Shown here one piece after another: positions 1-64,000 of a DNA stretch of 64,000 nucleotides. The stretch's first letter is position 1. Every line of letters begins with the position of its first letter. The notes below the pieces were generated by a model that saw only the letters and a program-made list of their open reading frames with translations, did not search any database and was not told the DNA's origin. Origin of the DNA: Acidobacteriaceae bacterium (GTDB lineage Bacteria > Acidobacteriota > Terriglobia > Terriglobales > Acidobacteriaceae); the NCBI GenBank assembly GCA_003139095.1, contig PLHW01000071.1:1-64000 (forward strand), given 5' to 3'. The position numbers were made by a program, and so were the translations under genes.

Positions 1-235
1 GGATGGACGAACCTCTTGTGATCGAGTTGTCATGCCAATGGCACCGCTCGGTAGCGAAGTTCGGTTGTGATAACCGCTGAATGCATATAAGCGGGAAGCA
101 CTCCTCAAGATGAGATCTCCCAACCCTTAAGGGTAATGAAGGGCCCAGGTAGACTACCTGGTTGATAGGCAGGATGTTGAAGCGCAGTAATGCGTGTAGC
201 TTACCTGTACTAATCGCCCGTTCGGCTTGACCATA
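1..235 (+). rRNA. 23S ribosomal RNA, 3' end (partial)
   Basis: Conserved 23S 3'-terminal sequence (ggatggacgaacctct..., gataaccgctgaa.gcat.taagcgggaagc..., tgtactaatcgcccgttcggcttgacc). Confidence 0.93.
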
Positions 236-556
236 AAATTTACTCGGTGCATTCAACAGCCGTCAGCACTCAGCTATCCGCTTTCAGTTCGAACTTGTTC
301 GAAAGCTGATAGCGTCCTCAGGAAGCGTCAGAATCTGGACGCCACTGACCACAAGTACTGACGACTGGCGCCGACGAAATTGTAACGATCAAGGCTGATA
401 AAGCTGCGAAACACCCAATCTATTCAGTTGTGAGGCATCGTCCTCACGCTCTTTTACAAGTTTGCAGCTCCGATTCTGAAACGTAGCGCGATGCACCAGG
501 CGCCGCCGGAATCGAGCTCGAGGCTCGTAGCTCGTAGCTCGTAGCTGCTCCAAGTT

Positions 557-672
<116 letters not shown>

Positions 673-679
673 ATAAATA

Positions 680-712
680 AAGGCCAGTCTGAGAAATCAG
701 ATTGGCCTTTTC
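680..712 (+). terminator. Rho-independent terminator of the rRNA operon
   Basis: aaggccagtctgagaaatcagattggcctttt: long stem followed by T-run directly after 5S. Confidence 0.85.
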
Positions 713-1033
713 CGCTACCGCGAATCGGCCCTTTCTAAGCCACCTAACCATTCCCACCGAATCCGGAGGGCCGATCCGCCGGCATCAAGCTCTCAACGAT
801 ACGCGTCAGACCAAGACACGTTTGGCGGGTTGAATCCGCAAGCCCGCGTCGACACGCCGTTGTGGACCATCGATCCAGTTTTCATCGCAAGTACCACGTT
901 TCGAATCGTTAGCTTGAGGCCCGTACATAGGCTAGTGCGCTCCCTTTGTGTTGAGCAGCCATGCTTCCCCGCTGTCCTGGCTGGTGGAACTGGCCTCGCC
1001 GGAGTACCCCGCGACTGTCCCCTTTGAGGCCTG

Positions 1034-3616
1034 TTACGTCCCGTTGCCCGTCAGAGGGATTTTTTGCACGCTAGTGAGGGCGGAGTCTTTGATTGATAAA
1101 GTCCCAGTTCGCGTGCCCGTCTGCATGGGCGAGAAGGACACGTTGATAGTGCAGCTCTTGCCGACCGTTAGTTTGGCCGGGCAATTATTGGTTTCGGCGA
1201 AGTCTCCACTGATGGTGATGCCGGTGACTTTCAGCGGCGTCGCGCCAGGGTTGTCCACAGTAATGACTTGCGCGGCACTTGTGGTTCCCACCTTTTGCGC
1301 TGCGAAAGTGAGGCTGCTGGGCGTTAATCCGACGACCGGTTCATTCAACAGCACGGTTACGGAGCCTAAGTCGCCGGCCGTTGTTCCGTTGGCCGTCGCC
1401 AGATCCAATCCGCCATCGCCATTGAAATCCGCAGCTACGATTCCAGACGGCAATGCGCCGGATGTGAGCGTCACTCCGCTGCCGAACGTTCCATCGCCGT
1501 TTCCGGGGAAGATGGTGACGAACGCGAAGCTGCTGCCTGCACTCGCGGTGGAAACCGCCAGATCCAGATTACCGTCATTGTTGAAGTCGCCAACAACGAC
1601 TCCGTTCGCGTTGTTCAACGTGTCGTAAGGCACGGCCTTCTGAAACGTTCCGTCGCCGTTTCCCAACAGAACCTCGATTCCGCCAAAGGCGCTGTTCGTC
1701 GCCACCGCCAGGTCGATGATGCCGTTACCGCGGAAACTGCCAGCCGCGAGGAACAGTGGGCCGCCTCCTCCCGCTGCAGGGTAGTCCACTTTCGGAAGGA
1801 AAGTGCCGGACCCGTCGGCCTTGTTTAGCAGAATGGAGACTGTGCCGCCGCGCTGGTCGGCAACCGCGAGATCGGGCCAGCCATCGCCGTTGAAATCGCC
1901 GACGGTGACCCCGTACGGGAAGCTTCCGGTCGCGTACGTGGCGAAAGTCGGAAAAGCGCCGGTTCCGTTGCCGAGCAGGACAGATACGGTATTTTCAGTT
2001 TCGTCAGTCGCGACGATATCGAGATTGCCATCTTTGTTGAAATCGCCCACTGCGATGCCATAACCGTAGCCGTTGATTGGGTATTGCGTGTAGGTCGGGA
2101 AGGTTCCCGTGCCCGAGTTGAGCAACACGGAGATGCTGCCGCTGCCTCCGAAATTCATCACGGCGATATCTGCTTTGCCGTCGTTGTTGAAGTCGCCCGC
2201 CGCTACGGCGTTCGGACCGATTGGCAGCGCGTAGTTTACGGGTGCATCGAATGTCCCATTGCCTTTGTTTTTCAGTATGGAAAACTCGTAAGGAGTGTCG
2301 GCGTAGGTGATCGGAACAATCAGGTCCGGCTTGCCGTTTCCGGTAAGATCCGCCGCTGCAATTCCGCTGTAGGCTCCAGTAACGCTTTCATTGCCCACGG
2401 CGTAATCGGTGCGTGCGCCAAACATGTCTTTTCCGTTGCTCAGCAGTACCGAGATCGTAGCGATCGTGACTCCGAAGGGGCCGCCGTTGTCCGAGGTAAC
2501 TATGTCAAGTTTGCCGTCACCGTTGAAGTCCGCAGCGGCTATGCCACTCGGGCCATAGTTGGTGCCGAACACGACTGGGGCTTTCAGTGTTCCCGAGCCA
2601 CTCCCGGGCAAAACGGAAACCATGTCGTAGGTTCCGTCATTCGTGACCGCGACGTCGAGTTTGCCGTCGCCGTTGAAGTCGCCGAGCGCAACTTGATACG
2701 CAAGGGCAGGAACGTCATAAGCCTTCGCCGCTTTAAAAGTTCCGTTGCCGTTCGAGATCAGTACAACGACTGCACTCCCGCAAGCCGCGACAATGTCGAG
2801 CCTGCGATTATCGCTAAGGGCGCCGGCGGCGAGGCTGAGGCAACCGCCGACCGCCGCGGTGGAATAGTCCATGTGCGTCTGAAATGTTCCGTTGCCATTG
2901 CCGAGCCGCACAGAGATCGTCTCGCTGTCTACGTTGGCGGTCGCCAGATCCAGCTTCCCGTCGCCGTTGAAGTCGCCCACGATCACCATCCGCGGATCCT
3001 CCGCAGTTGCGTAGGTGACCGGAGCCTGGAAGGTTCCGTCGCCGTTGCCGAGCATGATGTCGACGCCCGAGGCTGCCAACTCCGAGTCGGAGACGGCTAC
3101 GTCGAGTCTGCCGTCGCCGTTGAAATCGCCGACCGCAATGCTGCCGCCCTGGAAGCCCGCGACGGTGGACTTGAATGGCTCTTGGAAGGTTCCGTCTCCG
3201 TTTCCTAAAAGCACGGCGACTCTGGCATCGTTAAAACCGTAGACGACGACAATGTCGAGTTTGCCGTCGCCGTTGAAATCGCCCACGGCGATACCGCTGG
3301 GCGCTGCACCCACCGCATAATCGACGTGAGCAGCGAAGGTTCCGTCTCCTTTTCCGAGCAATACAGAGACAGTGTTCGCCGTGTCGTTATTGCCAGTGAC
3401 GACGTCAATGAGGCCGTTGCCCCTGAAGTCGCCCACGGCCACCACCGCCGGGCCTGTACCCGTGACGAAATCAGCGCGGTTGAACATAAAGGTCTGGGCC
3501 GAAGCCAGCGGACTGGCCACGCTGGCCAGCACCGCAACGACAAAGGCAATCAGCGTCAGCGTTGTACTTGCCCGTAGAACTCTAGTTGCGAATTGTTGTT
3601 GCACGAAGTTGGTCAT
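1034..3616 (-). CDS. Secreted VCBS/FG-GAP repeat protein with C-terminal Ig-like (choice-of-anchor) domain
   Basis: Signal peptide; many 'GDFNGDGKLDIAV...VSVLLGNGDGTF' repeats; C-terminus PSSLTFAAQKVGTTSAAQVITVDNPG...FSPMQTGTRTGTL. Confidence 0.9.
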   Translation of the reverse strand: MTNFVQQQFATRVLRASTTLTLIAFVVAVLASVASPLASAQTFMFNRADFVTGTGPAVVAVGDFRGNGLIDVVTGNNDTANTVSVLLGKGDGTFAAHVDYAVGAAPSGIAVGDFNGDGKLDIVVVYGFNDARVAVLLGNGDGTFQEPFKSTVAGFQGGSIAVGDFNGDGRLDVAVSDSELAASGVDIMLGNGDGTFQAPVTYATAEDPRMVIVGDFNGDGKLDLATANVDSETISVRLGNGNGTFQTHMDYSTAAVGGCLSLAAGALSDNRRLDIVAACGSAVVVLISNGNGTFKAAKAYDVPALAYQVALGDFNGDGKLDVAVTNDGTYDMVSVLPGSGSGTLKAPVVFGTNYGPSGIAAADFNGDGKLDIVTSDNGGPFGVTIATISVLLSNGKDMFGARTDYAVGNESVTGAYSGIAAADLTGNGKPDLIVPITYADTPYEFSILKNKGNGTFDAPVNYALPIGPNAVAAGDFNNDGKADIAVMNFGGSGSISVLLNSGTGTFPTYTQYPINGYGYGIAVGDFNKDGNLDIVATDETENTVSVLLGNGTGAFPTFATYATGSFPYGVTVGDFNGDGWPDLAVADQRGGTVSILLNKADGSGTFLPKVDYPAAGGGGPLFLAAGSFRGNGIIDLAVATNSAFGGIEVLLGNGDGTFQKAVPYDTLNNANGVVVGDFNNDGNLDLAVSTASAGSSFAFVTIFPGNGDGTFGSGVTLTSGALPSGIVAADFNGDGGLDLATANGTTAGDLGSVTVLLNEPVVGLTPSSLTFAAQKVGTTSAAQVITVDNPGATPLKVTGITISGDFAETNNCPAKLTVGKSCTINVSFSPMQTGTRTGTLSIKDSALTSVQKIPLTGNGT

Positions 3617-3676
3617 AGTCCTGCTCCTCGTATTCGATTTCTTCTTTTTCGCGTGCTGGCCCGTTCGGCGAGTCGA

Positions 3677-4687
3677 TTACGGTCCGACCGTGGCCTCATA
3701 CCCGTACACCGTTCCTGAGTTGTCGACATATTCGCCAACGATTACGCCTTTGTTGCTGAGGGCAGAGGGTATGGTTACGGCTGGCGGCCCAAAAGGTACA
3801 TCGGCGTTGGTGAAATGTCCGCCCTGATAGATGAAAGCATGCTGAGTGTAGTAAATGACTCCGTTGACGGTCATCGGTTCTCCATACCCGCCAACGATCA
3901 CACCCTGGTTGTTGATGCCGCCGAGATAGTTCTGTGAGTAGCCGCCGGGATAGTCGATGGTCGTGAACGTGCCATTCTGGAGCAGGAATCCATGGGCGCT
4001 GCCGTCGCTGTTACCATATTGGCCGACGATCTCACCGGTTTTGTTAATTCCAAATGCGTTCGTGTAGGCCGCGCCCGGTACGTCGATACTGGTGAAGACG
4101 CCCTTGGCAAGAAGAAACCCGTGGGCAAGACCGCAGCAATACCAAACCCCGACGATGTCTCCGGACTTGTTGATTGCGTTGGCTGTGGAAAGGCTTGCGC
4201 CGGGATAGTCAATGGTGGTCCAGGTTTTGCCAGCCAGTTCGAACCCCTGTTCGCCATTAGAAGCCGTCCCGTATTGTCCAACGATTACGCCGGAGTCGTT
4301 CATGCCATTCGGTTCGGTATATGTCGAGCCTGGATAGTTGACTTCGGTAAACTTCGTGCCCTTGAGGAGAAAACCGCCACCGGCTAATTCTGGCCCATAG
4401 GCGCCGACAATCTCGCCCTTATCGTTGACGCCGTAAGCAATGGTCTCCATCTGTCCAGGAAAGTCGACCATTCCGAAAGTGAAGCTTATGTCAGGTGAGC
4501 CTGGTGACTGCGCCTGACGGCTTGGGTTACTCGTTGGCTGAGCTTTCATTCTGGAAGTCAGAAGTCCGAGGCGAGAGTGGGCGGGCCCATAGGAATCGCC
4601 GCTGGGAGTAAGTTGGCCAAAAGCGCCAGTCAACAAACTTACTGTCGACAGTACGAGTAACACTAACTGTGTCTTTAGGTGGTTCAT
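3677..4687 (-). CDS. Secreted HAF-repeat protein
   Basis: Signal peptide; repeated 'F.TIDYPG...GINN.GEIVG.Y' units. Confidence 0.85.
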   Translation of the reverse strand: MNHLKTQLVLLVLSTVSLLTGAFGQLTPSGDSYGPAHSRLGLLTSRMKAQPTSNPSRQAQSPGSPDISFTFGMVDFPGQMETIAYGVNDKGEIVGAYGPELAGGGFLLKGTKFTEVNYPGSTYTEPNGMNDSGVIVGQYGTASNGEQGFELAGKTWTTIDYPGASLSTANAINKSGDIVGVWYCCGLAHGFLLAKGVFTSIDVPGAAYTNAFGINKTGEIVGQYGNSDGSAHGFLLQNGTFTTIDYPGGYSQNYLGGINNQGVIVGGYGEPMTVNGVIYYTQHAFIYQGGHFTNADVPFGPPAVTIPSALSNKGVIVGEYVDNSGTVYGYEATVGP

Positions 4688-4801
4688 GGCACGCTCCAGA
4701 CTGTTTCTTGTCAGATCACTTTCGGACTACGAACTTGCCGACTGCGCGGGAGGGGCCATGACTCGCAGCCTTGGCCCCCTCCAACGCAGGTTGAGCAGTG
4801 G

Positions 4802-7414
4802 CTACTTCTGGTTGACTTCGGGTCGATGGGCCTGCCTGGCCACATGGGGCAATGGAGCTACCTTGGGCAGCACTGGCTTCGGCGGAGCGGCAAGAGTGAT
4901 CGACCGCGCCGGCGAGGCGTTGCCGCGATGCAGGTCGGGCCGTTGATGGTGCACGATCTGCTCGCTTCCCGGCGGTGGCGCCTCGTAGCCAATCCGCGAG
5001 CTTGTGGGTGCTCCGATGGCTTCGGGATAGAGGTAGCGGCCACGATCGGCAGGATCTTTTTCGACCTCGACCGGAATCCGGTTCGCGTTGGCAAAGGCAT
5101 CCTGGCGAATGCCCGTCACTTGCCAGGAGACTTTCACGTTGGGCTTGTCGGTGCGAATGCCGAATTGGTTGCTACTGATCTCGGAAGCCACGATGGCCTG
5201 CGCGAACTGGCCGATTACGGTCAACTGATAGCGGAAATCGCGGTTGAGCGCCTCGAACCAATCCGGCAGGGTGACCGTGGCCAGACCAGCGCTATCGGTG
5301 GTGATGGTCCCGTCATAGATGTTCTTCATATCGGGCGATTCGACAAAGGAGTGGTAGAGATACTTGTTGGCGGGATCGAGCGGGTGGTCAATCTTGAACG
5401 AGCCACCGCCTTTGGAGAGCGTGCCGACCACGTTGACTCCGCTGCCGGAAGCCACCAAAGCGTCGGTATTGTTGACGCGAAGGTGTACGGTTTCACCGAC
5501 TTTGGCGTTAAGGTACGTTTCGCCGTTGTTGCCTGCGGTCAGGGTGTAGTTGTTACAGCCCGACATGCCGCCCTGGCTGAGTTGGAGGGCGATACGATTA
5601 TCCCCAGCACCGCATCCCGGGTCTCCAATGATCGCCAGAACACTAGCACCGCCGCTCACCAGATACGGCATAGACGCTTGGAAGACCGCGCCTCCGGCGG
5701 TCGTTGTGATGTTTTCGGCGTAGATCGTGGCTGCACCACTACTGTCGTTGAGGAAGATAGAGGCCCAGTTATTATCGGCGGTCCCAAGTACGCCTGTCCC
5801 ACCGGCGCCCCCATAGTCGCCCCACACGCCGGTATTGTGCGAAACGGTCTCCCCTGTATTGCTGAGGCCGGACGAAGCCCCGTAAACGCCGACAGTGGGA
5901 CTGCCGCCCACCACGCCATAGGGCGCACCCTCCGTCGAAAAAACTATCGATCCGGGGAAGCCTACTACGCCCGCGAACGGACTCGAACCCGTAACGCCCC
6001 AGCCACCAGGCGACAGCGCTTGGCCGAGCACACCAAACGTAGACCCCGTTGAGGCGGCTTCGTATCCGTATACGCCGACGCCAGAGGTGGACGCCGCCGC
6101 ACCGGTTACGCCATACGTGGTCCCCGTTGGGGCGTTCGAAGCGCCCTGGACGCCGGTGCCAGAAGTGGACACCGTGGAGCCGCCCACACCAACCGTCGTC
6201 CCCGTGGGCTCGCCCGCGGTGCCGTACACGCCATAACCACTAACTGAACTAGTCCCGCCCCACACGCCCGCCGTGGTCCCCGAATCGGAGTCCACAAAGC
6301 CATATACGCCATAGCCAGCGGGCGATTCCGTCTGACCGTACACGCCATAGGTCAGACCCGTTGTCGAGAATGCCTCTCCAAATACGGCAAAGCCAGAAGA
6401 GGACATTGTCTGGCCTTCCACTCCAATCGTAGCCCCCGTTGTGGCCGCCGCGTAACCTCCTACGCCAGCCGCAAAGGTTGCGGTGCTGGTAGTGCTGCCG
6501 GTGACGCCGAAAGGGTTGCCCGTATTGGCCGTAACTGTGCCGTCCACCGTCTGACTCGTCGTGAACGTGTTGACCGCGCCCAACTGCGCGTACAAGGCAT
6601 TGGTCGCCGCCGTGTTCAGACTGAGCGTGACGTTGCCGCTCGTGCCACCGCCGGTCAGATCCATCCCTGCCGTCACGCCCGTGATCGTGCCCGTGCCCGG
6701 AGAAGCGCAGGCCCACGCGCTGCCGTTCCATTGCAGAATCTGGCTCGACGCGCAGGTATTCGTCAGCGACAGGTTCAGCGTGCCGCTGGTGCCTCCGCCG
6801 ATCAGCCCGCTGCCCGCGGCCGTGGTGATGCCGGTGATTCCAGTGCCGCCGCCGCCGGCGAATACGATATCCAACTCCGCCGTGTGGCTCGTCTTCGTGG
6901 CTTCCTTGCTGTCGAAGGTCGCGCTCAGCGGACTGTTCGCCACCAGCGCGATGCCGTCATTGGGAGTTCCGCTCAACCACGCCTGCACCGCTGCCGTGAC
7001 GTCCACCAGGATGTACTGGTTCTTATCAGCGGAGGTGAGCGGCACGCTGGCCTGAATTGTGGTTCCGAGCGCCGGAGCGTTGCTGGCGTCGATCGTGCTC
7101 TCGGACCAGGTGCCGTTGACGTAATCGACGTTGAAGCTGCCCGCCGTGGTCACACCATCGACGAAGAGCTTGAGCGTGGCCTTAGTGATGTCGGCGCTGG
7201 TGTACCCGGAAGGAATCGACGACAGATTGAATTGAATGAAGGTGGTTTGCGTACTCTCAACGTCGAGAGTCGTCGCGGCACCGAAGTTCTTGGTGGGAGT
7301 TGCCGTATTGGTGTAGGAATCGCCGCTGGGAGTAAGTTGGCCAAAGGCGGTACTCGCCAGCATGATCAGAGACAGAAGTGAAGCCAGGCGCAGATGAGTG
7401 GTCAGGTTTTTCAT
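4802..7414 (-). CDS. Secreted DNRLRE-domain protein with Gly-rich YGVYG repeats
   Basis: MKNLTTHLRLASLLSLIMLASTAFG signal; N-terminal DNRLRE-like region (TTLDVESTQTTFIQFNLSSIPSG...ATLKLFVDG); central GVYG/GVTG repeats; conserved C-terminal module KIDHPLDPANKYLYHSFVESPDMKNIYDGT. Confidence 0.85.
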   Translation of the reverse strand: MKNLTTHLRLASLLSLIMLASTAFGQLTPSGDSYTNTATPTKNFGAATTLDVESTQTTFIQFNLSSIPSGYTSADITKATLKLFVDGVTTAGSFNVDYVNGTWSESTIDASNAPALGTTIQASVPLTSADKNQYILVDVTAAVQAWLSGTPNDGIALVANSPLSATFDSKEATKTSHTAELDIVFAGGGGTGITGITTAAGSGLIGGGTSGTLNLSLTNTCASSQILQWNGSAWACASPGTGTITGVTAGMDLTGGGTSGNVTLSLNTAATNALYAQLGAVNTFTTSQTVDGTVTANTGNPFGVTGSTTSTATFAAGVGGYAAATTGATIGVEGQTMSSSGFAVFGEAFSTTGLTYGVYGQTESPAGYGVYGFVDSDSGTTAGVWGGTSSVSGYGVYGTAGEPTGTTVGVGGSTVSTSGTGVQGASNAPTGTTYGVTGAAASTSGVGVYGYEAASTGSTFGVLGQALSPGGWGVTGSSPFAGVVGFPGSIVFSTEGAPYGVVGGSPTVGVYGASSGLSNTGETVSHNTGVWGDYGGAGGTGVLGTADNNWASIFLNDSSGAATIYAENITTTAGGAVFQASMPYLVSGGASVLAIIGDPGCGAGDNRIALQLSQGGMSGCNNYTLTAGNNGETYLNAKVGETVHLRVNNTDALVASGSGVNVVGTLSKGGGSFKIDHPLDPANKYLYHSFVESPDMKNIYDGTITTDSAGLATVTLPDWFEALNRDFRYQLTVIGQFAQAIVASEISSNQFGIRTDKPNVKVSWQVTGIRQDAFANANRIPVEVEKDPADRGRYLYPEAIGAPTSSRIGYEAPPPGSEQIVHHQRPDLHRGNASPARSITLAAPPKPVLPKVAPLPHVARQAHRPEVNQK

Positions 7415-7672
7415 AAATCTCTCCAAGTGTGTTTTTGTTTGCTTGCCGTTCGTGATTTCCTTGCAAACTCGTTTTCGGCACAGCTAACGCAGACGCGTTG
7501 TTTTTTGTTTTCACTGCCCTCTGGGAGCGAACAGATTCTCCGCCAAGGGGCCCAATGATCCGGGTTGAAGTAACCTTCAACCCGGATCTCGCGCCGGAAC
7601 AAAGATCATCTGGTAAGGTCTCCAGGCGCGGTTGATGATGAGTTGCGGCAAGGAAGCCCTGCCTCAACCCAG

Positions 7673-8878
7673 CTACGGAGTCACTTTGTAAACAACGCCG
7701 ATGCCGAACGAGCCACCGCCAACGGTGGTGCCGTAGAGATTGCCTTGCTTGTCGAGGATCAGGCCTGCGTCAGGTTCCGCCCCGTCCGCACCGCCGGTAA
7801 AGGTGTAGAGCACGGTATGCGTGCCTGACGGCGAGATCTCAAACACAGTGCCGTCGCCATTACCGCCGTTGTAGGTCGTGCCAAATAGGTTGCCCGCTTG
7901 ATCGCGGACCAAGCCGGCTGTTGGATTGGCCCCGTCCGGGCCGCCCGCAAAGGTATAGAGCACTGTCTCGGTGCCCGATGCGGAGACCTTGAACACGATC
8001 CCGGCGCTGGAGGATCCACCGTCGGTGGTTGTGCCGTACAGATTGCCCTTGCTATCGAGAATCACTCCTCCGAATGGAGTGGCTCCATCCGACCCACCGG
8101 CGAAGCTATGGAGCACCGTTTCCGTGCCTGACGGGGTTAGCTTGTAAACCGTGCCAAGGCCAAAAGCTCCGCCCTGCAAAGTTGTCCCGTAGAAATTTCC
8201 CTGCTTATCTTCGACCACGCCCGCATACGGACGACCTCCATCCGTGCCGCCCGTGAAGCTGTACAGCACGCTCTCCGTGCCGGCGGCACTAAACTCAAAC
8301 ACCACTCCGTCTTCAAAAGTGCCGCCGGAGTAGCCCGTGCCATAGAGGGTGCCTGCCTTGTCGAGAATCAGGTTCTCACCATAGGGATCGGCACCATCTG
8401 CCCCGCCCGTGAACGCATAGAGCACCGTGTGCACGCCTTTCGGGCTGACCTTGTACAAAGTGCCGTAGGTGTCGTTGTCTCCGGTGTAGATAGTCGCGCC
8501 GTAGAGATAGCCCTTCTTGCCGCGCACCAAGCCTGCGTAGGGATTTGCACCTTCTGCCTGACCGGCGAAGCTATAAAGGACCGTTTCTTTTCCGTCGGGA
8601 GCCAGTTTGAATACTGTGCCGAGGCCAGAGCTGCCGCCGTTGTCGGTTGTCCCGTAGATGTTCCCCGCCGCATCAAGGGTCACGCCTGCGACAGGATTTG
8701 CACCGTCAGGTTTTCCCAAGAAGTTGTAGAGAACGGTCTCCGATTGTGCTTGCGCCGGGCGGACGGCGCCGAGCAGCAACACGCAGACGAGAGTCAGCGC
8801 CGCCGAGGTTGGTTTCCACAAGAAACGGGAAACATCGAAACTCTTTCCTATAGCGATATTCTTGTTTTCTGAATTCAT
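7673..8878 (-). CDS. Choice-of-anchor tandem repeat (GloVer-type) protein
   Basis: Repeats 'GTETVLYSFAGG.DGANP.AGL..D..GNLYGTT..GG....GTVFKV' plus signal-like N-terminus. Confidence 0.85.
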   Translation of the reverse strand: MNSENKNIAIGKSFDVSRFLWKPTSAALTLVCVLLLGAVRPAQAQSETVLYNFLGKPDGANPVAGVTLDAAGNIYGTTDNGGSSGLGTVFKLAPDGKETVLYSFAGQAEGANPYAGLVRGKKGYLYGATIYTGDNDTYGTLYKVSPKGVHTVLYAFTGGADGADPYGENLILDKAGTLYGTGYSGGTFEDGVVFEFSAAGTESVLYSFTGGTDGGRPYAGVVEDKQGNFYGTTLQGGAFGLGTVYKLTPSGTETVLHSFAGGSDGATPFGGVILDSKGNLYGTTTDGGSSSAGIVFKVSASGTETVLYTFAGGPDGANPTAGLVRDQAGNLFGTTYNGGNGDGTVFEISPSGTHTVLYTFTGGADGAEPDAGLILDKQGNLYGTTVGGGSFGIGVVYKVTP

Positions 8879-8987
8879 GGTTGTTCTCCTGGGGTAGATT
8901 TCTCTTTCTTGTTAAGCTGCCGGGCCGGGACGCCGTGATTCACCGGGACGTACCATCCACCGGAAAAGGTTCTTTCGAAACAGCCGT

Positions 8988-10028
8988 CTACGGCGTTGCC
9001 AGGAACGAGACAGTAAGCCCGGCAGCGTCCTGGTAGTTCCCGAGCACCACGCCGTTGTTATTGATGTCATCTAGAAACGTGTAAGGTTCGCCTGGGATCG
9101 TGAGCGTCGTGTAGACCCCTCCGCTCAACACAAATCCCTGCGTCAAGCTGGGATCGCTGGTGAAGTAAACCCCGACGATGACGCCGGCGTCGTTGATGGC
9201 GATGGCTTCGGTATCCACCGCCCCTGGGACTTCGATCGAAGTGTAGGTTCCCCCGCTCAGCAAGTAGCCCTGGTTACCGTTTGAGTCTGGGCTGATGTAA
9301 ACGCCGACTATATCCCCATTGTTGTTGACGTCCTCGGCAAAGGTGTAGGTCGCGCCCGGGTAGTTGAACGAGGTATAGGTGCCTCCGATCAGCGTGAACC
9401 CCTGCGATATCCCGCCATCGGACCACGAGCCGACAATTTCGCCCGAGTTGTTTATCGAATAGACGAAGGTCCCCTTGCTGCCGGCAAACGGTACGTCAAT
9501 CGTGGTGAAATATCTGTCGCTCATCTCAAAACCATGGGTAACACCCGAGCCGTCTACGTATTGGCCGACGATCTGGCCCAAATCATTGATGTCAATTGGA
9601 ACCGCGTTATGGGGATAAGTCACCGCCTCGTAGGTCTCCTTGATAGTTTTCGTTCCCGACACATGCGAGAGAAATGCGCCGGCACTGTAGATTCCAACGA
9701 TGTCAATCTTTGAAGTGGTCGCACCCGGGTTGAGGCCACTCGCATCTGTGTCAAGGGAGCCGGGGAAGCTGAGCAGGGTGTAGGTGTAGGATGGCGCCCC
9801 CGGCGTCTTTGCCTGATGGCTTGCCGCTTGCGCCGCGGCGGTTGCCGGATTCTTACCCGGAAGCTTGGACGCGAGTCCAACCTGGGCCAAGCTGGTGGAC
9901 GGGATCAGCGCTGTTCCCAACAGACTCAGCGCCAGTGCGAAACTCTTCAAAGTTTGCCTTGTCACAAAACGCTCCTTAATTGCTTCTTTGAATTTCGAAT
10001 CTTCCCCCTCTCGAACTCCTGGACTCAT
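8988..10028 (-). CDS. Secreted HAF-repeat protein (paralogue of 3677..4687)
   Basis: 'TTIDVPFAGSKGTFVYSINNSGEIVGSW' type repeats; ATG at 10028 overlaps the TGA of the upstream gene (ATGA). Confidence 0.75.
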   Translation of the reverse strand: MSPGVREGEDSKFKEAIKERFVTRQTLKSFALALSLLGTALIPSTSLAQVGLASKLPGKNPATAAAQAASHQAKTPGAPSYTYTLLSFPGSLDTDASGLNPGATTSKIDIVGIYSAGAFLSHVSGTKTIKETYEAVTYPHNAVPIDINDLGQIVGQYVDGSGVTHGFEMSDRYFTTIDVPFAGSKGTFVYSINNSGEIVGSWSDGGISQGFTLIGGTYTSFNYPGATYTFAEDVNNNGDIVGVYISPDSNGNQGYLLSGGTYTSIEVPGAVDTEAIAINDAGVIVGVYFTSDPSLTQGFVLSGGVYTTLTIPGEPYTFLDDINNNGVVLGNYQDAAGLTVSFLATP

Positions 10029-10294
10029 GGGGAAGTACCATCCACCGGCAAGTCGGTCTGCGCAGTCGAATCCTGTTGAAGACGAAGTCTTGCTTGCTCC
10101 GCCTGCGCTGGGGCCAGCTTCTGTCCGCAAAGCGGGCAGTTGTCGAAGCCCGCCGCCACGCCACCCACCAGCAGGGTCATGCCTTGCCGCTCGACGGTGA
10201 CCTCAGTGCGCACGGTGCGGCTTGTGCCGCCATCGCTCGTATCAGAACGGAAAGAGCTTGCCCGCTGAGTCAGCCATTGGTAGAGTCGGTGCAT
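10025..10294 (-). CDS. Small conserved hypothetical protein with CPLCG half zinc-ribbon
   Basis: 89 aa ORF with 'NCPLCGQKL'; 4-bp stop/start overlap with the downstream HAF gene. Confidence 0.6.
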   Translation of the reverse strand: MHRLYQWLTQRASSFRSDTSDGGTSRTVRTEVTVERQGMTLLVGGVAAGFDNCPLCGQKLAPAQAEQARLRLQQDSTAQTDLPVDGTSP

Positions 10295-10382
10295 TGCGAC
10301 CTCGTCGTTCAGGCCGCGAATGTTGCTTCAGTCGCGCGATAAAGGCCAGTGATTCATTCTGAAAGATCCTGAAAAGTTGTGA

Positions 10383-13244
10383 ATGTCCTCGATGTCAATG
10401 AAAACGGAAGGGGTATTCCAATTCGGAGAGTTTCAGATTGATGCCCGGGCTCGTGCGCTGCGGAGGGAAAAAGCGACCGTCACCGTCAATTCCCGGACCT
10501 TCGATGTGTTGCTGTATTTTGTCCAGAACCCGGGAAAGGTTCTCACTCGGGATGAACTGTTAAAGAACGTCTGGCCAGATTCCTTTGTGGACGAGAACAG
10601 CCTGGCGCAGAGCATCTCAGCGTTGCGGCGGGCGCTGGATGAGAAGCCGGGCGACAACAACTACATCGTCACCCTGCCGGGACGCGGTTATCAGTTTGTC
10701 GCACCGGTGCAGGTCGTTGCTCCAGAAAGCGGCGGTACTCTCCCGGCGTTTGCAGCGAGTTCCGGCAACGTCTCCTCCGGGCTCTTTCTTCAGCAACAGA
10801 CGATCCGAACCAGTGTCATAACCGAAGCGAACGAACAGCCGAGCTTGCCAAGCCCCCGGAATCGAGCGGCGGTGACTCTGGGCACGGTTTTAGCCGTCGC
10901 TGCGATAGCGGTTGCAGGGTTCTATGCGTGGCGGCAATTCCACCGAGGTCCGCCCGCGACGCGTTCAAATGCAATGAGCACGATCGGGGCGCCGGTTGCG
11001 GCGCGCCGTTCCATCGCCGTTCTCGGCTTTCGCAACCTGTCAGGCCGTCCCGAAGAAGGCTGGCTTTCCACGGCCCTGGCGGAAATGTTGAGCACCGAAC
11101 TAGAGGCCGGAGAAAAGCTGCGCCTGGTTTCTGGCGAAGACATCGCCCGCGCCAAACTCGATCTTCCTCTGGCTGACGCCGACAGCCTCTCCAGAGACAC
11201 GCTGGCTCAATTGCACAAGAACCTGGATAGCGATTTGATTGTCCTCGGCTCCTATACCGCTCTCGTTGAGAAGCCCGGCACCCGCATCCGTCTCGACCTA
11301 CGCCTTCAAGATACGGTCGCCGGTGAAACGATCGCTGATGTCGCTGTGGTTGGAGGTGAGGCTGACCTGTTTGACATGGTGTCTCAGGCTGGATCCCAGT
11401 TACGCGCAAAGCTGGGCGTGGAAAAAGTTTCTCCGGTGGAAGGAGTGAGCGTTCGTGCCTCCTTGCCTTCCAATCGTGATGCCGCTCGCCTTTATTCGGA
11501 GGGACTCGCCCGGCTGCGTGTACTCGAAGCCCCAGAAGCACGAGATCTTCTGCAGCAGGCCATAGCGGCCGATCCAAAGTTTCCCCTGGCTCATGCCGCT
11601 CTGGCCGAAGCCTGGTCCCGGCTGGGCTATTCCAAGAACGCGCAGCAGGAAGGCCGGCAGGCGTACGAACTCTCCACCAATCTCTCGCGTGAAGACAGGT
11701 TGGCGGTGGAAGGCCGCTATCGTTACGTCGGTCATGAATACGAGAAGGCGGTCGAGGTCTATCGCGCACTCTTCACGTTGTTTCCCGACAACGATGACTA
11801 CGGTCTCAGACTGGCAAGAATGCAGACTCGCGCCGGAAACGGGCATGATGCCGTGGCCACGGTCGAGGCACTACGCAAGCTTCCGCCTCCAGCCTCGGAA
11901 GATCCCCGGATCGACATTGTGGAGGAGGAAGCATGGACTTTGCTGGGCGATTCCAAGCGTCGAGAACAGCTCCTGGCCCGGGCGGTGGAGAAGGCGAAAG
12001 CGCAAGGATCACGTCTGATCATGGCAGATGCGCAGGGAAGGCTTTGTGGGTTGTCAGGGTCGGTTTCCGGCTGCCGCGAGGCGAGGGACATTTATGCCGC
12101 AGCCGGGGATCGGGAACACGAAGGCAGGGCTTTGCTCGTGTGGGCCCAGGTGATCAGTCAAACCGATAATCCGGAAGCCATCCGCCTCATGCAGGAGGCG
12201 CAAACCATCTTCCGCAGGAATGGGTCCGATGTGGGTCTGGCGGTAGTGCTCGACAACCTTGCCCTCGCCTATCAAGGTCAGGGCGATCCCGCGACCGCCG
12301 AGAAAATGGAACGAGAATCTGTGGCCCTTTGGCGGCGCGTTGATGACAAAAGGAACCTGTCTCTCGCTCTCGGGAACCTCGCCGGCCAGAGGTGGGATCA
12401 AGGCGATCTGCCAGGCGCGATCCACCTCTATGAGGAGTGCCTCCAGGGATGGGAGCCAGAGGATACCGGATATCCCGCTCTCGTAGGTCTAAACATCGCG
12501 GCCATTCGCCAATTGCAGGGGGACTTGGCGGGCGCCAGGAAGGGATTCGAACAATCCCTCGCGATGTGGCAGAAAAAAGACGATCAGCCGGGTTTGGCAT
12601 CTGCAAGGTGGGGGCTGGGAGGCTTGCTTCTCCAAGAGGCCGATTTTTCGGGGGCCCGTAAGATGTACGACCAGGCGCTGGCGATACGGACCTCAAGAGG
12701 CGATAAGATCGCCATCGCCGAGACCCAGCTCGGGTTCGCCGATTTATCGCTGGAGGAGGGGCGTTCTCCAGCCGAACAGGAAGCCACGGTCCGTCAGTCT
12801 CTCGAGGTTTTTCAGACACAAAAACTCCGCGACGACGAAACCCAGGCCTGGTGCGTCCTTGCCCGCACGCTGCTCGCCCAGGGTAAGGCGGCGGCAGCGA
12901 AAGAAGCGATACAACACGCGCGGCTTCTCGCCGCCAAGAGCAAGAATCCAATCATCCGCTGGCCAACCGCGATCACAGCAGCGCGCATCGAGATCGCCGA
13001 TAAAGACTTTGCCCACTCCGCGGCCGCCGACGCAGCACGCAAGGAACTGGCCACCATCATCACGAAGTCGCGAGAGCTCGGTTATATGGGCATCGAACTC
13101 GATGCGCGACTGGCACTCGCTGAAATCGAAATGAGGTCGGGACAAACGACGACGGGACGCGCCCACCTGACCGCGATCGAAGCGGACGCCAAAGCCAAAG
13201 GCTACAGTCTCATCGCTCGCAAGGCCGCCACTGCTCGCGGCTGA
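10383..13244 (+). CDS. CadC-like winged-helix (OmpR-type DNA-binding) transmembrane regulator with TPR domain
   Basis: N-term FQFGEFQIDARARALRREKATVTVNSRTFDVLLYFVQNPGKVLTRDELLKNVWPDSFVDENSLAQSISALRRAL; one TM segment; C-terminal TPRs. Confidence 0.92.
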   Translation: MSSMSMKTEGVFQFGEFQIDARARALRREKATVTVNSRTFDVLLYFVQNPGKVLTRDELLKNVWPDSFVDENSLAQSISALRRALDEKPGDNNYIVTLPGRGYQFVAPVQVVAPESGGTLPAFAASSGNVSSGLFLQQQTIRTSVITEANEQPSLPSPRNRAAVTLGTVLAVAAIAVAGFYAWRQFHRGPPATRSNAMSTIGAPVAARRSIAVLGFRNLSGRPEEGWLSTALAEMLSTELEAGEKLRLVSGEDIARAKLDLPLADADSLSRDTLAQLHKNLDSDLIVLGSYTALVEKPGTRIRLDLRLQDTVAGETIADVAVVGGEADLFDMVSQAGSQLRAKLGVEKVSPVEGVSVRASLPSNRDAARLYSEGLARLRVLEAPEARDLLQQAIAADPKFPLAHAALAEAWSRLGYSKNAQQEGRQAYELSTNLSREDRLAVEGRYRYVGHEYEKAVEVYRALFTLFPDNDDYGLRLARMQTRAGNGHDAVATVEALRKLPPPASEDPRIDIVEEEAWTLLGDSKRREQLLARAVEKAKAQGSRLIMADAQGRLCGLSGSVSGCREARDIYAAAGDREHEGRALLVWAQVISQTDNPEAIRLMQEAQTIFRRNGSDVGLAVVLDNLALAYQGQGDPATAEKMERESVALWRRVDDKRNLSLALGNLAGQRWDQGDLPGAIHLYEECLQGWEPEDTGYPALVGLNIAAIRQLQGDLAGARKGFEQSLAMWQKKDDQPGLASARWGLGGLLLQEADFSGARKMYDQALAIRTSRGDKIAIAETQLGFADLSLEEGRSPAEQEATVRQSLEVFQTQKLRDDETQAWCVLARTLLAQGKAAAAKEAIQHARLLAAKSKNPIIRWPTAITAARIEIADKDFAHSAAADAARKELATIITKSRELGYMGIELDARLALAEIEMRSGQTTTGRAHLTAIEADAKAKGYSLIARKAATARG

Positions 13245-13600
13245 GTTTTCCGCTCAACCAAGGGAACGGCATTGTGCCCTCGATTTCGATCCAACAGTAG
13301 CTCGGTTGCCGGCTTAAATAAAGGCAACCTTGCGAGAGTGCCATCGCATTTTCCCTTTTGCCGGACTGAATGCCGCGCGGCTCACCTTGAATGCAATCGC
13401 AATACCGCTCGGAGTCCGCGCCTTCGAACTCCACGCCTGGTTTTTCCACGTCGAAATCGTGGCCGGACAGGCGCGAACTCATCAACATTACCTTAGTAAC
13501 TGACGATGGTTCTTCGAGAACGCCGCACGTTCTAGTCCCTATGTACCCTCGCCCTTAGTGCGAAACACGACTAATCTGCCGCCTGAGGGTTTCCAACTAC

Positions 13601-13975
13601 ATGAAAAATACACTTACCACTTCGCTTTTAGCCCTGGCAGTGGGCGGCTTGCTGCTCGCCGGTTCCGCTTCTGCTCAAACCTCAACCGCCACATCGGGTG
13701 CGGGCCCCGGAGTCGCAGATCCCGGCCATCCGCGCGTGAACGAAGTGAACAATCGCGAAGCACGCCAGCAGCAGCGCATTGCCAATGGCGTATCAAACGG
13801 CAAACTGAGCGCACAACAGACCGCCAATCTCGAAAAGCGCGAAGCCAGCGTTCAGAACCGCGAACAGAAAGATATGGCAGCGCACAATGGCCATCTCACC
13901 AAAGCGGAGCAGCGCGGCATTAATCGCCAGCAAAACCGCGTCAGCCGGAGCATCTACAAGGATAAGCACAAATAA
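13601..13975 (+). CDS. Small secreted hypothetical protein
   Basis: Clear signal peptide MKNTLTTSLLALAVGGLLLAGSASA, charged mature part. Confidence 0.75.
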   Translation: MKNTLTTSLLALAVGGLLLAGSASAQTSTATSGAGPGVADPGHPRVNEVNNREARQQQRIANGVSNGKLSAQQTANLEKREASVQNREQKDMAAHNGHLTKAEQRGINRQQNRVSRSIYKDKHK

Positions 13976-14113
13976 GTCAACCTATGTGGCGCGGGCGCCC
14001 TAGCCCGCGCACTAAGCTCGGTCGCTCCCGCCCCGCGCATCTCGGTTCTACACTATCCTTAGTTCCTTGCATCCGAGCAACTCGTATTCCACGCTCCGAG
14101 AGGATCTAGTACC

Positions 14114-17100
14114 TCACTGGTGCGCCGACGAAATCTTCGAAATCCAAATGTCCGTGCGCTGGCACGGCGCCCCTCCGCACGCGGTAGGACTGGCCTTCTG
14201 TGTCCCGGTTTCCGTGTTACCGGAGTTGGTCGGAGCGCCCGCCACCGACGCGACCACGAACTGATTGCATGTCCCCGCGTTCGAGTCCGCGTTATCGCAC
14301 TGCCAGTTATTCGCCGTGTTGGGACCAAGGGTAAGGGTCTGATTAAGCCATGATTCGGCGAATCCGGTCAGCGCCACCGTGCCCGCACGCGTCCCGCAGG
14401 AGTATGTCTGCACCGCCCCACTGACCCAGTAGTATTGCACCCCCGCAGTCGGGCAGAACTGATTCGACATAGTGACCGTGACGTTAGGCGGACTCGCCCC
14501 GTCGCTCGTCCAGGTCACCGCTGTCCCACTCGCATTCGGAGCCACCGCTTCCCATGACGACCAGCAATTCGTTGTGGTCAAGTCTGTGCACCCAAGCGTC
14601 ATATTCCAGTCGCTTGGGTACGCGATCCAGTTTCCGTCTGGCGACATAATGCCCATGCAGTTCTGCCCAGTGAACAGCCAGTTGTTATCGCTGCAAAAGG
14701 TGTGATTGAAGCGATAGACGCACGGTGCCGCGCCACTCCCGTAATTGCAGTCCGCTCCCACCAGGTTGCCCGGTGAAGATCGAGTCGCCCAGTTTTCGAC
14801 CCCGATTATTTCCGAATCCCAAATTGATGAAAAGGCCCCCTCGCATGGAAATCCACCCACTCCGCCGCTGCCCGCCTGTCCGCACACCTGCGTCGTCACG
14901 AATGCCGGCGGTGTCAGGTCTGCCGTCCCATGTCCGCCCATCGTCCCGTGCTGATCATCGGTCACGCTGAAGGGCAATAATTGAATACCATCCGGGCCGG
15001 GAGGAGGTGTAAGCGGCCCGGGATAGAGCGTCCCGCAAGGACTTCCTGCTACCTGGCAGGCGGGGTTGCTACTGCCCGTGTTAGCAATTGTTGTGGGTGT
15101 CCATGGAGCCAGCTGATTGATGGCGGTGTAGTACTTTCCTTGGAACGTCGTATGATCGCCATCGCTCGAATGGCCGGTAGACATCAGGTCGGCCGCGACC
15201 AAAAGTGTTTGCGTCTGCCAGTAGTTTGTCCCGCCAAACCCGCCCGCGCTGGACTGCGTGTCCTGCGGATAGGGCGTCATCGTCGGGCAGTTCTTCCCGC
15301 ACCCGCTTTGGCTTTCCGTGTCCGTGAAATTGGTGCCGCCCCCAAGCGTATCGGTGACCGTGATTGTTCCGCTCGACCCGCTGGGGTAGTACCCGCCGCT
15401 TCCGTTCGGCAGCGCCACAGCGGTGAATACGGGGCAGTGGTCGGTGTCCCCGCAGTTCATGTACGAATCGTGGGCTCCAAGCAGGTTGAAAAAATTGAAC
15501 TGCTGACCGGGACTGTACTGGGCACCATTGCTGTACGTGATTGTGCTCTGGTGCGTGCTCGCATTGTAAGAGACGCCCGTCACATTCATGTCGGGCTGTT
15601 GCACCAACGAGAACTTAGACAGTTGGTTATTGGGCGATTGCGCCGAATCGTGCATCACGTCGGGATAGTAGAACGGCGCATTCGTCGGAACCGCCGATGG
15701 CGTCCAACTGGCTCCGTTCGTGTCTCGCCACACGTGGGTGGCATCGGCCGTTCCGTAGATTACTCCCGTGTAGGCTTGCGTCCATCCTGAGGCCGCGCAC
15801 GCTCCGCTGGAATTGTTCAAGCACCACAGTTGAGTTGCCGCCCCAGTTACGTCTTGAGTCCATGCGTCATCCAAACCAGGAGTGCCAGAAACCGTGCCCG
15901 GTATCAGATAGGCTTGCTGGTCAAGCGCCTGACCTTGCGGCCCCCAGTCCCCACTGATCTGGTCCGTCATCGTGTTGAGGACCCGGCATCCGTATCCTCT
16001 ACGGTAGTTCGCGAGATAAATCGGACCTTGGCATGTGCCGTCCGGCGATGCGGGGCAACTCCCAGAACCGTTGTATCCCGTGTGGTTCGCCTGCCCGTTG
16101 TCGCCCCATGTCACCGTGAAGGTAGTGTCATCGGTGGCGGGTGTAAACACTCCCGTATAGTTGGCGGGGAAATTTTGCGGCAGGCAGTTGTTTGGCCCTT
16201 GCGGGAAGTGAATTGTATCCGGCGGCGAGGGCAGGTAGTTGAATTCGAACAGGAGAGACCACACCACGTACCAGCAAGCCGGGTTCGTGTCATTCGTCGC
16301 GCACGTTCCGCCCACTGGATTGTTTAGGCATACGGCATTTTCCTCGGCGTTACTGGTGCCATCGCAAATGGTACCCGCGTATATCGTGGATGCATTGGGA
16401 GTGCCCGTCGTTCCAAAGCCGGAAGGATTGCTCACGGCGCTAAACGTTGCCCCGCTCGATTGCCCCGTCCACACATTGCCGGAGTAGCTGCCCGTGGTCG
16501 AGACGGCATTCAGTTGCGCGAAGCCCGAACTCGGATTGATGGCAGCGAGCGTCGCGCTCTTGCTTCCATTCTTTACCGTCTCCGGCGTGATGAAGCTTCC
16601 CGTCAATCCGTTAAACTGCACCGTGTTTTCCTGATCTGTATTGACGGTGTAGATAACATGCGGGTCGGTGCCGGAGAAAGATGCCCCGCCTGGGAAGTAA
16701 CCGCCGCACAGGTCCGATGGCGTCACTGTGCCCGTTGTAGGGTTGAACGCCAGAATGGTTGGCACTCCGCCGCTGCTCAGAATACGGAGTTTCGATTCAT
16801 CTGCGGCCCATGCCAGCGTTGCTGTCCCCGCGCCCACACTGAATGATGCGCCAAAGTTCCCGCCGCCCAGGCACGTAATGCTTCCATTCACGGTCGCGTC
16901 CGTCGCGCGAATCATCGTCGCCCCAAAATCCGGGTCAGCGACCTGCTTATTAAGTCCCGCTAGATATGAGTTCAGTCCATTAATGTTCGTCCCGCTTACC
17001 GTCCAGCCGGCCGATGGCGGAACCGATGTGGGTCCGCCCGTGTAGCTCAACGCCGCGCCCTGATGCCCGGTGGTCGCACTTGCATTGTAGGCATTCGCCA

Positions 17101-17356
17101 AACAAAGTGTGTAGGCCGCCCCACTCTGCGATGCGCAACCGGCAGGCAACAATTCACCCGTCACGCCTGTCCCGAATACGGCAGCATCCGTGCGCGCGGA
17201 ATAGGTTAAAGGTCCGCTCTGTCCCCCGCCTGCCAGCAAACTCTGCGACTTGAACGCCCCGGACATCACCGAGCGCCCCGATTGCACACTCTGCCCACTC
17301 AGCGCCCCGCTCAATAGCAGGAATGCATTCACCAGCACTATAACTATCCGCCGCAT
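14114..17356 (-). CDS. Large secreted hypothetical protein
   Basis: Long ORF; start at MRRIVIVLVNAFLLLSG after a GGAGAAGG Shine-Dalgarno; signal peptide. Confidence 0.8.
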   Translation of the reverse strand: MRRIVIVLVNAFLLLSGALSGQSVQSGRSVMSGAFKSQSLLAGGGQSGPLTYSARTDAAVFGTGVTGELLPAGCASQSGAAYTLCLANAYNASATTGHQGAALSYTGGPTSVPPSAGWTVSGTNINGLNSYLAGLNKQVADPDFGATMIRATDATVNGSITCLGGGNFGASFSVGAGTATLAWAADESKLRILSSGGVPTILAFNPTTGTVTPSDLCGGYFPGGASFSGTDPHVIYTVNTDQENTVQFNGLTGSFITPETVKNGSKSATLAAINPSSGFAQLNAVSTTGSYSGNVWTGQSSGATFSAVSNPSGFGTTGTPNASTIYAGTICDGTSNAEENAVCLNNPVGGTCATNDTNPACWYVVWSLLFEFNYLPSPPDTIHFPQGPNNCLPQNFPANYTGVFTPATDDTTFTVTWGDNGQANHTGYNGSGSCPASPDGTCQGPIYLANYRRGYGCRVLNTMTDQISGDWGPQGQALDQQAYLIPGTVSGTPGLDDAWTQDVTGAATQLWCLNNSSGACAASGWTQAYTGVIYGTADATHVWRDTNGASWTPSAVPTNAPFYYPDVMHDSAQSPNNQLSKFSLVQQPDMNVTGVSYNASTHQSTITYSNGAQYSPGQQFNFFNLLGAHDSYMNCGDTDHCPVFTAVALPNGSGGYYPSGSSGTITVTDTLGGGTNFTDTESQSGCGKNCPTMTPYPQDTQSSAGGFGGTNYWQTQTLLVAADLMSTGHSSDGDHTTFQGKYYTAINQLAPWTPTTIANTGSSNPACQVAGSPCGTLYPGPLTPPPGPDGIQLLPFSVTDDQHGTMGGHGTADLTPPAFVTTQVCGQAGSGGVGGFPCEGAFSSIWDSEIIGVENWATRSSPGNLVGADCNYGSGAAPCVYRFNHTFCSDNNWLFTGQNCMGIMSPDGNWIAYPSDWNMTLGCTDLTTTNCWSSWEAVAPNASGTAVTWTSDGASPPNVTVTMSNQFCPTAGVQYYWVSGAVQTYSCGTRAGTVALTGFAESWLNQTLTLGPNTANNWQCDNADSNAGTCNQFVVASVAGAPTNSGNTETGTQKASPTACGGAPCQRTDIWISKISSAHQ

Positions 17357-17664
17357 TTTCACCTTCTCCATCTCCTCGCCATCTAGACCTTGCACTCTTG
17401 CACTCCCCTCTCATGTAGCGCGCACTCCGGCTCGCTCCCGTATCGCCAAGACGTCGGCAACTGGCTCGACACTTCGCGTTCATCGCGATGTCTGGGTTCG
17501 TGTGCGGCGTCCGCGCCCTGCCGTTTTCAGGCGTCCGCAAATTTCTGCCCTGAGGCGCGAAACACACGCGCTCTCCACCTCGCCCGCCGCATCACCGGCT
17601 GCGCCTTGGCTATAATGTTTGTTTGCTCTTATTCGCTTCCGAGCGGCCTTATGGAAAGGGAACT

Positions 17665-18975
17665 ATGCCGACTGACGTAGTCATGCCCCAGATGGGCGAA
17701 TCGATCTTTGAAGGAACCATCACCAAATGGCTCAAGAAGCCTGGCGACAAGGTTCAGCGCGACGAGCCTCTCTTCGAGATCTCCACCGACAAGGTCGATG
17801 CCGAAATCCCCGCTCCCGCCACTGGCGTCCTTCAGGAAATCAAAGTCTCTGAAGGCAATACCGTTCAGGTCAATACCGTCGTCGGCGTGATCGGAGACGC
17901 CAATGGCGCCTCCGCCGCTGCGTCAACTCCCGCCAAGCCCGCGGCCCCACCGGCCCCCGCAGTGAAAGAAGCGTCCGCTCCTGCGGCCCCAGTGCCCGCC
18001 CCTGCCGCATCGAGAGAGAAAGACGACGACGAATCTGACGTCCGCTCCTCCCCGCTTGTCCGCAAACTCGCCCGCGAGCACAACATTGATCTCGCTCAAG
18101 TCACCGGCACCGGTACCGGAGGCCGCGTCACCAAGCAGGACGTTCTCGATTTCCTCGCACACCGCGGTTCCGCTCCCGTCGCCGCGCCCTCAACCTCCGC
18201 GCCGGGTGCCCCATCCAAGCCCGGTGTTGGCTTGGGTGGGCCTGCGGCGCCCCCGCCGCCCGCTGCCATTCCCGGTGACCTCGTTCCTATGTCCCAAATG
18301 CGCAAAATCATCGCTCAGCGCATGATCGAGTCTCGCCGCACCAGCGCTCACGTCCACTGCATGTTCGAGGTCGACATGACCCGCATCGTCAACCTCCGCA
18401 ACAAACTCAAAAATTCCTTCGAGCAACGCCATGGCGCCCGCCTCACCTTCATGCCCTTTTTTGTACGTGCCGCCATCATCGCCCTTCAGCAGTTCCCCAT
18501 CGTCAACGCCTCCCTCGAAGGCGATAGCATCCGCTATCACAAGCACGTCAATGCCGGCATCGCCGTCGCCCTCGACTGGGGACTCATCGTGCCCGTCCTC
18601 AAAGGAGCCGACGAGCTCAACTTCCTCGGCCTCCAGCGTGGAATCACCGACCTCGGCGAGCGCGCCCGCACTAAAAAGCTCATGCCCTCCGACGTCGAGG
18701 GCTCGACCTTCACCATTACCAATCCCGGTCAATTCGGCGCCGTCTTCGGCCTGCCCATCATCAATCAGCCCAACGCCGCCATCATGGGCGTTGGCGGAAT
18801 CACCAAGCAACCCATGGTCGTCACCGACAAAGATGGCAGCGACTCGATCGCCATTCGTTCCGTTGTCCATCTAACCCTGGGCTACGATCACCGCATCATC
18901 GATGGCGCCATAGCCGACCAGTTCATGGCCGCAGTTAAGAAGACCCTGGAAACCTGGAGCGAAGACATTAGCTAG
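17665..18975 (+). CDS. 2-oxo acid dehydrogenase dihydrolipoyl acyltransferase (E2)
   Basis: Lipoyl domain (EISTDKVDAEIPAP), E3-binding domain (SSPLVRKLAREHNIDLAQVTGTGTGGRVTKQDV), catalytic DHRIIDG. Confidence 0.95.
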   Translation: MPTDVVMPQMGESIFEGTITKWLKKPGDKVQRDEPLFEISTDKVDAEIPAPATGVLQEIKVSEGNTVQVNTVVGVIGDANGASAAASTPAKPAAPPAPAVKEASAPAAPVPAPAASREKDDDESDVRSSPLVRKLAREHNIDLAQVTGTGTGGRVTKQDVLDFLAHRGSAPVAAPSTSAPGAPSKPGVGLGGPAAPPPPAAIPGDLVPMSQMRKIIAQRMIESRRTSAHVHCMFEVDMTRIVNLRNKLKNSFEQRHGARLTFMPFFVRAAIIALQQFPIVNASLEGDSIRYHKHVNAGIAVALDWGLIVPVLKGADELNFLGLQRGITDLGERARTKKLMPSDVEGSTFTITNPGQFGAVFGLPIINQPNAAIMGVGGITKQPMVVTDKDGSDSIAIRSVVHLTLGYDHRIIDGAIADQFMAAVKKTLETWSEDIS

Positions 18976-19153
18976 CGTCCCCGCGGACACCCACGCCCGC
19001 GAGGATCGAAGTGTGTTTTGTTGGAAAGAAGCCGGTATTCGGGCTAGGACAACACACGCCACATGCAACTACCGGCACAACTGGCAGGAACTAAGAGTTG
19101 CAGAACTCGGCAGCCTAGCGACTTAGGGCGAGCCCTAAGCACTCTGCTTTGTG

Positions 19154-19285
19154 CTATGCTGCCTTCTTAGGGTGCGCTGCATCTGTTCCTTGGGCGGCCT
19201 TGCGTCTGCGCTTGTCGCGCAAGCCCCAGAAAAAAATCGCCCCCACGGCAAATCCGAACATCGCGAACGGGATCACATAGCCCAT
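19154..19285 (-). CDS. Small single-TM membrane protein (43 aa), absent from the supplied ORF track
   Basis: Manual translation MGYVIPFAMFGFAVGAIFFWGLRDKRRRKAAQGTDAAHPKKAA*; one TM plus basic tail. Confidence 0.6.
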   Translation of the reverse strand: MGYVIPFAMFGFAVGAIFFWGLRDKRRRKAAQGTDAAHPKKAA

Positions 19286-19288
19286 AGT

Positions 19289-19642
19289 CTATTCGCTCCC
19301 CCTTTCCAGCCAAATCCCGGCAGCAACAATCGCCAATCCCGCCAGCGCCGTCACTCCCAGGATCACTCGCGTCCGAAGTGTCAGCTGGCCCTGATAAAAA
19401 ACTGCGTCCAAGGGAACGAACACCACGAGCAGAACCCCAATCTCTCGTAAACTCTCCCCTGCCAATTCCGCCGTTCTTCGCAAGCCTTGCCTTCCCGCAT
19501 CTTGAACTCCATGAAAGCACAATAGAAGATGCCTTTGGTAACCAATATTGGCGGTTCTACACCAAAAGGCGCCCTCTAGGGGAAAGAAATTCCGTTCCTT
19601 CGCCTGCCCGCAAGGGCGGGGCCTAAATTGCCCCACCCTCAC
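19289..19642 (-). CDS. Small two-TM membrane protein (true start uncertain, probably downstream of the ORF start)
   Basis: C-terminal part ELAGESLREIGVLLVVFVPLDAVFYQGQLTLRTRVILGVTALAGLAIVAAGIWLERGSE; ends 3 bp before the next small membrane gene. Confidence 0.55.
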   Translation of the reverse strand: MRVGQFRPRPCGQAKERNFFPLEGAFWCRTANIGYQRHLLLCFHGVQDAGRQGLRRTAELAGESLREIGVLLVVFVPLDAVFYQGQLTLRTRVILGVTALAGLAIVAAGIWLERGSE

Positions 19643-19657
19643 GACCAGAAAATAACC

Positions 19658-19849
19658 TTACCACTTCGTCGTCACCCGCAATCCCTCCAGTTGCGCATAC
19701 GTCACCGGCGTCCCCTGCACCGCCAGCAACTTCGCAACCGCCGCTTCAATCTCCGCAATGATCTCCGGCGACATTCCCCCAACTTGCGCCGATGCAAGAA
19801 TCGATTGCAGCAATGTAACCACCAGGCCAATCAGAGTCGCCGCTCCCAT
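19658..19849 (-). CDS. Small hydrophobic protein at the distal end of the phage-like cluster
   Basis: MGAATLIGLVVTLLQSILASAQVGGMSPEIIAEIEAAVAKLL...; start overlaps upstream stop (TAATG). Confidence 0.6.
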   Translation of the reverse strand: MGAATLIGLVVTLLQSILASAQVGGMSPEIIAEIEAAVAKLLAVQGTPVTYAQLEGLRVTTKW

Positions 19850-20214
19850 TAGAATGCTCCCTTGATCTGAATTGTCAGTTCCGCCGCGTTGCTGATCGCC
19901 GCTTCCAGCGCCCCCGCCGCCGATTTCACCGGCACGCATGTCGCCGTCGGGTCCGGAGGCGCAAGCGTCGTCGACCAGCCGCAGTAAGCCTCTACTGCGG
20001 TGATCAGCGCGTTCTCGCCAGCAACTCCGTTGTTAATAAGTTCGCACATTTCCTGATTCGGATTCGCTTTGCAACTGCCCTCGTACTTACTCTGCGCCGC
20101 CACAATCGATCCCGATAGTGCCGCCGCCGTATCGCGGGCCTGTTTCTCCAGCGGAGAACAGCCCAGCATCGGAAGTAAGAACAACGTCGCAACTGCAATC
20201 AATGCTCGTTTCAT
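19849..20214 (-). CDS. Putative lipoprotein
   Basis: MKRALIAVATLFLLPMLGCSPLEKQ lipobox LGC; translationally coupled to the next gene. Confidence 0.7.
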   Translation of the reverse strand: MKRALIAVATLFLLPMLGCSPLEKQARDTAAALSGSIVAAQSKYEGSCKANPNQEMCELINNGVAGENALITAVEAYCGWSTTLAPPDPTATCVPVKSAAGALEAAISNAAELTIQIKGAF

Positions 20215-20310
20215 CGGTAACTCCCTCCGCAATCCCCGGCGTCCGTGTGGCTCCTCTTCGGGGCCACGCGCCAGCCGGAGTAAGTATCTTTTAAGCAACC
20301 CCATCGACCG

Positions 20311-20487
20311 CTACTTCGCCCGGATATCGAAAACCGACGGTAAAATCGCATGTAACAGCTGTGCCGCCGCGTTCACCCACGCAAAAGCCAAAGGATGCCC
20401 CGCAATAAACGATGGCGTTAGAATTGCCGTTCCAATAGTTCCGGAAATTGTCGCCACCAAAGGTCCGTACTGCACCAGCAAGTTCAT
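20311..20487 (-). CDS. Small membrane protein (58 aa), absent from the supplied ORF track; holin-like candidate
   Basis: Manual translation MNLLVQYGPLVATISGTIGTAILTPSFIAGHPLAFAWVNAAAQLLHAILPSVFDIRAK*. Confidence 0.55.
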   Translation of the reverse strand: MNLLVQYGPLVATISGTIGTAILTPSFIAGHPLAFAWVNAAAQLLHAILPSVFDIRAK

Positions 20488-20691
20488 AACTGCTCCTATC
20501 TATGATTGGCGCGCTTCAGTCACGCCGGCTATCCAATGCCGGGCATAGGTAAACCTCACGCGCAGACACTCCCGTCCGCACAGTGGTGAATCGCCGCGCC
20601 CGATCTTCTGAAGGGTCGCCTCGAAGTCCTATAGGCCTCGCTGAGAACCAGGAACTGGGAACTGAGAACCGAGAGCAGCAACCTGCCCCCG

Positions 20692-20988
20692 CTACCTCAG
20701 AACAAAGTGATCGTGCAGTGCGATCAGCGCGCTCGCCACAAGGGCAATTGCCCCGATCACAATGCGGTCATACACATTTCGCTTGGCGTCGTCTCGCTCC
20801 AGCGCTATCAGCCGATCCTCGGCCAATCGCATTCGCCCCGGCTGTCCGTTGCCCATTAGCATGTCCATCTTCACTTCGAGCCGCCCAAGCTTCTCCAGCA
20901 CATCAAGCTGGAAATCGCTGCTCGTCTGCACGATAACCGGAATCCGCCCCACGCTTACATCCCCCGCATGCTCTTCATAGCTCTTCAT
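20692..20988 (-). CDS. Coiled-coil plus C-terminal TM protein, XhlA/holin-like
   Basis: VLEKLGRLEVKMDMLMGNGQPGRMRLAEDRLIALERDDAKRNVYDRIVIGAIALVASALIALHDHFVLR. Confidence 0.6.
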   Translation of the reverse strand: MKSYEEHAGDVSVGRIPVIVQTSSDFQLDVLEKLGRLEVKMDMLMGNGQPGRMRLAEDRLIALERDDAKRNVYDRIVIGAIALVASALIALHDHFVLR

Positions 20989-20994
20989 AGATGA

Positions 20995-23343
20995 TTAGTC
21001 CAATGGATAGTCCACATGCAACGCCGTCGAGTATCTCGAATACCTCACCGGCGTGCTGCTGTCATAACTCCGAAGAAAATAGTCTTGTGCCCGGGCGAAC
21101 CGTGGCAATGTGAAAGTGCTGGTTGTAAATCGCCCGATCAGGTTTCGATTGTTACCCATTCCCCAGCCGGCGTCCGAATATCGCACTTCGATACCGCTCC
21201 CTTCCACCGGTGTGAATCCCACGTCGATGGTGACAGTCGTGGAGGTTATTGTCGTAGCCTCCGCGCTGCTCACGTCAGGTACATAGGCGTTTCCCACTTC
21301 CGTCATGTCAATCGCCGTCAGAGCTTGCGCCTGTTTTACCAGCACCGACTCGAATGAAAACGCCAACGTCGGATCGCCCGCATCCACAAACTGTAACTTG
21401 TACCGCACTGTTTCCCCGCCCAGGTCAACAACTAAGAGGTCTACCGCTCGCACGATCGCCAGCAACGATGCCAGGCGCGACGGGACATTGATCGCCAGTC
21501 CGTTCCCGGGAAACAGATCCGCCGCTCCTCCGGGCAGCGAGTTACTCCAAATGTCATACTCTCCCGCCCACCCCGCTCCCGCATCGTCCAGTAGCGCCAA
21601 TGCCGCAATCTCGCAGTCGGCCGACGTTCGCGGCGCTGGAATCCCAACATGCCGCACTCCGCTCCGTACACCGTCGTCCGCTCCGTTCTGGTTCGCTTGA
21701 ATGCTTTGCGAGTTCATAACTCGGGCGGCAGCCTGTCCACTGCTTCGGTAAGTCACCTCAATCGTCTCGTTGGCCGCCGGAACATACTCGGGATAAAACT
21801 GCAGCGTGGGCGTGTTCGATATCCTGCACTCGGCCCCCTCCAGCAGCGTTCCCGCTTGTACCGTTACCGTGGCTTCCTGCGGTAAAGTCGTTCTCACCAG
21901 CGCGTCGATCGCTAGATAGATATAAGTGAAGGCTACCGAGCATTGCATGTCTTCGACGTTCATCAACGCGTAAGTGCAAAACCCGGGCGCATTACTGATC
22001 ACGTCGTCGTACAGCACGGTCGCCGGAGCAATCTCCGTCACTGGATTCGCTGGGTCAATGTCGTGAACCTGAAGCCCCACTCGCACATCGCAGGGGATCG
22101 CCCCGCCGCCTCGCGCATTTCCGCTCGGGTGCGCCGACGAGTGAAATACTTGTTGCATCCGATAAATCGCCGTCGGATTCAGATAAGTCGTAAAAACGTA
22201 ATGATGTCCCGCCTGCGTCGTCAGCGGCGTGCCTTTCACGGCCCCGCCTACCAGCGCCTGGATGCTGCAATTCCCTCCCGATGGCGTGACTCGAAATCCT
22301 GCGACGCAGTTTGCGATTTCCACAGCCCCGTTGTAAAGCCCACCAATCACGCCGTTCGACGCGGCGTCAAAGACAACATCGCCATGCTCTAGAACCGTCG
22401 AGCCGCCGAGTTCTACCTCTTCCACGAACTCCAGACAGGTCTGTCCGTCATTACCTGTCCCCCCTGCCACATCTAACATTCCTCCGCTCACCGTGAACAC
22501 ATTCGCAGGACCGCTAATTACCCAGTGAGTCGGGTCCAATTCGGTATATTCCTCATCCAGTATCGTCCGGTTGTAGGCGGCTATCTCATCCTTCCGCGTA
22601 AACGGAATCTGTGATAGGTAGAACAGGGAAGTGTATCCATCCCCCACGAAGTAGTCCTTAACATGTGCCTGTGGTTCTAACTGCCCAAACACCGTCAAGT
22701 CATTAGTCAACCGGTTTACCGTCTTGAGTTGAAGGCCGTCGGGAGAGAAGAGAGGGTCGCCCTCTGCCAGTGAATAAGTATTCTGCGCAAGTGGAGTAAA
22801 GAATAACTTCCCCGCGTCGTCCCGATAACTGCATCGCGCGGCCAGCGCGATTTCCGTCGCCGATTCCACCCATGACTTCGCCGGATCGACGCTGAAGTAC
22901 GGAATGACATCTCCCGCCTCCACTCCCGACAAGTCAAACCAGTCTGGCATCGCGTCGAGCGTTAACTGCCGGAACGCCCCTCCCGCGGTCTGCGCAACAA
23001 AAGGTGGCTCTGTGGACGGAAACTTCTCGTCCAGCACCATCGCGTCGCTGAGCGCCGTGATCTCATTGCGATACTGCGCGCCCTCATTACCCCATCCGAT
23101 GTATTGACAAGATGGCGCGGCCGTCAGATATCCCGCAAATAAGTTGCTGCCATCCCGCCGAACCAATAAGACTCGTGCTCCACCAATCGGAGGCATGAAG
23201 CCCTTCCCGTCTCCAATTAGATTAAGGGTGAGCGTCGACGGCTTATTCAGCCTGCGCGCAATGATCACGCCGGCCGTCATATCGACGAATGCGGTGCGGT
23301 CCTGTGGCCCACGTCCATCAAGATTGTCGATCAGCAATTTCAT
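20995..23343 (-). CDS. Phage tail hub/minor tail-like protein with C-terminal FN3-like segment
   Basis: 782 aa; N-terminus reads like phage tail hub proteins (VIIARRLNKPSTLTLNLIGDG...GARVLLVRRDGSNLFAGYL); position downstream of the head genes. Confidence 0.65.
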   Translation of the reverse strand: MKLLIDNLDGRGPQDRTAFVDMTAGVIIARRLNKPSTLTLNLIGDGKGFMPPIGGARVLLVRRDGSNLFAGYLTAAPSCQYIGWGNEGAQYRNEITALSDAMVLDEKFPSTEPPFVAQTAGGAFRQLTLDAMPDWFDLSGVEAGDVIPYFSVDPAKSWVESATEIALAARCSYRDDAGKLFFTPLAQNTYSLAEGDPLFSPDGLQLKTVNRLTNDLTVFGQLEPQAHVKDYFVGDGYTSLFYLSQIPFTRKDEIAAYNRTILDEEYTELDPTHWVISGPANVFTVSGGMLDVAGGTGNDGQTCLEFVEEVELGGSTVLEHGDVVFDAASNGVIGGLYNGAVEIANCVAGFRVTPSGGNCSIQALVGGAVKGTPLTTQAGHHYVFTTYLNPTAIYRMQQVFHSSAHPSGNARGGGAIPCDVRVGLQVHDIDPANPVTEIAPATVLYDDVISNAPGFCTYALMNVEDMQCSVAFTYIYLAIDALVRTTLPQEATVTVQAGTLLEGAECRISNTPTLQFYPEYVPAANETIEVTYRSSGQAAARVMNSQSIQANQNGADDGVRSGVRHVGIPAPRTSADCEIAALALLDDAGAGWAGEYDIWSNSLPGGAADLFPGNGLAINVPSRLASLLAIVRAVDLLVVDLGGETVRYKLQFVDAGDPTLAFSFESVLVKQAQALTAIDMTEVGNAYVPDVSSAEATTITSTTVTIDVGFTPVEGSGIEVRYSDAGWGMGNNRNLIGRFTTSTFTLPRFARAQDYFLRSYDSSTPVRYSRYSTALHVDYPLD

Positions 23344-23511
23344 AATTAGGTCCAGACACCTATGCTTCTCCGCCTTACAAACTGCAGAACTGGCCCTTTC
23401 GCAATCTATTTTGTCGACCTGTTGATCTCGGCTTTTCTCTGGCCTCGAGCCTTTGCGCCCAACCCGTAGCCGTTAACTCCTGCTCGTTCACCGCTCACTC
23501 CTGACCTGACG

Positions 23512-24489
23512 TTAGTACAAGTCCGCCGCCGCCGCCGGAAAGTAACTCCGATAACACAACACTATTGCGGCGTCATTCCCGTCCGTCGTCGGCAGGGCCG
23601 CGAATGCCGCCGGCAGAGTTATCTCCTCGATAGGCTTCTGAATCTGTACCAACCCCTCTCGTGGCCACGCTGGTTTCGGGGTGCATGGACTTAGCAGCGG
23701 ATAGTAGAAGCACACGCGCCCGCCCGACTCTTCCTCCATCACAAACAGCCCCGACCACCTTTGCAGGAACGATCCCCCGTCGCGATCCACGAATGCAATC
23801 ACGTTCTGCACGGCTGCGCCCGCCGCCGGTACACCTCCCGGAAGCGCCTGGGCCAGAATCAATGACGTGCTGGTAATCTCCGCCACGCGTCCTACGTTGA
23901 ACGTAACTCGCCGTACATAATTCGCATCCTGTTTTACGTCTTCCGGGCTTGTGACGTATGCCGCCGCAATCCCCGTGCCCACATATCCGATCTGCTGCGC
24001 ATAATCTACGTCGCACGCCACAACGCGCCCGGTCCCGAATCCCGGGACTGCCGCCGCGCCGATCACTAACTCCTCTGCCGTTGATCCCGCAAGCAACGGC
24101 ACCGCCGCGATTGGCGCTCCGCCCGACCCCGCGGGCGCCGCGCCCGCCGCCGTCGCCAGCGCATTCATGTGTTCCGCGCCGCCCGCTAGCGCCATCTGTA
24201 ACTTTCCCCAATCCCGAAACTCGAACTCCACCCGCGCTCCCAATCCCCGTCGCGCCTGTCCCGTCACCGCTCCCGCCACTCCTCCGGGCAGTGCTTCGAT
24301 CTGCGTCGTGCTGGTTCGCGCAAAGTTCTCGATCCATCCCAGGTCGATCCACGGCGCCGGCGGCGCGTCCAACTCAAACCCCGCGCTCTGCGATGGGTCG
24401 AAAATCGCCGTCGGCCCGTTCACCGGGTCCACCGGCGCAAAATACGCGCGCGTCTTCCTCGCGACCGGTCGTAATCCTGTTCGTGTCAT
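23512..24489 (-). CDS. Putative phage tail protein
   Basis: Start MTRTGLRPVARKTRAYFAPVDP; ATGA overlap with upstream gene; synteny between connector genes and tail hub. Confidence 0.65.
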   Translation of the reverse strand: MTRTGLRPVARKTRAYFAPVDPVNGPTAIFDPSQSAGFELDAPPAPWIDLGWIENFARTSTTQIEALPGGVAGAVTGQARRGLGARVEFEFRDWGKLQMALAGGAEHMNALATAAGAAPAGSGGAPIAAVPLLAGSTAEELVIGAAAVPGFGTGRVVACDVDYAQQIGYVGTGIAAAYVTSPEDVKQDANYVRRVTFNVGRVAEITSTSLILAQALPGGVPAAGAAVQNVIAFVDRDGGSFLQRWSGLFVMEEESGGRVCFYYPLLSPCTPKPAWPREGLVQIQKPIEEITLPAAFAALPTTDGNDAAIVLCYRSYFPAAAADLY

Positions 24490-25004
24490 GCTCCCGCTTT
24501 CGGCAAAAAGAAGTAAACTTTCAACTGCGCGTAATGCGCGATCCGTGCCGTTCCTGCGCTCCACTCCTGCTTCGCGATCGGCGTTTCTCCGGGATCGTTC
24601 CCCAACTCCGGCGCCGTCCAGAAAATTCCCGACCCTAAGTCCGCGCTCGGACTCTGGCTGTAGTCCATCATCTCGGCATGCGGCGGATCGCAGATTTGCA
24701 GAAGCTCCGCGTCCATTTCCGCCAACACGCGCCCCCGGTCTACTCCTGTCCCGCCGCTCCCCTCGCTCGCGTACCAGATTCCGCACTCGATTCCCAGCAT
24801 CGGCCGCGTGCTCTCCGCAATCAGTACTTCGCCCCAATCGACGTAAAACACCCCTGGCTGTGCTTCATTGAATCGCGGTTCCATGTTTTCCCGCACCACG
24901 ATTGCCGGAATCGTTACGCCGTCCATCACCATCGTCCGCCCGGGGTTGAGTGCGCTCAGTCGCTCCCGCAGCGCCACATAAAAACTGTCCTTTGCTGCCT
25001 GCAT
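24486..25004 (-). CDS. Putative phage head-tail/tail completion protein
   Basis: MQAAKDSFYVALRERLSALNPGRTMVMDGVTIPAIVVRENM; coupled to the tail gene; synteny. Confidence 0.6.
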   Translation of the reverse strand: MQAAKDSFYVALRERLSALNPGRTMVMDGVTIPAIVVRENMEPRFNEAQPGVFYVDWGEVLIAESTRPMLGIECGIWYASEGSGGTGVDRGRVLAEMDAELLQICDPPHAEMMDYSQSPSADLGSGIFWTAPELGNDPGETPIAKQEWSAGTARIAHYAQLKVYFFLPKAGA

Positions 25005-25104
25005 ATAGCTCCTGCTTCCGTAACCCACAAAACTAAGTCGACGAAACCGTAGCCAACTAAGTGCTCTTCGTTGATAGCTGACGGCTGATATCTGACGGCT
25101 GCAT

Positions 25105-25509
25105 TTACGCCACCGCCAGCACTCGATACAAATAAGCCACGCCCCCAAACCGCTCCACCACAAATCCCTCGATGTGAAACATGTCTCCCTGGTACACGAT
25201 CCCCAGCGCTGTCTCGAACAGCACGTCCGCCGACGCCACGTTTCTCTGGCTCACCTGCGGCGCCATCGCCGAGCGGCCCGCCAGTAGCTCAATCCGCCGC
25301 CTCGGCCCGTTACTCTCGGTCGTCAGCTCCCGGACCACCACCGGCGCGATCGCCGCCTGCTCTACACCCGGATCTACCAGCCCTAGTTCCGCCACCGCAT
25401 CGCCCGGCATCCCCGCCGCCGCAAACAGCATCACCACCTCGGTGCCGCCCAGGCTCCTCAACAGCGAGTCGGTTGCCCGCGCTGCCGCACATCCCGATAT
25501 CCCGGTCAT
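25105..25509 (-). CDS. Putative phage head-tail joining protein
   Basis: MTGISGCAAARATDSLLRSLGGTEVVMLFAAAG...; 1-bp gap to upstream connector gene. Confidence 0.55.
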   Translation of the reverse strand: MTGISGCAAARATDSLLRSLGGTEVVMLFAAAGMPGDAVAELGLVDPGVEQAAIAPVVVRELTTESNGPRRRIELLAGRSAMAPQVSQRNVASADVLFETALGIVYQGDMFHIEGFVVERFGGVAYLYRVLAVA

Positions 25510-25510
25510 G

Positions 25511-26134
25511 TCATCCCACCTTCTGCGCCACATAAGGCGCAAGCAGCTCCCGCACCGTGTCATCTAACAGGGTGTCGGCGAAGTACCAAAGCTGCATGTT
25601 ATTCATCACGCCCTTCTTCACGTTCAGCCCCGGCGTCGCCTGCGCGTTCTTCGCAATCTGCGCGCACGCCACCTTCACCGCATCCGGAAATGTCGCCCAT
25701 CCCGCGGTATACACAATTTCCAATTCATCGAACGCGAACGACAACGCATTGAGCGGCAGCGTCACTTCTCCCGTATCCCCGAAGTAATCTAGGTCCGCCA
25801 CGTTCAAGTCCAGCCACGATCCCGGGATCCCAAACGCCAGCGCGACATTCCACGACAGCTCGTCCTCCGCCCATTCCCCGCGTCTTGGCACCGCATACCG
25901 TGCCCGCGCCGAAACGATTGCCGACGTCGCCGGCGCCACCGCCGTCAGCGGCAGATATGTCAGCCGCACCGGTCTCTGTCCGTCTGTCCGCAAGCGCTCG
26001 GTGTACTGGTTCGCCGCGAGCGTCGCCCTCCGGCAATGCGAATCTACGATTGCCGACGCCCCCGTTATCCACGCAACGTCAGTCGTCGCTTCAAGCCCGT
26101 ACAGTTCATATTCCGATGGCTGCAAGTAATTCAT
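25511..26134 (-). CDS. Phage head-tail connector-like protein
   Basis: MNYLQPSEYELYGLEATTDVAWITGASAIVDSHCRRATLAANQYTERLRTDG...; located just after the capsid gene. Confidence 0.65.
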   Translation of the reverse strand: MNYLQPSEYELYGLEATTDVAWITGASAIVDSHCRRATLAANQYTERLRTDGQRPVRLTYLPLTAVAPATSAIVSARARYAVPRRGEWAEDELSWNVALAFGIPGSWLDLNVADLDYFGDTGEVTLPLNALSFAFDELEIVYTAGWATFPDAVKVACAQIAKNAQATPGLNVKKGVMNNMQLWYFADTLLDDTVRELLAPYVAQKVG

Positions 26135-26353
26135 TTCTTATAACCTCTCCACGACCTTTGACTGCCTGCACCTTGACCGAGCGGAGTAAGTGAACTCGCC
26201 CTCCCTAACTCTCTAGCTTTGACTCAAAGCTCGCCCGGCATCGCCGGGTTACCTCCGCCCTCTGCGGACTTCTCTTCCATATCGGCACCACCAGGAAAGT
26301 CGCCCGGTTCTCAGTCCAAAACTCAGAACTGGGAACCGGGCACGGAGAACGAA

Positions 26354-27325
26354 CTACCGTGTTACTTTCACTTCAAAGTGGGCGTACGACGCGCCCTTCA
26401 CCACCGGTGCCCCAAACTTCACCACCACGCTCTGCGTCATCAGCGAGCTCGGCAGCCCCAGCTTGAACACTCGCGGATTCGGATCCGTCAGCCAGTGATA
26501 CTCGATCAGGTCTTCCGTCACGATGTACGCCGGCAATGTCGCGGTCCCGCTTCCTGGCGTTCCCGTGTACGGCAGCGCCCACTCCGGAATCAGCGGTAAG
26601 TCGCCCGCCTGCGTGCTCAGCGTCTTTACGGTCAGTCCGCCGGTGATCTGCGTGGTCGTCATCACCACGTTGAACTCCGCCTTCATCTCCCGGTCGATCA
26701 GGTCCAGCAGCACCGGGTTCGCATAGATCGCGGTCGGCCGCACTTCAAACGAAGAACTCGAAACCATCTCCGCAATCGTGCTCTTGATTCCGTCCACGAT
26801 GCTTGATGTCAGCCCGATGTTCGTCGTGTTCCCGCCGGCCTCAATCTGCCCGATCACGCCGAAATACTGCGGGGTCGTCGGATTGCTCAGCGAAGTGTCG
26901 TTCCCGTTCCACAGCGCCACATCGTGCGTCCGCATCAGGCCTTCCACCGAGTCCGTCAGGTCTTTCGCCTGTAAGTACGCGAACTGGCTTTCTTGGCTCG
27001 TTACCTCAATGTCGAACAGGTTGTAGTTGATCTGCGACACCAGTGCCTTCAGCGGAACGCTCCGCTCCACCCGCGTCGGCGCCTGCAACGTCGGCTGAAT
27101 GTTTCGTGGATCCACGAACGCCTGCGCCGCGCTCGGCGAGGCGATCGCTGTTTCCTCGAAAAACCGCGACGGATGCCCGGTTGCCGGAACCTGCTTGATC
27201 CGCTGCCCAAACACGCCGCGCCGACGCACGATGTCAAAAATTTCCGTTTGATACCGGTTGATTTCAATGGCGCCCGGCCCAAGAAAGTCCGCCGCCGCAT
27301 GCAAATCCAAGAAATTCGCCTTCAT
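26354..27325 (-). CDS. Major capsid protein (HK97-like)
   Basis: 323 aa; capsid-like N-terminus and C-terminal 'PAYIVTEDLIEYHWLTDPNPRVFKLGLPSSLMTQSVVVKFGAPVVKGASYAHFEVKVTR'; follows scaffold-like gene. Confidence 0.75.
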   Translation of the reverse strand: MKANFLDLHAAADFLGPGAIEINRYQTEIFDIVRRRGVFGQRIKQVPATGHPSRFFEETAIASPSAAQAFVDPRNIQPTLQAPTRVERSVPLKALVSQINYNLFDIEVTSQESQFAYLQAKDLTDSVEGLMRTHDVALWNGNDTSLSNPTTPQYFGVIGQIEAGGNTTNIGLTSSIVDGIKSTIAEMVSSSSFEVRPTAIYANPVLLDLIDREMKAEFNVVMTTTQITGGLTVKTLSTQAGDLPLIPEWALPYTGTPGSGTATLPAYIVTEDLIEYHWLTDPNPRVFKLGLPSSLMTQSVVVKFGAPVVKGASYAHFEVKVTR

Positions 27326-27442
27326 GTCATCTCCTCAATTGAGTTGTTGTTGCTCTGCCTTCTTCTCCCGCCGAGATCCTCGAACGCGGGGTAGTGCAAC
27401 CTGATCCCACGTGCTCGTCGCCGGCTTCCAATGCTCGCCGTC

Positions 27443-27471
27443 AAAATAAAAAGGGCGCGATCCCCGCGCCC
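27443..27471 (-). terminator. Rho-independent terminator between scaffold-like and capsid genes
   Basis: Minus strand GGGCGCGGGGATCGCGCCCTTTTTATTTT. Confidence 0.7.
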
Positions 27472-27506
27472 TCATGCCTATCGACCAACCACTAACGACC
27501 AGCGAC

Positions 27507-27965
27507 TTACTCGATCATCCCCGCACGCGCTAACTCCGTTTTTACTGCGACCCGCTGCTCCACGCTCAACGCAGCCAGCGTCCTGTTCAGCACTGCCGGA
27601 TCGATCTTTTCTCCCTCGATTTCATTCTTCGCAATCAACGCGGCCACCACCGGGGACAGTGTCTTCCGCGCCATCCTTGCGGCCTGCGCCTTCAGGTCCG
27701 CATTCGATTTCTCGAGCTCGGCCACTCGCTGACTCAATTCCGAGGCCGCCAGGTCCGCCGCCGCTCTCGACTCACCCGCCGCCTCCAACTTCTGCCGCTC
27801 CGTTTGCGCGATCGACTCCTCCACCGCCGCCACGATTCGGTCCACTTTTGCGTTCAGCATCTCCTGCTGCGCGTCCAACTTGCTCAGCACTCGATCCAGA
27901 CTCTCCGAAGCCGCGGCCAATCGCTCTGCCGCCGCCACCATCTGATTCACCATCTCTTCATTCAT
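27507..27965 (-). CDS. Putative phage scaffold protein (coiled coil)
   Basis: MNEEMVNQMVAAAERLAAASESLDRVLSKLDAQQEMLNAKVDRIVAAVEESIAQTERQKLEAAGES...; between protease and capsid. Confidence 0.6.
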   Translation of the reverse strand: MNEEMVNQMVAAAERLAAASESLDRVLSKLDAQQEMLNAKVDRIVAAVEESIAQTERQKLEAAGESRAAADLAASELSQRVAELEKSNADLKAQAARMARKTLSPVVAALIAKNEIEGEKIDPAVLNRTLAALSVEQRVAVKTELARAGMIE

Positions 27966-28116
27966 CCTCATCCTCCATAAGTTGGACCGCTCATTGCCGG
28001 TCAAAGTCGTCATAACCCCGCCGCTAGTACTCGCCGTATCACTTACGAAACCACATTTTGCCTTTTCCCTTTACCCGCGCCTTTGCCGGCCGGGGATACC
28101 GCGTCCACCCCCGTCG

Positions 28117-28863
28117 TCAAAGTCCTTCCTTGCCCACTGTGACGCCCGGCGCTGCGTCTACCAACTCAATCCATGTCGACATATATGCGGCCTTATCCCT
28201 CCGCAGCACTGCCGCGCCCGTGAATGTAACTCGATTTAAAACCCACACCGCTGCCTGAATATCCTCTACCAGCGCGTCCGCGATCTCATACGACATCCCT
28301 AATCCTGTCCCCGCGGCCCCCTCCTGTGTGGCGCGAAGACCGCGGTCCCCAGCGCGCCCGCTTTTGGCGTGATGGGGTGGAACGCTCGTGTCCGCGCGGC
28401 ATAGCCCGAACCGCGAGCCCTTGCCCGTGGCAATTGCATCCGCGGTCTTATCCGACGCCCGAGCCGCCCCTAGGCGACGGCCAACCGCTCCACTCAATCC
28501 CGTCTTTGGCGGCGTCGCGCTTCTCCCAATCTCCTCCACCATCTCCGGAAAGTCCCGTCCATATAGGTACCCTCCTACCTCGATCTCCCGTCCCACTATC
28601 TCCGCGCTCGTAATCACTCCAATCTTCCGGCGCGTATCGTGTCCATCTAGCCTGGGAGAATAGTCCAACCCCATCCCCAGCAACGACGGAATCGCCTCCT
28701 CTGCCGCCCTTCGCGCAAGTATCACCCGATGCCCCCGCGCTCCTGCGGGCGCCTTATCGGACGGCGAGTCCACCACGGTCAACACTCCCCGGAACGCCAC
28801 ACGATTCGGATGTCCGGCCACCGCCGGCATCCGAATCGCCATCGACTCCAATGAAATCCCCAT
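28117..28863 (-). CDS. Putative prohead protease-like protein with an internal insertion
   Basis: YSPRLDGHDTRRKIGVITSAEIVGREIEVGGYLYGRDFPEMVEEI...LGMSYEIADALVEDIQAAVWVLNRVTFTGAAVLRRDKAAY; position between portal and capsid. Confidence 0.6.
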   Translation of the reverse strand: MGISLESMAIRMPAVAGHPNRVAFRGVLTVVDSPSDKAPAGARGHRVILARRAAEEAIPSLLGMGLDYSPRLDGHDTRRKIGVITSAEIVGREIEVGGYLYGRDFPEMVEEIGRSATPPKTGLSGAVGRRLGAARASDKTADAIATGKGSRFGLCRADTSVPPHHAKSGRAGDRGLRATQEGAAGTGLGMSYEIADALVEDIQAAVWVLNRVTFTGAAVLRRDKAAYMSTWIELVDAAPGVTVGKEGL

Positions 28864-28994
28864 TCCGATATCCCACCTATTCGAACAACTGACTTTCGAA
28901 CTTCTGACCAGAATCCGACACGTTCGACCGCGCCGTCGTCGACCTCTAACAGTCAACGCCTTGGCTTTTACTACTTACTTCTAACTTCCGACTT

Positions 28995-30428
28995 CTAACT
29001 TCCCAAAATCTCCCCCAGCCCTCGTGCCCGTCGAACTTCATTCACCGTCAACACACCAGTGCGTAGTAAGATCTCGTCGATCTGCGCTTGCTCCATCTCA
29101 TCGGTTGCATCCACATCGGTGAATACGAACTCCAGGTCTGGCCATCCGAGCTTTTTCCCAATCGCATCTCGCGTCAGGTGTTCCGCGATCAGCCGTGCCG
29201 TCGGGACTACCGCCGACCGGAACGCCATCTCCGTCATCTCCGCCGCCGTCGCCCGGTTCACATCGCTTGTAACTCCCAGGAATTGTGCCGGTAAGTCAAA
29301 GGCGTCGGCAATAATCCGAATTAGAAACTCCTGCCAGGCCAGCCGGAGGTCTGCGTCGTTCCCCGCCGCGAACCGCAGCACCTCCGGCTTCGTCTCCGCC
29401 GACATAATTGGGACCCGCCCCGTCCCCTCAATCTCGTCCTGCCACCATCGGATCAGTCGCTCATGATTGGCCGGCGTTAGCCCTTGCAGCCACAGCGCAT
29501 ACTGCACCACCGAATTCGAAGCGAGCCGCCCCGCATACCGGTGCGCGCTCAAGAATTCATTGATCGTCTCGAACGCCACCTCCACCCGGCCCAGCCCAAA
29601 CGGCGTGTGCGTCCGCGGGTTCAGCCTGATATAACTCAGCTCATCGTCATTTAGTACGATTTGCCCCTCCGGCCCGTATAGTCCCGTTACCTGCACATAT
29701 CTCGCGGAATCCGGCCGCCCGTCCCAATCCGACATAATCCGAATCGTCGCCCCATCTACCGGCCACATAAGAAGAGGTGACGAAGGGAAAGCGGCCACGG
29801 GTTGGCGATGTGTGGGGCCGGGCGACGCGCCCGTCCAAGCCGACCGCAATTCAGCGGAAGGCAGTTTCCACCCTTCCACTAAATCCAATTCAATCGCCCC
29901 GAACCCGCCGACAATCACGTCCTCAAGCACCTGCTCCACAAACGACCGGAACGAATCGTCCGGATTCGGTGCTTCAAAAGTTTGCGTTAGGATCTGCGCT
30001 CGTAACGCTCCGTTCGGAATGTGGTCGATCGACCGTCCGCTTCGCGCCTGGATCCTCCACCGCATCCCCGCAATGCGGTCCTTAATAACATTGATCGCCC
30101 GCCTCGCAATCGGGGTCTCCGCAAACCTCCGCAAATTCGCTGGCGAAAGTTTCGGCAATGCCGAGTTTCCCGACCCACTCTTCGACCGCCCGCCCGCCCC
30201 AGGTAGCATCGACGAAGGGAATCCCGCAATTGAAAACGGGGCCAGGTTCGACCCCGTTCCCATCGTTCGCCGCCCACTTAGCCCTCGCGCAAGAAGATTA
30301 GTGTTACTTATCAGCGACTGAGTGGAGCTCTTCAACAACTGTGCTGATTGTGCGAGCAAGTTACTCGAGTTGCTAATAAGTGTCGTTGCCCGCCGCCTCT
30401 GTCTCGATATCCATTCCCGCACAGACAC
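28995..30428 (-). CDS. Phage portal protein
   Basis: 477 aa; RRFAETPIARRAINVIKDRIAGMRWRI...AEMTEMAFRSAVVPTARLIAEHLTRDAIGKKLGWPDLEFVFTDVDATDEMEQAQI typical of portal proteins. Confidence 0.85.
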   Translation of the reverse strand: MSVREWISRQRRRATTLISNSSNLLAQSAQLLKSSTQSLISNTNLLARGLSGRRTMGTGSNLAPFSIAGFPSSMLPGAGGRSKSGSGNSALPKLSPANLRRFAETPIARRAINVIKDRIAGMRWRIQARSGRSIDHIPNGALRAQILTQTFEAPNPDDSFRSFVEQVLEDVIVGGFGAIELDLVEGWKLPSAELRSAWTGASPGPTHRQPVAAFPSSPLLMWPVDGATIRIMSDWDGRPDSARYVQVTGLYGPEGQIVLNDDELSYIRLNPRTHTPFGLGRVEVAFETINEFLSAHRYAGRLASNSVVQYALWLQGLTPANHERLIRWWQDEIEGTGRVPIMSAETKPEVLRFAAGNDADLRLAWQEFLIRIIADAFDLPAQFLGVTSDVNRATAAEMTEMAFRSAVVPTARLIAEHLTRDAIGKKLGWPDLEFVFTDVDATDEMEQAQIDEILLRTGVLTVNEVRRARGLGEILGS

Positions 30429-30482
30429 CTCTCCCGCCCGGCGCGCATCGCCGCCAGGCCTATTTCATCTGATCTCAAAACC

Positions 30483-30541
30483 TGTCATCTTGAGCGTGGC
30501 GGGGTAAGCGAAGCGCGCCCCGCTCAGTCGAAGGACCCCTA
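30483..30541. repeat. REP-like dispersed element, copy 1
   Basis: tgtcatcttgagcg...gcggggtaagcgaagcgcgccccgc...agtcgaaggacccct; internal GCGGGG/CCCCGC hairpin. Confidence 0.65.
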
Positions 30542-30587
30542 AAGCCATGGCACGACCAAAAGGGGGAGTTCTCTCCGCCCGCTGTCC

Positions 30588-30622
30588 CCAAAAAAGCAAA
30601 CGGCGCAGCTTCCGCCGCGCCA
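30588..30622 (-). terminator. Possible rho-independent terminator of the cassette
   Basis: Minus strand GGCGCGGCGGAAGCTGCGCCGTTTGCTTTTTT. Confidence 0.5.
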
Positions 30623-30656
30623 TTTCGTAAGACTTCTTACTTCTGATTTCTTACTT

Positions 30657-31514
30657 CTAACTTCTCGTCTCTCTCCTTACCTCTTCCGCAATCTCCCCCA
30701 TCTCCCCAACATCCCGCACCGAAATCTCAGTCGCCCGCAGCATCGCCACTCCCGAAGCCACCTCGCCCCGTGCTCGCATCGCTTCTTCGCTGATCACCGC
30801 CGTCATCAGCGCCTCTTCACCCCGTCCCCGCATCCCCGATTGAATCCTCGAATACCGATACGCCATCGTTACCGCCGGCTCTCGGCTCAAATTCAGCGCC
30901 AGCGCGTGAAACATCTTCACCGCGCTCCCCACGCGAAATCCAAAGTCCACCACAAACGGATCGTTCTCTCCTGTAAACTCCCGCATATCCAGGTCGCGCT
31001 TCATCATCTCCAGCACGCCCGCCTCTGCGAACGCGTCTTGCATCCGGCCCACAATCCCCATTCGCCCCATCCGCCGTGTCCGCTCTCCTGCCTGCGCCAC
31101 ACCCGGCATCGGAGCCAAATAATCCCGCTCCAGCACTCGCATCTCCGCCATCGGATCGCTCGCCACCATCGCCTTCACCGGCCCCACATCGAACACCGTC
31201 CCAAATCTTTCTCCCAGCAATTGTGTCAACTCTTCCCGCCCGTGGATGTCCTTCAGTCGCTCCCGAATCTCTCTTTCCAGATGTTCAAAGATCGCAACGT
31301 CCAGATCCGGTGCAAAGCACTTCACCCGCTTCCAGTCCCGCGTCATCCGCAATTCTGCGAACCGGGGTCCACGGTCGGCGCGGTTTTCGCCCACTGGGGT
31401 GGAAGACTCGCCCCCCGGCTCCAGCACCAACACGCCCACGGTCATAAAATCGTCCCGCAAAGCGTGTGGCACCAACCGCAACAATAACAATTCAAGCTGC
31501 CGCGTATTCCCCAT
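30657..31514 (-). CDS. DUF3037-type protein (full length)
   Basis: MGNTRQLELLLLRLVPHALRDDFMTVGVLVLEP...; N-terminal ~130 aa closely matches 31608..32399; adjacent to a HipA-like kinase gene. Confidence 0.7.
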   Translation of the reverse strand: MGNTRQLELLLLRLVPHALRDDFMTVGVLVLEPGGESSTPVGENRADRGPRFAELRMTRDWKRVKCFAPDLDVAIFEHLEREIRERLKDIHGREELTQLLGERFGTVFDVGPVKAMVASDPMAEMRVLERDYLAPMPGVAQAGERTRRMGRMGIVGRMQDAFAEAGVLEMMKRDLDMREFTGENDPFVVDFGFRVGSAVKMFHALALNLSREPAVTMAYRYSRIQSGMRGRGEEALMTAVISEEAMRARGEVASGVAMLRATEISVRDVGEMGEIAEEVRRETRS

Positions 31515-31607
31515 CGCCGATCGCGCCCTGAATCACCTTGCTGCTCTTACGAATACCCCAACTTCTCTGCGCCCAGCTTTCGTCACCGCCCGAGCTTTAC
31601 CTCCTCC

Positions 31608-32399
31608 TCAGTATCTCCGCATCACCCCAATCACCCGTCCCTGGATCTGCACCGATGGCCCCGGCACAACAATCGGCTCCATCTTCGAGTTCGACGGCTG
31701 CAGCCGAACATTATCTCCCTCCCGATAGAACCGCTTCAACGTAGCTTCCGCCGAATCGACCAGCGCCACCACCAGTTCCCCATCCCGCGCCGTCCTCTTT
31801 TTCTCCACCAGTACGTAATCCCCATCCAGAATCGCTTCATCCTGCATCGACTGCCCACGCACTTCCAGCGCATACATCTCTCTCGACGAGTACGCAATGT
31901 CCGCCATCGAAATGGTCTCGTTATTCTGGATCGCCTCGATCGGGCACCCCGCCGCAATCCGACCCACCAGCGGCAACGTAGTCGCCGTGTTCACCACCAT
32001 CCAATCCTTCAACTCCCGTTCCTTCGCAACCGCATTTTTCGGCGCCAGGTACATCGCCGTCAGCACATCCATTTCTCTTGCCGGATCCTCCGTCACCACC
32101 GCTTTCGTCGGCGCCACATCGATGCTCGTCCCGAATTTCTCGCCCACCAGTTGCACCAACTCCTCGCGCCTTTGCAGGCTCCCCAGTCGCGCCCGAATCT
32201 CCTGCTCCACTACCTCAAACCACTCCGTCTCCACGTCCGGCGCCACGCATTGCAGCATCTTCCAGTCGTGTGTCATTCGAACATCGGCGAACCCGCCGTC
32301 ACTCTCCCGCAGCAACAGTCCAACCGTCACGAAATCTTCCCGCAAAACATGCGGCAGAAATCGCAGCAGGTAAAGCTCGAGCTGTCGCCTCTCCGCCAT
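31608..32399 (-). CDS. DUF3037-type N-terminal domain fused to LexA-type (S24) self-cleaving peptidase domain
   Basis: Start MAERRQLELYLLRFLPHVLREDFVTVGLLL; C-terminus LPLVGRIAAGCPIEA (cleavage site), EVRGQSMQDEAI (catalytic Ser), AEATLKRFYREG (catalytic Lys). Confidence 0.9.
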   Translation of the reverse strand: MAERRQLELYLLRFLPHVLREDFVTVGLLLRESDGGFADVRMTHDWKMLQCVAPDVETEWFEVVEQEIRARLGSLQRREELVQLVGEKFGTSIDVAPTKAVVTEDPAREMDVLTAMYLAPKNAVAKERELKDWMVVNTATTLPLVGRIAAGCPIEAIQNNETISMADIAYSSREMYALEVRGQSMQDEAILDGDYVLVEKKRTARDGELVVALVDSAEATLKRFYREGDNVRLQPSNSKMEPIVVPGPSVQIQGRVIGVMRRY

Positions 32400-32516
32400 C
32401 GACTCGTTGCCAGGCCTCAGCCTGCCTCGCCCCTTCGCCTTCCCCTGTGTCCAACTCTGTGGTTCAAAGTTTTTCTCAGTGATCTCCGCGAACTCTCCGG
32501 TTAACAAGGCCCGGCC

Positions 32517-33323
32517 TCACGCCTCCTCCCTCCACTCCGGAAACGGTCTCCGCGGCGACGTCCGAAACGCCTGAATCAACTCCCGCACTATCGCCCGCCT
32601 CTCGATCAGCCTCTGCACCAGCGCTTCCAACTCATCCCAACTTGCCCCATACCACGCCGGTGGTATCTCTCCCGCCACCCGCCAGATCGCGTCCTCCTCC
32701 AATTTCTCAATCCGCGTCAGCCACGGTTCAAACGACCCCCACCCGCTCACCTTCCCATATACCTCATTCCTCGGATATACCCCTCTCAGCGGAAAATCCG
32801 GAAACGTCCACTCCCCCGCATTAAAGCAATATCCCTGATCGATAAACGCCGCCGAATATTTCCTCTCCCGCAGCTTCCGCCAAAACGCCGCCTGCCGCCC
32901 ATCCGCGTTACAGGTCCACTTATCCAGCGCCAAGATCCCCGCAAACGTCTCCAGATTCCGCACCCGGTCCAGCATCTCCGGCGGCAGGTAATCGAACACC
33001 TGCCCCTCCACTGGACTCACCACAAACCGCGATCCAAACTGCAATCCCGCCTCCACCTGGATCGCGTTGCTCCCCAGCACGATCGTCAATTCCGGCGTAT
33101 GCTCCACCAGCCAAATCGAAACATCCACTACCTCCGCCACCGGCACCGGCAGTCCCACCTGCTCCGCCAGTCGCGTCGCCAAAAACTCGTTCGCCAGCAC
33201 CCGCTCATGCTGCGGATTATTCCGAAACTTCACCACATAATAATGACCATCCTCGCAGCGCATCAGATGGCTCTGCGCTCCGCCCCTCATCCTCTTCACG
33301 TGCTGTATCGCAGACGTTGACAT
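32517..33323 (-). CDS. HipA-like kinase
   Basis: GGAQSHLMRCEDGHYYVVKFRNNPQHERVLANEFLATRLAEQVGLPVPVAEVV; LALDKWTCNADGRQAAFWRK and AAFIDQGYCFN as HipA-type catalytic/metal motifs. Confidence 0.85.
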   Translation of the reverse strand: MSTSAIQHVKRMRGGAQSHLMRCEDGHYYVVKFRNNPQHERVLANEFLATRLAEQVGLPVPVAEVVDVSIWLVEHTPELTIVLGSNAIQVEAGLQFGSRFVVSPVEGQVFDYLPPEMLDRVRNLETFAGILALDKWTCNADGRQAAFWRKLRERKYSAAFIDQGYCFNAGEWTFPDFPLRGVYPRNEVYGKVSGWGSFEPWLTRIEKLEEDAIWRVAGEIPPAWYGASWDELEALVQRLIERRAIVRELIQAFRTSPRRPFPEWREEA

Positions 33324-33403
33324 TGCACAATCTAGCTAAGGTTCTCTCGCTCCTGAACAACCAACAACGTCGTCATCCCGAGAGGCTGTGACCTTTTTCT
33401 CGC

Positions 33404-33512
33404 TGTCATCCTGGGCGAAGTGAGGCGAATGCCGAACGGAGTCGAAGGACCCCTGCACCAATTCCACCGTCCGCGTCGCCGCAAGGCATTCCCCCCCGTG
33501 CTCTCCAGGCCG
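33404..33512. repeat. REP-like dispersed element, copy 2
   Basis: tgtcatcctgggcg...gagtcgaaggacccctgcacc...gcaaggcattcccccccgtgctc; a related gtcatcccgag start also occurs at 33372. Confidence 0.65.
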
Positions 33513-33596
33513 CGGGTTCGGATTTTCGCCGCCCTAACTCTGCACTCTATCTCTCAATGGCCCCTCAGCCTGTGACCCCACGCACACTCAATTTGT

Positions 33597-35471
33597 TCAC
33601 TTTCCGGCCGCTCCATCTTCCCACCATTCCTTCCGCCGCCCTTCCTTCCTCGCCGCGAGTGCAATTCCCATCGCCATCACGCAATCGTCATGTGCCCCCG
33701 GAGCCGCTGCCGGCGCCCCGTTCACCTGCCTTACAAATGTCCGGCACTCGTTCCATAGCTTCCAGCTCTGGAATAGCGGCGCCGCCTCCACCAACATCTC
33801 CGCCAGGTTCTCAAGCATCGGCGGACGGCTCTTTGCCGTCGTGTACCACCCCTCCGCTCCGTCTTCCCACGTATACACCGGCTTGTACTTCAGCGTGTCC
33901 ACTAAGTGCACCAGCAACGCGTGCCCATGATTGTTTCTTTCCACCACCGCTACCGCGTCGTTATATTCCTTCCCCAACTTCGCCACCCGGTTCCCCAGCT
34001 CTCTTGGCGTAAAGTGTCCATGTAACTCCGCGCACTGCTGCCCTGACTCCCAGTCGATCACTTCCGCGCACGCGTAATCTCCATTTACTCCCCCGCCCGC
34101 CGGGTCCACTCCCATCGCATAACGCCGTCCCGGTTGCGCCGGCAGCCAGATCGACAAATGCCCGTTTTCCCGCGTCTCGCATGGCGCGCTCGCCCCCGCC
34201 AGCGCCTTCTCAATCACCTCGATCTCGAATGCGCACTCCCCCGACGACCGGAAGCACTGCACCGCATCTTCCGCAAATTCCTGCCCCGCCATTCCCCGCA
34301 ACGCCGACCACTGCTGCCGCCGCCACGCGATCTGCTCGTCCGTCAGCCCGTTCGCCAGCGCCAACTCTATTTCTTCAGGAGTCTTCTCAAACCCGTTCCC
34401 CGGCTCGCTCCTGTAACTCTCCTCAAACCACCATGGAAAAAAGTGCTTCGTGTATCCCGTCTCCTCCGCTTGCTGCCACTCCTCGTAAAACGGTCCCCAA
34501 GCCCCGTTCGCGGTCGATTCCAGCACAATCTCTCCCCCCGGAACCACCGCCGCCCGCAGCGATCCGAGCGCGTCCGCTCCCTCCCGTCCCCACCGCGAAA
34601 CCTCCGTGCAGTGCAGGTTCTGTATCGTCCGTCCCCGCCCCGCATTCTCGTCCGCCGACGCCACCGTGAACTCGCTATCCAGATGCGGAAACACCAGTTC
34701 CCGCGCACTCGAATGCGAAGTCTTCAGCGGACCCTCTTGCAACTCCGACGGCAGGTTATCCCAGAAGCGATGCACGATTCGGAAGATCTCCTCCGCCGCC
34801 AACTGGTCGTGCGCCACCAGCATCGTCAGCGTCCCCTTCCGCGTGATCGTCTGCACAAAAAAACGCGCCGCCAGGTACGACGTCATCCCAATCTGCCGCG
34901 CCTTCAGCACTATGTTTTTCTTCGCGCCCGTCTCCAGGCACACCCGCGAATATTCCCGCTGCACCGCGTTCATCTCGATCGGCGCCGGCTGCCCCACTTT
35001 CGTCCGGATCTTAAGATGCTGCTCAATCCAGTAATCCCGCTCCGTCCGCTCCCAGAATTTGCCGCCTCCGATTTCTCTCCTGCAACCCTGTGCAATCTCA
35101 TCCAGCCGCCCGCCAATCCTAACCAGTTCGTCGATCTGCTTTTCTATGACGCCCCTCGGATTCTTTTTCTCGCCCTGTCCTTCTCCGGCTGCGCTACGAT
35201 TCTGCTCCTCTTGCGCGATTCGGCCTCCACCTTCACTCCGGCTTTCCTCCTCAGGAGTCGCCGGATCATTCCGGCTTTCTCTTCTAGTCGCAGTTTGCTC
35301 GCTTCGATGTTCCGTCCTGGTCGCCGCCGTCTTATTCTCGTTACCTTTTTTCCCCGTCGCCCCCGATTTCGATCCCGCGTTCAACTCCGTGATTACTTCC
35401 CCAGCCTGTCCCGTGGACCCATCCCCAACCCGCCCTAATCCCCCATCTTCAAATGGCATTTCCCGGCCCAA
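33597..35471 (-). CDS. Phage terminase large subunit
   Basis: IVLKARQIGMTSYLAARFFVQT (ATPase), VLESTANGAWGPFYEEW, AMGVDPAGGGVNGDYACAEVIDW (nuclease). Confidence 0.88.
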   Translation of the reverse strand: MGREMPFEDGGLGRVGDGSTGQAGEVITELNAGSKSGATGKKGNENKTAATRTEHRSEQTATRRESRNDPATPEEESRSEGGGRIAQEEQNRSAAGEGQGEKKNPRGVIEKQIDELVRIGGRLDEIAQGCRREIGGGKFWERTERDYWIEQHLKIRTKVGQPAPIEMNAVQREYSRVCLETGAKKNIVLKARQIGMTSYLAARFFVQTITRKGTLTMLVAHDQLAAEEIFRIVHRFWDNLPSELQEGPLKTSHSSARELVFPHLDSEFTVASADENAGRGRTIQNLHCTEVSRWGREGADALGSLRAAVVPGGEIVLESTANGAWGPFYEEWQQAEETGYTKHFFPWWFEESYRSEPGNGFEKTPEEIELALANGLTDEQIAWRRQQWSALRGMAGQEFAEDAVQCFRSSGECAFEIEVIEKALAGASAPCETRENGHLSIWLPAQPGRRYAMGVDPAGGGVNGDYACAEVIDWESGQQCAELHGHFTPRELGNRVAKLGKEYNDAVAVVERNNHGHALLVHLVDTLKYKPVYTWEDGAEGWYTTAKSRPPMLENLAEMLVEAAPLFQSWKLWNECRTFVRQVNGAPAAAPGAHDDCVMAMGIALAARKEGRRKEWWEDGAAGK

Positions 35472-35510
35472 ACTACTCTTTCAAGTTTTCCCCACAACCG
35501 CCGCATACCC

Positions 35511-35620
35511 TGTCATCCTGCGCGCAGCATAATCATCGCGCAGCGATGATTATGCGGAGTCGAAGGACCCCGTACCCGTCAGTGCTCTTCACCAGCCCCG
35601 CAAGGCATTCTCCCCGCACT
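35511..35620. repeat. REP-like dispersed element, copy 3, with perfect 12-bp palindrome
   Basis: tgtcatcctgcgcgcagcataatcatcgc-gca-gcgatgattatgcggagtcgaaggacccc...gcaaggcattctccccgcactg. Confidence 0.65.
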
Positions 35621-35662
35621 GCCGTCCGAACGACCAACGACGAACGACCAACGACCGACTTC

Positions 35663-38098
35663 TCAGTGCACGGCGCTAAAACTCTCGGGCACGTACGCGT
35701 ATGCCCCCATCTCCCAACTGCTCCCGAACGAATTCTGATTAATTCCCATCAGGTCGTACTGATACTCCGCTGGCAAAATCGCTCCTTTGTCCCGCACCGG
35801 AGAATTCGCCGTTGGCCGAAAATCCGCCTCCAACCCAGTCGACGGGCACACATAATACGAACCCGCCACATACCCGCTCGGCACCGCATCGTTCGCCGTG
35901 CATCCCAGTAAGAACTCCACCATCTGCGTGTTTGACTCCAGCGTCGCTCCGCCCTGCACCACTGCATCCATAAAATTCGCCACTTCGTCCGGCCGCAACT
36001 CGTTCACATGCCAGAAGTATCCAATCGGCCGTCCCCATAGCGCGTTCTTGAATAAGTCCTGACTTACCCGGTTCCGCATTTGCTGGTAAGTCAATCCCTG
36101 GTAATTCGGCACTATCCCCTGGCTCAGAATATTCAGCACGTCATATCCCGTCGCCAGCGTCGTATTCGCCCCGCAGCACGGCTTCAGGCTCCCCGTTCCC
36201 CGCACCCCCACATATCCCAATCCCGCCGCAATGTTCTCTGTTACGGGATCTTCATAACTTCCCGGCATCACATACACCCGCGCCGCCGGCAGCCCCGTCA
36301 AATTCAAATTCATCCACGCCTGCGACCAGCTCATCTCCTCTGTCTCCATCTCCGCCTCATTGAAGTCGAGGTTCTGCGCCGCGCTCAGAATGTCTAGGTT
36401 CGCTACATCCGCCAGCGAGATGCTTCGCGCCATGCTTTTCGCGTTCGTATCCATCGTCACCGCATACACCCCGCGCTGCTCCAGCGTGTACAGCATCCCT
36501 CCCAGCGTGTCGAGTCCCGTTTCATGCTGCCCCGGCGGCGCCGGCGTCAGATCCCAGAAGATATCCGCCGCCGGGTCATCCGGACTGGTCGTGACCATCA
36601 TGCACGCCAGCTTTCCCGCCCCGCACACGCTCTGCGAGTGCGAAATCGTCAGGGTCACGCTCGCCGCCAGCAACCCCGTATACTGCAAATTCTCGAACGC
36701 ATGGCAAGGCACCGGAAACGGCCCTCCCAGCCCGCAACTCGCGGCGGGCGGATCGGCATACTCGTGTGAGATCGAATGTGTATTCACATCCCATCCCGCA
36801 TTGATCCATCCCTGCACCTCGCCAATCATTCCCTGCGAGTAACTCCCGCCCGTCACCACTGCGATCGAAAGCGGTACTCCCTTCGCCGCGACCATTGGCA
36901 ACAACGCACTAACATAAGTGTCGCTGTTCAACACCAGTCCCGGGTCGTCATAACTCACCGTCGTATACGCCGGCCATCGCCGCCACTCTCGCACCCACGG
37001 CGCTGTCTCCGCCGGTATATTGTTGCTTCCCGCCGTCGGTCCCGGTGTCCCCGCCGTGTCCACCGTCAGTGCCGTCGCCAGGTTGTTCGCGTATAAGTGG
37101 CAGTAATCGTAATTTACCGCCCCCTGCACGTTGTCCATGATTCCGTAAGCCCGGTTTCCGTAAGCCCGGCAATTCTTGATCTCGAACGCGCACCCTCCGC
37201 TCCCGCATCCGTCAAACCGGTAGCCCGCATAATTCATGTTGGCGTCCGTGTTATACAGATGAATGTCGGTCGGCGTCCCGCTCGGATGGATATAGAACCC
37301 TAGCGGTACAGCCCCATTCTCCACCTCGCTGTCTGACGCAATGTTCGCCAGCCACAAATGATCGCTCGTCCCCAGCGCCGGCGACTGCACCTGCACTCCG
37401 TATGCGTCGAACCAGTCAATCTGTAAATGCTGAATCTCCAGCCACGACTGCCCATTGATATTCAGCAGGCTCTGTCCGCTCAGCACGATCGGCGCAACCG
37501 TCCCATAGTTATCCGCCGGATTTCCTCCTGCGCTGTACACATACAGAATGTAGTTCGTCGCGTCGTACCACCAATCCCGATCCTGCCCCAGCCCCGCCTG
37601 GCTCCCCTGCGCAACGCCCCATACCGTCCCGAACCGCACATAATTCAATTGCGTCGGCGGCTGCGTCAGACAATAAAATCCGCGCCCCCCGCACTGCACC
37701 ACGCTGCTAAGTCCCGTCGTAGTCGAATACAACGTCGCATACCACACGCCCGTCGTTCCCACCTGCGTCCAGAACTGCGGCCCGATCGGCAGATAACCCG
37801 TCAAATGCGGCGGCCGACCGTTCCCGTAACTGTCGATCTTGATCAGCGCCCCGCCCGTCGCCGGATTCGTTCCGCTCGAGGGCGGCGTCAGCGTCTCGTT
37901 CCACGTGCAATCCCGCTTCAGGTTGACCGTGTCCCCCGGCAGAAAGGTCGAGATCCCAACCTCCAGCATCGTTCGCCACGCCGCCTGCGCGCTCGTCCCC
38001 GGATTCCCGTTCGACCCATTGTTGCAATCCACGTAGTAATCCAAGGCACACGCCACCCGCGCCCCTATTAGGAGTAAGAACAACACCTTCTTCATCAT
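35663..38098 (-). CDS. Secreted right-handed beta-helix protein with inserted NodB-like polysaccharide deacetylase region
   Basis: Signal peptide MMKKVLFLLLIGARVACA; beta-helix start DYYVDCNNGSNGNPGTSAQAAWRTM and end SPVRDKGAILPAEYQYDLMG...WEMGAY; middle VSYDDPG and HSISH motifs. Confidence 0.75.
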   Translation of the reverse strand: MMKKVLFLLLIGARVACALDYYVDCNNGSNGNPGTSAQAAWRTMLEVGISTFLPGDTVNLKRDCTWNETLTPPSSGTNPATGGALIKIDSYGNGRPPHLTGYLPIGPQFWTQVGTTGVWYATLYSTTTGLSSVVQCGGRGFYCLTQPPTQLNYVRFGTVWGVAQGSQAGLGQDRDWWYDATNYILYVYSAGGNPADNYGTVAPIVLSGQSLLNINGQSWLEIQHLQIDWFDAYGVQVQSPALGTSDHLWLANIASDSEVENGAVPLGFYIHPSGTPTDIHLYNTDANMNYAGYRFDGCGSGGCAFEIKNCRAYGNRAYGIMDNVQGAVNYDYCHLYANNLATALTVDTAGTPGPTAGSNNIPAETAPWVREWRRWPAYTTVSYDDPGLVLNSDTYVSALLPMVAAKGVPLSIAVVTGGSYSQGMIGEVQGWINAGWDVNTHSISHEYADPPAASCGLGGPFPVPCHAFENLQYTGLLAASVTLTISHSQSVCGAGKLACMMVTTSPDDPAADIFWDLTPAPPGQHETGLDTLGGMLYTLEQRGVYAVTMDTNAKSMARSISLADVANLDILSAAQNLDFNEAEMETEEMSWSQAWMNLNLTGLPAARVYVMPGSYEDPVTENIAAGLGYVGVRGTGSLKPCCGANTTLATGYDVLNILSQGIVPNYQGLTYQQMRNRVSQDLFKNALWGRPIGYFWHVNELRPDEVANFMDAVVQGGATLESNTQMVEFLLGCTANDAVPSGYVAGSYYVCPSTGLEADFRPTANSPVRDKGAILPAEYQYDLMGINQNSFGSSWEMGAYAYVPESFSAVH

Positions 38099-38131
38099 GT
38101 CTGCCTTAGAGTCGGTAGTTGGTTTGGCCCT

Positions 38132-41100
38132 TCATTCCACCACGATCGCCGGTACCGTAGCTGCGAAGCTCTCTAACCCCGTCCCCGTCGTGATGCTCCC
38201 CGGCGCCGTGCCTCCCGCGCCCACCGAGAATGACGTATTCGAGTAAGAAGTAACAAATGCCGCATTCTCCGCATTCACCGTCGCGCAACTTGCCGTACAG
38301 CTCGAAGTCCACAGGATGAAATATTTCCCCGGCGCTAACGCCGTCGCGCCCTCGCTCCATGCCTGCGACATCACCGTGTTCGCCGTCGGCGCGAACGCGG
38401 TCCCCGCCGCCCCGTAATGCACCACCAGGGCCCCGCTGGCGTTATAGATCGCCACCGCATAAGTGTTCGCCGAGTTGTCCGCCGTTCCCACCCGATAAAC
38501 GATCTTCGTCGCTGTCACTGAGTAAGGCAGCGTAAGCGCAAACACCGCCGCCTTACTCGCGCTTGCCGGAAACGTGAACGACCCGCTGCTGCTGTAAGTT
38601 ACCGGAACCCACGTTGCGCCCAGCGCCCGGTCCACATACGCCGTAGTCGCCAGCTTAGTCGAGTTATCTCCCGCACCCTGAGTCGAAGCCGTAGTCCCAT
38701 TCGGCAGCGCCGGCGTCCCGCCCAAATTCGCCGCCGTACCGCTCGTATTCGCCGCATTATTCGGAATGTCCCCACTAACCAGCGCCGGCAACTGTGCGTG
38801 TGGTAACGTCCCCGTTGTAATATCGCTGGCACTTACAGTCACATTCCCCGATAGTGCGTGCCCATTCACGCTCGTGCCCGTGGGTACATAACCAGGCACC
38901 GCTGGACTTCCCGTAAATGTCGGAGAGTTCAGCGGTGCTGCCCCCGTAACTTGCGCCACTGTGTAATCCCCACTCTGCGCAGTTACAGTTCCCGTCCGTC
39001 CAAACACGCTCGCGACCGCGCCACCTCCGCCCGTCGGCATGCACGACGCTCCGCTCGCCAGTTGGCAATGGAAAGTCGCATCCGCTCCCACTCCCATCGA
39101 GAAGTCCATGCCCGATGGCACCGTTACTGTCGTGCCCGTCCATTCCTTTCCGGACCACTGCGTCGGACTGCTGCTCGTCTGATTGATAGTCCCGGCCACG
39201 TTCAAGTTGCCATTGATCATCACATTATTCAAAAAGGTCGGGTTGCCGGCCCACCCCGCCCCACTAATCGACGTCCCATCCGGATGAGTAAGTACCCCCG
39301 TAAAGGTCGGCGACAGCAATGGCGCAGCCCCACTTACCTGGCTAACTGAGTAATCCCCGCTCTGTGCCGCGACCGTCCCAGTCCTTCCAAAGACTGAGGA
39401 AACGGCCCCGCCACCGCCGCCCGAGCCATAGCCCTGGGCATTCACCCACGCCGTCGTAGCAATCTTCGTCGAGCTGTCGGAAGTTGCGGGTGTTGGCGCG
39501 GTCGGCGTGCCCGTGAATGCCGGCGATGCCAATGGGGCAGCTCCCGTAACCTGGTTCACTGAATAGTCTCCGCTCTGTGCTGTTACAGCTCCAATGCGCC
39601 CAAACACCGAACTAACAACCGCACTCCCGCTCGGCGCCCCTAGACTTACCCGCACTCCGCCGCTCGCCTCAATCCGCCCAATCACCTGCACTCCACTTGG
39701 CCGGTTTGCCGATCCCGTATCATGGCATTTCCCGGCCTGGCTTGTGCTCGCTACCGCATAATCCCCTGCTACCGGGTTCCCTGCATCAAAGTTACATGCC
39801 GCTACTCCCGCCCAAGTAATAACTGACTTTCCACTTGTTCCGGCCCCACTACTTACAATTCCAACCACCCCATCCGTGCTTCCCGTCGACGCCGTCTGAA
39901 CTCCCGCCCCGCTTCCGTTATAGACTGCCAGATCGTTTGCCACAGTGCCGTTGACCCCGTCATTCGCGAACTCAAAGTCCTGTCGCCCGTTCGTGTACAT
40001 GTTGAACGAGGTCGTCGCAAATACACTGTGAACTGCCTGCCCTGTGTCCGTTCCTATGTCGTAAGTGCTCCCGACATACGGCTTGAATGTCCCATCGTTC
40101 CCAAACAGCCACTTAAGACTCGACCCAATATGGATTCCAATGCTCGGCGCATTGCCGCTCGCCGCATCCTCACTGCGTAGTACGTTGTAGTTAGTTCCAC
40201 TTACGGACTCGGACCCAAGCGACGTGCGGTCCCAAGTCGAGCTATTCGTATATGAGGAGTACACACGGAAGTTCTGTGCGTTTAGCCCGTTTCGTTCTTC
40301 CAGCGTATCTCCCGGGTCCCCATTTGGGTCCGAGTTAAACAGGTTGGCGAGCCCCAACTGCATCGGCTGTCCATTATTGTCGATAACCCGCGGCGTGTGC
40401 GTCGCCGCGTCGAACCAGAACACCCCCCAATTTGGAATGCCCGCCGGTTGCGCCGTCTCCGCTAGTTGGATGACATTAGGCGTCGTACAATTGGCATTTC
40501 CATTTGCCGCGATGCCCGTCGCGAATGCGCCGCTGCACTGTGTCGGAGTGTGCGCCAACGCCAGCGCCGTACCAGCCTGCCCGCTGATATTAGAGCTTGT
40601 AAGTGCAACCTGCTGCACCGTCCCGCCAATATTAACCACCGGCAGGCCCGCCGCCGTATCCAACCCAAGCCCCCCGGCCGCCGGCGCATAACCGCTGCCT
40701 GCGGGTAGGATCAGGTTTCCGCTCGCCACAATAGTATTGGTAAATGTCTTATTCCCACTTATGGACTCGATGCCCGTGTTATGTACAACTGCCGCGTCTG
40801 CCGCCGCCCCTGTTACTTGAGACACGATATAGTCGCCAGCGGTCGCGATGACGGCCCCACTTCTCCCAAACACCGAACTGACTGCCCCGCCGCCGCCACC
40901 CGATCCACACGGGCTGCCCGTCGAGCTAATGACGCCCGACGCAATGTTCAGGCAACCGTCCGCCAGTCCGGAAATCGTCACGCTCTCATCCATCTTGATC
41001 GGAACGTTAAATTCCTTAAGTCCCGCACTCAGCCTTTCCAGCCAATTTGCATGTACCCCATCGCCCGTCGCCGCAATGTAATTCGTGATAGATACCGGCG

Positions 41101-44100
41101 CTCCGAACGCGAGTTGCCCCTGATTCAGGCCCACCCCGCCACTCGCCACGTCGGTCCCGATCCAGGTATCTGTCGCGCTCGCCGCTGGCCGGTATCCCCA
41201 CGTCGACCGCGTCAGGGCTGGTTGCGAGTCCACTAAGGTAATAATGTGGTGCGGTTGCAGGTTTGCGCTTGGACTCGTCGAGAAGTTCAGCCGTCCCTTT
41301 GACAGGGCTTCGCCGCCACCCGACGCGGCCCCATCTGTCATCAGTGTGGCTGTCTGGTTCGGCACCGCGTTGTTACTTGCCGTCAGGCTCACTTGGCAGT
41401 CCGTGAATCCGCCTGTGGAGGTCGCCCCCCAGGACGTACACTCACTGGCAACCTGGAGCGGGTTACCATCTAACCCAATGCCCACAACGTTGCTCTCTTC
41501 GTTGCCCACCGCTACGCTCTTATTCACACTTACAATCGACCCTGGCCAGAAGGCCACGCTGCCGGCGTAGTTACCCTGCTGGATCGAATAACTCACCGTC
41601 ACCGCCGATCCCGAGTCGGTATAAGTGCATACCAGGCCGGAGCACTGGGCGACATTGATCGCAATTGATCCGCACGCGAGCGTCGACCCACCCGCACACC
41701 CCCCTGCGTAAGGATACGTGGCGTTAACTCCGTTCGGCGTCGCGATTCGGATAAGGTCGTAAGTAATCGCGTCGGTCCCATTTGCCACGCGCGGCCAACG
41801 TACAGGAATGGAGTCGCTGCCGGTCGAGTTATAGTTGAGGATCTGCATCGGTGACGTCTGTGTGCCTGTCGTAAGATCCTTTGCAACCACAAAGTAAGAA
41901 TATGCTGTCGCTCCTCCCCCTCCGGTCGAAAACGCCCCTTGTGTACCGCCACTGCCGGCAATTGCGAAACTCGCCGCCCCGCTCGACGGCCCCGCGATCA
42001 GGCCCGCGACTCCCGTCCCCGGAAATGGCGAGTGAGCTGGGGATAGCGGATTCATCTGCGGCCCGCTCTCCGAATAAATGTTCTTTAGGTATGCTCCCTG
42101 ATAGTTACCCGTCGAGTTCGATGAATACACCTGCCATGGTCCGGTTGCCTGCAAGACCGTATTCTCAACGTAGAGGCCATTTGAGTTATAGACAGTCACT
42201 CCGTTTGCGTAGTTGGCCGTGATACTCGAATCCCGCAGCGTAATCACCGGTGCGATCTGGTGGCCGGCCCCCTGATTGCCCGCGGAGAACACAAAGGACC
42301 CCGACCAGTTTGCGCTCGTGTTCAATGGAATCGCGTTATTGTTGAACTGGTCGATGCTTGCATTCTCGTCATCCCATAGGTCGAAGAAGTTGTTGAATGC
42401 CCCGTTTTCCCCCACCTTATCGTAAGAAATATCCGCAAGATGCGTATTCACCGCGTTATCAAGCACCGCGACATAAGTGAGTGCCACCACGCCCGGCGTC
42501 GTCTGAGCGGCGATATCGGTGCCGGAATGCGCATATTGAAACGTCGTCGGGTTCGGTACGGCGGTGACGATCGCATCGCCCCAGAACGCGTTGTTATCTG
42601 TGAACATGATTGTTGCCATGTCCCCCGGTCGCAATCCGTGGGCCGTCGCCGTCGTTATCGTCACGACCTGAGATAGTCTTTGCGTCTGCGTAATCGCCAC
42701 GCCCGCAAACGCCGGATTGCTCGAGAGGTTCGTTGGCGTGCGGAAACTGATTCCTTCGACCGTGCTACTCGTGTAATCGTTGGAATTTACCAGGTCGCCG
42801 ATCTGCAGGCACGGCCCGCGCTCGTTGCAGTTCAATGACGTCCCGTAGCCGCTGAAGATGGATTGGTTCGAATGCAGATAGATTGTGCCCGCAACATTAT
42901 AGGTATTCAGCGAATGGTTTGGATATCCGGGCCCATTCGATGGCAGCGTTACATTGCATTGCGCGTTCTTCCAGGACGTCGTATCGGTTCCGCACGCGGC
43001 GTTTAGAGTTTCCTGAATCCCCGACGAAGCCGAGCCGATGCTGTATCCTGCTGCATACGAATAGAATGGGGTGAACACGACTGTCCCCGACGGCGCGCCC
43101 GCAAGGCATCCCCCCGCAGTCGCGATCACGTTGACCGCCTCGCTGTTTCCCCCACCCGAGATAAGAGCTTGATACCCGGCTCCACTGGTTGTGTCAATTC
43201 CCATGGGGCAGGGAGTAAGTGTAACCGTCGCTTGTGTCCCTCCCGTTAGCGGACTCGCAATCGTTTGCGACCAGTTCGCCGCGGTCGTCGCATAAGTGAT
43301 TCCGGCCGGGGCCCCACCGGTGCCGCACGCACCCCATGTGGAGTTTCCGGTCAGGCAGGTGCTCGCATTGGCGTTCCCCGTCCCTAACTCGCTTGTAGGG
43401 ATAAGTCCGGCTACTAAGTCGGCTTTAGCCGACATCCCGTTGTCAACATACTGACGGTCAGTGGCTTGATTCGGTGCAGTCGGGGGTCCTGGAAGCGTCA
43501 GCGGCCCGGTCATCGTATCGCCGGAGAGCAAGACATAATTCCCTGACCCCACGTTTGCGACGGCCTGGTCCACATACTCTTTGTTCGCGGCGTCCGCGCT
43601 TTCTGCGGGCGAGGGCAGCAAGGGCGGCACCGTGAATTGTTTCGCGCCCGTGATTGTCTCCGCCCCCGAGAGGTGTACTACCGACGAGTCAAGTGCCCGG
43701 TTCGCCACGGCCGCATTCACATATTGTTGAGTGGCCGCCAGATTTCCCAGTCCAGTGCCCGGCGTTGTGCGCACCGCGGAAATCGTCGTCGGTGAGTTCG
43801 TTGGCACCGACCAATATTCCGTGCGCACTGTTCCGTCGTCGAGTTGAAATACGACGACATATAGTGTCCCCGCCGGACTGGCGCCTGCATTTGGCACTAA
43901 TTGCGCATTAAATGCGCCGCCTTCGCCAATCGTCACACTCTGGCTTCCCGCCGCCACCGCGTATCCGTCGGCTGTCTGGAACGATGGCCATGAAATCAGC
44001 GCCAGACCCGACGCGGGCGTCCCGTCACCACCGTACACCGTGTCGCTGATCGTGGTCAGCCCCGGCCCTTGCGCATGCGCTCCCGTCGACAATGTTGCAG

Positions 44101-44185
44101 TCGTCATGAGCACAGATAGGGTGAGAATCAACATACTCACCGTCGTCGCAACTTGCTCTCGCCTCGCCGTGAAATGTCTGCCCAT
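38132..44185 (-). CDS. Giant tail-fibre/adhesin-like protein with signal peptide
   Basis: Start MGRHFTARREQVATTVSMLILTLSVLMTTATLSTGAHA; repeated 'AVSSVFGRTGTVTAQSGDYSVSQVTGAAPL.SPTFTG' modules; beta-helix-like middle. Confidence 0.8.
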   Translation of the reverse strand: MGRHFTARREQVATTVSMLILTLSVLMTTATLSTGAHAQGPGLTTISDTVYGGDGTPASGLALISWPSFQTADGYAVAAGSQSVTIGEGGAFNAQLVPNAGASPAGTLYVVVFQLDDGTVRTEYWSVPTNSPTTISAVRTTPGTGLGNLAATQQYVNAAVANRALDSSVVHLSGAETITGAKQFTVPPLLPSPAESADAANKEYVDQAVANVGSGNYVLLSGDTMTGPLTLPGPPTAPNQATDRQYVDNGMSAKADLVAGLIPTSELGTGNANASTCLTGNSTWGACGTGGAPAGITYATTAANWSQTIASPLTGGTQATVTLTPCPMGIDTTSGAGYQALISGGGNSEAVNVIATAGGCLAGAPSGTVVFTPFYSYAAGYSIGSASSGIQETLNAACGTDTTSWKNAQCNVTLPSNGPGYPNHSLNTYNVAGTIYLHSNQSIFSGYGTSLNCNERGPCLQIGDLVNSNDYTSSTVEGISFRTPTNLSSNPAFAGVAITQTQRLSQVVTITTATAHGLRPGDMATIMFTDNNAFWGDAIVTAVPNPTTFQYAHSGTDIAAQTTPGVVALTYVAVLDNAVNTHLADISYDKVGENGAFNNFFDLWDDENASIDQFNNNAIPLNTSANWSGSFVFSAGNQGAGHQIAPVITLRDSSITANYANGVTVYNSNGLYVENTVLQATGPWQVYSSNSTGNYQGAYLKNIYSESGPQMNPLSPAHSPFPGTGVAGLIAGPSSGAASFAIAGSGGTQGAFSTGGGGATAYSYFVVAKDLTTGTQTSPMQILNYNSTGSDSIPVRWPRVANGTDAITYDLIRIATPNGVNATYPYAGGCAGGSTLACGSIAINVAQCSGLVCTYTDSGSAVTVSYSIQQGNYAGSVAFWPGSIVSVNKSVAVGNEESNVVGIGLDGNPLQVASECTSWGATSTGGFTDCQVSLTASNNAVPNQTATLMTDGAASGGGEALSKGRLNFSTSPSANLQPHHIITLVDSQPALTRSTWGYRPAASATDTWIGTDVASGGVGLNQGQLAFGAPVSITNYIAATGDGVHANWLERLSAGLKEFNVPIKMDESVTISGLADGCLNIASGVISSTGSPCGSGGGGGAVSSVFGRSGAVIATAGDYIVSQVTGAAADAAVVHNTGIESISGNKTFTNTIVASGNLILPAGSGYAPAAGGLGLDTAAGLPVVNIGGTVQQVALTSSNISGQAGTALALAHTPTQCSGAFATGIAANGNANCTTPNVIQLAETAQPAGIPNWGVFWFDAATHTPRVIDNNGQPMQLGLANLFNSDPNGDPGDTLEERNGLNAQNFRVYSSYTNSSTWDRTSLGSESVSGTNYNVLRSEDAASGNAPSIGIHIGSSLKWLFGNDGTFKPYVGSTYDIGTDTGQAVHSVFATTSFNMYTNGRQDFEFANDGVNGTVANDLAVYNGSGAGVQTASTGSTDGVVGIVSSGAGTSGKSVITWAGVAACNFDAGNPVAGDYAVASTSQAGKCHDTGSANRPSGVQVIGRIEASGGVRVSLGAPSGSAVVSSVFGRIGAVTAQSGDYSVNQVTGAAPLASPAFTGTPTAPTPATSDSSTKIATTAWVNAQGYGSGGGGGAVSSVFGRTGTVAAQSGDYSVSQVSGAAPLLSPTFTGVLTHPDGTSISGAGWAGNPTFLNNVMINGNLNVAGTINQTSSSPTQWSGKEWTGTTVTVPSGMDFSMGVGADATFHCQLASGASCMPTGGGGAVASVFGRTGTVTAQSGDYTVAQVTGAAPLNSPTFTGSPAVPGYVPTGTSVNGHALSGNVTVSASDITTGTLPHAQLPALVSGDIPNNAANTSGTAANLGGTPALPNGTTASTQGAGDNSTKLATTAYVDRALGATWVPVTYSSSGSFTFPASASKAAVFALTLPYSVTATKIVYRVGTADNSANTYAVAIYNASGALVVHYGAAGTAFAPTANTVMSQAWSEGATALAPGKYFILWTSSCTASCATVNAENAAFVTSYSNTSFSVGAGGTAPGSITTGTGLESFAATVPAIVVE

Positions 44186-44232
44186 CTCGGCTTTTCTCCT
44201 CGTCACCTTACACGGCCCTCCTTCGGGCCAAT

Positions 44233-44256
44233 AAGAAAGCCGCTCTTGTGAGCGGC
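44233..44256 (-). terminator. Rho-independent terminator
   Basis: Minus strand GCCGCTCACAAGAGCGGCTTTCTT. Confidence 0.6.
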
Positions 44257-44390
44257 CACTTTCCTCTGCATTCTTGCTCCTACCATGACAACGTTCAAGC
44301 GATTCCCCTGCCGCCAATCACCCGATCAATCCTCACCAGCGCGATCTTGGGACTCCTTCTAGATGACCCGCCCTCGCCAGCGCCCTCGCC

Positions 44391-44864
44391 TCACAACCTC
44401 TGGTCTGAACTCTCCGCCGAATTCTCCTCCCGCACTTCCAGATACCGCCTCACACTTTCCACATACACGTCCGCAAAGTCCACAACCGGCCGGCGGATCG
44501 CGATCAGATCCATCGCCTTCCCAATTTCCCACCCCATCGCGCCCAGCAGAGCCAGCGTCATCATCGGTGCACGGTGCACTCCTGCCGCGCAATGCACATA
44601 CACTCGCGCTTTCGGATTCTCCAGCGCACCCAGCGCAAAATCTACGCCCCGCTTTAGCACTTCCGGTGGTTTCGGCAGGAAGTCATCATCCGTCGGATTC
44701 CACAGCACTTCAATCCCGAACGGCTTTGCCAGCGGACGGTCATCGAATTCGATCTGCATGTCCACAACGTGGGTCACACCTAGGCGCGCCAATTCCTCCA
44801 TATTCCAAACATTCCAGATTCCGCCTCCCAGCGCCACTTGCTCGGTCACCCAGCTTATGTCCAT
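44391..44864 (-). CDS. Dual-specificity/tyrosine phosphatase-like protein
   Basis: P-loop VYVHCAAGVHRAPMM (HCX5R), upstream Asp cluster NPTDDDF. Confidence 0.85.
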   Translation of the reverse strand: MDISWVTEQVALGGGIWNVWNMEELARLGVTHVVDMQIEFDDRPLAKPFGIEVLWNPTDDDFLPKPPEVLKRGVDFALGALENPKARVYVHCAAGVHRAPMMTLALLGAMGWEIGKAMDLIAIRRPVVDFADVYVESVRRYLEVREENSAESSDQRL

Positions 44865-45103
44865 TCCTCTTTGTGGCCTTCCCCTCGCGCTCCTGATACT
44901 CCGTCGAGCGATCCTTCGTCTGATTCTACGTTACCTTCCCGTTTCTCGGCTGCCAAACGTCGTTGCTCTCGCCCGACCGTGTACACGCCGCGCCCTCGCA
45001 TCCCGGACGAAGCACTCAACTGCATCACGCAAGCGACCGTGCAGTTGATAGTGACGCCGGGGCCCGCTGCCATCACATCGAAACCTTCGTCCGTCGAGCC
45101 CAA
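44855..45103 (-). CDS. Small hypothetical protein
   Basis: 82 aa ORF overlapping the phosphatase start by about 10 bp; no recognisable motif. Confidence 0.4.
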   Translation of the reverse strand: MGSTDEGFDVMAAGPGVTINCTVACVMQLSASSGMRGRGVYTVGREQRRLAAEKREGNVESDEGSLDGVSGARGEGHKEEWT

Positions 45104-45132
45104 TAAAAAGGGGCGCGAATCTTATCGCGCCC
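45103..45132 (-). terminator. Rho-independent terminator
   Basis: Minus strand GGGCGCGATAAGATTCGCGCCCCTTTTTA. Confidence 0.75.
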
Positions 45133-45290
45133 TTCAGAATTCTTTTTTCTACTCTTAAGTTTAGGATACCAAATTAAGGGGGGGTACCCTGACAATTTCC
45201 CCACATTTATTTCACCTTATATTTGAATAACTTGCGCCGAATTTCCCCATCTTACCCCTTGACACACTATTGTCCCCGCCAACTGCTCTC

Positions 45291-45782
45291 CTAACAGGCT
45301 GAAATATTGGCGGTTAGATCCTCTGCCCGCGGAAACCTGTCCAGCAAACCGCGCGCGATCAGAACCCGTGACAACTGGTCAATCGCCTCGTGCAGAAGCC
45401 TTTGCACGGTCCTTTCGCAACAGGCCAGCGATCTCGATATCTCGAAAACTGTGTACTCCTCGAAGATGTGCATTGCAATCAGCTTCTTCTCTAGCGCACC
45501 CATTTTGTCTAAGGTATGTTCAATATCCGTTACAAATACGATCGTGTCTTCAAAGTTCTTAGTCGAGTATCTACTGACGCGGGCGCGAAAAAACTCACGT
45601 CCCAGCAGGCAGGGCAAGTGTCCAACCTCGACCGAAACCCGCGCATAACGCTTCAACAATGCCGTTGTCTTTGGACGATAAGCCCACAGGTCGATTTCAG
45701 TTTCGTCGAAAAACAGGGGCGGCCCTCCCGCCTGACACATAACGGTCCAACCCAGGGTTCCGTGCGGCAGTGTGCCTGTCAT
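45291..45782 (-). CDS. Sigma-70 region 4-like transcription factor
   Basis: MGALEKKLIAMHIFEEYTVFEISRSLACCERTVQRLLHEAIDQLSRVL helix-turn-helix. Confidence 0.7.
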   Translation of the reverse strand: MTGTLPHGTLGWTVMCQAGGPPLFFDETEIDLWAYRPKTTALLKRYARVSVEVGHLPCLLGREFFRARVSRYSTKNFEDTIVFVTDIEHTLDKMGALEKKLIAMHIFEEYTVFEISRSLACCERTVQRLLHEAIDQLSRVLIARGLLDRFPRAEDLTANISAC

Positions 45783-46078
45783 AACCGCACCTCCATCCCC
45801 ACGGCGCCCTGTAACGACTCAATCTGGGCCGCGCCATACAAATCATTTCGTTGAGTTTTCGGTCCTCTGGCCAATCGGGCTGGCCGTCCTCGGCGGCGAG
45901 AAGTCGGGGCGAGCACCAGAGCTAAGTCGGGATCGCCGGCGAATCGAGCGCTGCAGTCTATACAGTAAACAACCGCGCTTGCCGGCCTGCGCAAGAACAG
46001 TCCTCCGCAGCGTTCGCAGTATTTCAGTTCAACCTGCTCGTGCATACTTTCCATCGAGTCCATGAAATTCATAATCAC
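45779..46078 (-). CDS. Zinc-ribbon protein
   Basis: YCERCGGLFLRRPASAVVYCIDCSARF (CxxC...CxxC); stop overlaps next start. Confidence 0.65.
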   Translation of the reverse strand: MIMNFMDSMESMHEQVELKYCERCGGLFLRRPASAVVYCIDCSARFAGDPDLALVLAPTSRRRGRPARLARGPKTQRNDLYGAAQIESLQGAVGMEVRL

Positions 46079-46103
46079 CTCTCACTCGAAATAAGTGCGC
46101 TGA

Positions 46104-46145
46104 AAATAAAAAAAGCCCTGGTGCCGATTCGCTCGGCCCAGGGCT
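46104..46145 (-). terminator. Rho-independent terminator
   Basis: Minus strand AGCCCTGGGCCGAGCGAATCGGCACCAGGGCTTTTTTTATTTTC. Confidence 0.8.
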
Positions 46146-46193
46146 CGTTTCTCTTACGATGACCTGTTTTTGCTATTTACATTTCTGAAGCGC

Positions 46194-46457
46194 TTACTGC
46201 AGCCCGGCTCCTACGCCTGAAGGTTTGTGCCGGAAGTACCCTTCTTCATAACCAGATTTGAGTACTTGTCCGTTTTGCACAATCACACTCACGCGTCCGG
46301 TGAAGTGCAGCCCCCGTAACAACTGTTCGGTAGAGGCCGACAACACCTCCGAGGATCGAACTTTTCGTCGAAACTCGGCGAAGTTCCTTCCTTCGTCCAA
46401 ATGCGCATCTGCTTCTATCATTGCCGTTAATCCTTTATTGAGTAGTAAGTGGAGCAT
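46194..46457 (-). CDS. Small hypothetical protein, first gene of the phage-like cluster
   Basis: 87 aa ORF with GAAGG Shine-Dalgarno and own terminator. Confidence 0.6.
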   Translation of the reverse strand: MLHLLLNKGLTAMIEADAHLDEGRNFAEFRRKVRSSEVLSASTEQLLRGLHFTGRVSVIVQNGQVLKSGYEEGYFRHKPSGVGAGLQ

Positions 46458-46469
46458 ATGAATGCCTTC

Positions 46470-46499
46470 ATTCTAAGATTCATTTGTTCTCTAAGTCAA
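46470..46499 (-). promoter_or_regulatory. Candidate sigma-70 promoter of 46194..46457
   Basis: Minus strand TTGACT - 18 bp - TAGAAT, with two ACGAAAGTAG direct repeats just upstream. Confidence 0.45.
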
Positions 46500-46711
46500 C
46501 TACTTTCGTTAGTCTACTTTCGTATCTCCCTCCTTAGTTGGTGCTGACTTGCCGATTGAATTGGCGGGCAGGTCGGCCATGCTACTCTCCGTCTCACATC
46601 CCCGATCCGAGCAAATCTACCGCTCTGGCCAGCTCCGCTGCTGCCAGCCTCTCAATTTGCGAACTTTGCCTCAAAGCGCTAATCTCATGGAGCGCTATCA
46701 AATCGAAGCCT

Positions 46712-48751
46712 ATGAACCGGAACACTTTCGCTCTCCTTATTTGTGGACTGCTGCTCTCGACCCTATCCGCTCCTGCCCAACACTCTGCCTCCGAGCCCGT
46801 CTTAGATGTCTCCGCAATGGATAGGACCGTCGATCCCTGCGTCGATTTCTACGCTTATTCCTGCGGCCAGTGGATGAAGCACAATCCCATCCCGCCCGAT
46901 CAGGCAAGTTGGGGCACCTACGGCAAACTCGAGGACGAGAACCGCGCCCAGCTGCGCGGCATTCTCGAGGACGCTGCCAAGCCGAACCCCCAGCGGGACT
47001 CTGCTGACCAGAAGATTGGCGACTACTACGCCTCCTGCATCGATGAAGGAGCCATCGAAAAACGTGGTGTCAAGCCCCTTCAGCCCGAACTCGATCGCAT
47101 CGCGGCCCTCAAGTCCAAGCAGGATTTCGCGGAATATATCTCCACCACCCAGTACCCCCCCGCGCTCTATGGCGGCGGTCCGCTGTTCGCTTTCCGCTCC
47201 AATCAGGATTTCAAAGATTCCGCGCAGGTACTCGCCGAAGTCGATCAAGGCGGCCTCGGACTGCCGGATCGTGATTATTACCTGAAAGACGATGCAAAAT
47301 CGCAGGAACTGCGCAAAGCCTATCTTGCTCACGTCGCGAAGATGTTCGAGTTAACCGGCGACTCTTCCGCCGACGCGGCCAATGAGGCTGCCACCGTTAT
47401 GCGTATTGAGACCGCGCTCGCCACCGGCCAGATGACCCGCGTCGAACGCCGTGATCCGCCCAAGCTCTACCACAAGATGAGCGCCGATGATCTACAAAAG
47501 CTCGCCCCAACATTTCAATGGCCTGTCTATTTCACCAAGACCGGCGTCGGCGGCCTCGCATCGCTCAACGTTGTCACGCCCGATTATCTTCACACCCTGA
47601 ACGCTGAAATCGACAACGAGAGCCTGGCCGACTGGAAGGTCTACTTTCGCTGGCACGCGATTCATGAAGCCGCCAACGACCTTTCCTCCGCCTTCGTGAA
47701 GGAGACCTTCAGCTTCTACGGCAAAACCCTTCGCGGCCGCCAAGAACTTCCGCCGCGCTGGAAGCGCTGCACCAATGATGTCGATGACGACCTCGGCGAA
47801 GCTCTCGGCCAGGCCTACGTCGCCAAATATTTCAGCCCGGAATCCAAGCAGGCCGCGCTGAAAATGGTCCGCGAAGTCGAATCCGCCATGCAGAGCGAGA
47901 TCCAGTCCCTTCCCTGGATGGGCGCTGCCACCAAAGAGCAGGCGCAAGTCAAACTGCATTCCATCGCGAACAAAATCGGCTATCCCGACAAATGGCGCGA
48001 TTACAGCGCCCTCCAGATCGTGCGTGGCGATCACATCGGTAATTCGCAGCGCGCCTCCTGGTTCGAATTCCATCGCTGGATCGCAAAAATCGGCAAGCCC
48101 GTTGATCGCGATGAATGGGGCATGACTCCCCCCACCATCAACGCCTATTACGATCCGCAGAAGAACGACATCAACTTCCCCGCCGGAATCCTTCAACCGC
48201 CTCTCTTCAGCGCGTTGTCCGACGCCGCCCCCAACTTCGGAGACACGGGCGCCACCATGGGCCACGAACTCACTCATGCCTTCGACGATGAGGGCAGCCA
48301 GTTTGACGCCCAGGGCAACTTGCGCAATTGGTGGACCGATGCCGACCGGAAAGAGTTCGAAAAGCGCGCGCAGTGCGTCGTTGACCAGTACTCCGGTTAC
48401 ACCATCATTGACGACATCAAGATCAACGGCAAACTTACCAACGGAGAAGATCTCGCCGATCTTGGCGGAACTTTGCTCGCCTATCTCGCGTGGAAATACG
48501 ATACTGCTGGGCAGAAGCTCGAGCCCATCGACGGCCTAACCCCGGAGCAGCGCTTTTTTGTGTCCTACGGCCAGAGTTGGTGCACGAATGAGCGCGATGA
48601 AAACAAACGCCTCCGCGCCACCGTCGACCCGCACTCGCCGGAAAAATATCGCACCAACGGCATCGTCTCCAACATGCCCGAATTCCGCGATGCCTTTCAC
48701 TGCAAGCCCGGACAACCCATGGTCCGTGAAAATAGTTGCCGCGTCTGGTAA
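46712..48751 (+). CDS. M13 family metallopeptidase (PepO/neprilysin-like)
   Basis: Signal peptide; MDRTVDPCVDFYAYSCGQWMKHNPIPPD; catalytic HELTHAFDDEG. Confidence 0.93.
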   Translation: MNRNTFALLICGLLLSTLSAPAQHSASEPVLDVSAMDRTVDPCVDFYAYSCGQWMKHNPIPPDQASWGTYGKLEDENRAQLRGILEDAAKPNPQRDSADQKIGDYYASCIDEGAIEKRGVKPLQPELDRIAALKSKQDFAEYISTTQYPPALYGGGPLFAFRSNQDFKDSAQVLAEVDQGGLGLPDRDYYLKDDAKSQELRKAYLAHVAKMFELTGDSSADAANEAATVMRIETALATGQMTRVERRDPPKLYHKMSADDLQKLAPTFQWPVYFTKTGVGGLASLNVVTPDYLHTLNAEIDNESLADWKVYFRWHAIHEAANDLSSAFVKETFSFYGKTLRGRQELPPRWKRCTNDVDDDLGEALGQAYVAKYFSPESKQAALKMVREVESAMQSEIQSLPWMGAATKEQAQVKLHSIANKIGYPDKWRDYSALQIVRGDHIGNSQRASWFEFHRWIAKIGKPVDRDEWGMTPPTINAYYDPQKNDINFPAGILQPPLFSALSDAAPNFGDTGATMGHELTHAFDDEGSQFDAQGNLRNWWTDADRKEFEKRAQCVVDQYSGYTIIDDIKINGKLTNGEDLADLGGTLLAYLAWKYDTAGQKLEPIDGLTPEQRFFVSYGQSWCTNERDENKRLRATVDPHSPEKYRTNGIVSNMPEFRDAFHCKPGQPMVRENSCRVW

Positions 48752-48852
48752 CCAAGAAAGTGTGGACTGATTTCGGAAAGCGTGGACGCGGGCGACCCAC
48801 CCCCGTTCTGTGGAGCCGTTCGATGTAAGCGTGACAGGAGAACGCCAGCCCT

Positions 48853-49512
48853 TTACCCGCGCTCAAACGCGTGTTTCTCCTCCAGCGCCTTCACAGCCTC
48901 CGCCATCTCGCGCTCAAACCGCTCCCCCTGATCCATCAGCGCAGGCAACGCCGTCGCATATCGCCGCGCCATCGCAAATAGGCCCTGTTTGGCCAGCCCC
49001 GCTCCAATCTCAACAAACTGTTCTGTACTCGTTTGTACGTACAGTGCTTCCGTCGTATCGCCCAGCCAAACGTCGCCTCCCACCAGTCGCGTCTGCCAGT
49101 ACACCTTGCGCTCAATCAACCGGCCAATCTCCTCATCCGTGGCCTTGCCGAAAACCCACTGCTTGCGCCGGAAGTCATAATGCCGGCTCGAAAACGGCAG
49201 CGGCACCAGTTTCGCCGACTTGTGAAACTCAATCTGTTTCTTGTCGATGTCTTTCCGCAACGCATTGATGATCGGCGCCTCAACATCCTTCCGCTCCAGC
49301 GAAAGGAGCGCCTCCCGCAGCGTCGCCGAAAGATTCACCGCCACCAGCGCGTGCAGGCTCGCGGTATTCTCGAGCGCAATCTCCGCGTGCAACACCTCAA
49401 AATCCGCCCCCGAGGTCGCGTGGCGGAAAGGCCAATCGAACTTGAAGCTCACCGGCAGCCCAGTTCGCGTCACATAAATCGTCTTCGCTGCTACGCCCTG
49501 TGTCGTACTCAT
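48853..49512 (-). CDS. Conserved hypothetical protein
   Basis: 219 aa, coding-like composition, no recognised motif. Confidence 0.65.
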   Translation of the reverse strand: MSTTQGVAAKTIYVTRTGLPVSFKFDWPFRHATSGADFEVLHAEIALENTASLHALVAVNLSATLREALLSLERKDVEAPIINALRKDIDKKQIEFHKSAKLVPLPFSSRHYDFRRKQWVFGKATDEEIGRLIERKVYWQTRLVGGDVWLGDTTEALYVQTSTEQFVEIGAGLAKQGLFAMARRYATALPALMDQGERFEREMAEAVKALEEKHAFERG

Positions 49513-49636
49513 AGTCGATGATTGATGTTTCTCACGTTTCTTGTTTACGTAGCGTAGAGACGGGGCCCGCCCGTCTCAGATATCCAGCGCTCATCGAGAC
49601 GAGCGTCCAAACCACCCGCACTGAGTTTAGGCCACT

Positions 49637-50824
49637 TCACCTCAACCGCCATAGCTGCACGAAATTCCACACGCCCGAAGCCACTAGCAATCCCCCAATC
49701 CCAGCCGTCACAAACACGCGGCCCTTCGTCTCCAGCAAATCCGCAAACACCCCGCCGGCGAACACAAAAAGAAAAACCGTCATCGCCAACTCAAATCCTT
49801 GCGCCGGCAAGTCCGGCGACGCCACCGCCAGCGCAAACAACATCGCCCCCACAAACAGCGGCGCACTATTTCCAAAGTACCGCGCCCGGCGCCACGTGCA
49901 ATACGCGATCAATGCCACCGGCAGCGCCAGCATAAACGCCGGGCAATTCGCAGCCATCATTTTCCACGTGTGAGAGTACGACGTTATCATCGCGAATGCG
50001 TGCGGCTCAATATCCGTCCAGCGCGCCCGCAGCAGCGCCTGCCCAAACAGCCTCGGCTGAAAAAAGTAAAACGCGAACACATACACCGCTCCTACCCCAA
50101 CCGCCGCGCCCCAAATCGCAATTACCGCTCGCGGGCGCACCGGCGCCACCCAGAACATCAGCAGCAGCGCGGCCAATGCCACCACCGCCAGTGAAACCTG
50201 CGTTCCCACCGCCAGCGCCACCGACAAACCCAGCAGAAAAATTCGCCGCCAGTTCCACAGCACCACTTCGCGCGGCGCGTACAGCGTGTGCGCGGCTGCA
50301 ATCGCCGTGAAAATTGTCCCAAACGCGCCCCATGTCCCGCCCAGTTCGCCAAAGCTCTTTGTCCCCGCCGCCGCCAAAATCATTCCCGGCGAAAAACAAT
50401 AAAGCGTCAGCGCAATGTACCCGCCCGCATCTCCATACAGCCGTCGCGACACATACCACAGCGACGCACCCAGCATGAAACCAAAAAACAAATATGGCGT
50501 CGCGCCCCAAATCTGCCCCAGCGGCGAATTCGTTGCCAGCACATCCGGTTGCACCAGCGCCGGTGCCGCCGCCACCAGGTAATAAAACGGCGTCCGATCC
50601 ACATCGTACCCATCGCGCACCCGCAGATGCCCGGCCCGCCCCGCAGATGGCATGCCCGTCGCGGCTTCTGCGTGCAGTGCCTCCGGCGTCGCCGCGATCG
50701 CCTTGCCTTTCCACTGCTCCAGTCCGTCGTAAATGCAAAGCGCGTGGTCGGAATCCGGCAGAAACCCATGCACCGTCTGCGCGCGAATCAGCCACGCGCA
50801 CTGCGCCAGATACACCAGCAGCAA
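49637..50824 (-). CDS. Polytopic membrane protein, glycosyltransferase-like
   Basis: Many TM segments; RTPFYYLVAAAPALVQ and PGMILAAAGTKSFGELGGTWG; start may lie upstream. Confidence 0.65.
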   Translation of the reverse strand: MLLVYLAQCAWLIRAQTVHGFLPDSDHALCIYDGLEQWKGKAIAATPEALHAEAATGMPSAGRAGHLRVRDGYDVDRTPFYYLVAAAPALVQPDVLATNSPLGQIWGATPYLFFGFMLGASLWYVSRRLYGDAGGYIALTLYCFSPGMILAAAGTKSFGELGGTWGAFGTIFTAIAAAHTLYAPREVVLWNWRRIFLLGLSVALAVGTQVSLAVVALAALLLMFWVAPVRPRAVIAIWGAAVGVGAVYVFAFYFFQPRLFGQALLRARWTDIEPHAFAMITSYSHTWKMMAANCPAFMLALPVALIAYCTWRRARYFGNSAPLFVGAMLFALAVASPDLPAQGFELAMTVFLFVFAGGVFADLLETKGRVFVTAGIGGLLVASGVWNFVQLWRLR

Positions 50825-50905
50825 CGCGCCCGCAATGTATTGCGGCCTGCCGATCGCATCGGGATCGAGAATTCGCCGTAGGAAGCTCAGACCGAGTGTT
50901 TTACC

Positions 50906-52003
50906 ATGTCAGGGACAAGGATGGATACCAATCTCATCCCGCCCGATGCGCAATCAGACCCGCACACCGATTTGCGGTTTGATGCCCAAGCCGATTTGCA
51001 GGCCGGTTCGCAGGTCGATTTGCCGGTCGATGCGTCGCAAAATTCGCCTCTTAATTCGGCGGCGCCCGCGCACGGTTCGCCGCCTCAGCCACTTCCCGAA
51101 CCCTCCCCTCGCTTCAAACATCTCTCACGCGAGTCCGCGCTCTCCCCGCTCACCGAAATTTTCCTCGGCCCCGATGGCCTCTACCCCGGCGCGCGCTGGC
51201 TGATCTACCTCGCTCTGGCGTGGCTCCTCCTCGGCCTATTCACTTCCCTTACCAATAGCCTCCGTCCCGAGCCCGTCCCCGTCTGGTGGACAATGGTCTC
51301 CGAACTCCGCATGATGCTCGCCGTCGTCTTGCCCGGCTTCGCTATGGCCCGCTTCGAAGGCCGTCCCTTCGGCAGTTTCGGCCTTCCCGCCAAACGCGCC
51401 TTTCGTCGTAACTTCTGGGTGGGAGCCCTCTGGGGTTTCGTCTCCCTCTCCGCGCTCATGCTCGCTCTCGCTGCCCTCCGAGCCTTCTCCGTCGCTTCTC
51501 TCAGACTGCACGGCGCGCGCATCGTCAAGTTTGGCTTCTACTACGCCGTCTTCTTTCTCATCGCTTCCATTTTTGAAGACTTCCTCACGCGTGGCTATTC
51601 GCAATGGGTCCTCGCCCGGGGAATGCATTTCTGGCCTGCCGCCACGCTCCTCTCGCTTCTTTTCGGAGCCATGCATCTCGTCAATCCCGGCGAAGCAAAA
51701 GTCGGCATCGCCGCCGTCGTCTGCATCGGCTTCTTTTTCTGCCTCACCCTCCGCCGCACCGGCAATCTCTGGTGGGCCGTCGGCTTCCACATGTCGTGGG
51801 ATTGGAGCGAGAGTTTTCTCTACTCGGTCCCTGACAGCGGAGGCGTCGCTCCCGGCCATCTCCTCAAATCCTCGCTCCACGGCCCCGATTGGCTTACCGG
51901 CGGCTCCGTCGGTCCCGAAGGCAGTTGCCTCCTTTTCCTCCTCATCGCCGTTCTCTGGATTCTCTTCAGCCTCGCCTACCCAAACATCCAGCCCGGCGAG
52001 TAG
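50906..52003 (+). CDS. CPBP family intramembrane metalloprotease
   Basis: ASIFEDFLTRGYSQWVL...LLFGAMHLVNPGE...VGFHMSWDW. Confidence 0.8.
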   Translation: MSGTRMDTNLIPPDAQSDPHTDLRFDAQADLQAGSQVDLPVDASQNSPLNSAAPAHGSPPQPLPEPSPRFKHLSRESALSPLTEIFLGPDGLYPGARWLIYLALAWLLLGLFTSLTNSLRPEPVPVWWTMVSELRMMLAVVLPGFAMARFEGRPFGSFGLPAKRAFRRNFWVGALWGFVSLSALMLALAALRAFSVASLRLHGARIVKFGFYYAVFFLIASIFEDFLTRGYSQWVLARGMHFWPAATLLSLLFGAMHLVNPGEAKVGIAAVVCIGFFFCLTLRRTGNLWWAVGFHMSWDWSESFLYSVPDSGGVAPGHLLKSSLHGPDWLTGGSVGPEGSCLLFLLIAVLWILFSLAYPNIQPGE

Positions 52004-52075
52004 TTCCCAGTAATAGCACCATCAAATTCCGCCCCCCGCAGCGCTTCTACCCGCAATCTCTTCACATCTCGCGCA

Positions 52076-52105
52076 AATAAAATGGGCCGGACTCTTGCCC
52101 GGCCC
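52076..52105 (-). terminator. Rho-independent terminator
   Basis: Minus strand GGGCCGGGCAAGAGTCCGGCCCATTTTATTT. Confidence 0.7.
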
Positions 52106-52127
52106 CCAAAATAACATCTGCAACTGT

Positions 52128-53381
52128 CTATGGCTCTCCAAACAAATCCGTCATTGCCGCCGTGCTCGCATCGCAGGCATGGTTCAGGCAAGGCAGCTTG
52201 AATCCGCCTTCGATAGTCTTCAGCAACGAGAAGTGAGTGTAGAACACGTTGCTCTGCAGGTTGTGAAACCCATAGTTCGTGTCCACGATCGCCGCCACCT
52301 GATTGATCGTCGGAGCGATGCTGTAGTCATCCTCGTCCCAGATCGTGACGATCGCATTGCGGCCCTTCGACCACGCCGGCGACGCATGGATCGCCGTCAC
52401 AATCCTCTGCAACGCCTGGTCGCCCAGCGCCATCAATGCCGGATTCAGTCCATTCTGCGTGCCGTTGTCATTCGGATCGTACTGGCAGAAGATCGTCCCA
52501 TTCCCGCGTCCGTGCTGGTCGTTGCATTGGTTGGGCACGACGAAAGAGTAGTTTGGCGCTTTGCCCGAGGCCAGGTCGGCATAAAGACCGCCCGGTCCGT
52601 CAAACGGAACCGTGTTGGCCAGACTGTTTCCCGGGGTCGCGCCCTGTTGCGTCGATTGAAAATAAGCGAACGGATTGTGCTTCACCGCATAAAGCTGCAC
52701 GATCTCGCCCGAGTTGAACGTCGGCGGCTGCTGCACCCACAGCGAGTTGAACAGCGTGAAGTCCGTCAGGTTCGTAAAGTTGCCGTCGCTGTAATTGACG
52801 TTGTCTGGGCCCCCGAGCGGCAGGCTCTCCTGATAAGTCTTCCACGTCTTTCCCGCTGCCACCAGTTGGTCCGCAATGCTGATCCCCAGAATGTTCGGAT
52901 CCGCCGCATACGACTTCGTTCCGTCAATGTTGATGACCGGATACCCCGGGTCCTCGTTGGTGTAGTCGATAGCCGGCGTAGCCGCGTCAATTCCGCTCCC
53001 CGAGATCGGGCAAATCGGCGTCGAGGTCGCTTCCCAATTCGTTATGCCCGTCGCCAGGTTCGGCGAGCACGACGCGTCGTGCCAGTCGGGCGAGTTGTCA
53101 TCGAGGATTCCGAAGTTCGATCCCGCGTTCGTCTCCAGATAGTTCGTCAAGCTCGGATGCGCCACGGCGAAATAGTTCGTCCCGAGGTTTGCCGCCGCGG
53201 CATACTGCGTCGTGAACGGCGCGGCCGGGTTGTTGAGCACTTGGACAAAACCATGATTCTCCATCATGATGACCCAGACGTGATTGAGCGCCGGAACGCC
53301 CTTCGGCACCGGGCCTTGCTGGGCAAACGCGGCGCTGGCGGCAAGGGCCAACACGCCCACAAGCAACACTGTTCTCTTCAT
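52128..53381 (-). CDS. Secreted phosphoesterase (phospholipase C / acid phosphatase-like)
   Basis: Start MKRTVLLVGVLALAASAAFA; NHVWVIMMENHGF...NYFAVAHPSLTNYLETNAG...ITIWDEDDYS. Confidence 0.85.
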   Translation of the reverse strand: MKRTVLLVGVLALAASAAFAQQGPVPKGVPALNHVWVIMMENHGFVQVLNNPAAPFTTQYAAAANLGTNYFAVAHPSLTNYLETNAGSNFGILDDNSPDWHDASCSPNLATGITNWEATSTPICPISGSGIDAATPAIDYTNEDPGYPVINIDGTKSYAADPNILGISIADQLVAAGKTWKTYQESLPLGGPDNVNYSDGNFTNLTDFTLFNSLWVQQPPTFNSGEIVQLYAVKHNPFAYFQSTQQGATPGNSLANTVPFDGPGGLYADLASGKAPNYSFVVPNQCNDQHGRGNGTIFCQYDPNDNGTQNGLNPALMALGDQALQRIVTAIHASPAWSKGRNAIVTIWDEDDYSIAPTINQVAAIVDTNYGFHNLQSNVFYTHFSLLKTIEGGFKLPCLNHACDASTAAMTDLFGEP

Positions 53382-53571
53382 CGAAGCGATCTCCTGAAAG
53401 TTTTTGGATTTTTGTTTGAGAGTCGCCGCAACCCGCAGCGACAAATGTTACCCAGCCTAACAAGCGTTTGTTACCGCGAGGTGAAGGGAAGATTAAGCTC
53501 CTGTGAATGAAGCCGCTGCCCGGCATGAAATTCGGGACAACTCGGCTTCGCGCGCAGAGGCAAATTAGAAA

Positions 53572-53605
53572 TGGTCGGCACGACGAGATTTGAACTCGCG
53601 ACCCC
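53572..53605 (-). repeat. Duplicated 3' end of tRNA-Pro (att-like)
   Basis: tggtcggcacgacgagatttgaactcgcgacccc matches 32/34 positions with 55476..55509. Confidence 0.65.
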
Positions 53606-53814
53606 ACACGTCAGGTTTTGCCGTTCGAGGAGTCCCCACTAAGTCAAATGACGCCGCGTCCCCGCGCCGACCGTCCTGCCCAACGCCGAGCGCCTTCCGG
53701 TCGATGCTTGCCGCAAATAGAGGTGTTTAACGGCGGTTGTGATGCCCTCCGTCGTGCTGCCGGGAGGCAGTCGCCTCCTTAAAACTGATAGGTGTGACAG
53801 CGATGTTTCGCCAA

Positions 53815-54519
53815 CTACCGCAGCTCAAGCCCCAGGCGGGGCGAGTCGGCAACTATCAGATACTCAGCCTCTTTTCCAGACTGGATCCGGCGGTATTTTG
53901 TGAACGCCAACTCGATCATTTGCAGAGTTTGGCTCTCCATTTCTGGATCAGTTCTGTCGTTGTACTTCAGTAGCCGCATAACGCATCCGTAGAAAAAGAC
54001 TATTGCCTCCCCCAATGGGCCCCTGGGGACTGAGAGCAGCCCTCCCAGCTTTGGAGGAAAGTAGCCGACGAAAAAGATGCCGTCGCGACGAAGCACTCGG
54101 CAGATTTCGTGCAAAACCACCTCAGGAACAGGAAAGTGTCGCCACGCGCCCATGCACGTAACCACGTCGAAAGAGGCGGAGCCGAATGGCAGTGTCGCCG
54201 CATCAGCCTGGATGACTCGAATGCTGTTCGTAGCTTGCTTTAGTCGACGGAGGGATTGAAAGGAAAAATCCACGCCCGTGACGCAGAAACCTCGCTCTTC
54301 CAACCGACGGCTGAGAGCTCCAGTCCCGCAAGCGATGTCGAGGACCTTGATTCCATGCGGAAACTCTTCACCCATGACAGCTACCATGGTCCGAATGTGT
54401 GACAAGTGATCTGTGAACAACAACTCATAGAAAGGAGAAATCCGGTCATAGAAAACGCGTGTGGAGCGCGAGGTCGCTGCAATGCCACCCAACTTAAGCA
54501 ACAGGCGCATGTTAAGCAT
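53815..54519 (-). CDS. Class I SAM-dependent methyltransferase
   Basis: VLDIACGTGALSRRLEERG motif; ADAATLPFGSASFDVV. Confidence 0.88.
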   Translation of the reverse strand: MLNMRLLLKLGGIAATSRSTRVFYDRISPFYELLFTDHLSHIRTMVAVMGEEFPHGIKVLDIACGTGALSRRLEERGFCVTGVDFSFQSLRRLKQATNSIRVIQADAATLPFGSASFDVVTCMGAWRHFPVPEVVLHEICRVLRRDGIFFVGYFPPKLGGLLSVPRGPLGEAIVFFYGCVMRLLKYNDRTDPEMESQTLQMIELAFTKYRRIQSGKEAEYLIVADSPRLGLELR

Positions 54520-55351
54520 GACTCTTCCTAACGTAGTAGATACGAACCGGGAACAGAGACACGTGGCTCAGCTTCGTGTACTCGATACTCAGCGAAGGCG
54601 CGAGTTTCAGGTACCTGCCTAGGGCGATCGGCCGGCAGTGAGGCGCGTAACCAGCGAACAGAAATCTCCAGATACGGTTCCACCTGCCACGGTGGTATCC
54701 CAGGCAGTAGAGTTCGTTGGCGGCACGGCAAGCAAATCGCACCGGCTCCTGCACCTCTTCCAATTCCGTAGTCATAGTTATCAGAATGGCATGGCCGTCC
54801 GGAGCCAGCACGCGTTCCATTTCCATGACGGTGGACTCTATCTCCTCGTCATTTAGGAGATCAAACAGATAACTTGAGACGTAGAGATCGAAGGTCCCGT
54901 CGGGGTACGGAAGATGCCTGCAATCACTCCTTACAAAAAAAAGGGAGGAAGAGAGGAGGTTCTTTCTCGTTAGGTAGTTCCTAGCGGCAGAGATCATTTG
55001 CGGTGAGAGATCGACGGCGCTGATTGTCGTTGCATTCTTGGCGTTCTTTACCAACTGGGCTAAGAAATATCCAGTCCCAACGCCCGCTTCGACAACATTG
55101 GTTGTTCTTTCCAGCACGGGGCCGCGTAATGCCGCCCTATTTGACCAGCGTTCGTGAAAACCCATGATCCAGTCATAAAAGGGGTATGGATTGGGAAACA
55201 GCTTTAAGAACTTGAGTCTCTTGCTGATCGTCTCGAACTGCTGAGCGACTGCAACGGACGAACCGTACCACACGGGCACCTGGCGGTATCCGAACGTGCG
55301 GGAATATCGGCGGATTGTTTGCCACATTCGGCTCACCAAATGGGCTTTCAT
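54512..55351 (-). CDS. Class I SAM-dependent methyltransferase
   Basis: VVEAGVGTGYFLAQL...VDLSPQMISAARNYL...CRHLPYPDGTFDLYVSS; overlaps the downstream gene by 8 bp. Confidence 0.85.
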   Translation of the reverse strand: MKAHLVSRMWQTIRRYSRTFGYRQVPVWYGSSVAVAQQFETISKRLKFLKLFPNPYPFYDWIMGFHERWSNRAALRGPVLERTTNVVEAGVGTGYFLAQLVKNAKNATTISAVDLSPQMISAARNYLTRKNLLSSSLFFVRSDCRHLPYPDGTFDLYVSSYLFDLLNDEEIESTVMEMERVLAPDGHAILITMTTELEEVQEPVRFACRAANELYCLGYHRGRWNRIWRFLFAGYAPHCRPIALGRYLKLAPSLSIEYTKLSHVSLFPVRIYYVRKSHA

Positions 55352-55475
55352 CTCCCGAAGGCCGCATTCTGCCGATTCGCGGCGTGACTGCTGGAGTCAG
55401 GGGTCAGTATACGGTACTGGACGACCGCAGACGGGTAGGTCTGAAAGTCCGCGACACAAAGGGCCTGAAATGTAT

Positions 55476-55552
55476 TGGTCGGGACGGCGAGATTTGAACT
55501 CGCGACCCCTTGCACCCCAAGCAAGTGCGCTACCAGGCTGCGCTACGTCCCG
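55476..55552 (-). tRNA. tRNA-Pro (GGG), CCA encoded
   Basis: Minus strand CGGGACGTAGCGCAGCCTGGTAGCGCACTTGCTTGGGGTGCAAGGGGTCGCGAGTTCAAATCTCGCCGTCCCGACCA; full cloverleaf. Confidence 0.95.
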
Positions 55553-55975
55553 ACATCTTTCGCTGCGGAGAGCAGCGTGGGGTTAACCTGAAAAACTATT
55601 CAGAAATCCAATTTGAAACTCTGACCACCAAATTCTACACTGCCCACCCGAAACTTTGCTTGACTTAGCGGCAAAAGCCTTCAAACATTGAAGTGGAGTA
55701 CAAAACGTACTCAATCATTCGCTCTTTGACAAATAAGCCAGCGACAAACGGCTCTACCCGGCTCCGGCATTGCAGCGCCGAAGACCGCAGCGCCGGGCGT
55801 CTCGCCGCCACATCGGGCACCGCGGCTGCCAAAAATTGATTCTAACTCCCACGCGCTCAAGATTTTACCTCTAACCCTCTGCGAATCATGGTTTTGCCGG
55901 GAGACATTTTGCCCGACCCTTTGATTTCATAGTTTTAGCGACATAGGGGAGGGGGAGGGGGGTACCTGCCAGCAA

Positions 55976-57439
55976 TCACGCCTCTTTCTGCGAGGGCTCC
56001 GGATCCCCATCGTCCGCGTGCCCCAGGCCAAATTTCTTCAGCTTGTAGCGCAGCGCGTCGCGGCTGATGTCCAGCAACTTTGCCGCGTGCGTCTGATTGT
56101 TGTTTGCCTGCTTCATCGCGATCTCCACCATCGCGCGCTCCACCTCTTCCAGCGACGTCCCGCCCTCCGGAATATAAAGCCGCGGCAAAAGCCTTCCATT
56201 CGGCAGGCTCTGCCCATTGTCCGACGTTACGCTCCGCTCAAACGCCGTCATGCCCGCGCCCGCCTGGTTTACCGCAAACGGCAAATACGCCGGCCGCAGC
56301 ATCGCCTCATCCTCCAGAATCATCGCCCGCTCGATCGAATTACGCAGCTCGCGAATGTTCCCCGGCCAGTTGCTCTGCAAAAGCAGGCGTCGCGTTTCAT
56401 CCGTAATCCCCCGCACCGACTTGCGAAAGCGCTGGTTGTAGCGCTCGATAAAAAATTCCACCAGTGGCAGAATGTCTTCCTTGTGCTCTCGCAGCGGCGG
56501 AATAAAAATCGCGATGATCGCCAGCCGGTAATACAGGTCCTGCCGGAATCGCCCTTCCCGCACCTCTTTTTCCAGATCGCGATTCGAGGCCGCAATTACG
56601 CGCACATTCACCTGCATGTCGCGCACTCCGCCAATTCGCCGGATCACCTGGTCCTCGAGCACGCGCAGCAACTTCGCCTGTAACAACGGCGAAAGTTCGC
56701 CAATTTCATCGAGGAAGAGCGTACCGCCATCGGCAATTTCGAACAGGCCCTTCTTCATCGCCTTGGCGTCGGTGAACGCACCTTTTTCGTGTCCGAAAAG
56801 TTCCGCCTCCATCAGCGTCTCGGGAATCGCCGAACAGTTGATCGCCACGAAAGGCCGCTCCTGGCGCGTGCTTTCGTAGTGAATCGCTTTCGCAATCAAG
56901 TCTTTGCCGGTTCCGCTCTCGCCCTGTATCAGAATCGTCGTTGCTTCGCTCGCCGCTACCTTGCGCACAAAGCTCATCAGCTCGGTCATCTTCGGCGAGT
57001 CCGCCACAATCTCGTGATAACCCGCGCGCCGCTTCATCTCCCCGCGCAGCGACTGCACTTCCGAACGCAGCTTGGTCGTCTCCAGCGCGTTCTTGATCGT
57101 GACGTGCAGCTCGTCGAAGTCGAGCGGCTTGCCCACGAAATCGTAGGCCCCCAGCTTGAGCGCCACCTTCACATCATCGAGCTGCGGGTCGGCAGTGATC
57201 ATGATTACCGCAGGCGCGCCTTCACTCTTCTTGAGCTGTTCGAGAACCTGAATACCGCTGATGTCCGGAAGGCGCACGTCGAGCAGCACCAGATCGGGCG
57301 ACTCATGCTGTGCAAGCTTTAGTCCTGGCTCGCCCGCATCCGCCTCGATAACTTGATAACCCCACTCTTCGCATTTCTGGCGCAACGACCAGCGCACCAG
57401 TCGCTCGTCGTCGACCACCAAAATTTTTTCGCTCGCCAT
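55976..57439 (-). CDS. Sigma-54 dependent response regulator (NtrC/AtoC family)
   Basis: Receiver domain (LVVDDERLVRW, DLVLLDVRLPD), AAA+ GESGTGKD and GAFTDA motifs, C-terminal Fis-type HTH. Confidence 0.95.
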   Translation of the reverse strand: MASEKILVVDDERLVRWSLRQKCEEWGYQVIEADAGEPGLKLAQHESPDLVLLDVRLPDISGIQVLEQLKKSEGAPAVIMITADPQLDDVKVALKLGAYDFVGKPLDFDELHVTIKNALETTKLRSEVQSLRGEMKRRAGYHEIVADSPKMTELMSFVRKVAASEATTILIQGESGTGKDLIAKAIHYESTRQERPFVAINCSAIPETLMEAELFGHEKGAFTDAKAMKKGLFEIADGGTLFLDEIGELSPLLQAKLLRVLEDQVIRRIGGVRDMQVNVRVIAASNRDLEKEVREGRFRQDLYYRLAIIAIFIPPLREHKEDILPLVEFFIERYNQRFRKSVRGITDETRRLLLQSNWPGNIRELRNSIERAMILEDEAMLRPAYLPFAVNQAGAGMTAFERSVTSDNGQSLPNGRLLPRLYIPEGGTSLEEVERAMVEIAMKQANNNQTHAAKLLDISRDALRYKLKKFGLGHADDGDPEPSQKEA

Positions 57440-57540
57440 TCGGAACCCAGCCTATTCTAGCGCAACGCGCCAATGATCCCGTCAAACCGAACGCCCGCTG
57501 CTCGACCGCCCCACGAATCCGGGCCGCACCCCGATCCCCC

Positions 57541-57556
57541 TGTGATTGAGATCACA
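57541..57556. promoter_or_regulatory. CRP/FNR-family-type palindrome
   Basis: TGTGATTGAGATCACA: perfect TGTGA-N6-TCACA in the divergent intergenic region. Confidence 0.5.
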
Positions 57557-57710
57557 CTCACTTGTGATGGCACTTGCTGCTCCCGCGCCGCTCAGCAATT
57601 AACGTAACCAAGTCATCCAGTGTTCATGGGTTTGGGGATAGAATCCTTTCGACGAGTCAAGTAGACGCGCGATTGCCCCACCTTGGGAGAGAGATCTCTA
57701 GGAGTCAAGC

Positions 57711-58367
57711 ATGGCGAATGAAGTCATGACACCAGAAACCGCCTCGACCGCATGGCTGGCAAAGCAGGTTTACGCCCTGGCCGTCGTTTGCCTCGTGATC
57801 GGCCTCGCGGTTGGATACCTCTTCCGCGGCTCCCGCTCCACTACGCCAACTCCTCCCGCGGCACGAGTTCAAGCCGGCGGCAACGGAGTCGGCACAATGG
57901 CCAGTCAGCCGCCCTCCCTCGATCAGATGAAGCAAATGGCTGACAAGCAGGCCGAGCCCCTCATCGCCAAGTTGAAAGACGATCCCAAAAATACTGACAT
58001 CCTCAATCAGCTCGGCAAAATCTATCTTTCGACCCATCAATTCACGCAGGCCGCCGAGTACTTCTCCAAATCGCTCGAACTCAAGCCGAAGGATGTCGCG
58101 ACCCGCACCACGCTCGCCTCCTGCCTCTACTATTCCGGAGACGTCGATGGCGCGCTGAAGCAACTCGCTCAGGCCACTTCCGACAATCCAAAAGACGCAA
58201 ATTCCCTATTCAATCTCGGCATGATTCGCTGGCAGGGCAAAAAAGATGGCAAGGGCGCTCTGTCCGCATGGACGCAACTGCTCAAAGCCAACCCCGAGTT
58301 GGAGCCGAACAAACGAGCGCAGGTCGAGAAGCTCATCGCCGACGTCCGTGCGCAGAGCACAAATTAA
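57711..58367 (+). CDS. Membrane-anchored TPR protein
   Basis: N-terminal TM, TPR repeats (NTDILNQLGKIYLSTHQFTQAAEYFSKSLELKPKD). Confidence 0.85.
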   Translation: MANEVMTPETASTAWLAKQVYALAVVCLVIGLAVGYLFRGSRSTTPTPPAARVQAGGNGVGTMASQPPSLDQMKQMADKQAEPLIAKLKDDPKNTDILNQLGKIYLSTHQFTQAAEYFSKSLELKPKDVATRTTLASCLYYSGDVDGALKQLAQATSDNPKDANSLFNLGMIRWQGKKDGKGALSAWTQLLKANPELEPNKRAQVEKLIADVRAQSTN

Positions 58368-58391
58368 GGTTTACGATCAAGGAGCATTCCG

Positions 58392-59084
58392 ATGTCAGAT
58401 ACGAAGACCAACTCTTCAGGCGTGCAGTGGACGGGCGTGCAAGCCTACACTCTCGCGGTAGTTTGCCTGCTGTTAGGCATGGCCGGCGGATGGCTCATTC
58501 GCGGCTCGCAATCGCCCACCGCCGTGCCCGTCGAGGCTGTCAGTGCCAGCGCGCCCGCCCCGGGTTCCATGGGAGGCGCCATGGGCGCGGCCCCCTCTCA
58601 GCCCTCGCCCGAGCAACTCAAGAAAATGGCCGACACCCAGGCCGCTCCCCTCATCGAAAAGCTCAAGTCCGATCCCAACAATCCCGAACTACTCGCCGGC
58701 ATCGGCAACTATTACTATGACGCTCAGCAGTTCCCCACCGCCGTCGACTACTACGGCCGCGCGCTCAAGGCCAAACCTTCCGATGCCGCCGTCCGCACCG
58801 ACATGGCCACCGCTTACTGGTACATGGGCAATGCCGACTCCGCCATCGCGGAATTCAACAAGGCTCTTACCTACGAGCCCAACAAGCCCAATACCCTCTT
58901 CAATCTCGGCCTCGTAAAATGGCAGGGCAAAATGGACATCAACGGCGCTGTCGCCGATTGGGAGAAACTCCTCGCCACCAACCCAAACTACGAAGGCAAA
59001 GATAAAGTCCAGCAGATGATCGCCGAAGCCAAGAAACACTCCAACGTCAAACCCGGTACCAAAGCCAACCCGCTGCCTCAGTAA
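58392..59084 (+). CDS. Membrane-anchored TPR protein, tandem paralogue
   Basis: Same architecture as 57711..58367 (AYTLAVVCLLLGMAGGWLIRGSQSP, shared LFNLG.(V/I)(K/R)WQGK). Confidence 0.85.
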   Translation: MSDTKTNSSGVQWTGVQAYTLAVVCLLLGMAGGWLIRGSQSPTAVPVEAVSASAPAPGSMGGAMGAAPSQPSPEQLKKMADTQAAPLIEKLKSDPNNPELLAGIGNYYYDAQQFPTAVDYYGRALKAKPSDAAVRTDMATAYWYMGNADSAIAEFNKALTYEPNKPNTLFNLGLVKWQGKMDINGAVADWEKLLATNPNYEGKDKVQQMIAEAKKHSNVKPGTKANPLPQ

Positions 59085-59224
59085 GAATCCGGGCTAAAAC
59101 CTTCTTCCTCCCGGTATGCGGGCCATTTGCCCGCATGCCTAAAGGCACCTCCCAGAATGACAACGGTAACTCTGCTCCAAGGCAGAGTCCCTAAGGTTCT
59201 GCACAAACGGTCGATGTACTTTGT

Positions 59225-60178
59225 GTGCGCAGCTCCTTTCGAGTTCGCCCCACCCCCCTTCTTTCCTCTCTAACCCTCTGCATTCTCATGGCTTCCGGCG
59301 TTTCCGCTCAAAATGCCGAAACCCCCCTGGATGCGACCTACCGTTCCGCTGCCACCTTCCGTTCCGACGCCTCCGAAGTCCGCATGTCCTTCTCTACTAC
59401 CGATCGCGACGACCGTGTTATCGCCACCCTTCAGCCCTCCGACTTCGCCATCGTCGATCACGACCTCGTCATCCGCGACTTTCGCAGCTTCACCCTCACC
59501 GAATACAGCCACATCGATGTCACCTTGCTGGTCGACGAGAGCGGTTCTATCTCCCCACAATTTCGCCAGGAACTCGCCAGCGTAACCCGATTCCTCGCCC
59601 AATCCGGCGGCGTCCCCGAGCAGAGCTTCTCCATCCTCTCCTTTCGCGACCTCAAGCCCACGGTGTTGTGCCAGGGGAACTGCCGTGCCCTCGATCTGGG
59701 CGCGCAGTTCCCCCCGGTTTCCTCCGGCGGCCAGACGCCTCTCTATGACAGCGTCGTCTTCGCCGCTCGTCTCATGGGCCAACGCAGCGATCATCACACC
59801 CGCAAGTTTCTCGTCATTTTCTCCGATGGCGCCGATACCATCAGCCTCCGCTCTTTCTCTGACGCCGTCGACTCGGCTCTCGATAACGACGTCGCCATCT
59901 ACACCGTCGACGTCAGCAAAGCCCCGCATGTCCATCCCGGCACGCTCATTCTGCGCGCCCTCGCCGTCAACACCGGCGGCCGTTCTTTCTCGTTGGAGTC
60001 CGGTGCCAGCAATGTTCTCGACGCCATCCTCAAAGATTTTCACGCGACCTACACCGTCGCGTACAAACTGCCAAGCCACGCGGCCGGTTTTCACCTCGTC
60101 CGCATTCTTCCCACCCGCGACCTCGGCCTGCAGTTCCATTGCCGGCGCGGATATTACTACCCGAATCCTGAGAATTGA
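59225..60178 (+). CDS. Secreted VWFA-related acidobacterial domain protein
   Basis: IDVTLLVDESGSISPQF (MIDAS), KFLVIFSDGADTISLRS. Confidence 0.88.
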   Translation: MRSSFRVRPTPLLSSLTLCILMASGVSAQNAETPLDATYRSAATFRSDASEVRMSFSTTDRDDRVIATLQPSDFAIVDHDLVIRDFRSFTLTEYSHIDVTLLVDESGSISPQFRQELASVTRFLAQSGGVPEQSFSILSFRDLKPTVLCQGNCRALDLGAQFPPVSSGGQTPLYDSVVFAARLMGQRSDHHTRKFLVIFSDGADTISLRSFSDAVDSALDNDVAIYTVDVSKAPHVHPGTLILRALAVNTGGRSFSLESGASNVLDAILKDFHATYTVAYKLPSHAAGFHLVRILPTRDLGLQFHCRRGYYYPNPEN

Positions 60179-60184
60179 GGTTCT

Positions 60185-60646
60185 ATGAAGCGCACTCTCC
60201 TGCTCACCGTCATGCTTTGCTCGCTGGCCGCTCTGTTGTCTGCCGAAAACCGCAATCACCAGCAGGGCACCATCGTTCGTATGCGGATGACCGACTGCAT
60301 CGCCCCGCAACACGCTTTCATGAGTGCCATGTCTGGCGTTCAGGCCACCATGGCCGAGTCCTGCCCGGAATACGTCCTCGTCACCGATTCCGTCGTTTAT
60401 GTCATCATCGGCAAAAGCTCCAATCAGCTGATCCCGCTGGCCGAGTCCACCCCGTTCCACTTCCAGAACAATGAAGTCCTGATTCGCGTCGACGATGCCC
60501 GCAAAGAATCGCGCTTCCACGTCAAAGAGATGCTCCTCCGTCCCGAATGGGAGCGCAATCAGCGCATCCTGGACGCCGCCGACTCAGCCGCCATGCAGCG
60601 CCACGTCAATGGAGCTCTCCTGGTGGATGCGGACGCCCGCCAGTAA
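60185..60646 (+). CDS. Secreted hypothetical protein
   Basis: Signal peptide MKRTLLLTVMLCSLAALLSA; 6-bp gap to the VWA gene. Confidence 0.7.
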   Translation: MKRTLLLTVMLCSLAALLSAENRNHQQGTIVRMRMTDCIAPQHAFMSAMSGVQATMAESCPEYVLVTDSVVYVIIGKSSNQLIPLAESTPFHFQNNEVLIRVDDARKESRFHVKEMLLRPEWERNQRILDAADSAAMQRHVNGALLVDADARQ

Positions 60647-60710
60647 ACGCCCGATTGGCGCACTGACGTTGTTTCGGCCTGTACAATCTCTCTGGAGAGC
60701 GGAGGGAAAC

Positions 60711-61331
60711 ATGCCGAAAACCAGCAACAAGGGGAAAAAGACGAAAGGAAGAAAGGCAGCCGGCCTCAAGGGTATGCGAAGCCGGTTGTCCTCGCGTGCC
60801 AATGGCGCTTCCCGTCAGGCAGCTAAAAAAGGGAACCAGACTTCGCCGAACCAATCAGCCTCGCTGCAAGACAAAGCCCTCCGTGAGCACCTGCTCAATC
60901 TTCTCCGCGCACGCGGCGCTCACATCGACTTCAACGACGCCATGGCCGACTGGCCCGCTCAACTTGCCGGCGCCAAAGTCGCCAACTTCCCCCACACCGC
61001 CTGGATGCTCCTCGAGCACATGCGCATCGCTCAATGGGATATCCTTGAATTCAGCCGCAATCCCAAACACAAATCTCCCAAATGGCCCGATGAATATTGG
61101 CCTGCCTCAGAATCTCCCGCCACCGAAAGAGATTGGACCGCCTCCATCGCCGCGTTCAAAAAAGACCTGCGCGCCTTCGAGCGCCTGATTTCCGACCGCA
61201 AAAGCAATCTCTACGAAAAATTTCCGTGGGGCGATGGCCAAACGATCCTGCGCGAAGCTCTGCTCGTCGCTGACCACAACGCCTATCATCTCGGCCAACT
61301 CGTCATGCTTCGCAAATGTATGGGGATATAG
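60711..61331 (+). CDS. DinB-like protein with basic N-terminal extension
   Basis: FPHTAWMLLEHMRIAQWDILEF and ADHNAYHLGQLVMLRK (DinB-type His residues). Confidence 0.75.
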   Translation: MPKTSNKGKKTKGRKAAGLKGMRSRLSSRANGASRQAAKKGNQTSPNQSASLQDKALREHLLNLLRARGAHIDFNDAMADWPAQLAGAKVANFPHTAWMLLEHMRIAQWDILEFSRNPKHKSPKWPDEYWPASESPATERDWTASIAAFKKDLRAFERLISDRKSNLYEKFPWGDGQTILREALLVADHNAYHLGQLVMLRKCMGI

Positions 61332-61364
61332 GTTCAAATCGTCGGTATCGGCACGATCAATCCC

Positions 61365-62939
61365 TCAAGCCGGAATACTGGTCTGCCGGCCACTCCCGCA
61401 ATCTGCAATCTGATTTCTGAAATCCCTCGCTCGCTTGCGGAACACCACTCGCAGTTCCTCGCGCCAGCGCTCGTCAATACCCACCAGATCCCATTCGAGG
61501 TCCGGCGACAGATATCGCAAGATCGTGTCCGTCGCCGGATGCACGTGCAGCGCCGGCGTTACTAGCATGAGCAGCGGCTTCTCCAGCGAAACTTCGTGCC
61601 CGGGAAAATACCCGAACTTGCCGAACTCTCCCCGCTCCTGGTGCCACGCCACGCGTGCCCAATAATCCAGACCCTGCAGTGGCAAGTGGATGTCCTCATC
61701 CGCCTTCAGTTCAATCACCGCCAGCCGCCCCTCATGCGTCGCCGTCAGAATGTCGATCATCCCGCGATCCGCCGCCGAAAACGCCGGCACTTGCCGATAC
61801 ACGCAATCGCTCCTCAATCGGGCGTCGAGGTCCCCAATGTTCGCGCTCGCTATCGATTCCAGCCATCGTTCCGGATGCATCCGCCACAGCGGATGATTCT
61901 TCGGCCCATCCTTGCGCCGCACCGCTGCCGCCAGTCGTACTAGGTTGCAGAACTCGTTTTCATTCCGCTCATCGAGCACGCGCTCTTCAGCGCCTAGGCC
62001 AAAAACGATCTCCTCGCCAGCCTGAAAATTCCTTGGATCGTGGGCGATTCTCGCTTGCGCAAATTCCAGCCCGCAACGCCGGAACGAAACATGCGCCGGA
62101 GACAGCACCACCACTTCGGCCTGCGGAAGAATCGCCCGAATGCGGGCAATCGACGCCGCAAAGTGCTCCAGCGCCTGCCCTTCATCCACCGCCCGCACCA
62201 GCCGCGTCGATAGATTCCCGTGATCGCCAACTTCCAGCCGCACCAGCGTGTCTTCCCGCTCGTCGAATTCGTTCAAGTGCCACTTCGCCGCCGTGGGATG
62301 CAGATGCGCCATACGCTGCGCCGTCAGAGCGGCTCCGCCTTTCGGAACCACCAGCACTAGGCCCTCTACCACTCGCCGCTCCAGTTGCGCCAGCCGGCAT
62401 TCTTCCAGCCACAAAATGCCGCACGTCAGTGCTCCGTCAACCGTCCCTTGCGTCTCCTCGTCGTTTACTCCAACAATTGCCAGCGCGCGTTGTCCCAGCC
62501 GCATCCACCCCCGCAAATACGCCGGACCAAACGATCGCTTCAGGTCCATGCTCGTCGTCAGCCGAGCCACCGTCCAACCGGGGAAATTGCGCTCCAGCGC
62601 CCGCCTCAACCGTGGCTCATACGCCACTCGCGCCGCCCGCCGCGCCACGGGACTCCGCTGGTCTCGATCCCGGCAAATGTCCAGCCGCGTCGGGCGGCTC
62701 TGGCCCATGCGCTGCACTTGCAGCCGCAGGGTCGCGCCTTTCACCTCCGCGTCCAGAACGCGCCGCACAACGTTGCGCTCGCTCGACCACAAATGCAGCA
62801 GGCACTTGCTGTATTCCCCTGAAATTGAATACTTTGCCTCGGCCAGGTCGAATACCACTGCGCCATCCTCGACAACCACCGCGGCGCGCGAGCCGTTGAG
62901 GAACTCCGCCAGCATTTTGCCGAGGGACTCCGGTGTCAT
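61365..62939 (-). CDS. Protein of unknown function with C-terminal PD-(D/E)XK nuclease-like domain
   Basis: DRGMIDILTATHEGRLAVIELKADEDIHLPLQGLDYWARVAWH. Confidence 0.7.
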   Translation of the reverse strand: MTPESLGKMLAEFLNGSRAAVVVEDGAVVFDLAEAKYSISGEYSKCLLHLWSSERNVVRRVLDAEVKGATLRLQVQRMGQSRPTRLDICRDRDQRSPVARRAARVAYEPRLRRALERNFPGWTVARLTTSMDLKRSFGPAYLRGWMRLGQRALAIVGVNDEETQGTVDGALTCGILWLEECRLAQLERRVVEGLVLVVPKGGAALTAQRMAHLHPTAAKWHLNEFDEREDTLVRLEVGDHGNLSTRLVRAVDEGQALEHFAASIARIRAILPQAEVVVLSPAHVSFRRCGLEFAQARIAHDPRNFQAGEEIVFGLGAEERVLDERNENEFCNLVRLAAAVRRKDGPKNHPLWRMHPERWLESIASANIGDLDARLRSDCVYRQVPAFSAADRGMIDILTATHEGRLAVIELKADEDIHLPLQGLDYWARVAWHQERGEFGKFGYFPGHEVSLEKPLLMLVTPALHVHPATDTILRYLSPDLEWDLVGIDERWREELRVVFRKRARDFRNQIADCGSGRQTSIPA

Positions 62940-63078
62940 ATTCAGAGATTATTGATTGGATTGAGGATTGAGAGCAGTGATGACCGTACAGCTCTTTTGT
63001 GTCGAATCCGAAGTGAGACAGTCTTACGCCTGTTACCCGCCCGGATATCGCCGCGAAGCGAACTACTTCCCATTCGCC

Positions 63079-64000
63079 CTAGCGTGCCGCCTTCTCTACG
63101 GCTGCGCGCAGCTCTTCGTAAGTCATGGCGCCCGGATGGTACACGGTGACCTGGCCGGCGCGGTTCAACACTACGAGCGTTGGGGTTGTGCTGGCGCCGT
63201 AGGTTATGAAATTTCGTTTGCTCAAAGGCACGGGCATATCCAGCAGGCTGGCGTAATAGCGCTGACGGACGGATTCGATGTACTTGCGTTCTTCTGCGGG
63301 CGCGGAAGGCTCGCCTTGCGCGGCGTAGCCGTAGAGTTGGGTTGGGCCGATGACGACTAGGCCTTGCGGGGCGAACTCCTTGCGCAACCGCGCAATCACC
63401 GGAACCTCTGCTTTGCAGTCGACGCACCAGTGCGCCCAGAAAAACAGCAGCACGGGCGAGCCTTTCGTTGATGCCAGCGTCGGCGGTTTGGGCCCCAGAT
63501 ATTGCGTTTCCTCCAGCGCCGGCGCCGGCTTTCCTACAAAGACCAGCAGGTTCAGGTTCTTCTGGAGCCGCGGCGCGATGGATGTGGTTCCATACTTCGC
63601 GAGCGCGGATCGCAAGAGGCGGATCGCCGCCGGTTGCTGCGCGTTTTCCGCCAGCGCCTGCGCCAGCACCTCGTAGGCCGCGCCTAGCGCGGTAGGCAGG
63701 TGATCTTCCGCATCCAGTTTGCGCTTGGCCAGTTGTTGTTCGCAGAGCATCCTCGTCTGGTTGGCGTAGGCCTCCGCCTGCGGCCACTGATGTATCGAAG
63801 CTTCGCCGCGCGCCATCCACGACAATGCTTCGAGGTACTCGGGCGTGACGCCGTGCTGCTCCTTGTAACGCTGAAGCTCCGCCTCGGCCGGGGAAAACGA
63901 GTTCTGCATCAGTTGCATGCGAACATCGTTTACGAGGTCGGCGTGCGCTGCCGCAGGCAAGCAAGCGAGCAACAACGATGTCAGAAGTCCACGCTTCCCC
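63079..64000 (-). CDS. TlpA-family thioredoxin-like protein (5' end outside window)
   Basis: SPVLLFFWAHWCVDCKAEVPVIARL; ORF reads open to the window edge through a signal-like segment. Confidence 0.8.
   Translation of the reverse strand, partial: GKRGLLTSLLLACLPAAAHADLVNDVRMQLMQNSFSPAEAELQRYKEQHGVTPEYLEALSWMARGEASIHQWPQAEAYANQTRMLCEQQLAKRKLDAEDHLPTALGAAYEVLAQALAENAQQPAAIRLLRSALAKYGTTSIAPRLQKNLNLLVFVGKPAPALEETQYLGPKPPTLASTKGSPVLLFFWAHWCVDCKAEVPVIARLRKEFAPQGLVVIGPTQLYGYAAQGEPSAPAEERKYIESVRQRYYASLLDMPVPLSKRNFITYGASTTPTLVVLNRAGQVTVYHPGAMTYEELRAAVEKAAR

Follow-up and report, generated by a model that had tools for sequence, protein, structure and literature searches.

A contig from a soil bacterium of the Acidobacteriaceae carries a set of genes of phage-particle type and, next to the terminase gene, a gene whose product combines a beta-helix with a polysaccharide-deacetylase domain. 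This arrangement raises the question of what such a protein does and why it is encoded in such company. The window, meaning the whole 64,000-nucleotide stretch analysed, comprises positions 1 to 64,000 of the forward strand of contig PLHW01000071.1 (Acidobacteriaceae bacterium, assembly GCA_003139095.1), and the gene is a single unbroken frame of 811 amino acids on the reverse strand (Table 1). The answer favoured here, which is given about an even chance of being right, is a Sec-exported, two-part glycan enzyme belonging to a domesticated, gene transfer agent (GTA)-like locus of the Acidobacteriaceae, where it would tune particle release or uptake. This proposal builds on the protein's architecture, the conservation of its motifs, purifying selection, the signal peptide, a fixed place in the cassette and loss together with it. 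The surrounding locus is a more interesting result than the enzyme itself.

Table 1. Features of the locus and of the 811-residue protein, in window coordinates
Feature	Position	Strand	Basis
Host dihydrolipoyl acyltransferase (E2), locus flank	17623..18975	+	locus comparison
Small single-TM ORF, XhlA/holin-like	20695..20994	-	by eye
Neck/tail-like genes (20995-23343, 23512-24837, 24486-25163, 25105-25563)	20995..25563	-	conserved order; functions inferred from position
Head-tail adaptor	25511..26134	-	phrog_442, E 9e-12
Major capsid protein, HK97-fold	26354..27325	-	structure match
Conserved coiled cassette protein, scaffold-like position	27507..28013	-	locus comparison
Conserved cassette protein	28117..28956	-	locus comparison
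Portal protein	28995..30428	-	profiles
DUF3037 protein	30657..31514	-	profile
DUF3037 + S24 peptidase (UmuD/repressor-like)	31608..32507	-	profiles
HipA-like kinase (HipA_2)	32517..33323	-	profile, locus comparison
Terminase large subunit (TerL); ATPase and nuclease motifs kept	33597..35471	-	profiles, motif alignment
Secreted beta-helix/NodB-deacetylase protein, 811 aa	35663..38098	-	ORF, Pfam profiles, alignment of relatives
Choice-of-anchor-Q-like C-terminal cap, residues 746-803	35690..35863	-	sub-cut-off profile match in relatives
NodB/CE4-type deacetylase domain, residues 372-740	35879..36985	-	Polysacc_deac_1, CE4 fold matches
CE4 motif 5, F-W-H697 (FWHVNE)	36008..36016	-	His invariant in all rows covering site
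Motif 3 position, YVMPG, residues 609-613, non-canonical (no Arg)	36260..36274	-	alignment
CE4 motif 2, H441-S-x-S-H445	36764..36778	-	invariant (alignment)
CE4 motif 1, D384-D385 (YDDPG)	36944..36949	-	invariant in all rows covering site
N-terminal cap and right-handed beta-helix, residues 19-371	36986..38044	-	Pfam Beta_helix, N-cap matches, model strands 201-337
Sec signal peptide MMKKVLFLLLIGARVACA, residues 1-18	38045..38098	-	sequence and ortholog conservation, A-x-A ahead of mature start; heuristic
Exported fibre-like protein, VFGRTG/BppL_N repeats; start probably internal, just ahead of signal peptide	38132..44317	-	ORF, profiles, locus comparison
Small sigma-70 region-4-like regulator, kept at locus	45291..45782	-	locus comparison

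Architecture of the protein

Searched on its own against Pfam, the window protein matches Beta_helix (E=0.0016, residues 212–346) and Polysacc_deac_1 (E=0.024, residues 387–448), both below the curated cut-off. As these single-sequence scores are weak, relatives were collected to settle the domain calls: from four viral contigs, from ten loci of bacterial genomes, and from 61 related genomes, 24 of which gave matches. Beta_helix is matched in 22 and Polysacc_deac_1 in 20 of the 23 aligned relatives. Several scores exceed the curated cut-offs (23.9, 28.3 and 40.1 bits against 23.1 for the deacetylase; up to 38.4 against 25.9 for the beta-helix), and the relatives that pass both span Acidobacteriaceae genera. 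The beta-helix and deacetylase matches are not due to chance.

The AlphaFold model has an overall pLDDT of 69 and a pTM of 0.66; the deacetylase region lies mostly between 75 and 94, with weaker loops, and its motif residues sit at the C-terminal ends of strands, as expected of a CE4 enzyme. A sequence search of the PDB with the NodB profile returned spurious matches only (eIF3F), and fold comparison was needed instead. Foldseek aligns the model with beta-helix enzymes (XylC, 7e-6, and GH136 lacto-N-biosidases) and with CE4 deacetylases (BA3943, probability 1.00, TMt 0.54; chitin deacetylase 8he1, TMt 0.65). The beta-helix is recognised by profiles above cut-off in relatives, by the model and by fold. 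In a viral library the matches are phage tail fibres, tailspikes, right-handed beta-helix proteins and phage deacetylases. The N-terminal cap resembles 7v6m and the N-terminus of LnbX, and eight relatives give a choice_anch_Q-like match directly behind the deacetylase, which stays under the curated cut-off (best E 0.002).

The residues D384, D385, H441, H445 and H697 are invariant wherever the alignment covers them, across identities of roughly 35–79%. The domain thus displays the DD of motif 1, the H(S/T)xxH of motif 2 and the hydrophobic-x-His of motif 5, but at motif 3, where CE4 enzymes have an Arg (RxxPY-like), the pattern is YVxPG; for this reason it is called NodB/CE4-like and not canonical CE4. 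An earlier note on this DNA had placed a deacetylase at roughly 35906–36990, in agreement with the boundaries in Table 1; its DD and HSISH prove invariant, and H697 is now added to them. The same note had a NodB-like region inserted into a right-handed beta-helix protein, with beta-helix signatures at both ends. The profiles of the relatives, the model and the Foldseek matches bear out a NodB-type domain between the beta-helix and a C-terminal cap in one chain, and the findings speak against a continuous beta-helix devoid of a NodB barrel. Since searches found no uninterrupted beta-helix relative, insertion as an event is deduced from the two flanking parts.

The nesting goes one step further, as the deacetylase domain harbours an extra beta segment after motif 2. 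Within one genus an alternative allele of the segment after motif 2 occurs (L003, L009 and L010), and in L009 the NodB half exceeds the helix in dN. One relative (L069) shows, by eye, an FN3-like stretch ahead of motif 3, and long C-terminal extensions are found in another genus (G029, G168 and others); in some genera they amount to several hundred residues. For pairs from the same genus, whole-protein dN/dS spans about 0.07–0.25, with most values under 0.17. In pairs with the window, helix and deacetylase each give about 0.07–0.19, and the NodB half by itself about 0.08–0.18. These values are rough because synonymous sites are near saturation. Purifying selection acts on both halves. No paper on a polysaccharide deacetylase inserted in a parallel beta-helix was found in the open-access literature.

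Export of the protein is read from its heuristically predicted Sec signal peptide. Where the true start of an ortholog is included, the same heuristic nearly always recognises such a peptide as well. The 811 residues show no recognisable domain for virion attachment.

A phage-derived cassette apparently inherited with its host

The gene lies 33 bp downstream of the fibre-like gene and 191 bp upstream of terL, and this order is kept in its own and in other genera, sometimes with an extra secreted ORF in between. No integrase, replication or tape-measure genes were recognised in the locus. The capsid model is of low confidence (47.7), yet phage capsids make up nearly all of its best fold matches; the capsid profile found no match among PDB sequences, and the assignment rests on these fold matches together with the position in the cassette. 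Other members of the locus display features of their own. The HipA-like kinase, perhaps a regulator or a toxin-like protein, occurs in the majority of the genera examined and shows 84–90% identity across most of the genus. The fusion of an S24 peptidase, UmuD/LexA-like, to DUF3037 raises the possibility that cassette expression responds to DNA damage. The fibre-like protein has a conserved N-terminal domain (DTVYRADGSPASGTLLISWPxF...) and is otherwise highly variable in nearly every genus examined.

Of 300 family genomes, 172 carry the capsid gene, almost always as a single copy, and they represent 52 of 79 genera; in the rows examined it is 69–89% identical to that of the window. Among 247 genomes sampled across the phylum it was seen in no family other than the Acidobacteriaceae, nor does the cassette capsid match any of 50,697 phage records. 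The nearest capsids outside the cassette, 63–64% identical, lie on large phage-like contigs of 74–214 kb (L142–L145), with no similar terL or portal in the stretch examined; one of them, L143, also carries, by eye, RNA-ligase-like, ThyX-like and CCA-transferase-like ORFs.

The 15 genera examined largely agree in cassette order, and E2 adjoins the cassette in nine of them, complete single-contig genomes included. A permuted order, with capsid and tail-like genes before the fibre-like gene and terL, is seen in G303 (L092, L093). Distances of seven cassette proteins correlate with those of RpoB (Mantel r 0.65–0.85, 0 of 2000 permutations), dN/dS of the cassette genes is about 0.08–0.33, and the TerL ATPase and nuclease motifs are kept in 20 orthologs, one of them partial at the last motif. 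Apparent internal stop codons in portal genes turned out to be the natural gene end in G033, the sole genome checked. In G020 the gene at 20995 has an in-frame stop at codon 84, reflecting either assembly error or decay, which invalidates its dN/dS value there.

Under the definition of GTAs in PMC9662315, three sequence-level features were scored. Particle proteins of Caudoviricete origin are recognisable (TerL, portal and adaptor by profile, the capsid by fold), the cluster is endogenised (chromosomal, with the E2 adjacency described above), and the RpoB correlation and single copy number indicate vertical inheritance and co-diversification, on distances rather than trees. The locus has the appearance of a domesticated phage cluster that is passed on vertically and resembles a gene transfer agent. 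The label 'GTA-like candidate' is used because these features are found whereas the remaining criteria (packaging of random host DNA, inability to package the agent's own genome, DNA delivery) are experimental. The cassette at 20695–35471 is apparently unreported in the open literature searched: no GTA report for Acidobacteria was found in open-access papers, and acidobacterial prophages have been described with no vertically inherited locus mentioned in the pertinent part of that account (PMC5900883).

Association of the deacetylase gene with the cassette and its possible roles

The deacetylase gene occurs in 30 of the 300 family genomes and 12 of the 79 genera, so the cassette is independent of it. 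Of the 22 genomes with full-length copies, 21 also carry the capsid gene and one, G094, retains a terL fragment only. The eight genomes with broken copies have neither a terL nor a capsid match. The broken copies of G294 and G281 are joined to the tail-like gene at 20995 at different points, and that of G009 reads, by eye, into a tail like that of the small TM ORF at 20695–20994; the differing fusion points imply separate deletions. Broken copies in G015, G132 and possibly G013 (L030, L049, L071, L079) share a foreign end (about CLNASIWAK), which suggests recurrent deletion into one gene. To some extent the association of gene and cassette is a trivial one, as both go in a single deletion, and their joint loss could stem from such single events instead of a common function. 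Distances of the deacetylase protein follow RpoB more loosely than those of the cassette (r 0.46; nine genomes, some truncated).

The earlier note had seen a surface-glycan enzyme, possibly a tailspike. The nested deacetylase holds, and its gene is linked to phage genes; the tailspike reading finds no support. As the tailspike of an ordinary temperate prophage, the protein would bind host capsule through its beta-helix and trim it with the deacetylase during infection. The gene indeed lies beside terminase, portal and capsid genes, tail fibres and tailspikes are among the viral fold matches, and phage-borne deacetylases exist (PMC12494034). This role is nevertheless quite improbable: the cassette is present in single copy, in a syntenic place and congruent with the host across the family, as a vertically inherited cluster and not an ordinary prophage; integrase and replication genes were not recognised, nor was a means of virion attachment; and the deacetylase part has no relative in the 50,697 phage records. 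Virion tail parts are assembled in the cytoplasm and need no Sec signal peptide. As the protein and its fibre-like neighbour both carry one, as do the orthologs, a tailspike is unsupported, and direct attachment to a particle built in the cytoplasm is unlikely.

The signal peptide would also suit a secreted host carbohydrate enzyme, devoted to capsule or EPS remodelling or to polysaccharide use, that does no more than neighbour the cassette. The GH136-like N-terminal region of the beta-helix protein and the C-terminal extensions, which run to several hundred residues in certain genera, are in keeping with such an enzyme. Against it, the gene stays next to the cassette from genus to genus, and hardly any intact copy is found in a genome that lacks the cassette; this role is considered unlikely. 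A domain that is catalytically dead and retains glycan binding only would account for the non-canonical motif 3 (YVxPG against RxP), and CE4 pseudoenzymes are known, BA3943 being among the Foldseek matches; the invariance of DD, HSxSH and the motif-5 His over the identity range covered speaks against it, and it is considered highly improbable. For the beta-helix, the role may be glycan binding only, not the lyase action that the note had considered.

In the favoured reading of an exported glycan enzyme, the beta-helix would grip a polysaccharide and the NodB/CE4-type domain nested before the C-terminal cap would deacetylate it in a metal-dependent manner, with D385, H441 and H445 presumably holding a divalent metal and D384 and H697 acting in catalysis. 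The putative substrate is an acetylated capsule, EPS or wall glycan outside the cytoplasm. Its deacetylation could tune the release of particles from producers, or attachment to and passage through the glycan of sister cells, by an enzyme that would be exported rather than particle-borne. RcGTA serves as an analogy: capsular polysaccharide is its receptor, bound by the head spikes as well as the tail fibres, and a capsule-less strain is not recipient-capable for want of it (PMC10218006). A broader and more tentative proposal, possible but leaning towards the doubtful, is an ancient, independently arisen GTA of the Acidobacteriaceae whose locus encodes a Sec-exported fibre and a Sec-exported glycan deacetylase, both of which would ready the surface of producing or receiving cells so that particles can leave or enter.

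If particles are made, a dominant soil phylum would possess a GTA lineage of its own, and a testable, host-controlled route would open for DNA exchange in soil. In that event the substrate of the deacetylase would reveal the glycan met by the particles, and deleting its gene could tell an influence on release apart from one on uptake. The nested NodB/beta-helix chain is a little-described design that would couple glycan binding and deacetylation in one secreted protein.

Comparison with known systems

With CE4/NodB enzymes (PF01522) the protein shares the fold match and the residues of motifs 1, 2 and 5; it differs in the missing motif-3 Arg, the additional beta insertion after motif 2 and the beta-helix host protein, and some relatives deviate further by the FN3-like domain before motif 3. 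GH136 LnbX, XylC and choice-of-anchor-Q proteins resemble it in having an N-terminal cap followed by a helix and a C-terminal cap-like motif, but in the window protein a NodB domain lies between helix and cap. Like other virion deacetylases, the turret head protein of HFTV1 unites a phage-linked glycan-binding part with a deacetylase-like domain, which is proposed to weaken the host glycan (PMC12494034); that protein forms a turret on the capsid of the virion, whereas the window protein is predicted to be Sec-exported and carries a beta-helix. As to the cassette, it belongs to another phylum than RcGTA, BaGTA and the Brachyspira GTA, encodes exported fibre and enzyme proteins and has no recognised tape-measure gene. 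In common with these agents, and likewise with no integrase recognised, it is a Caudoviricete-derived head-tail cluster that appears endogenised and vertically inherited.
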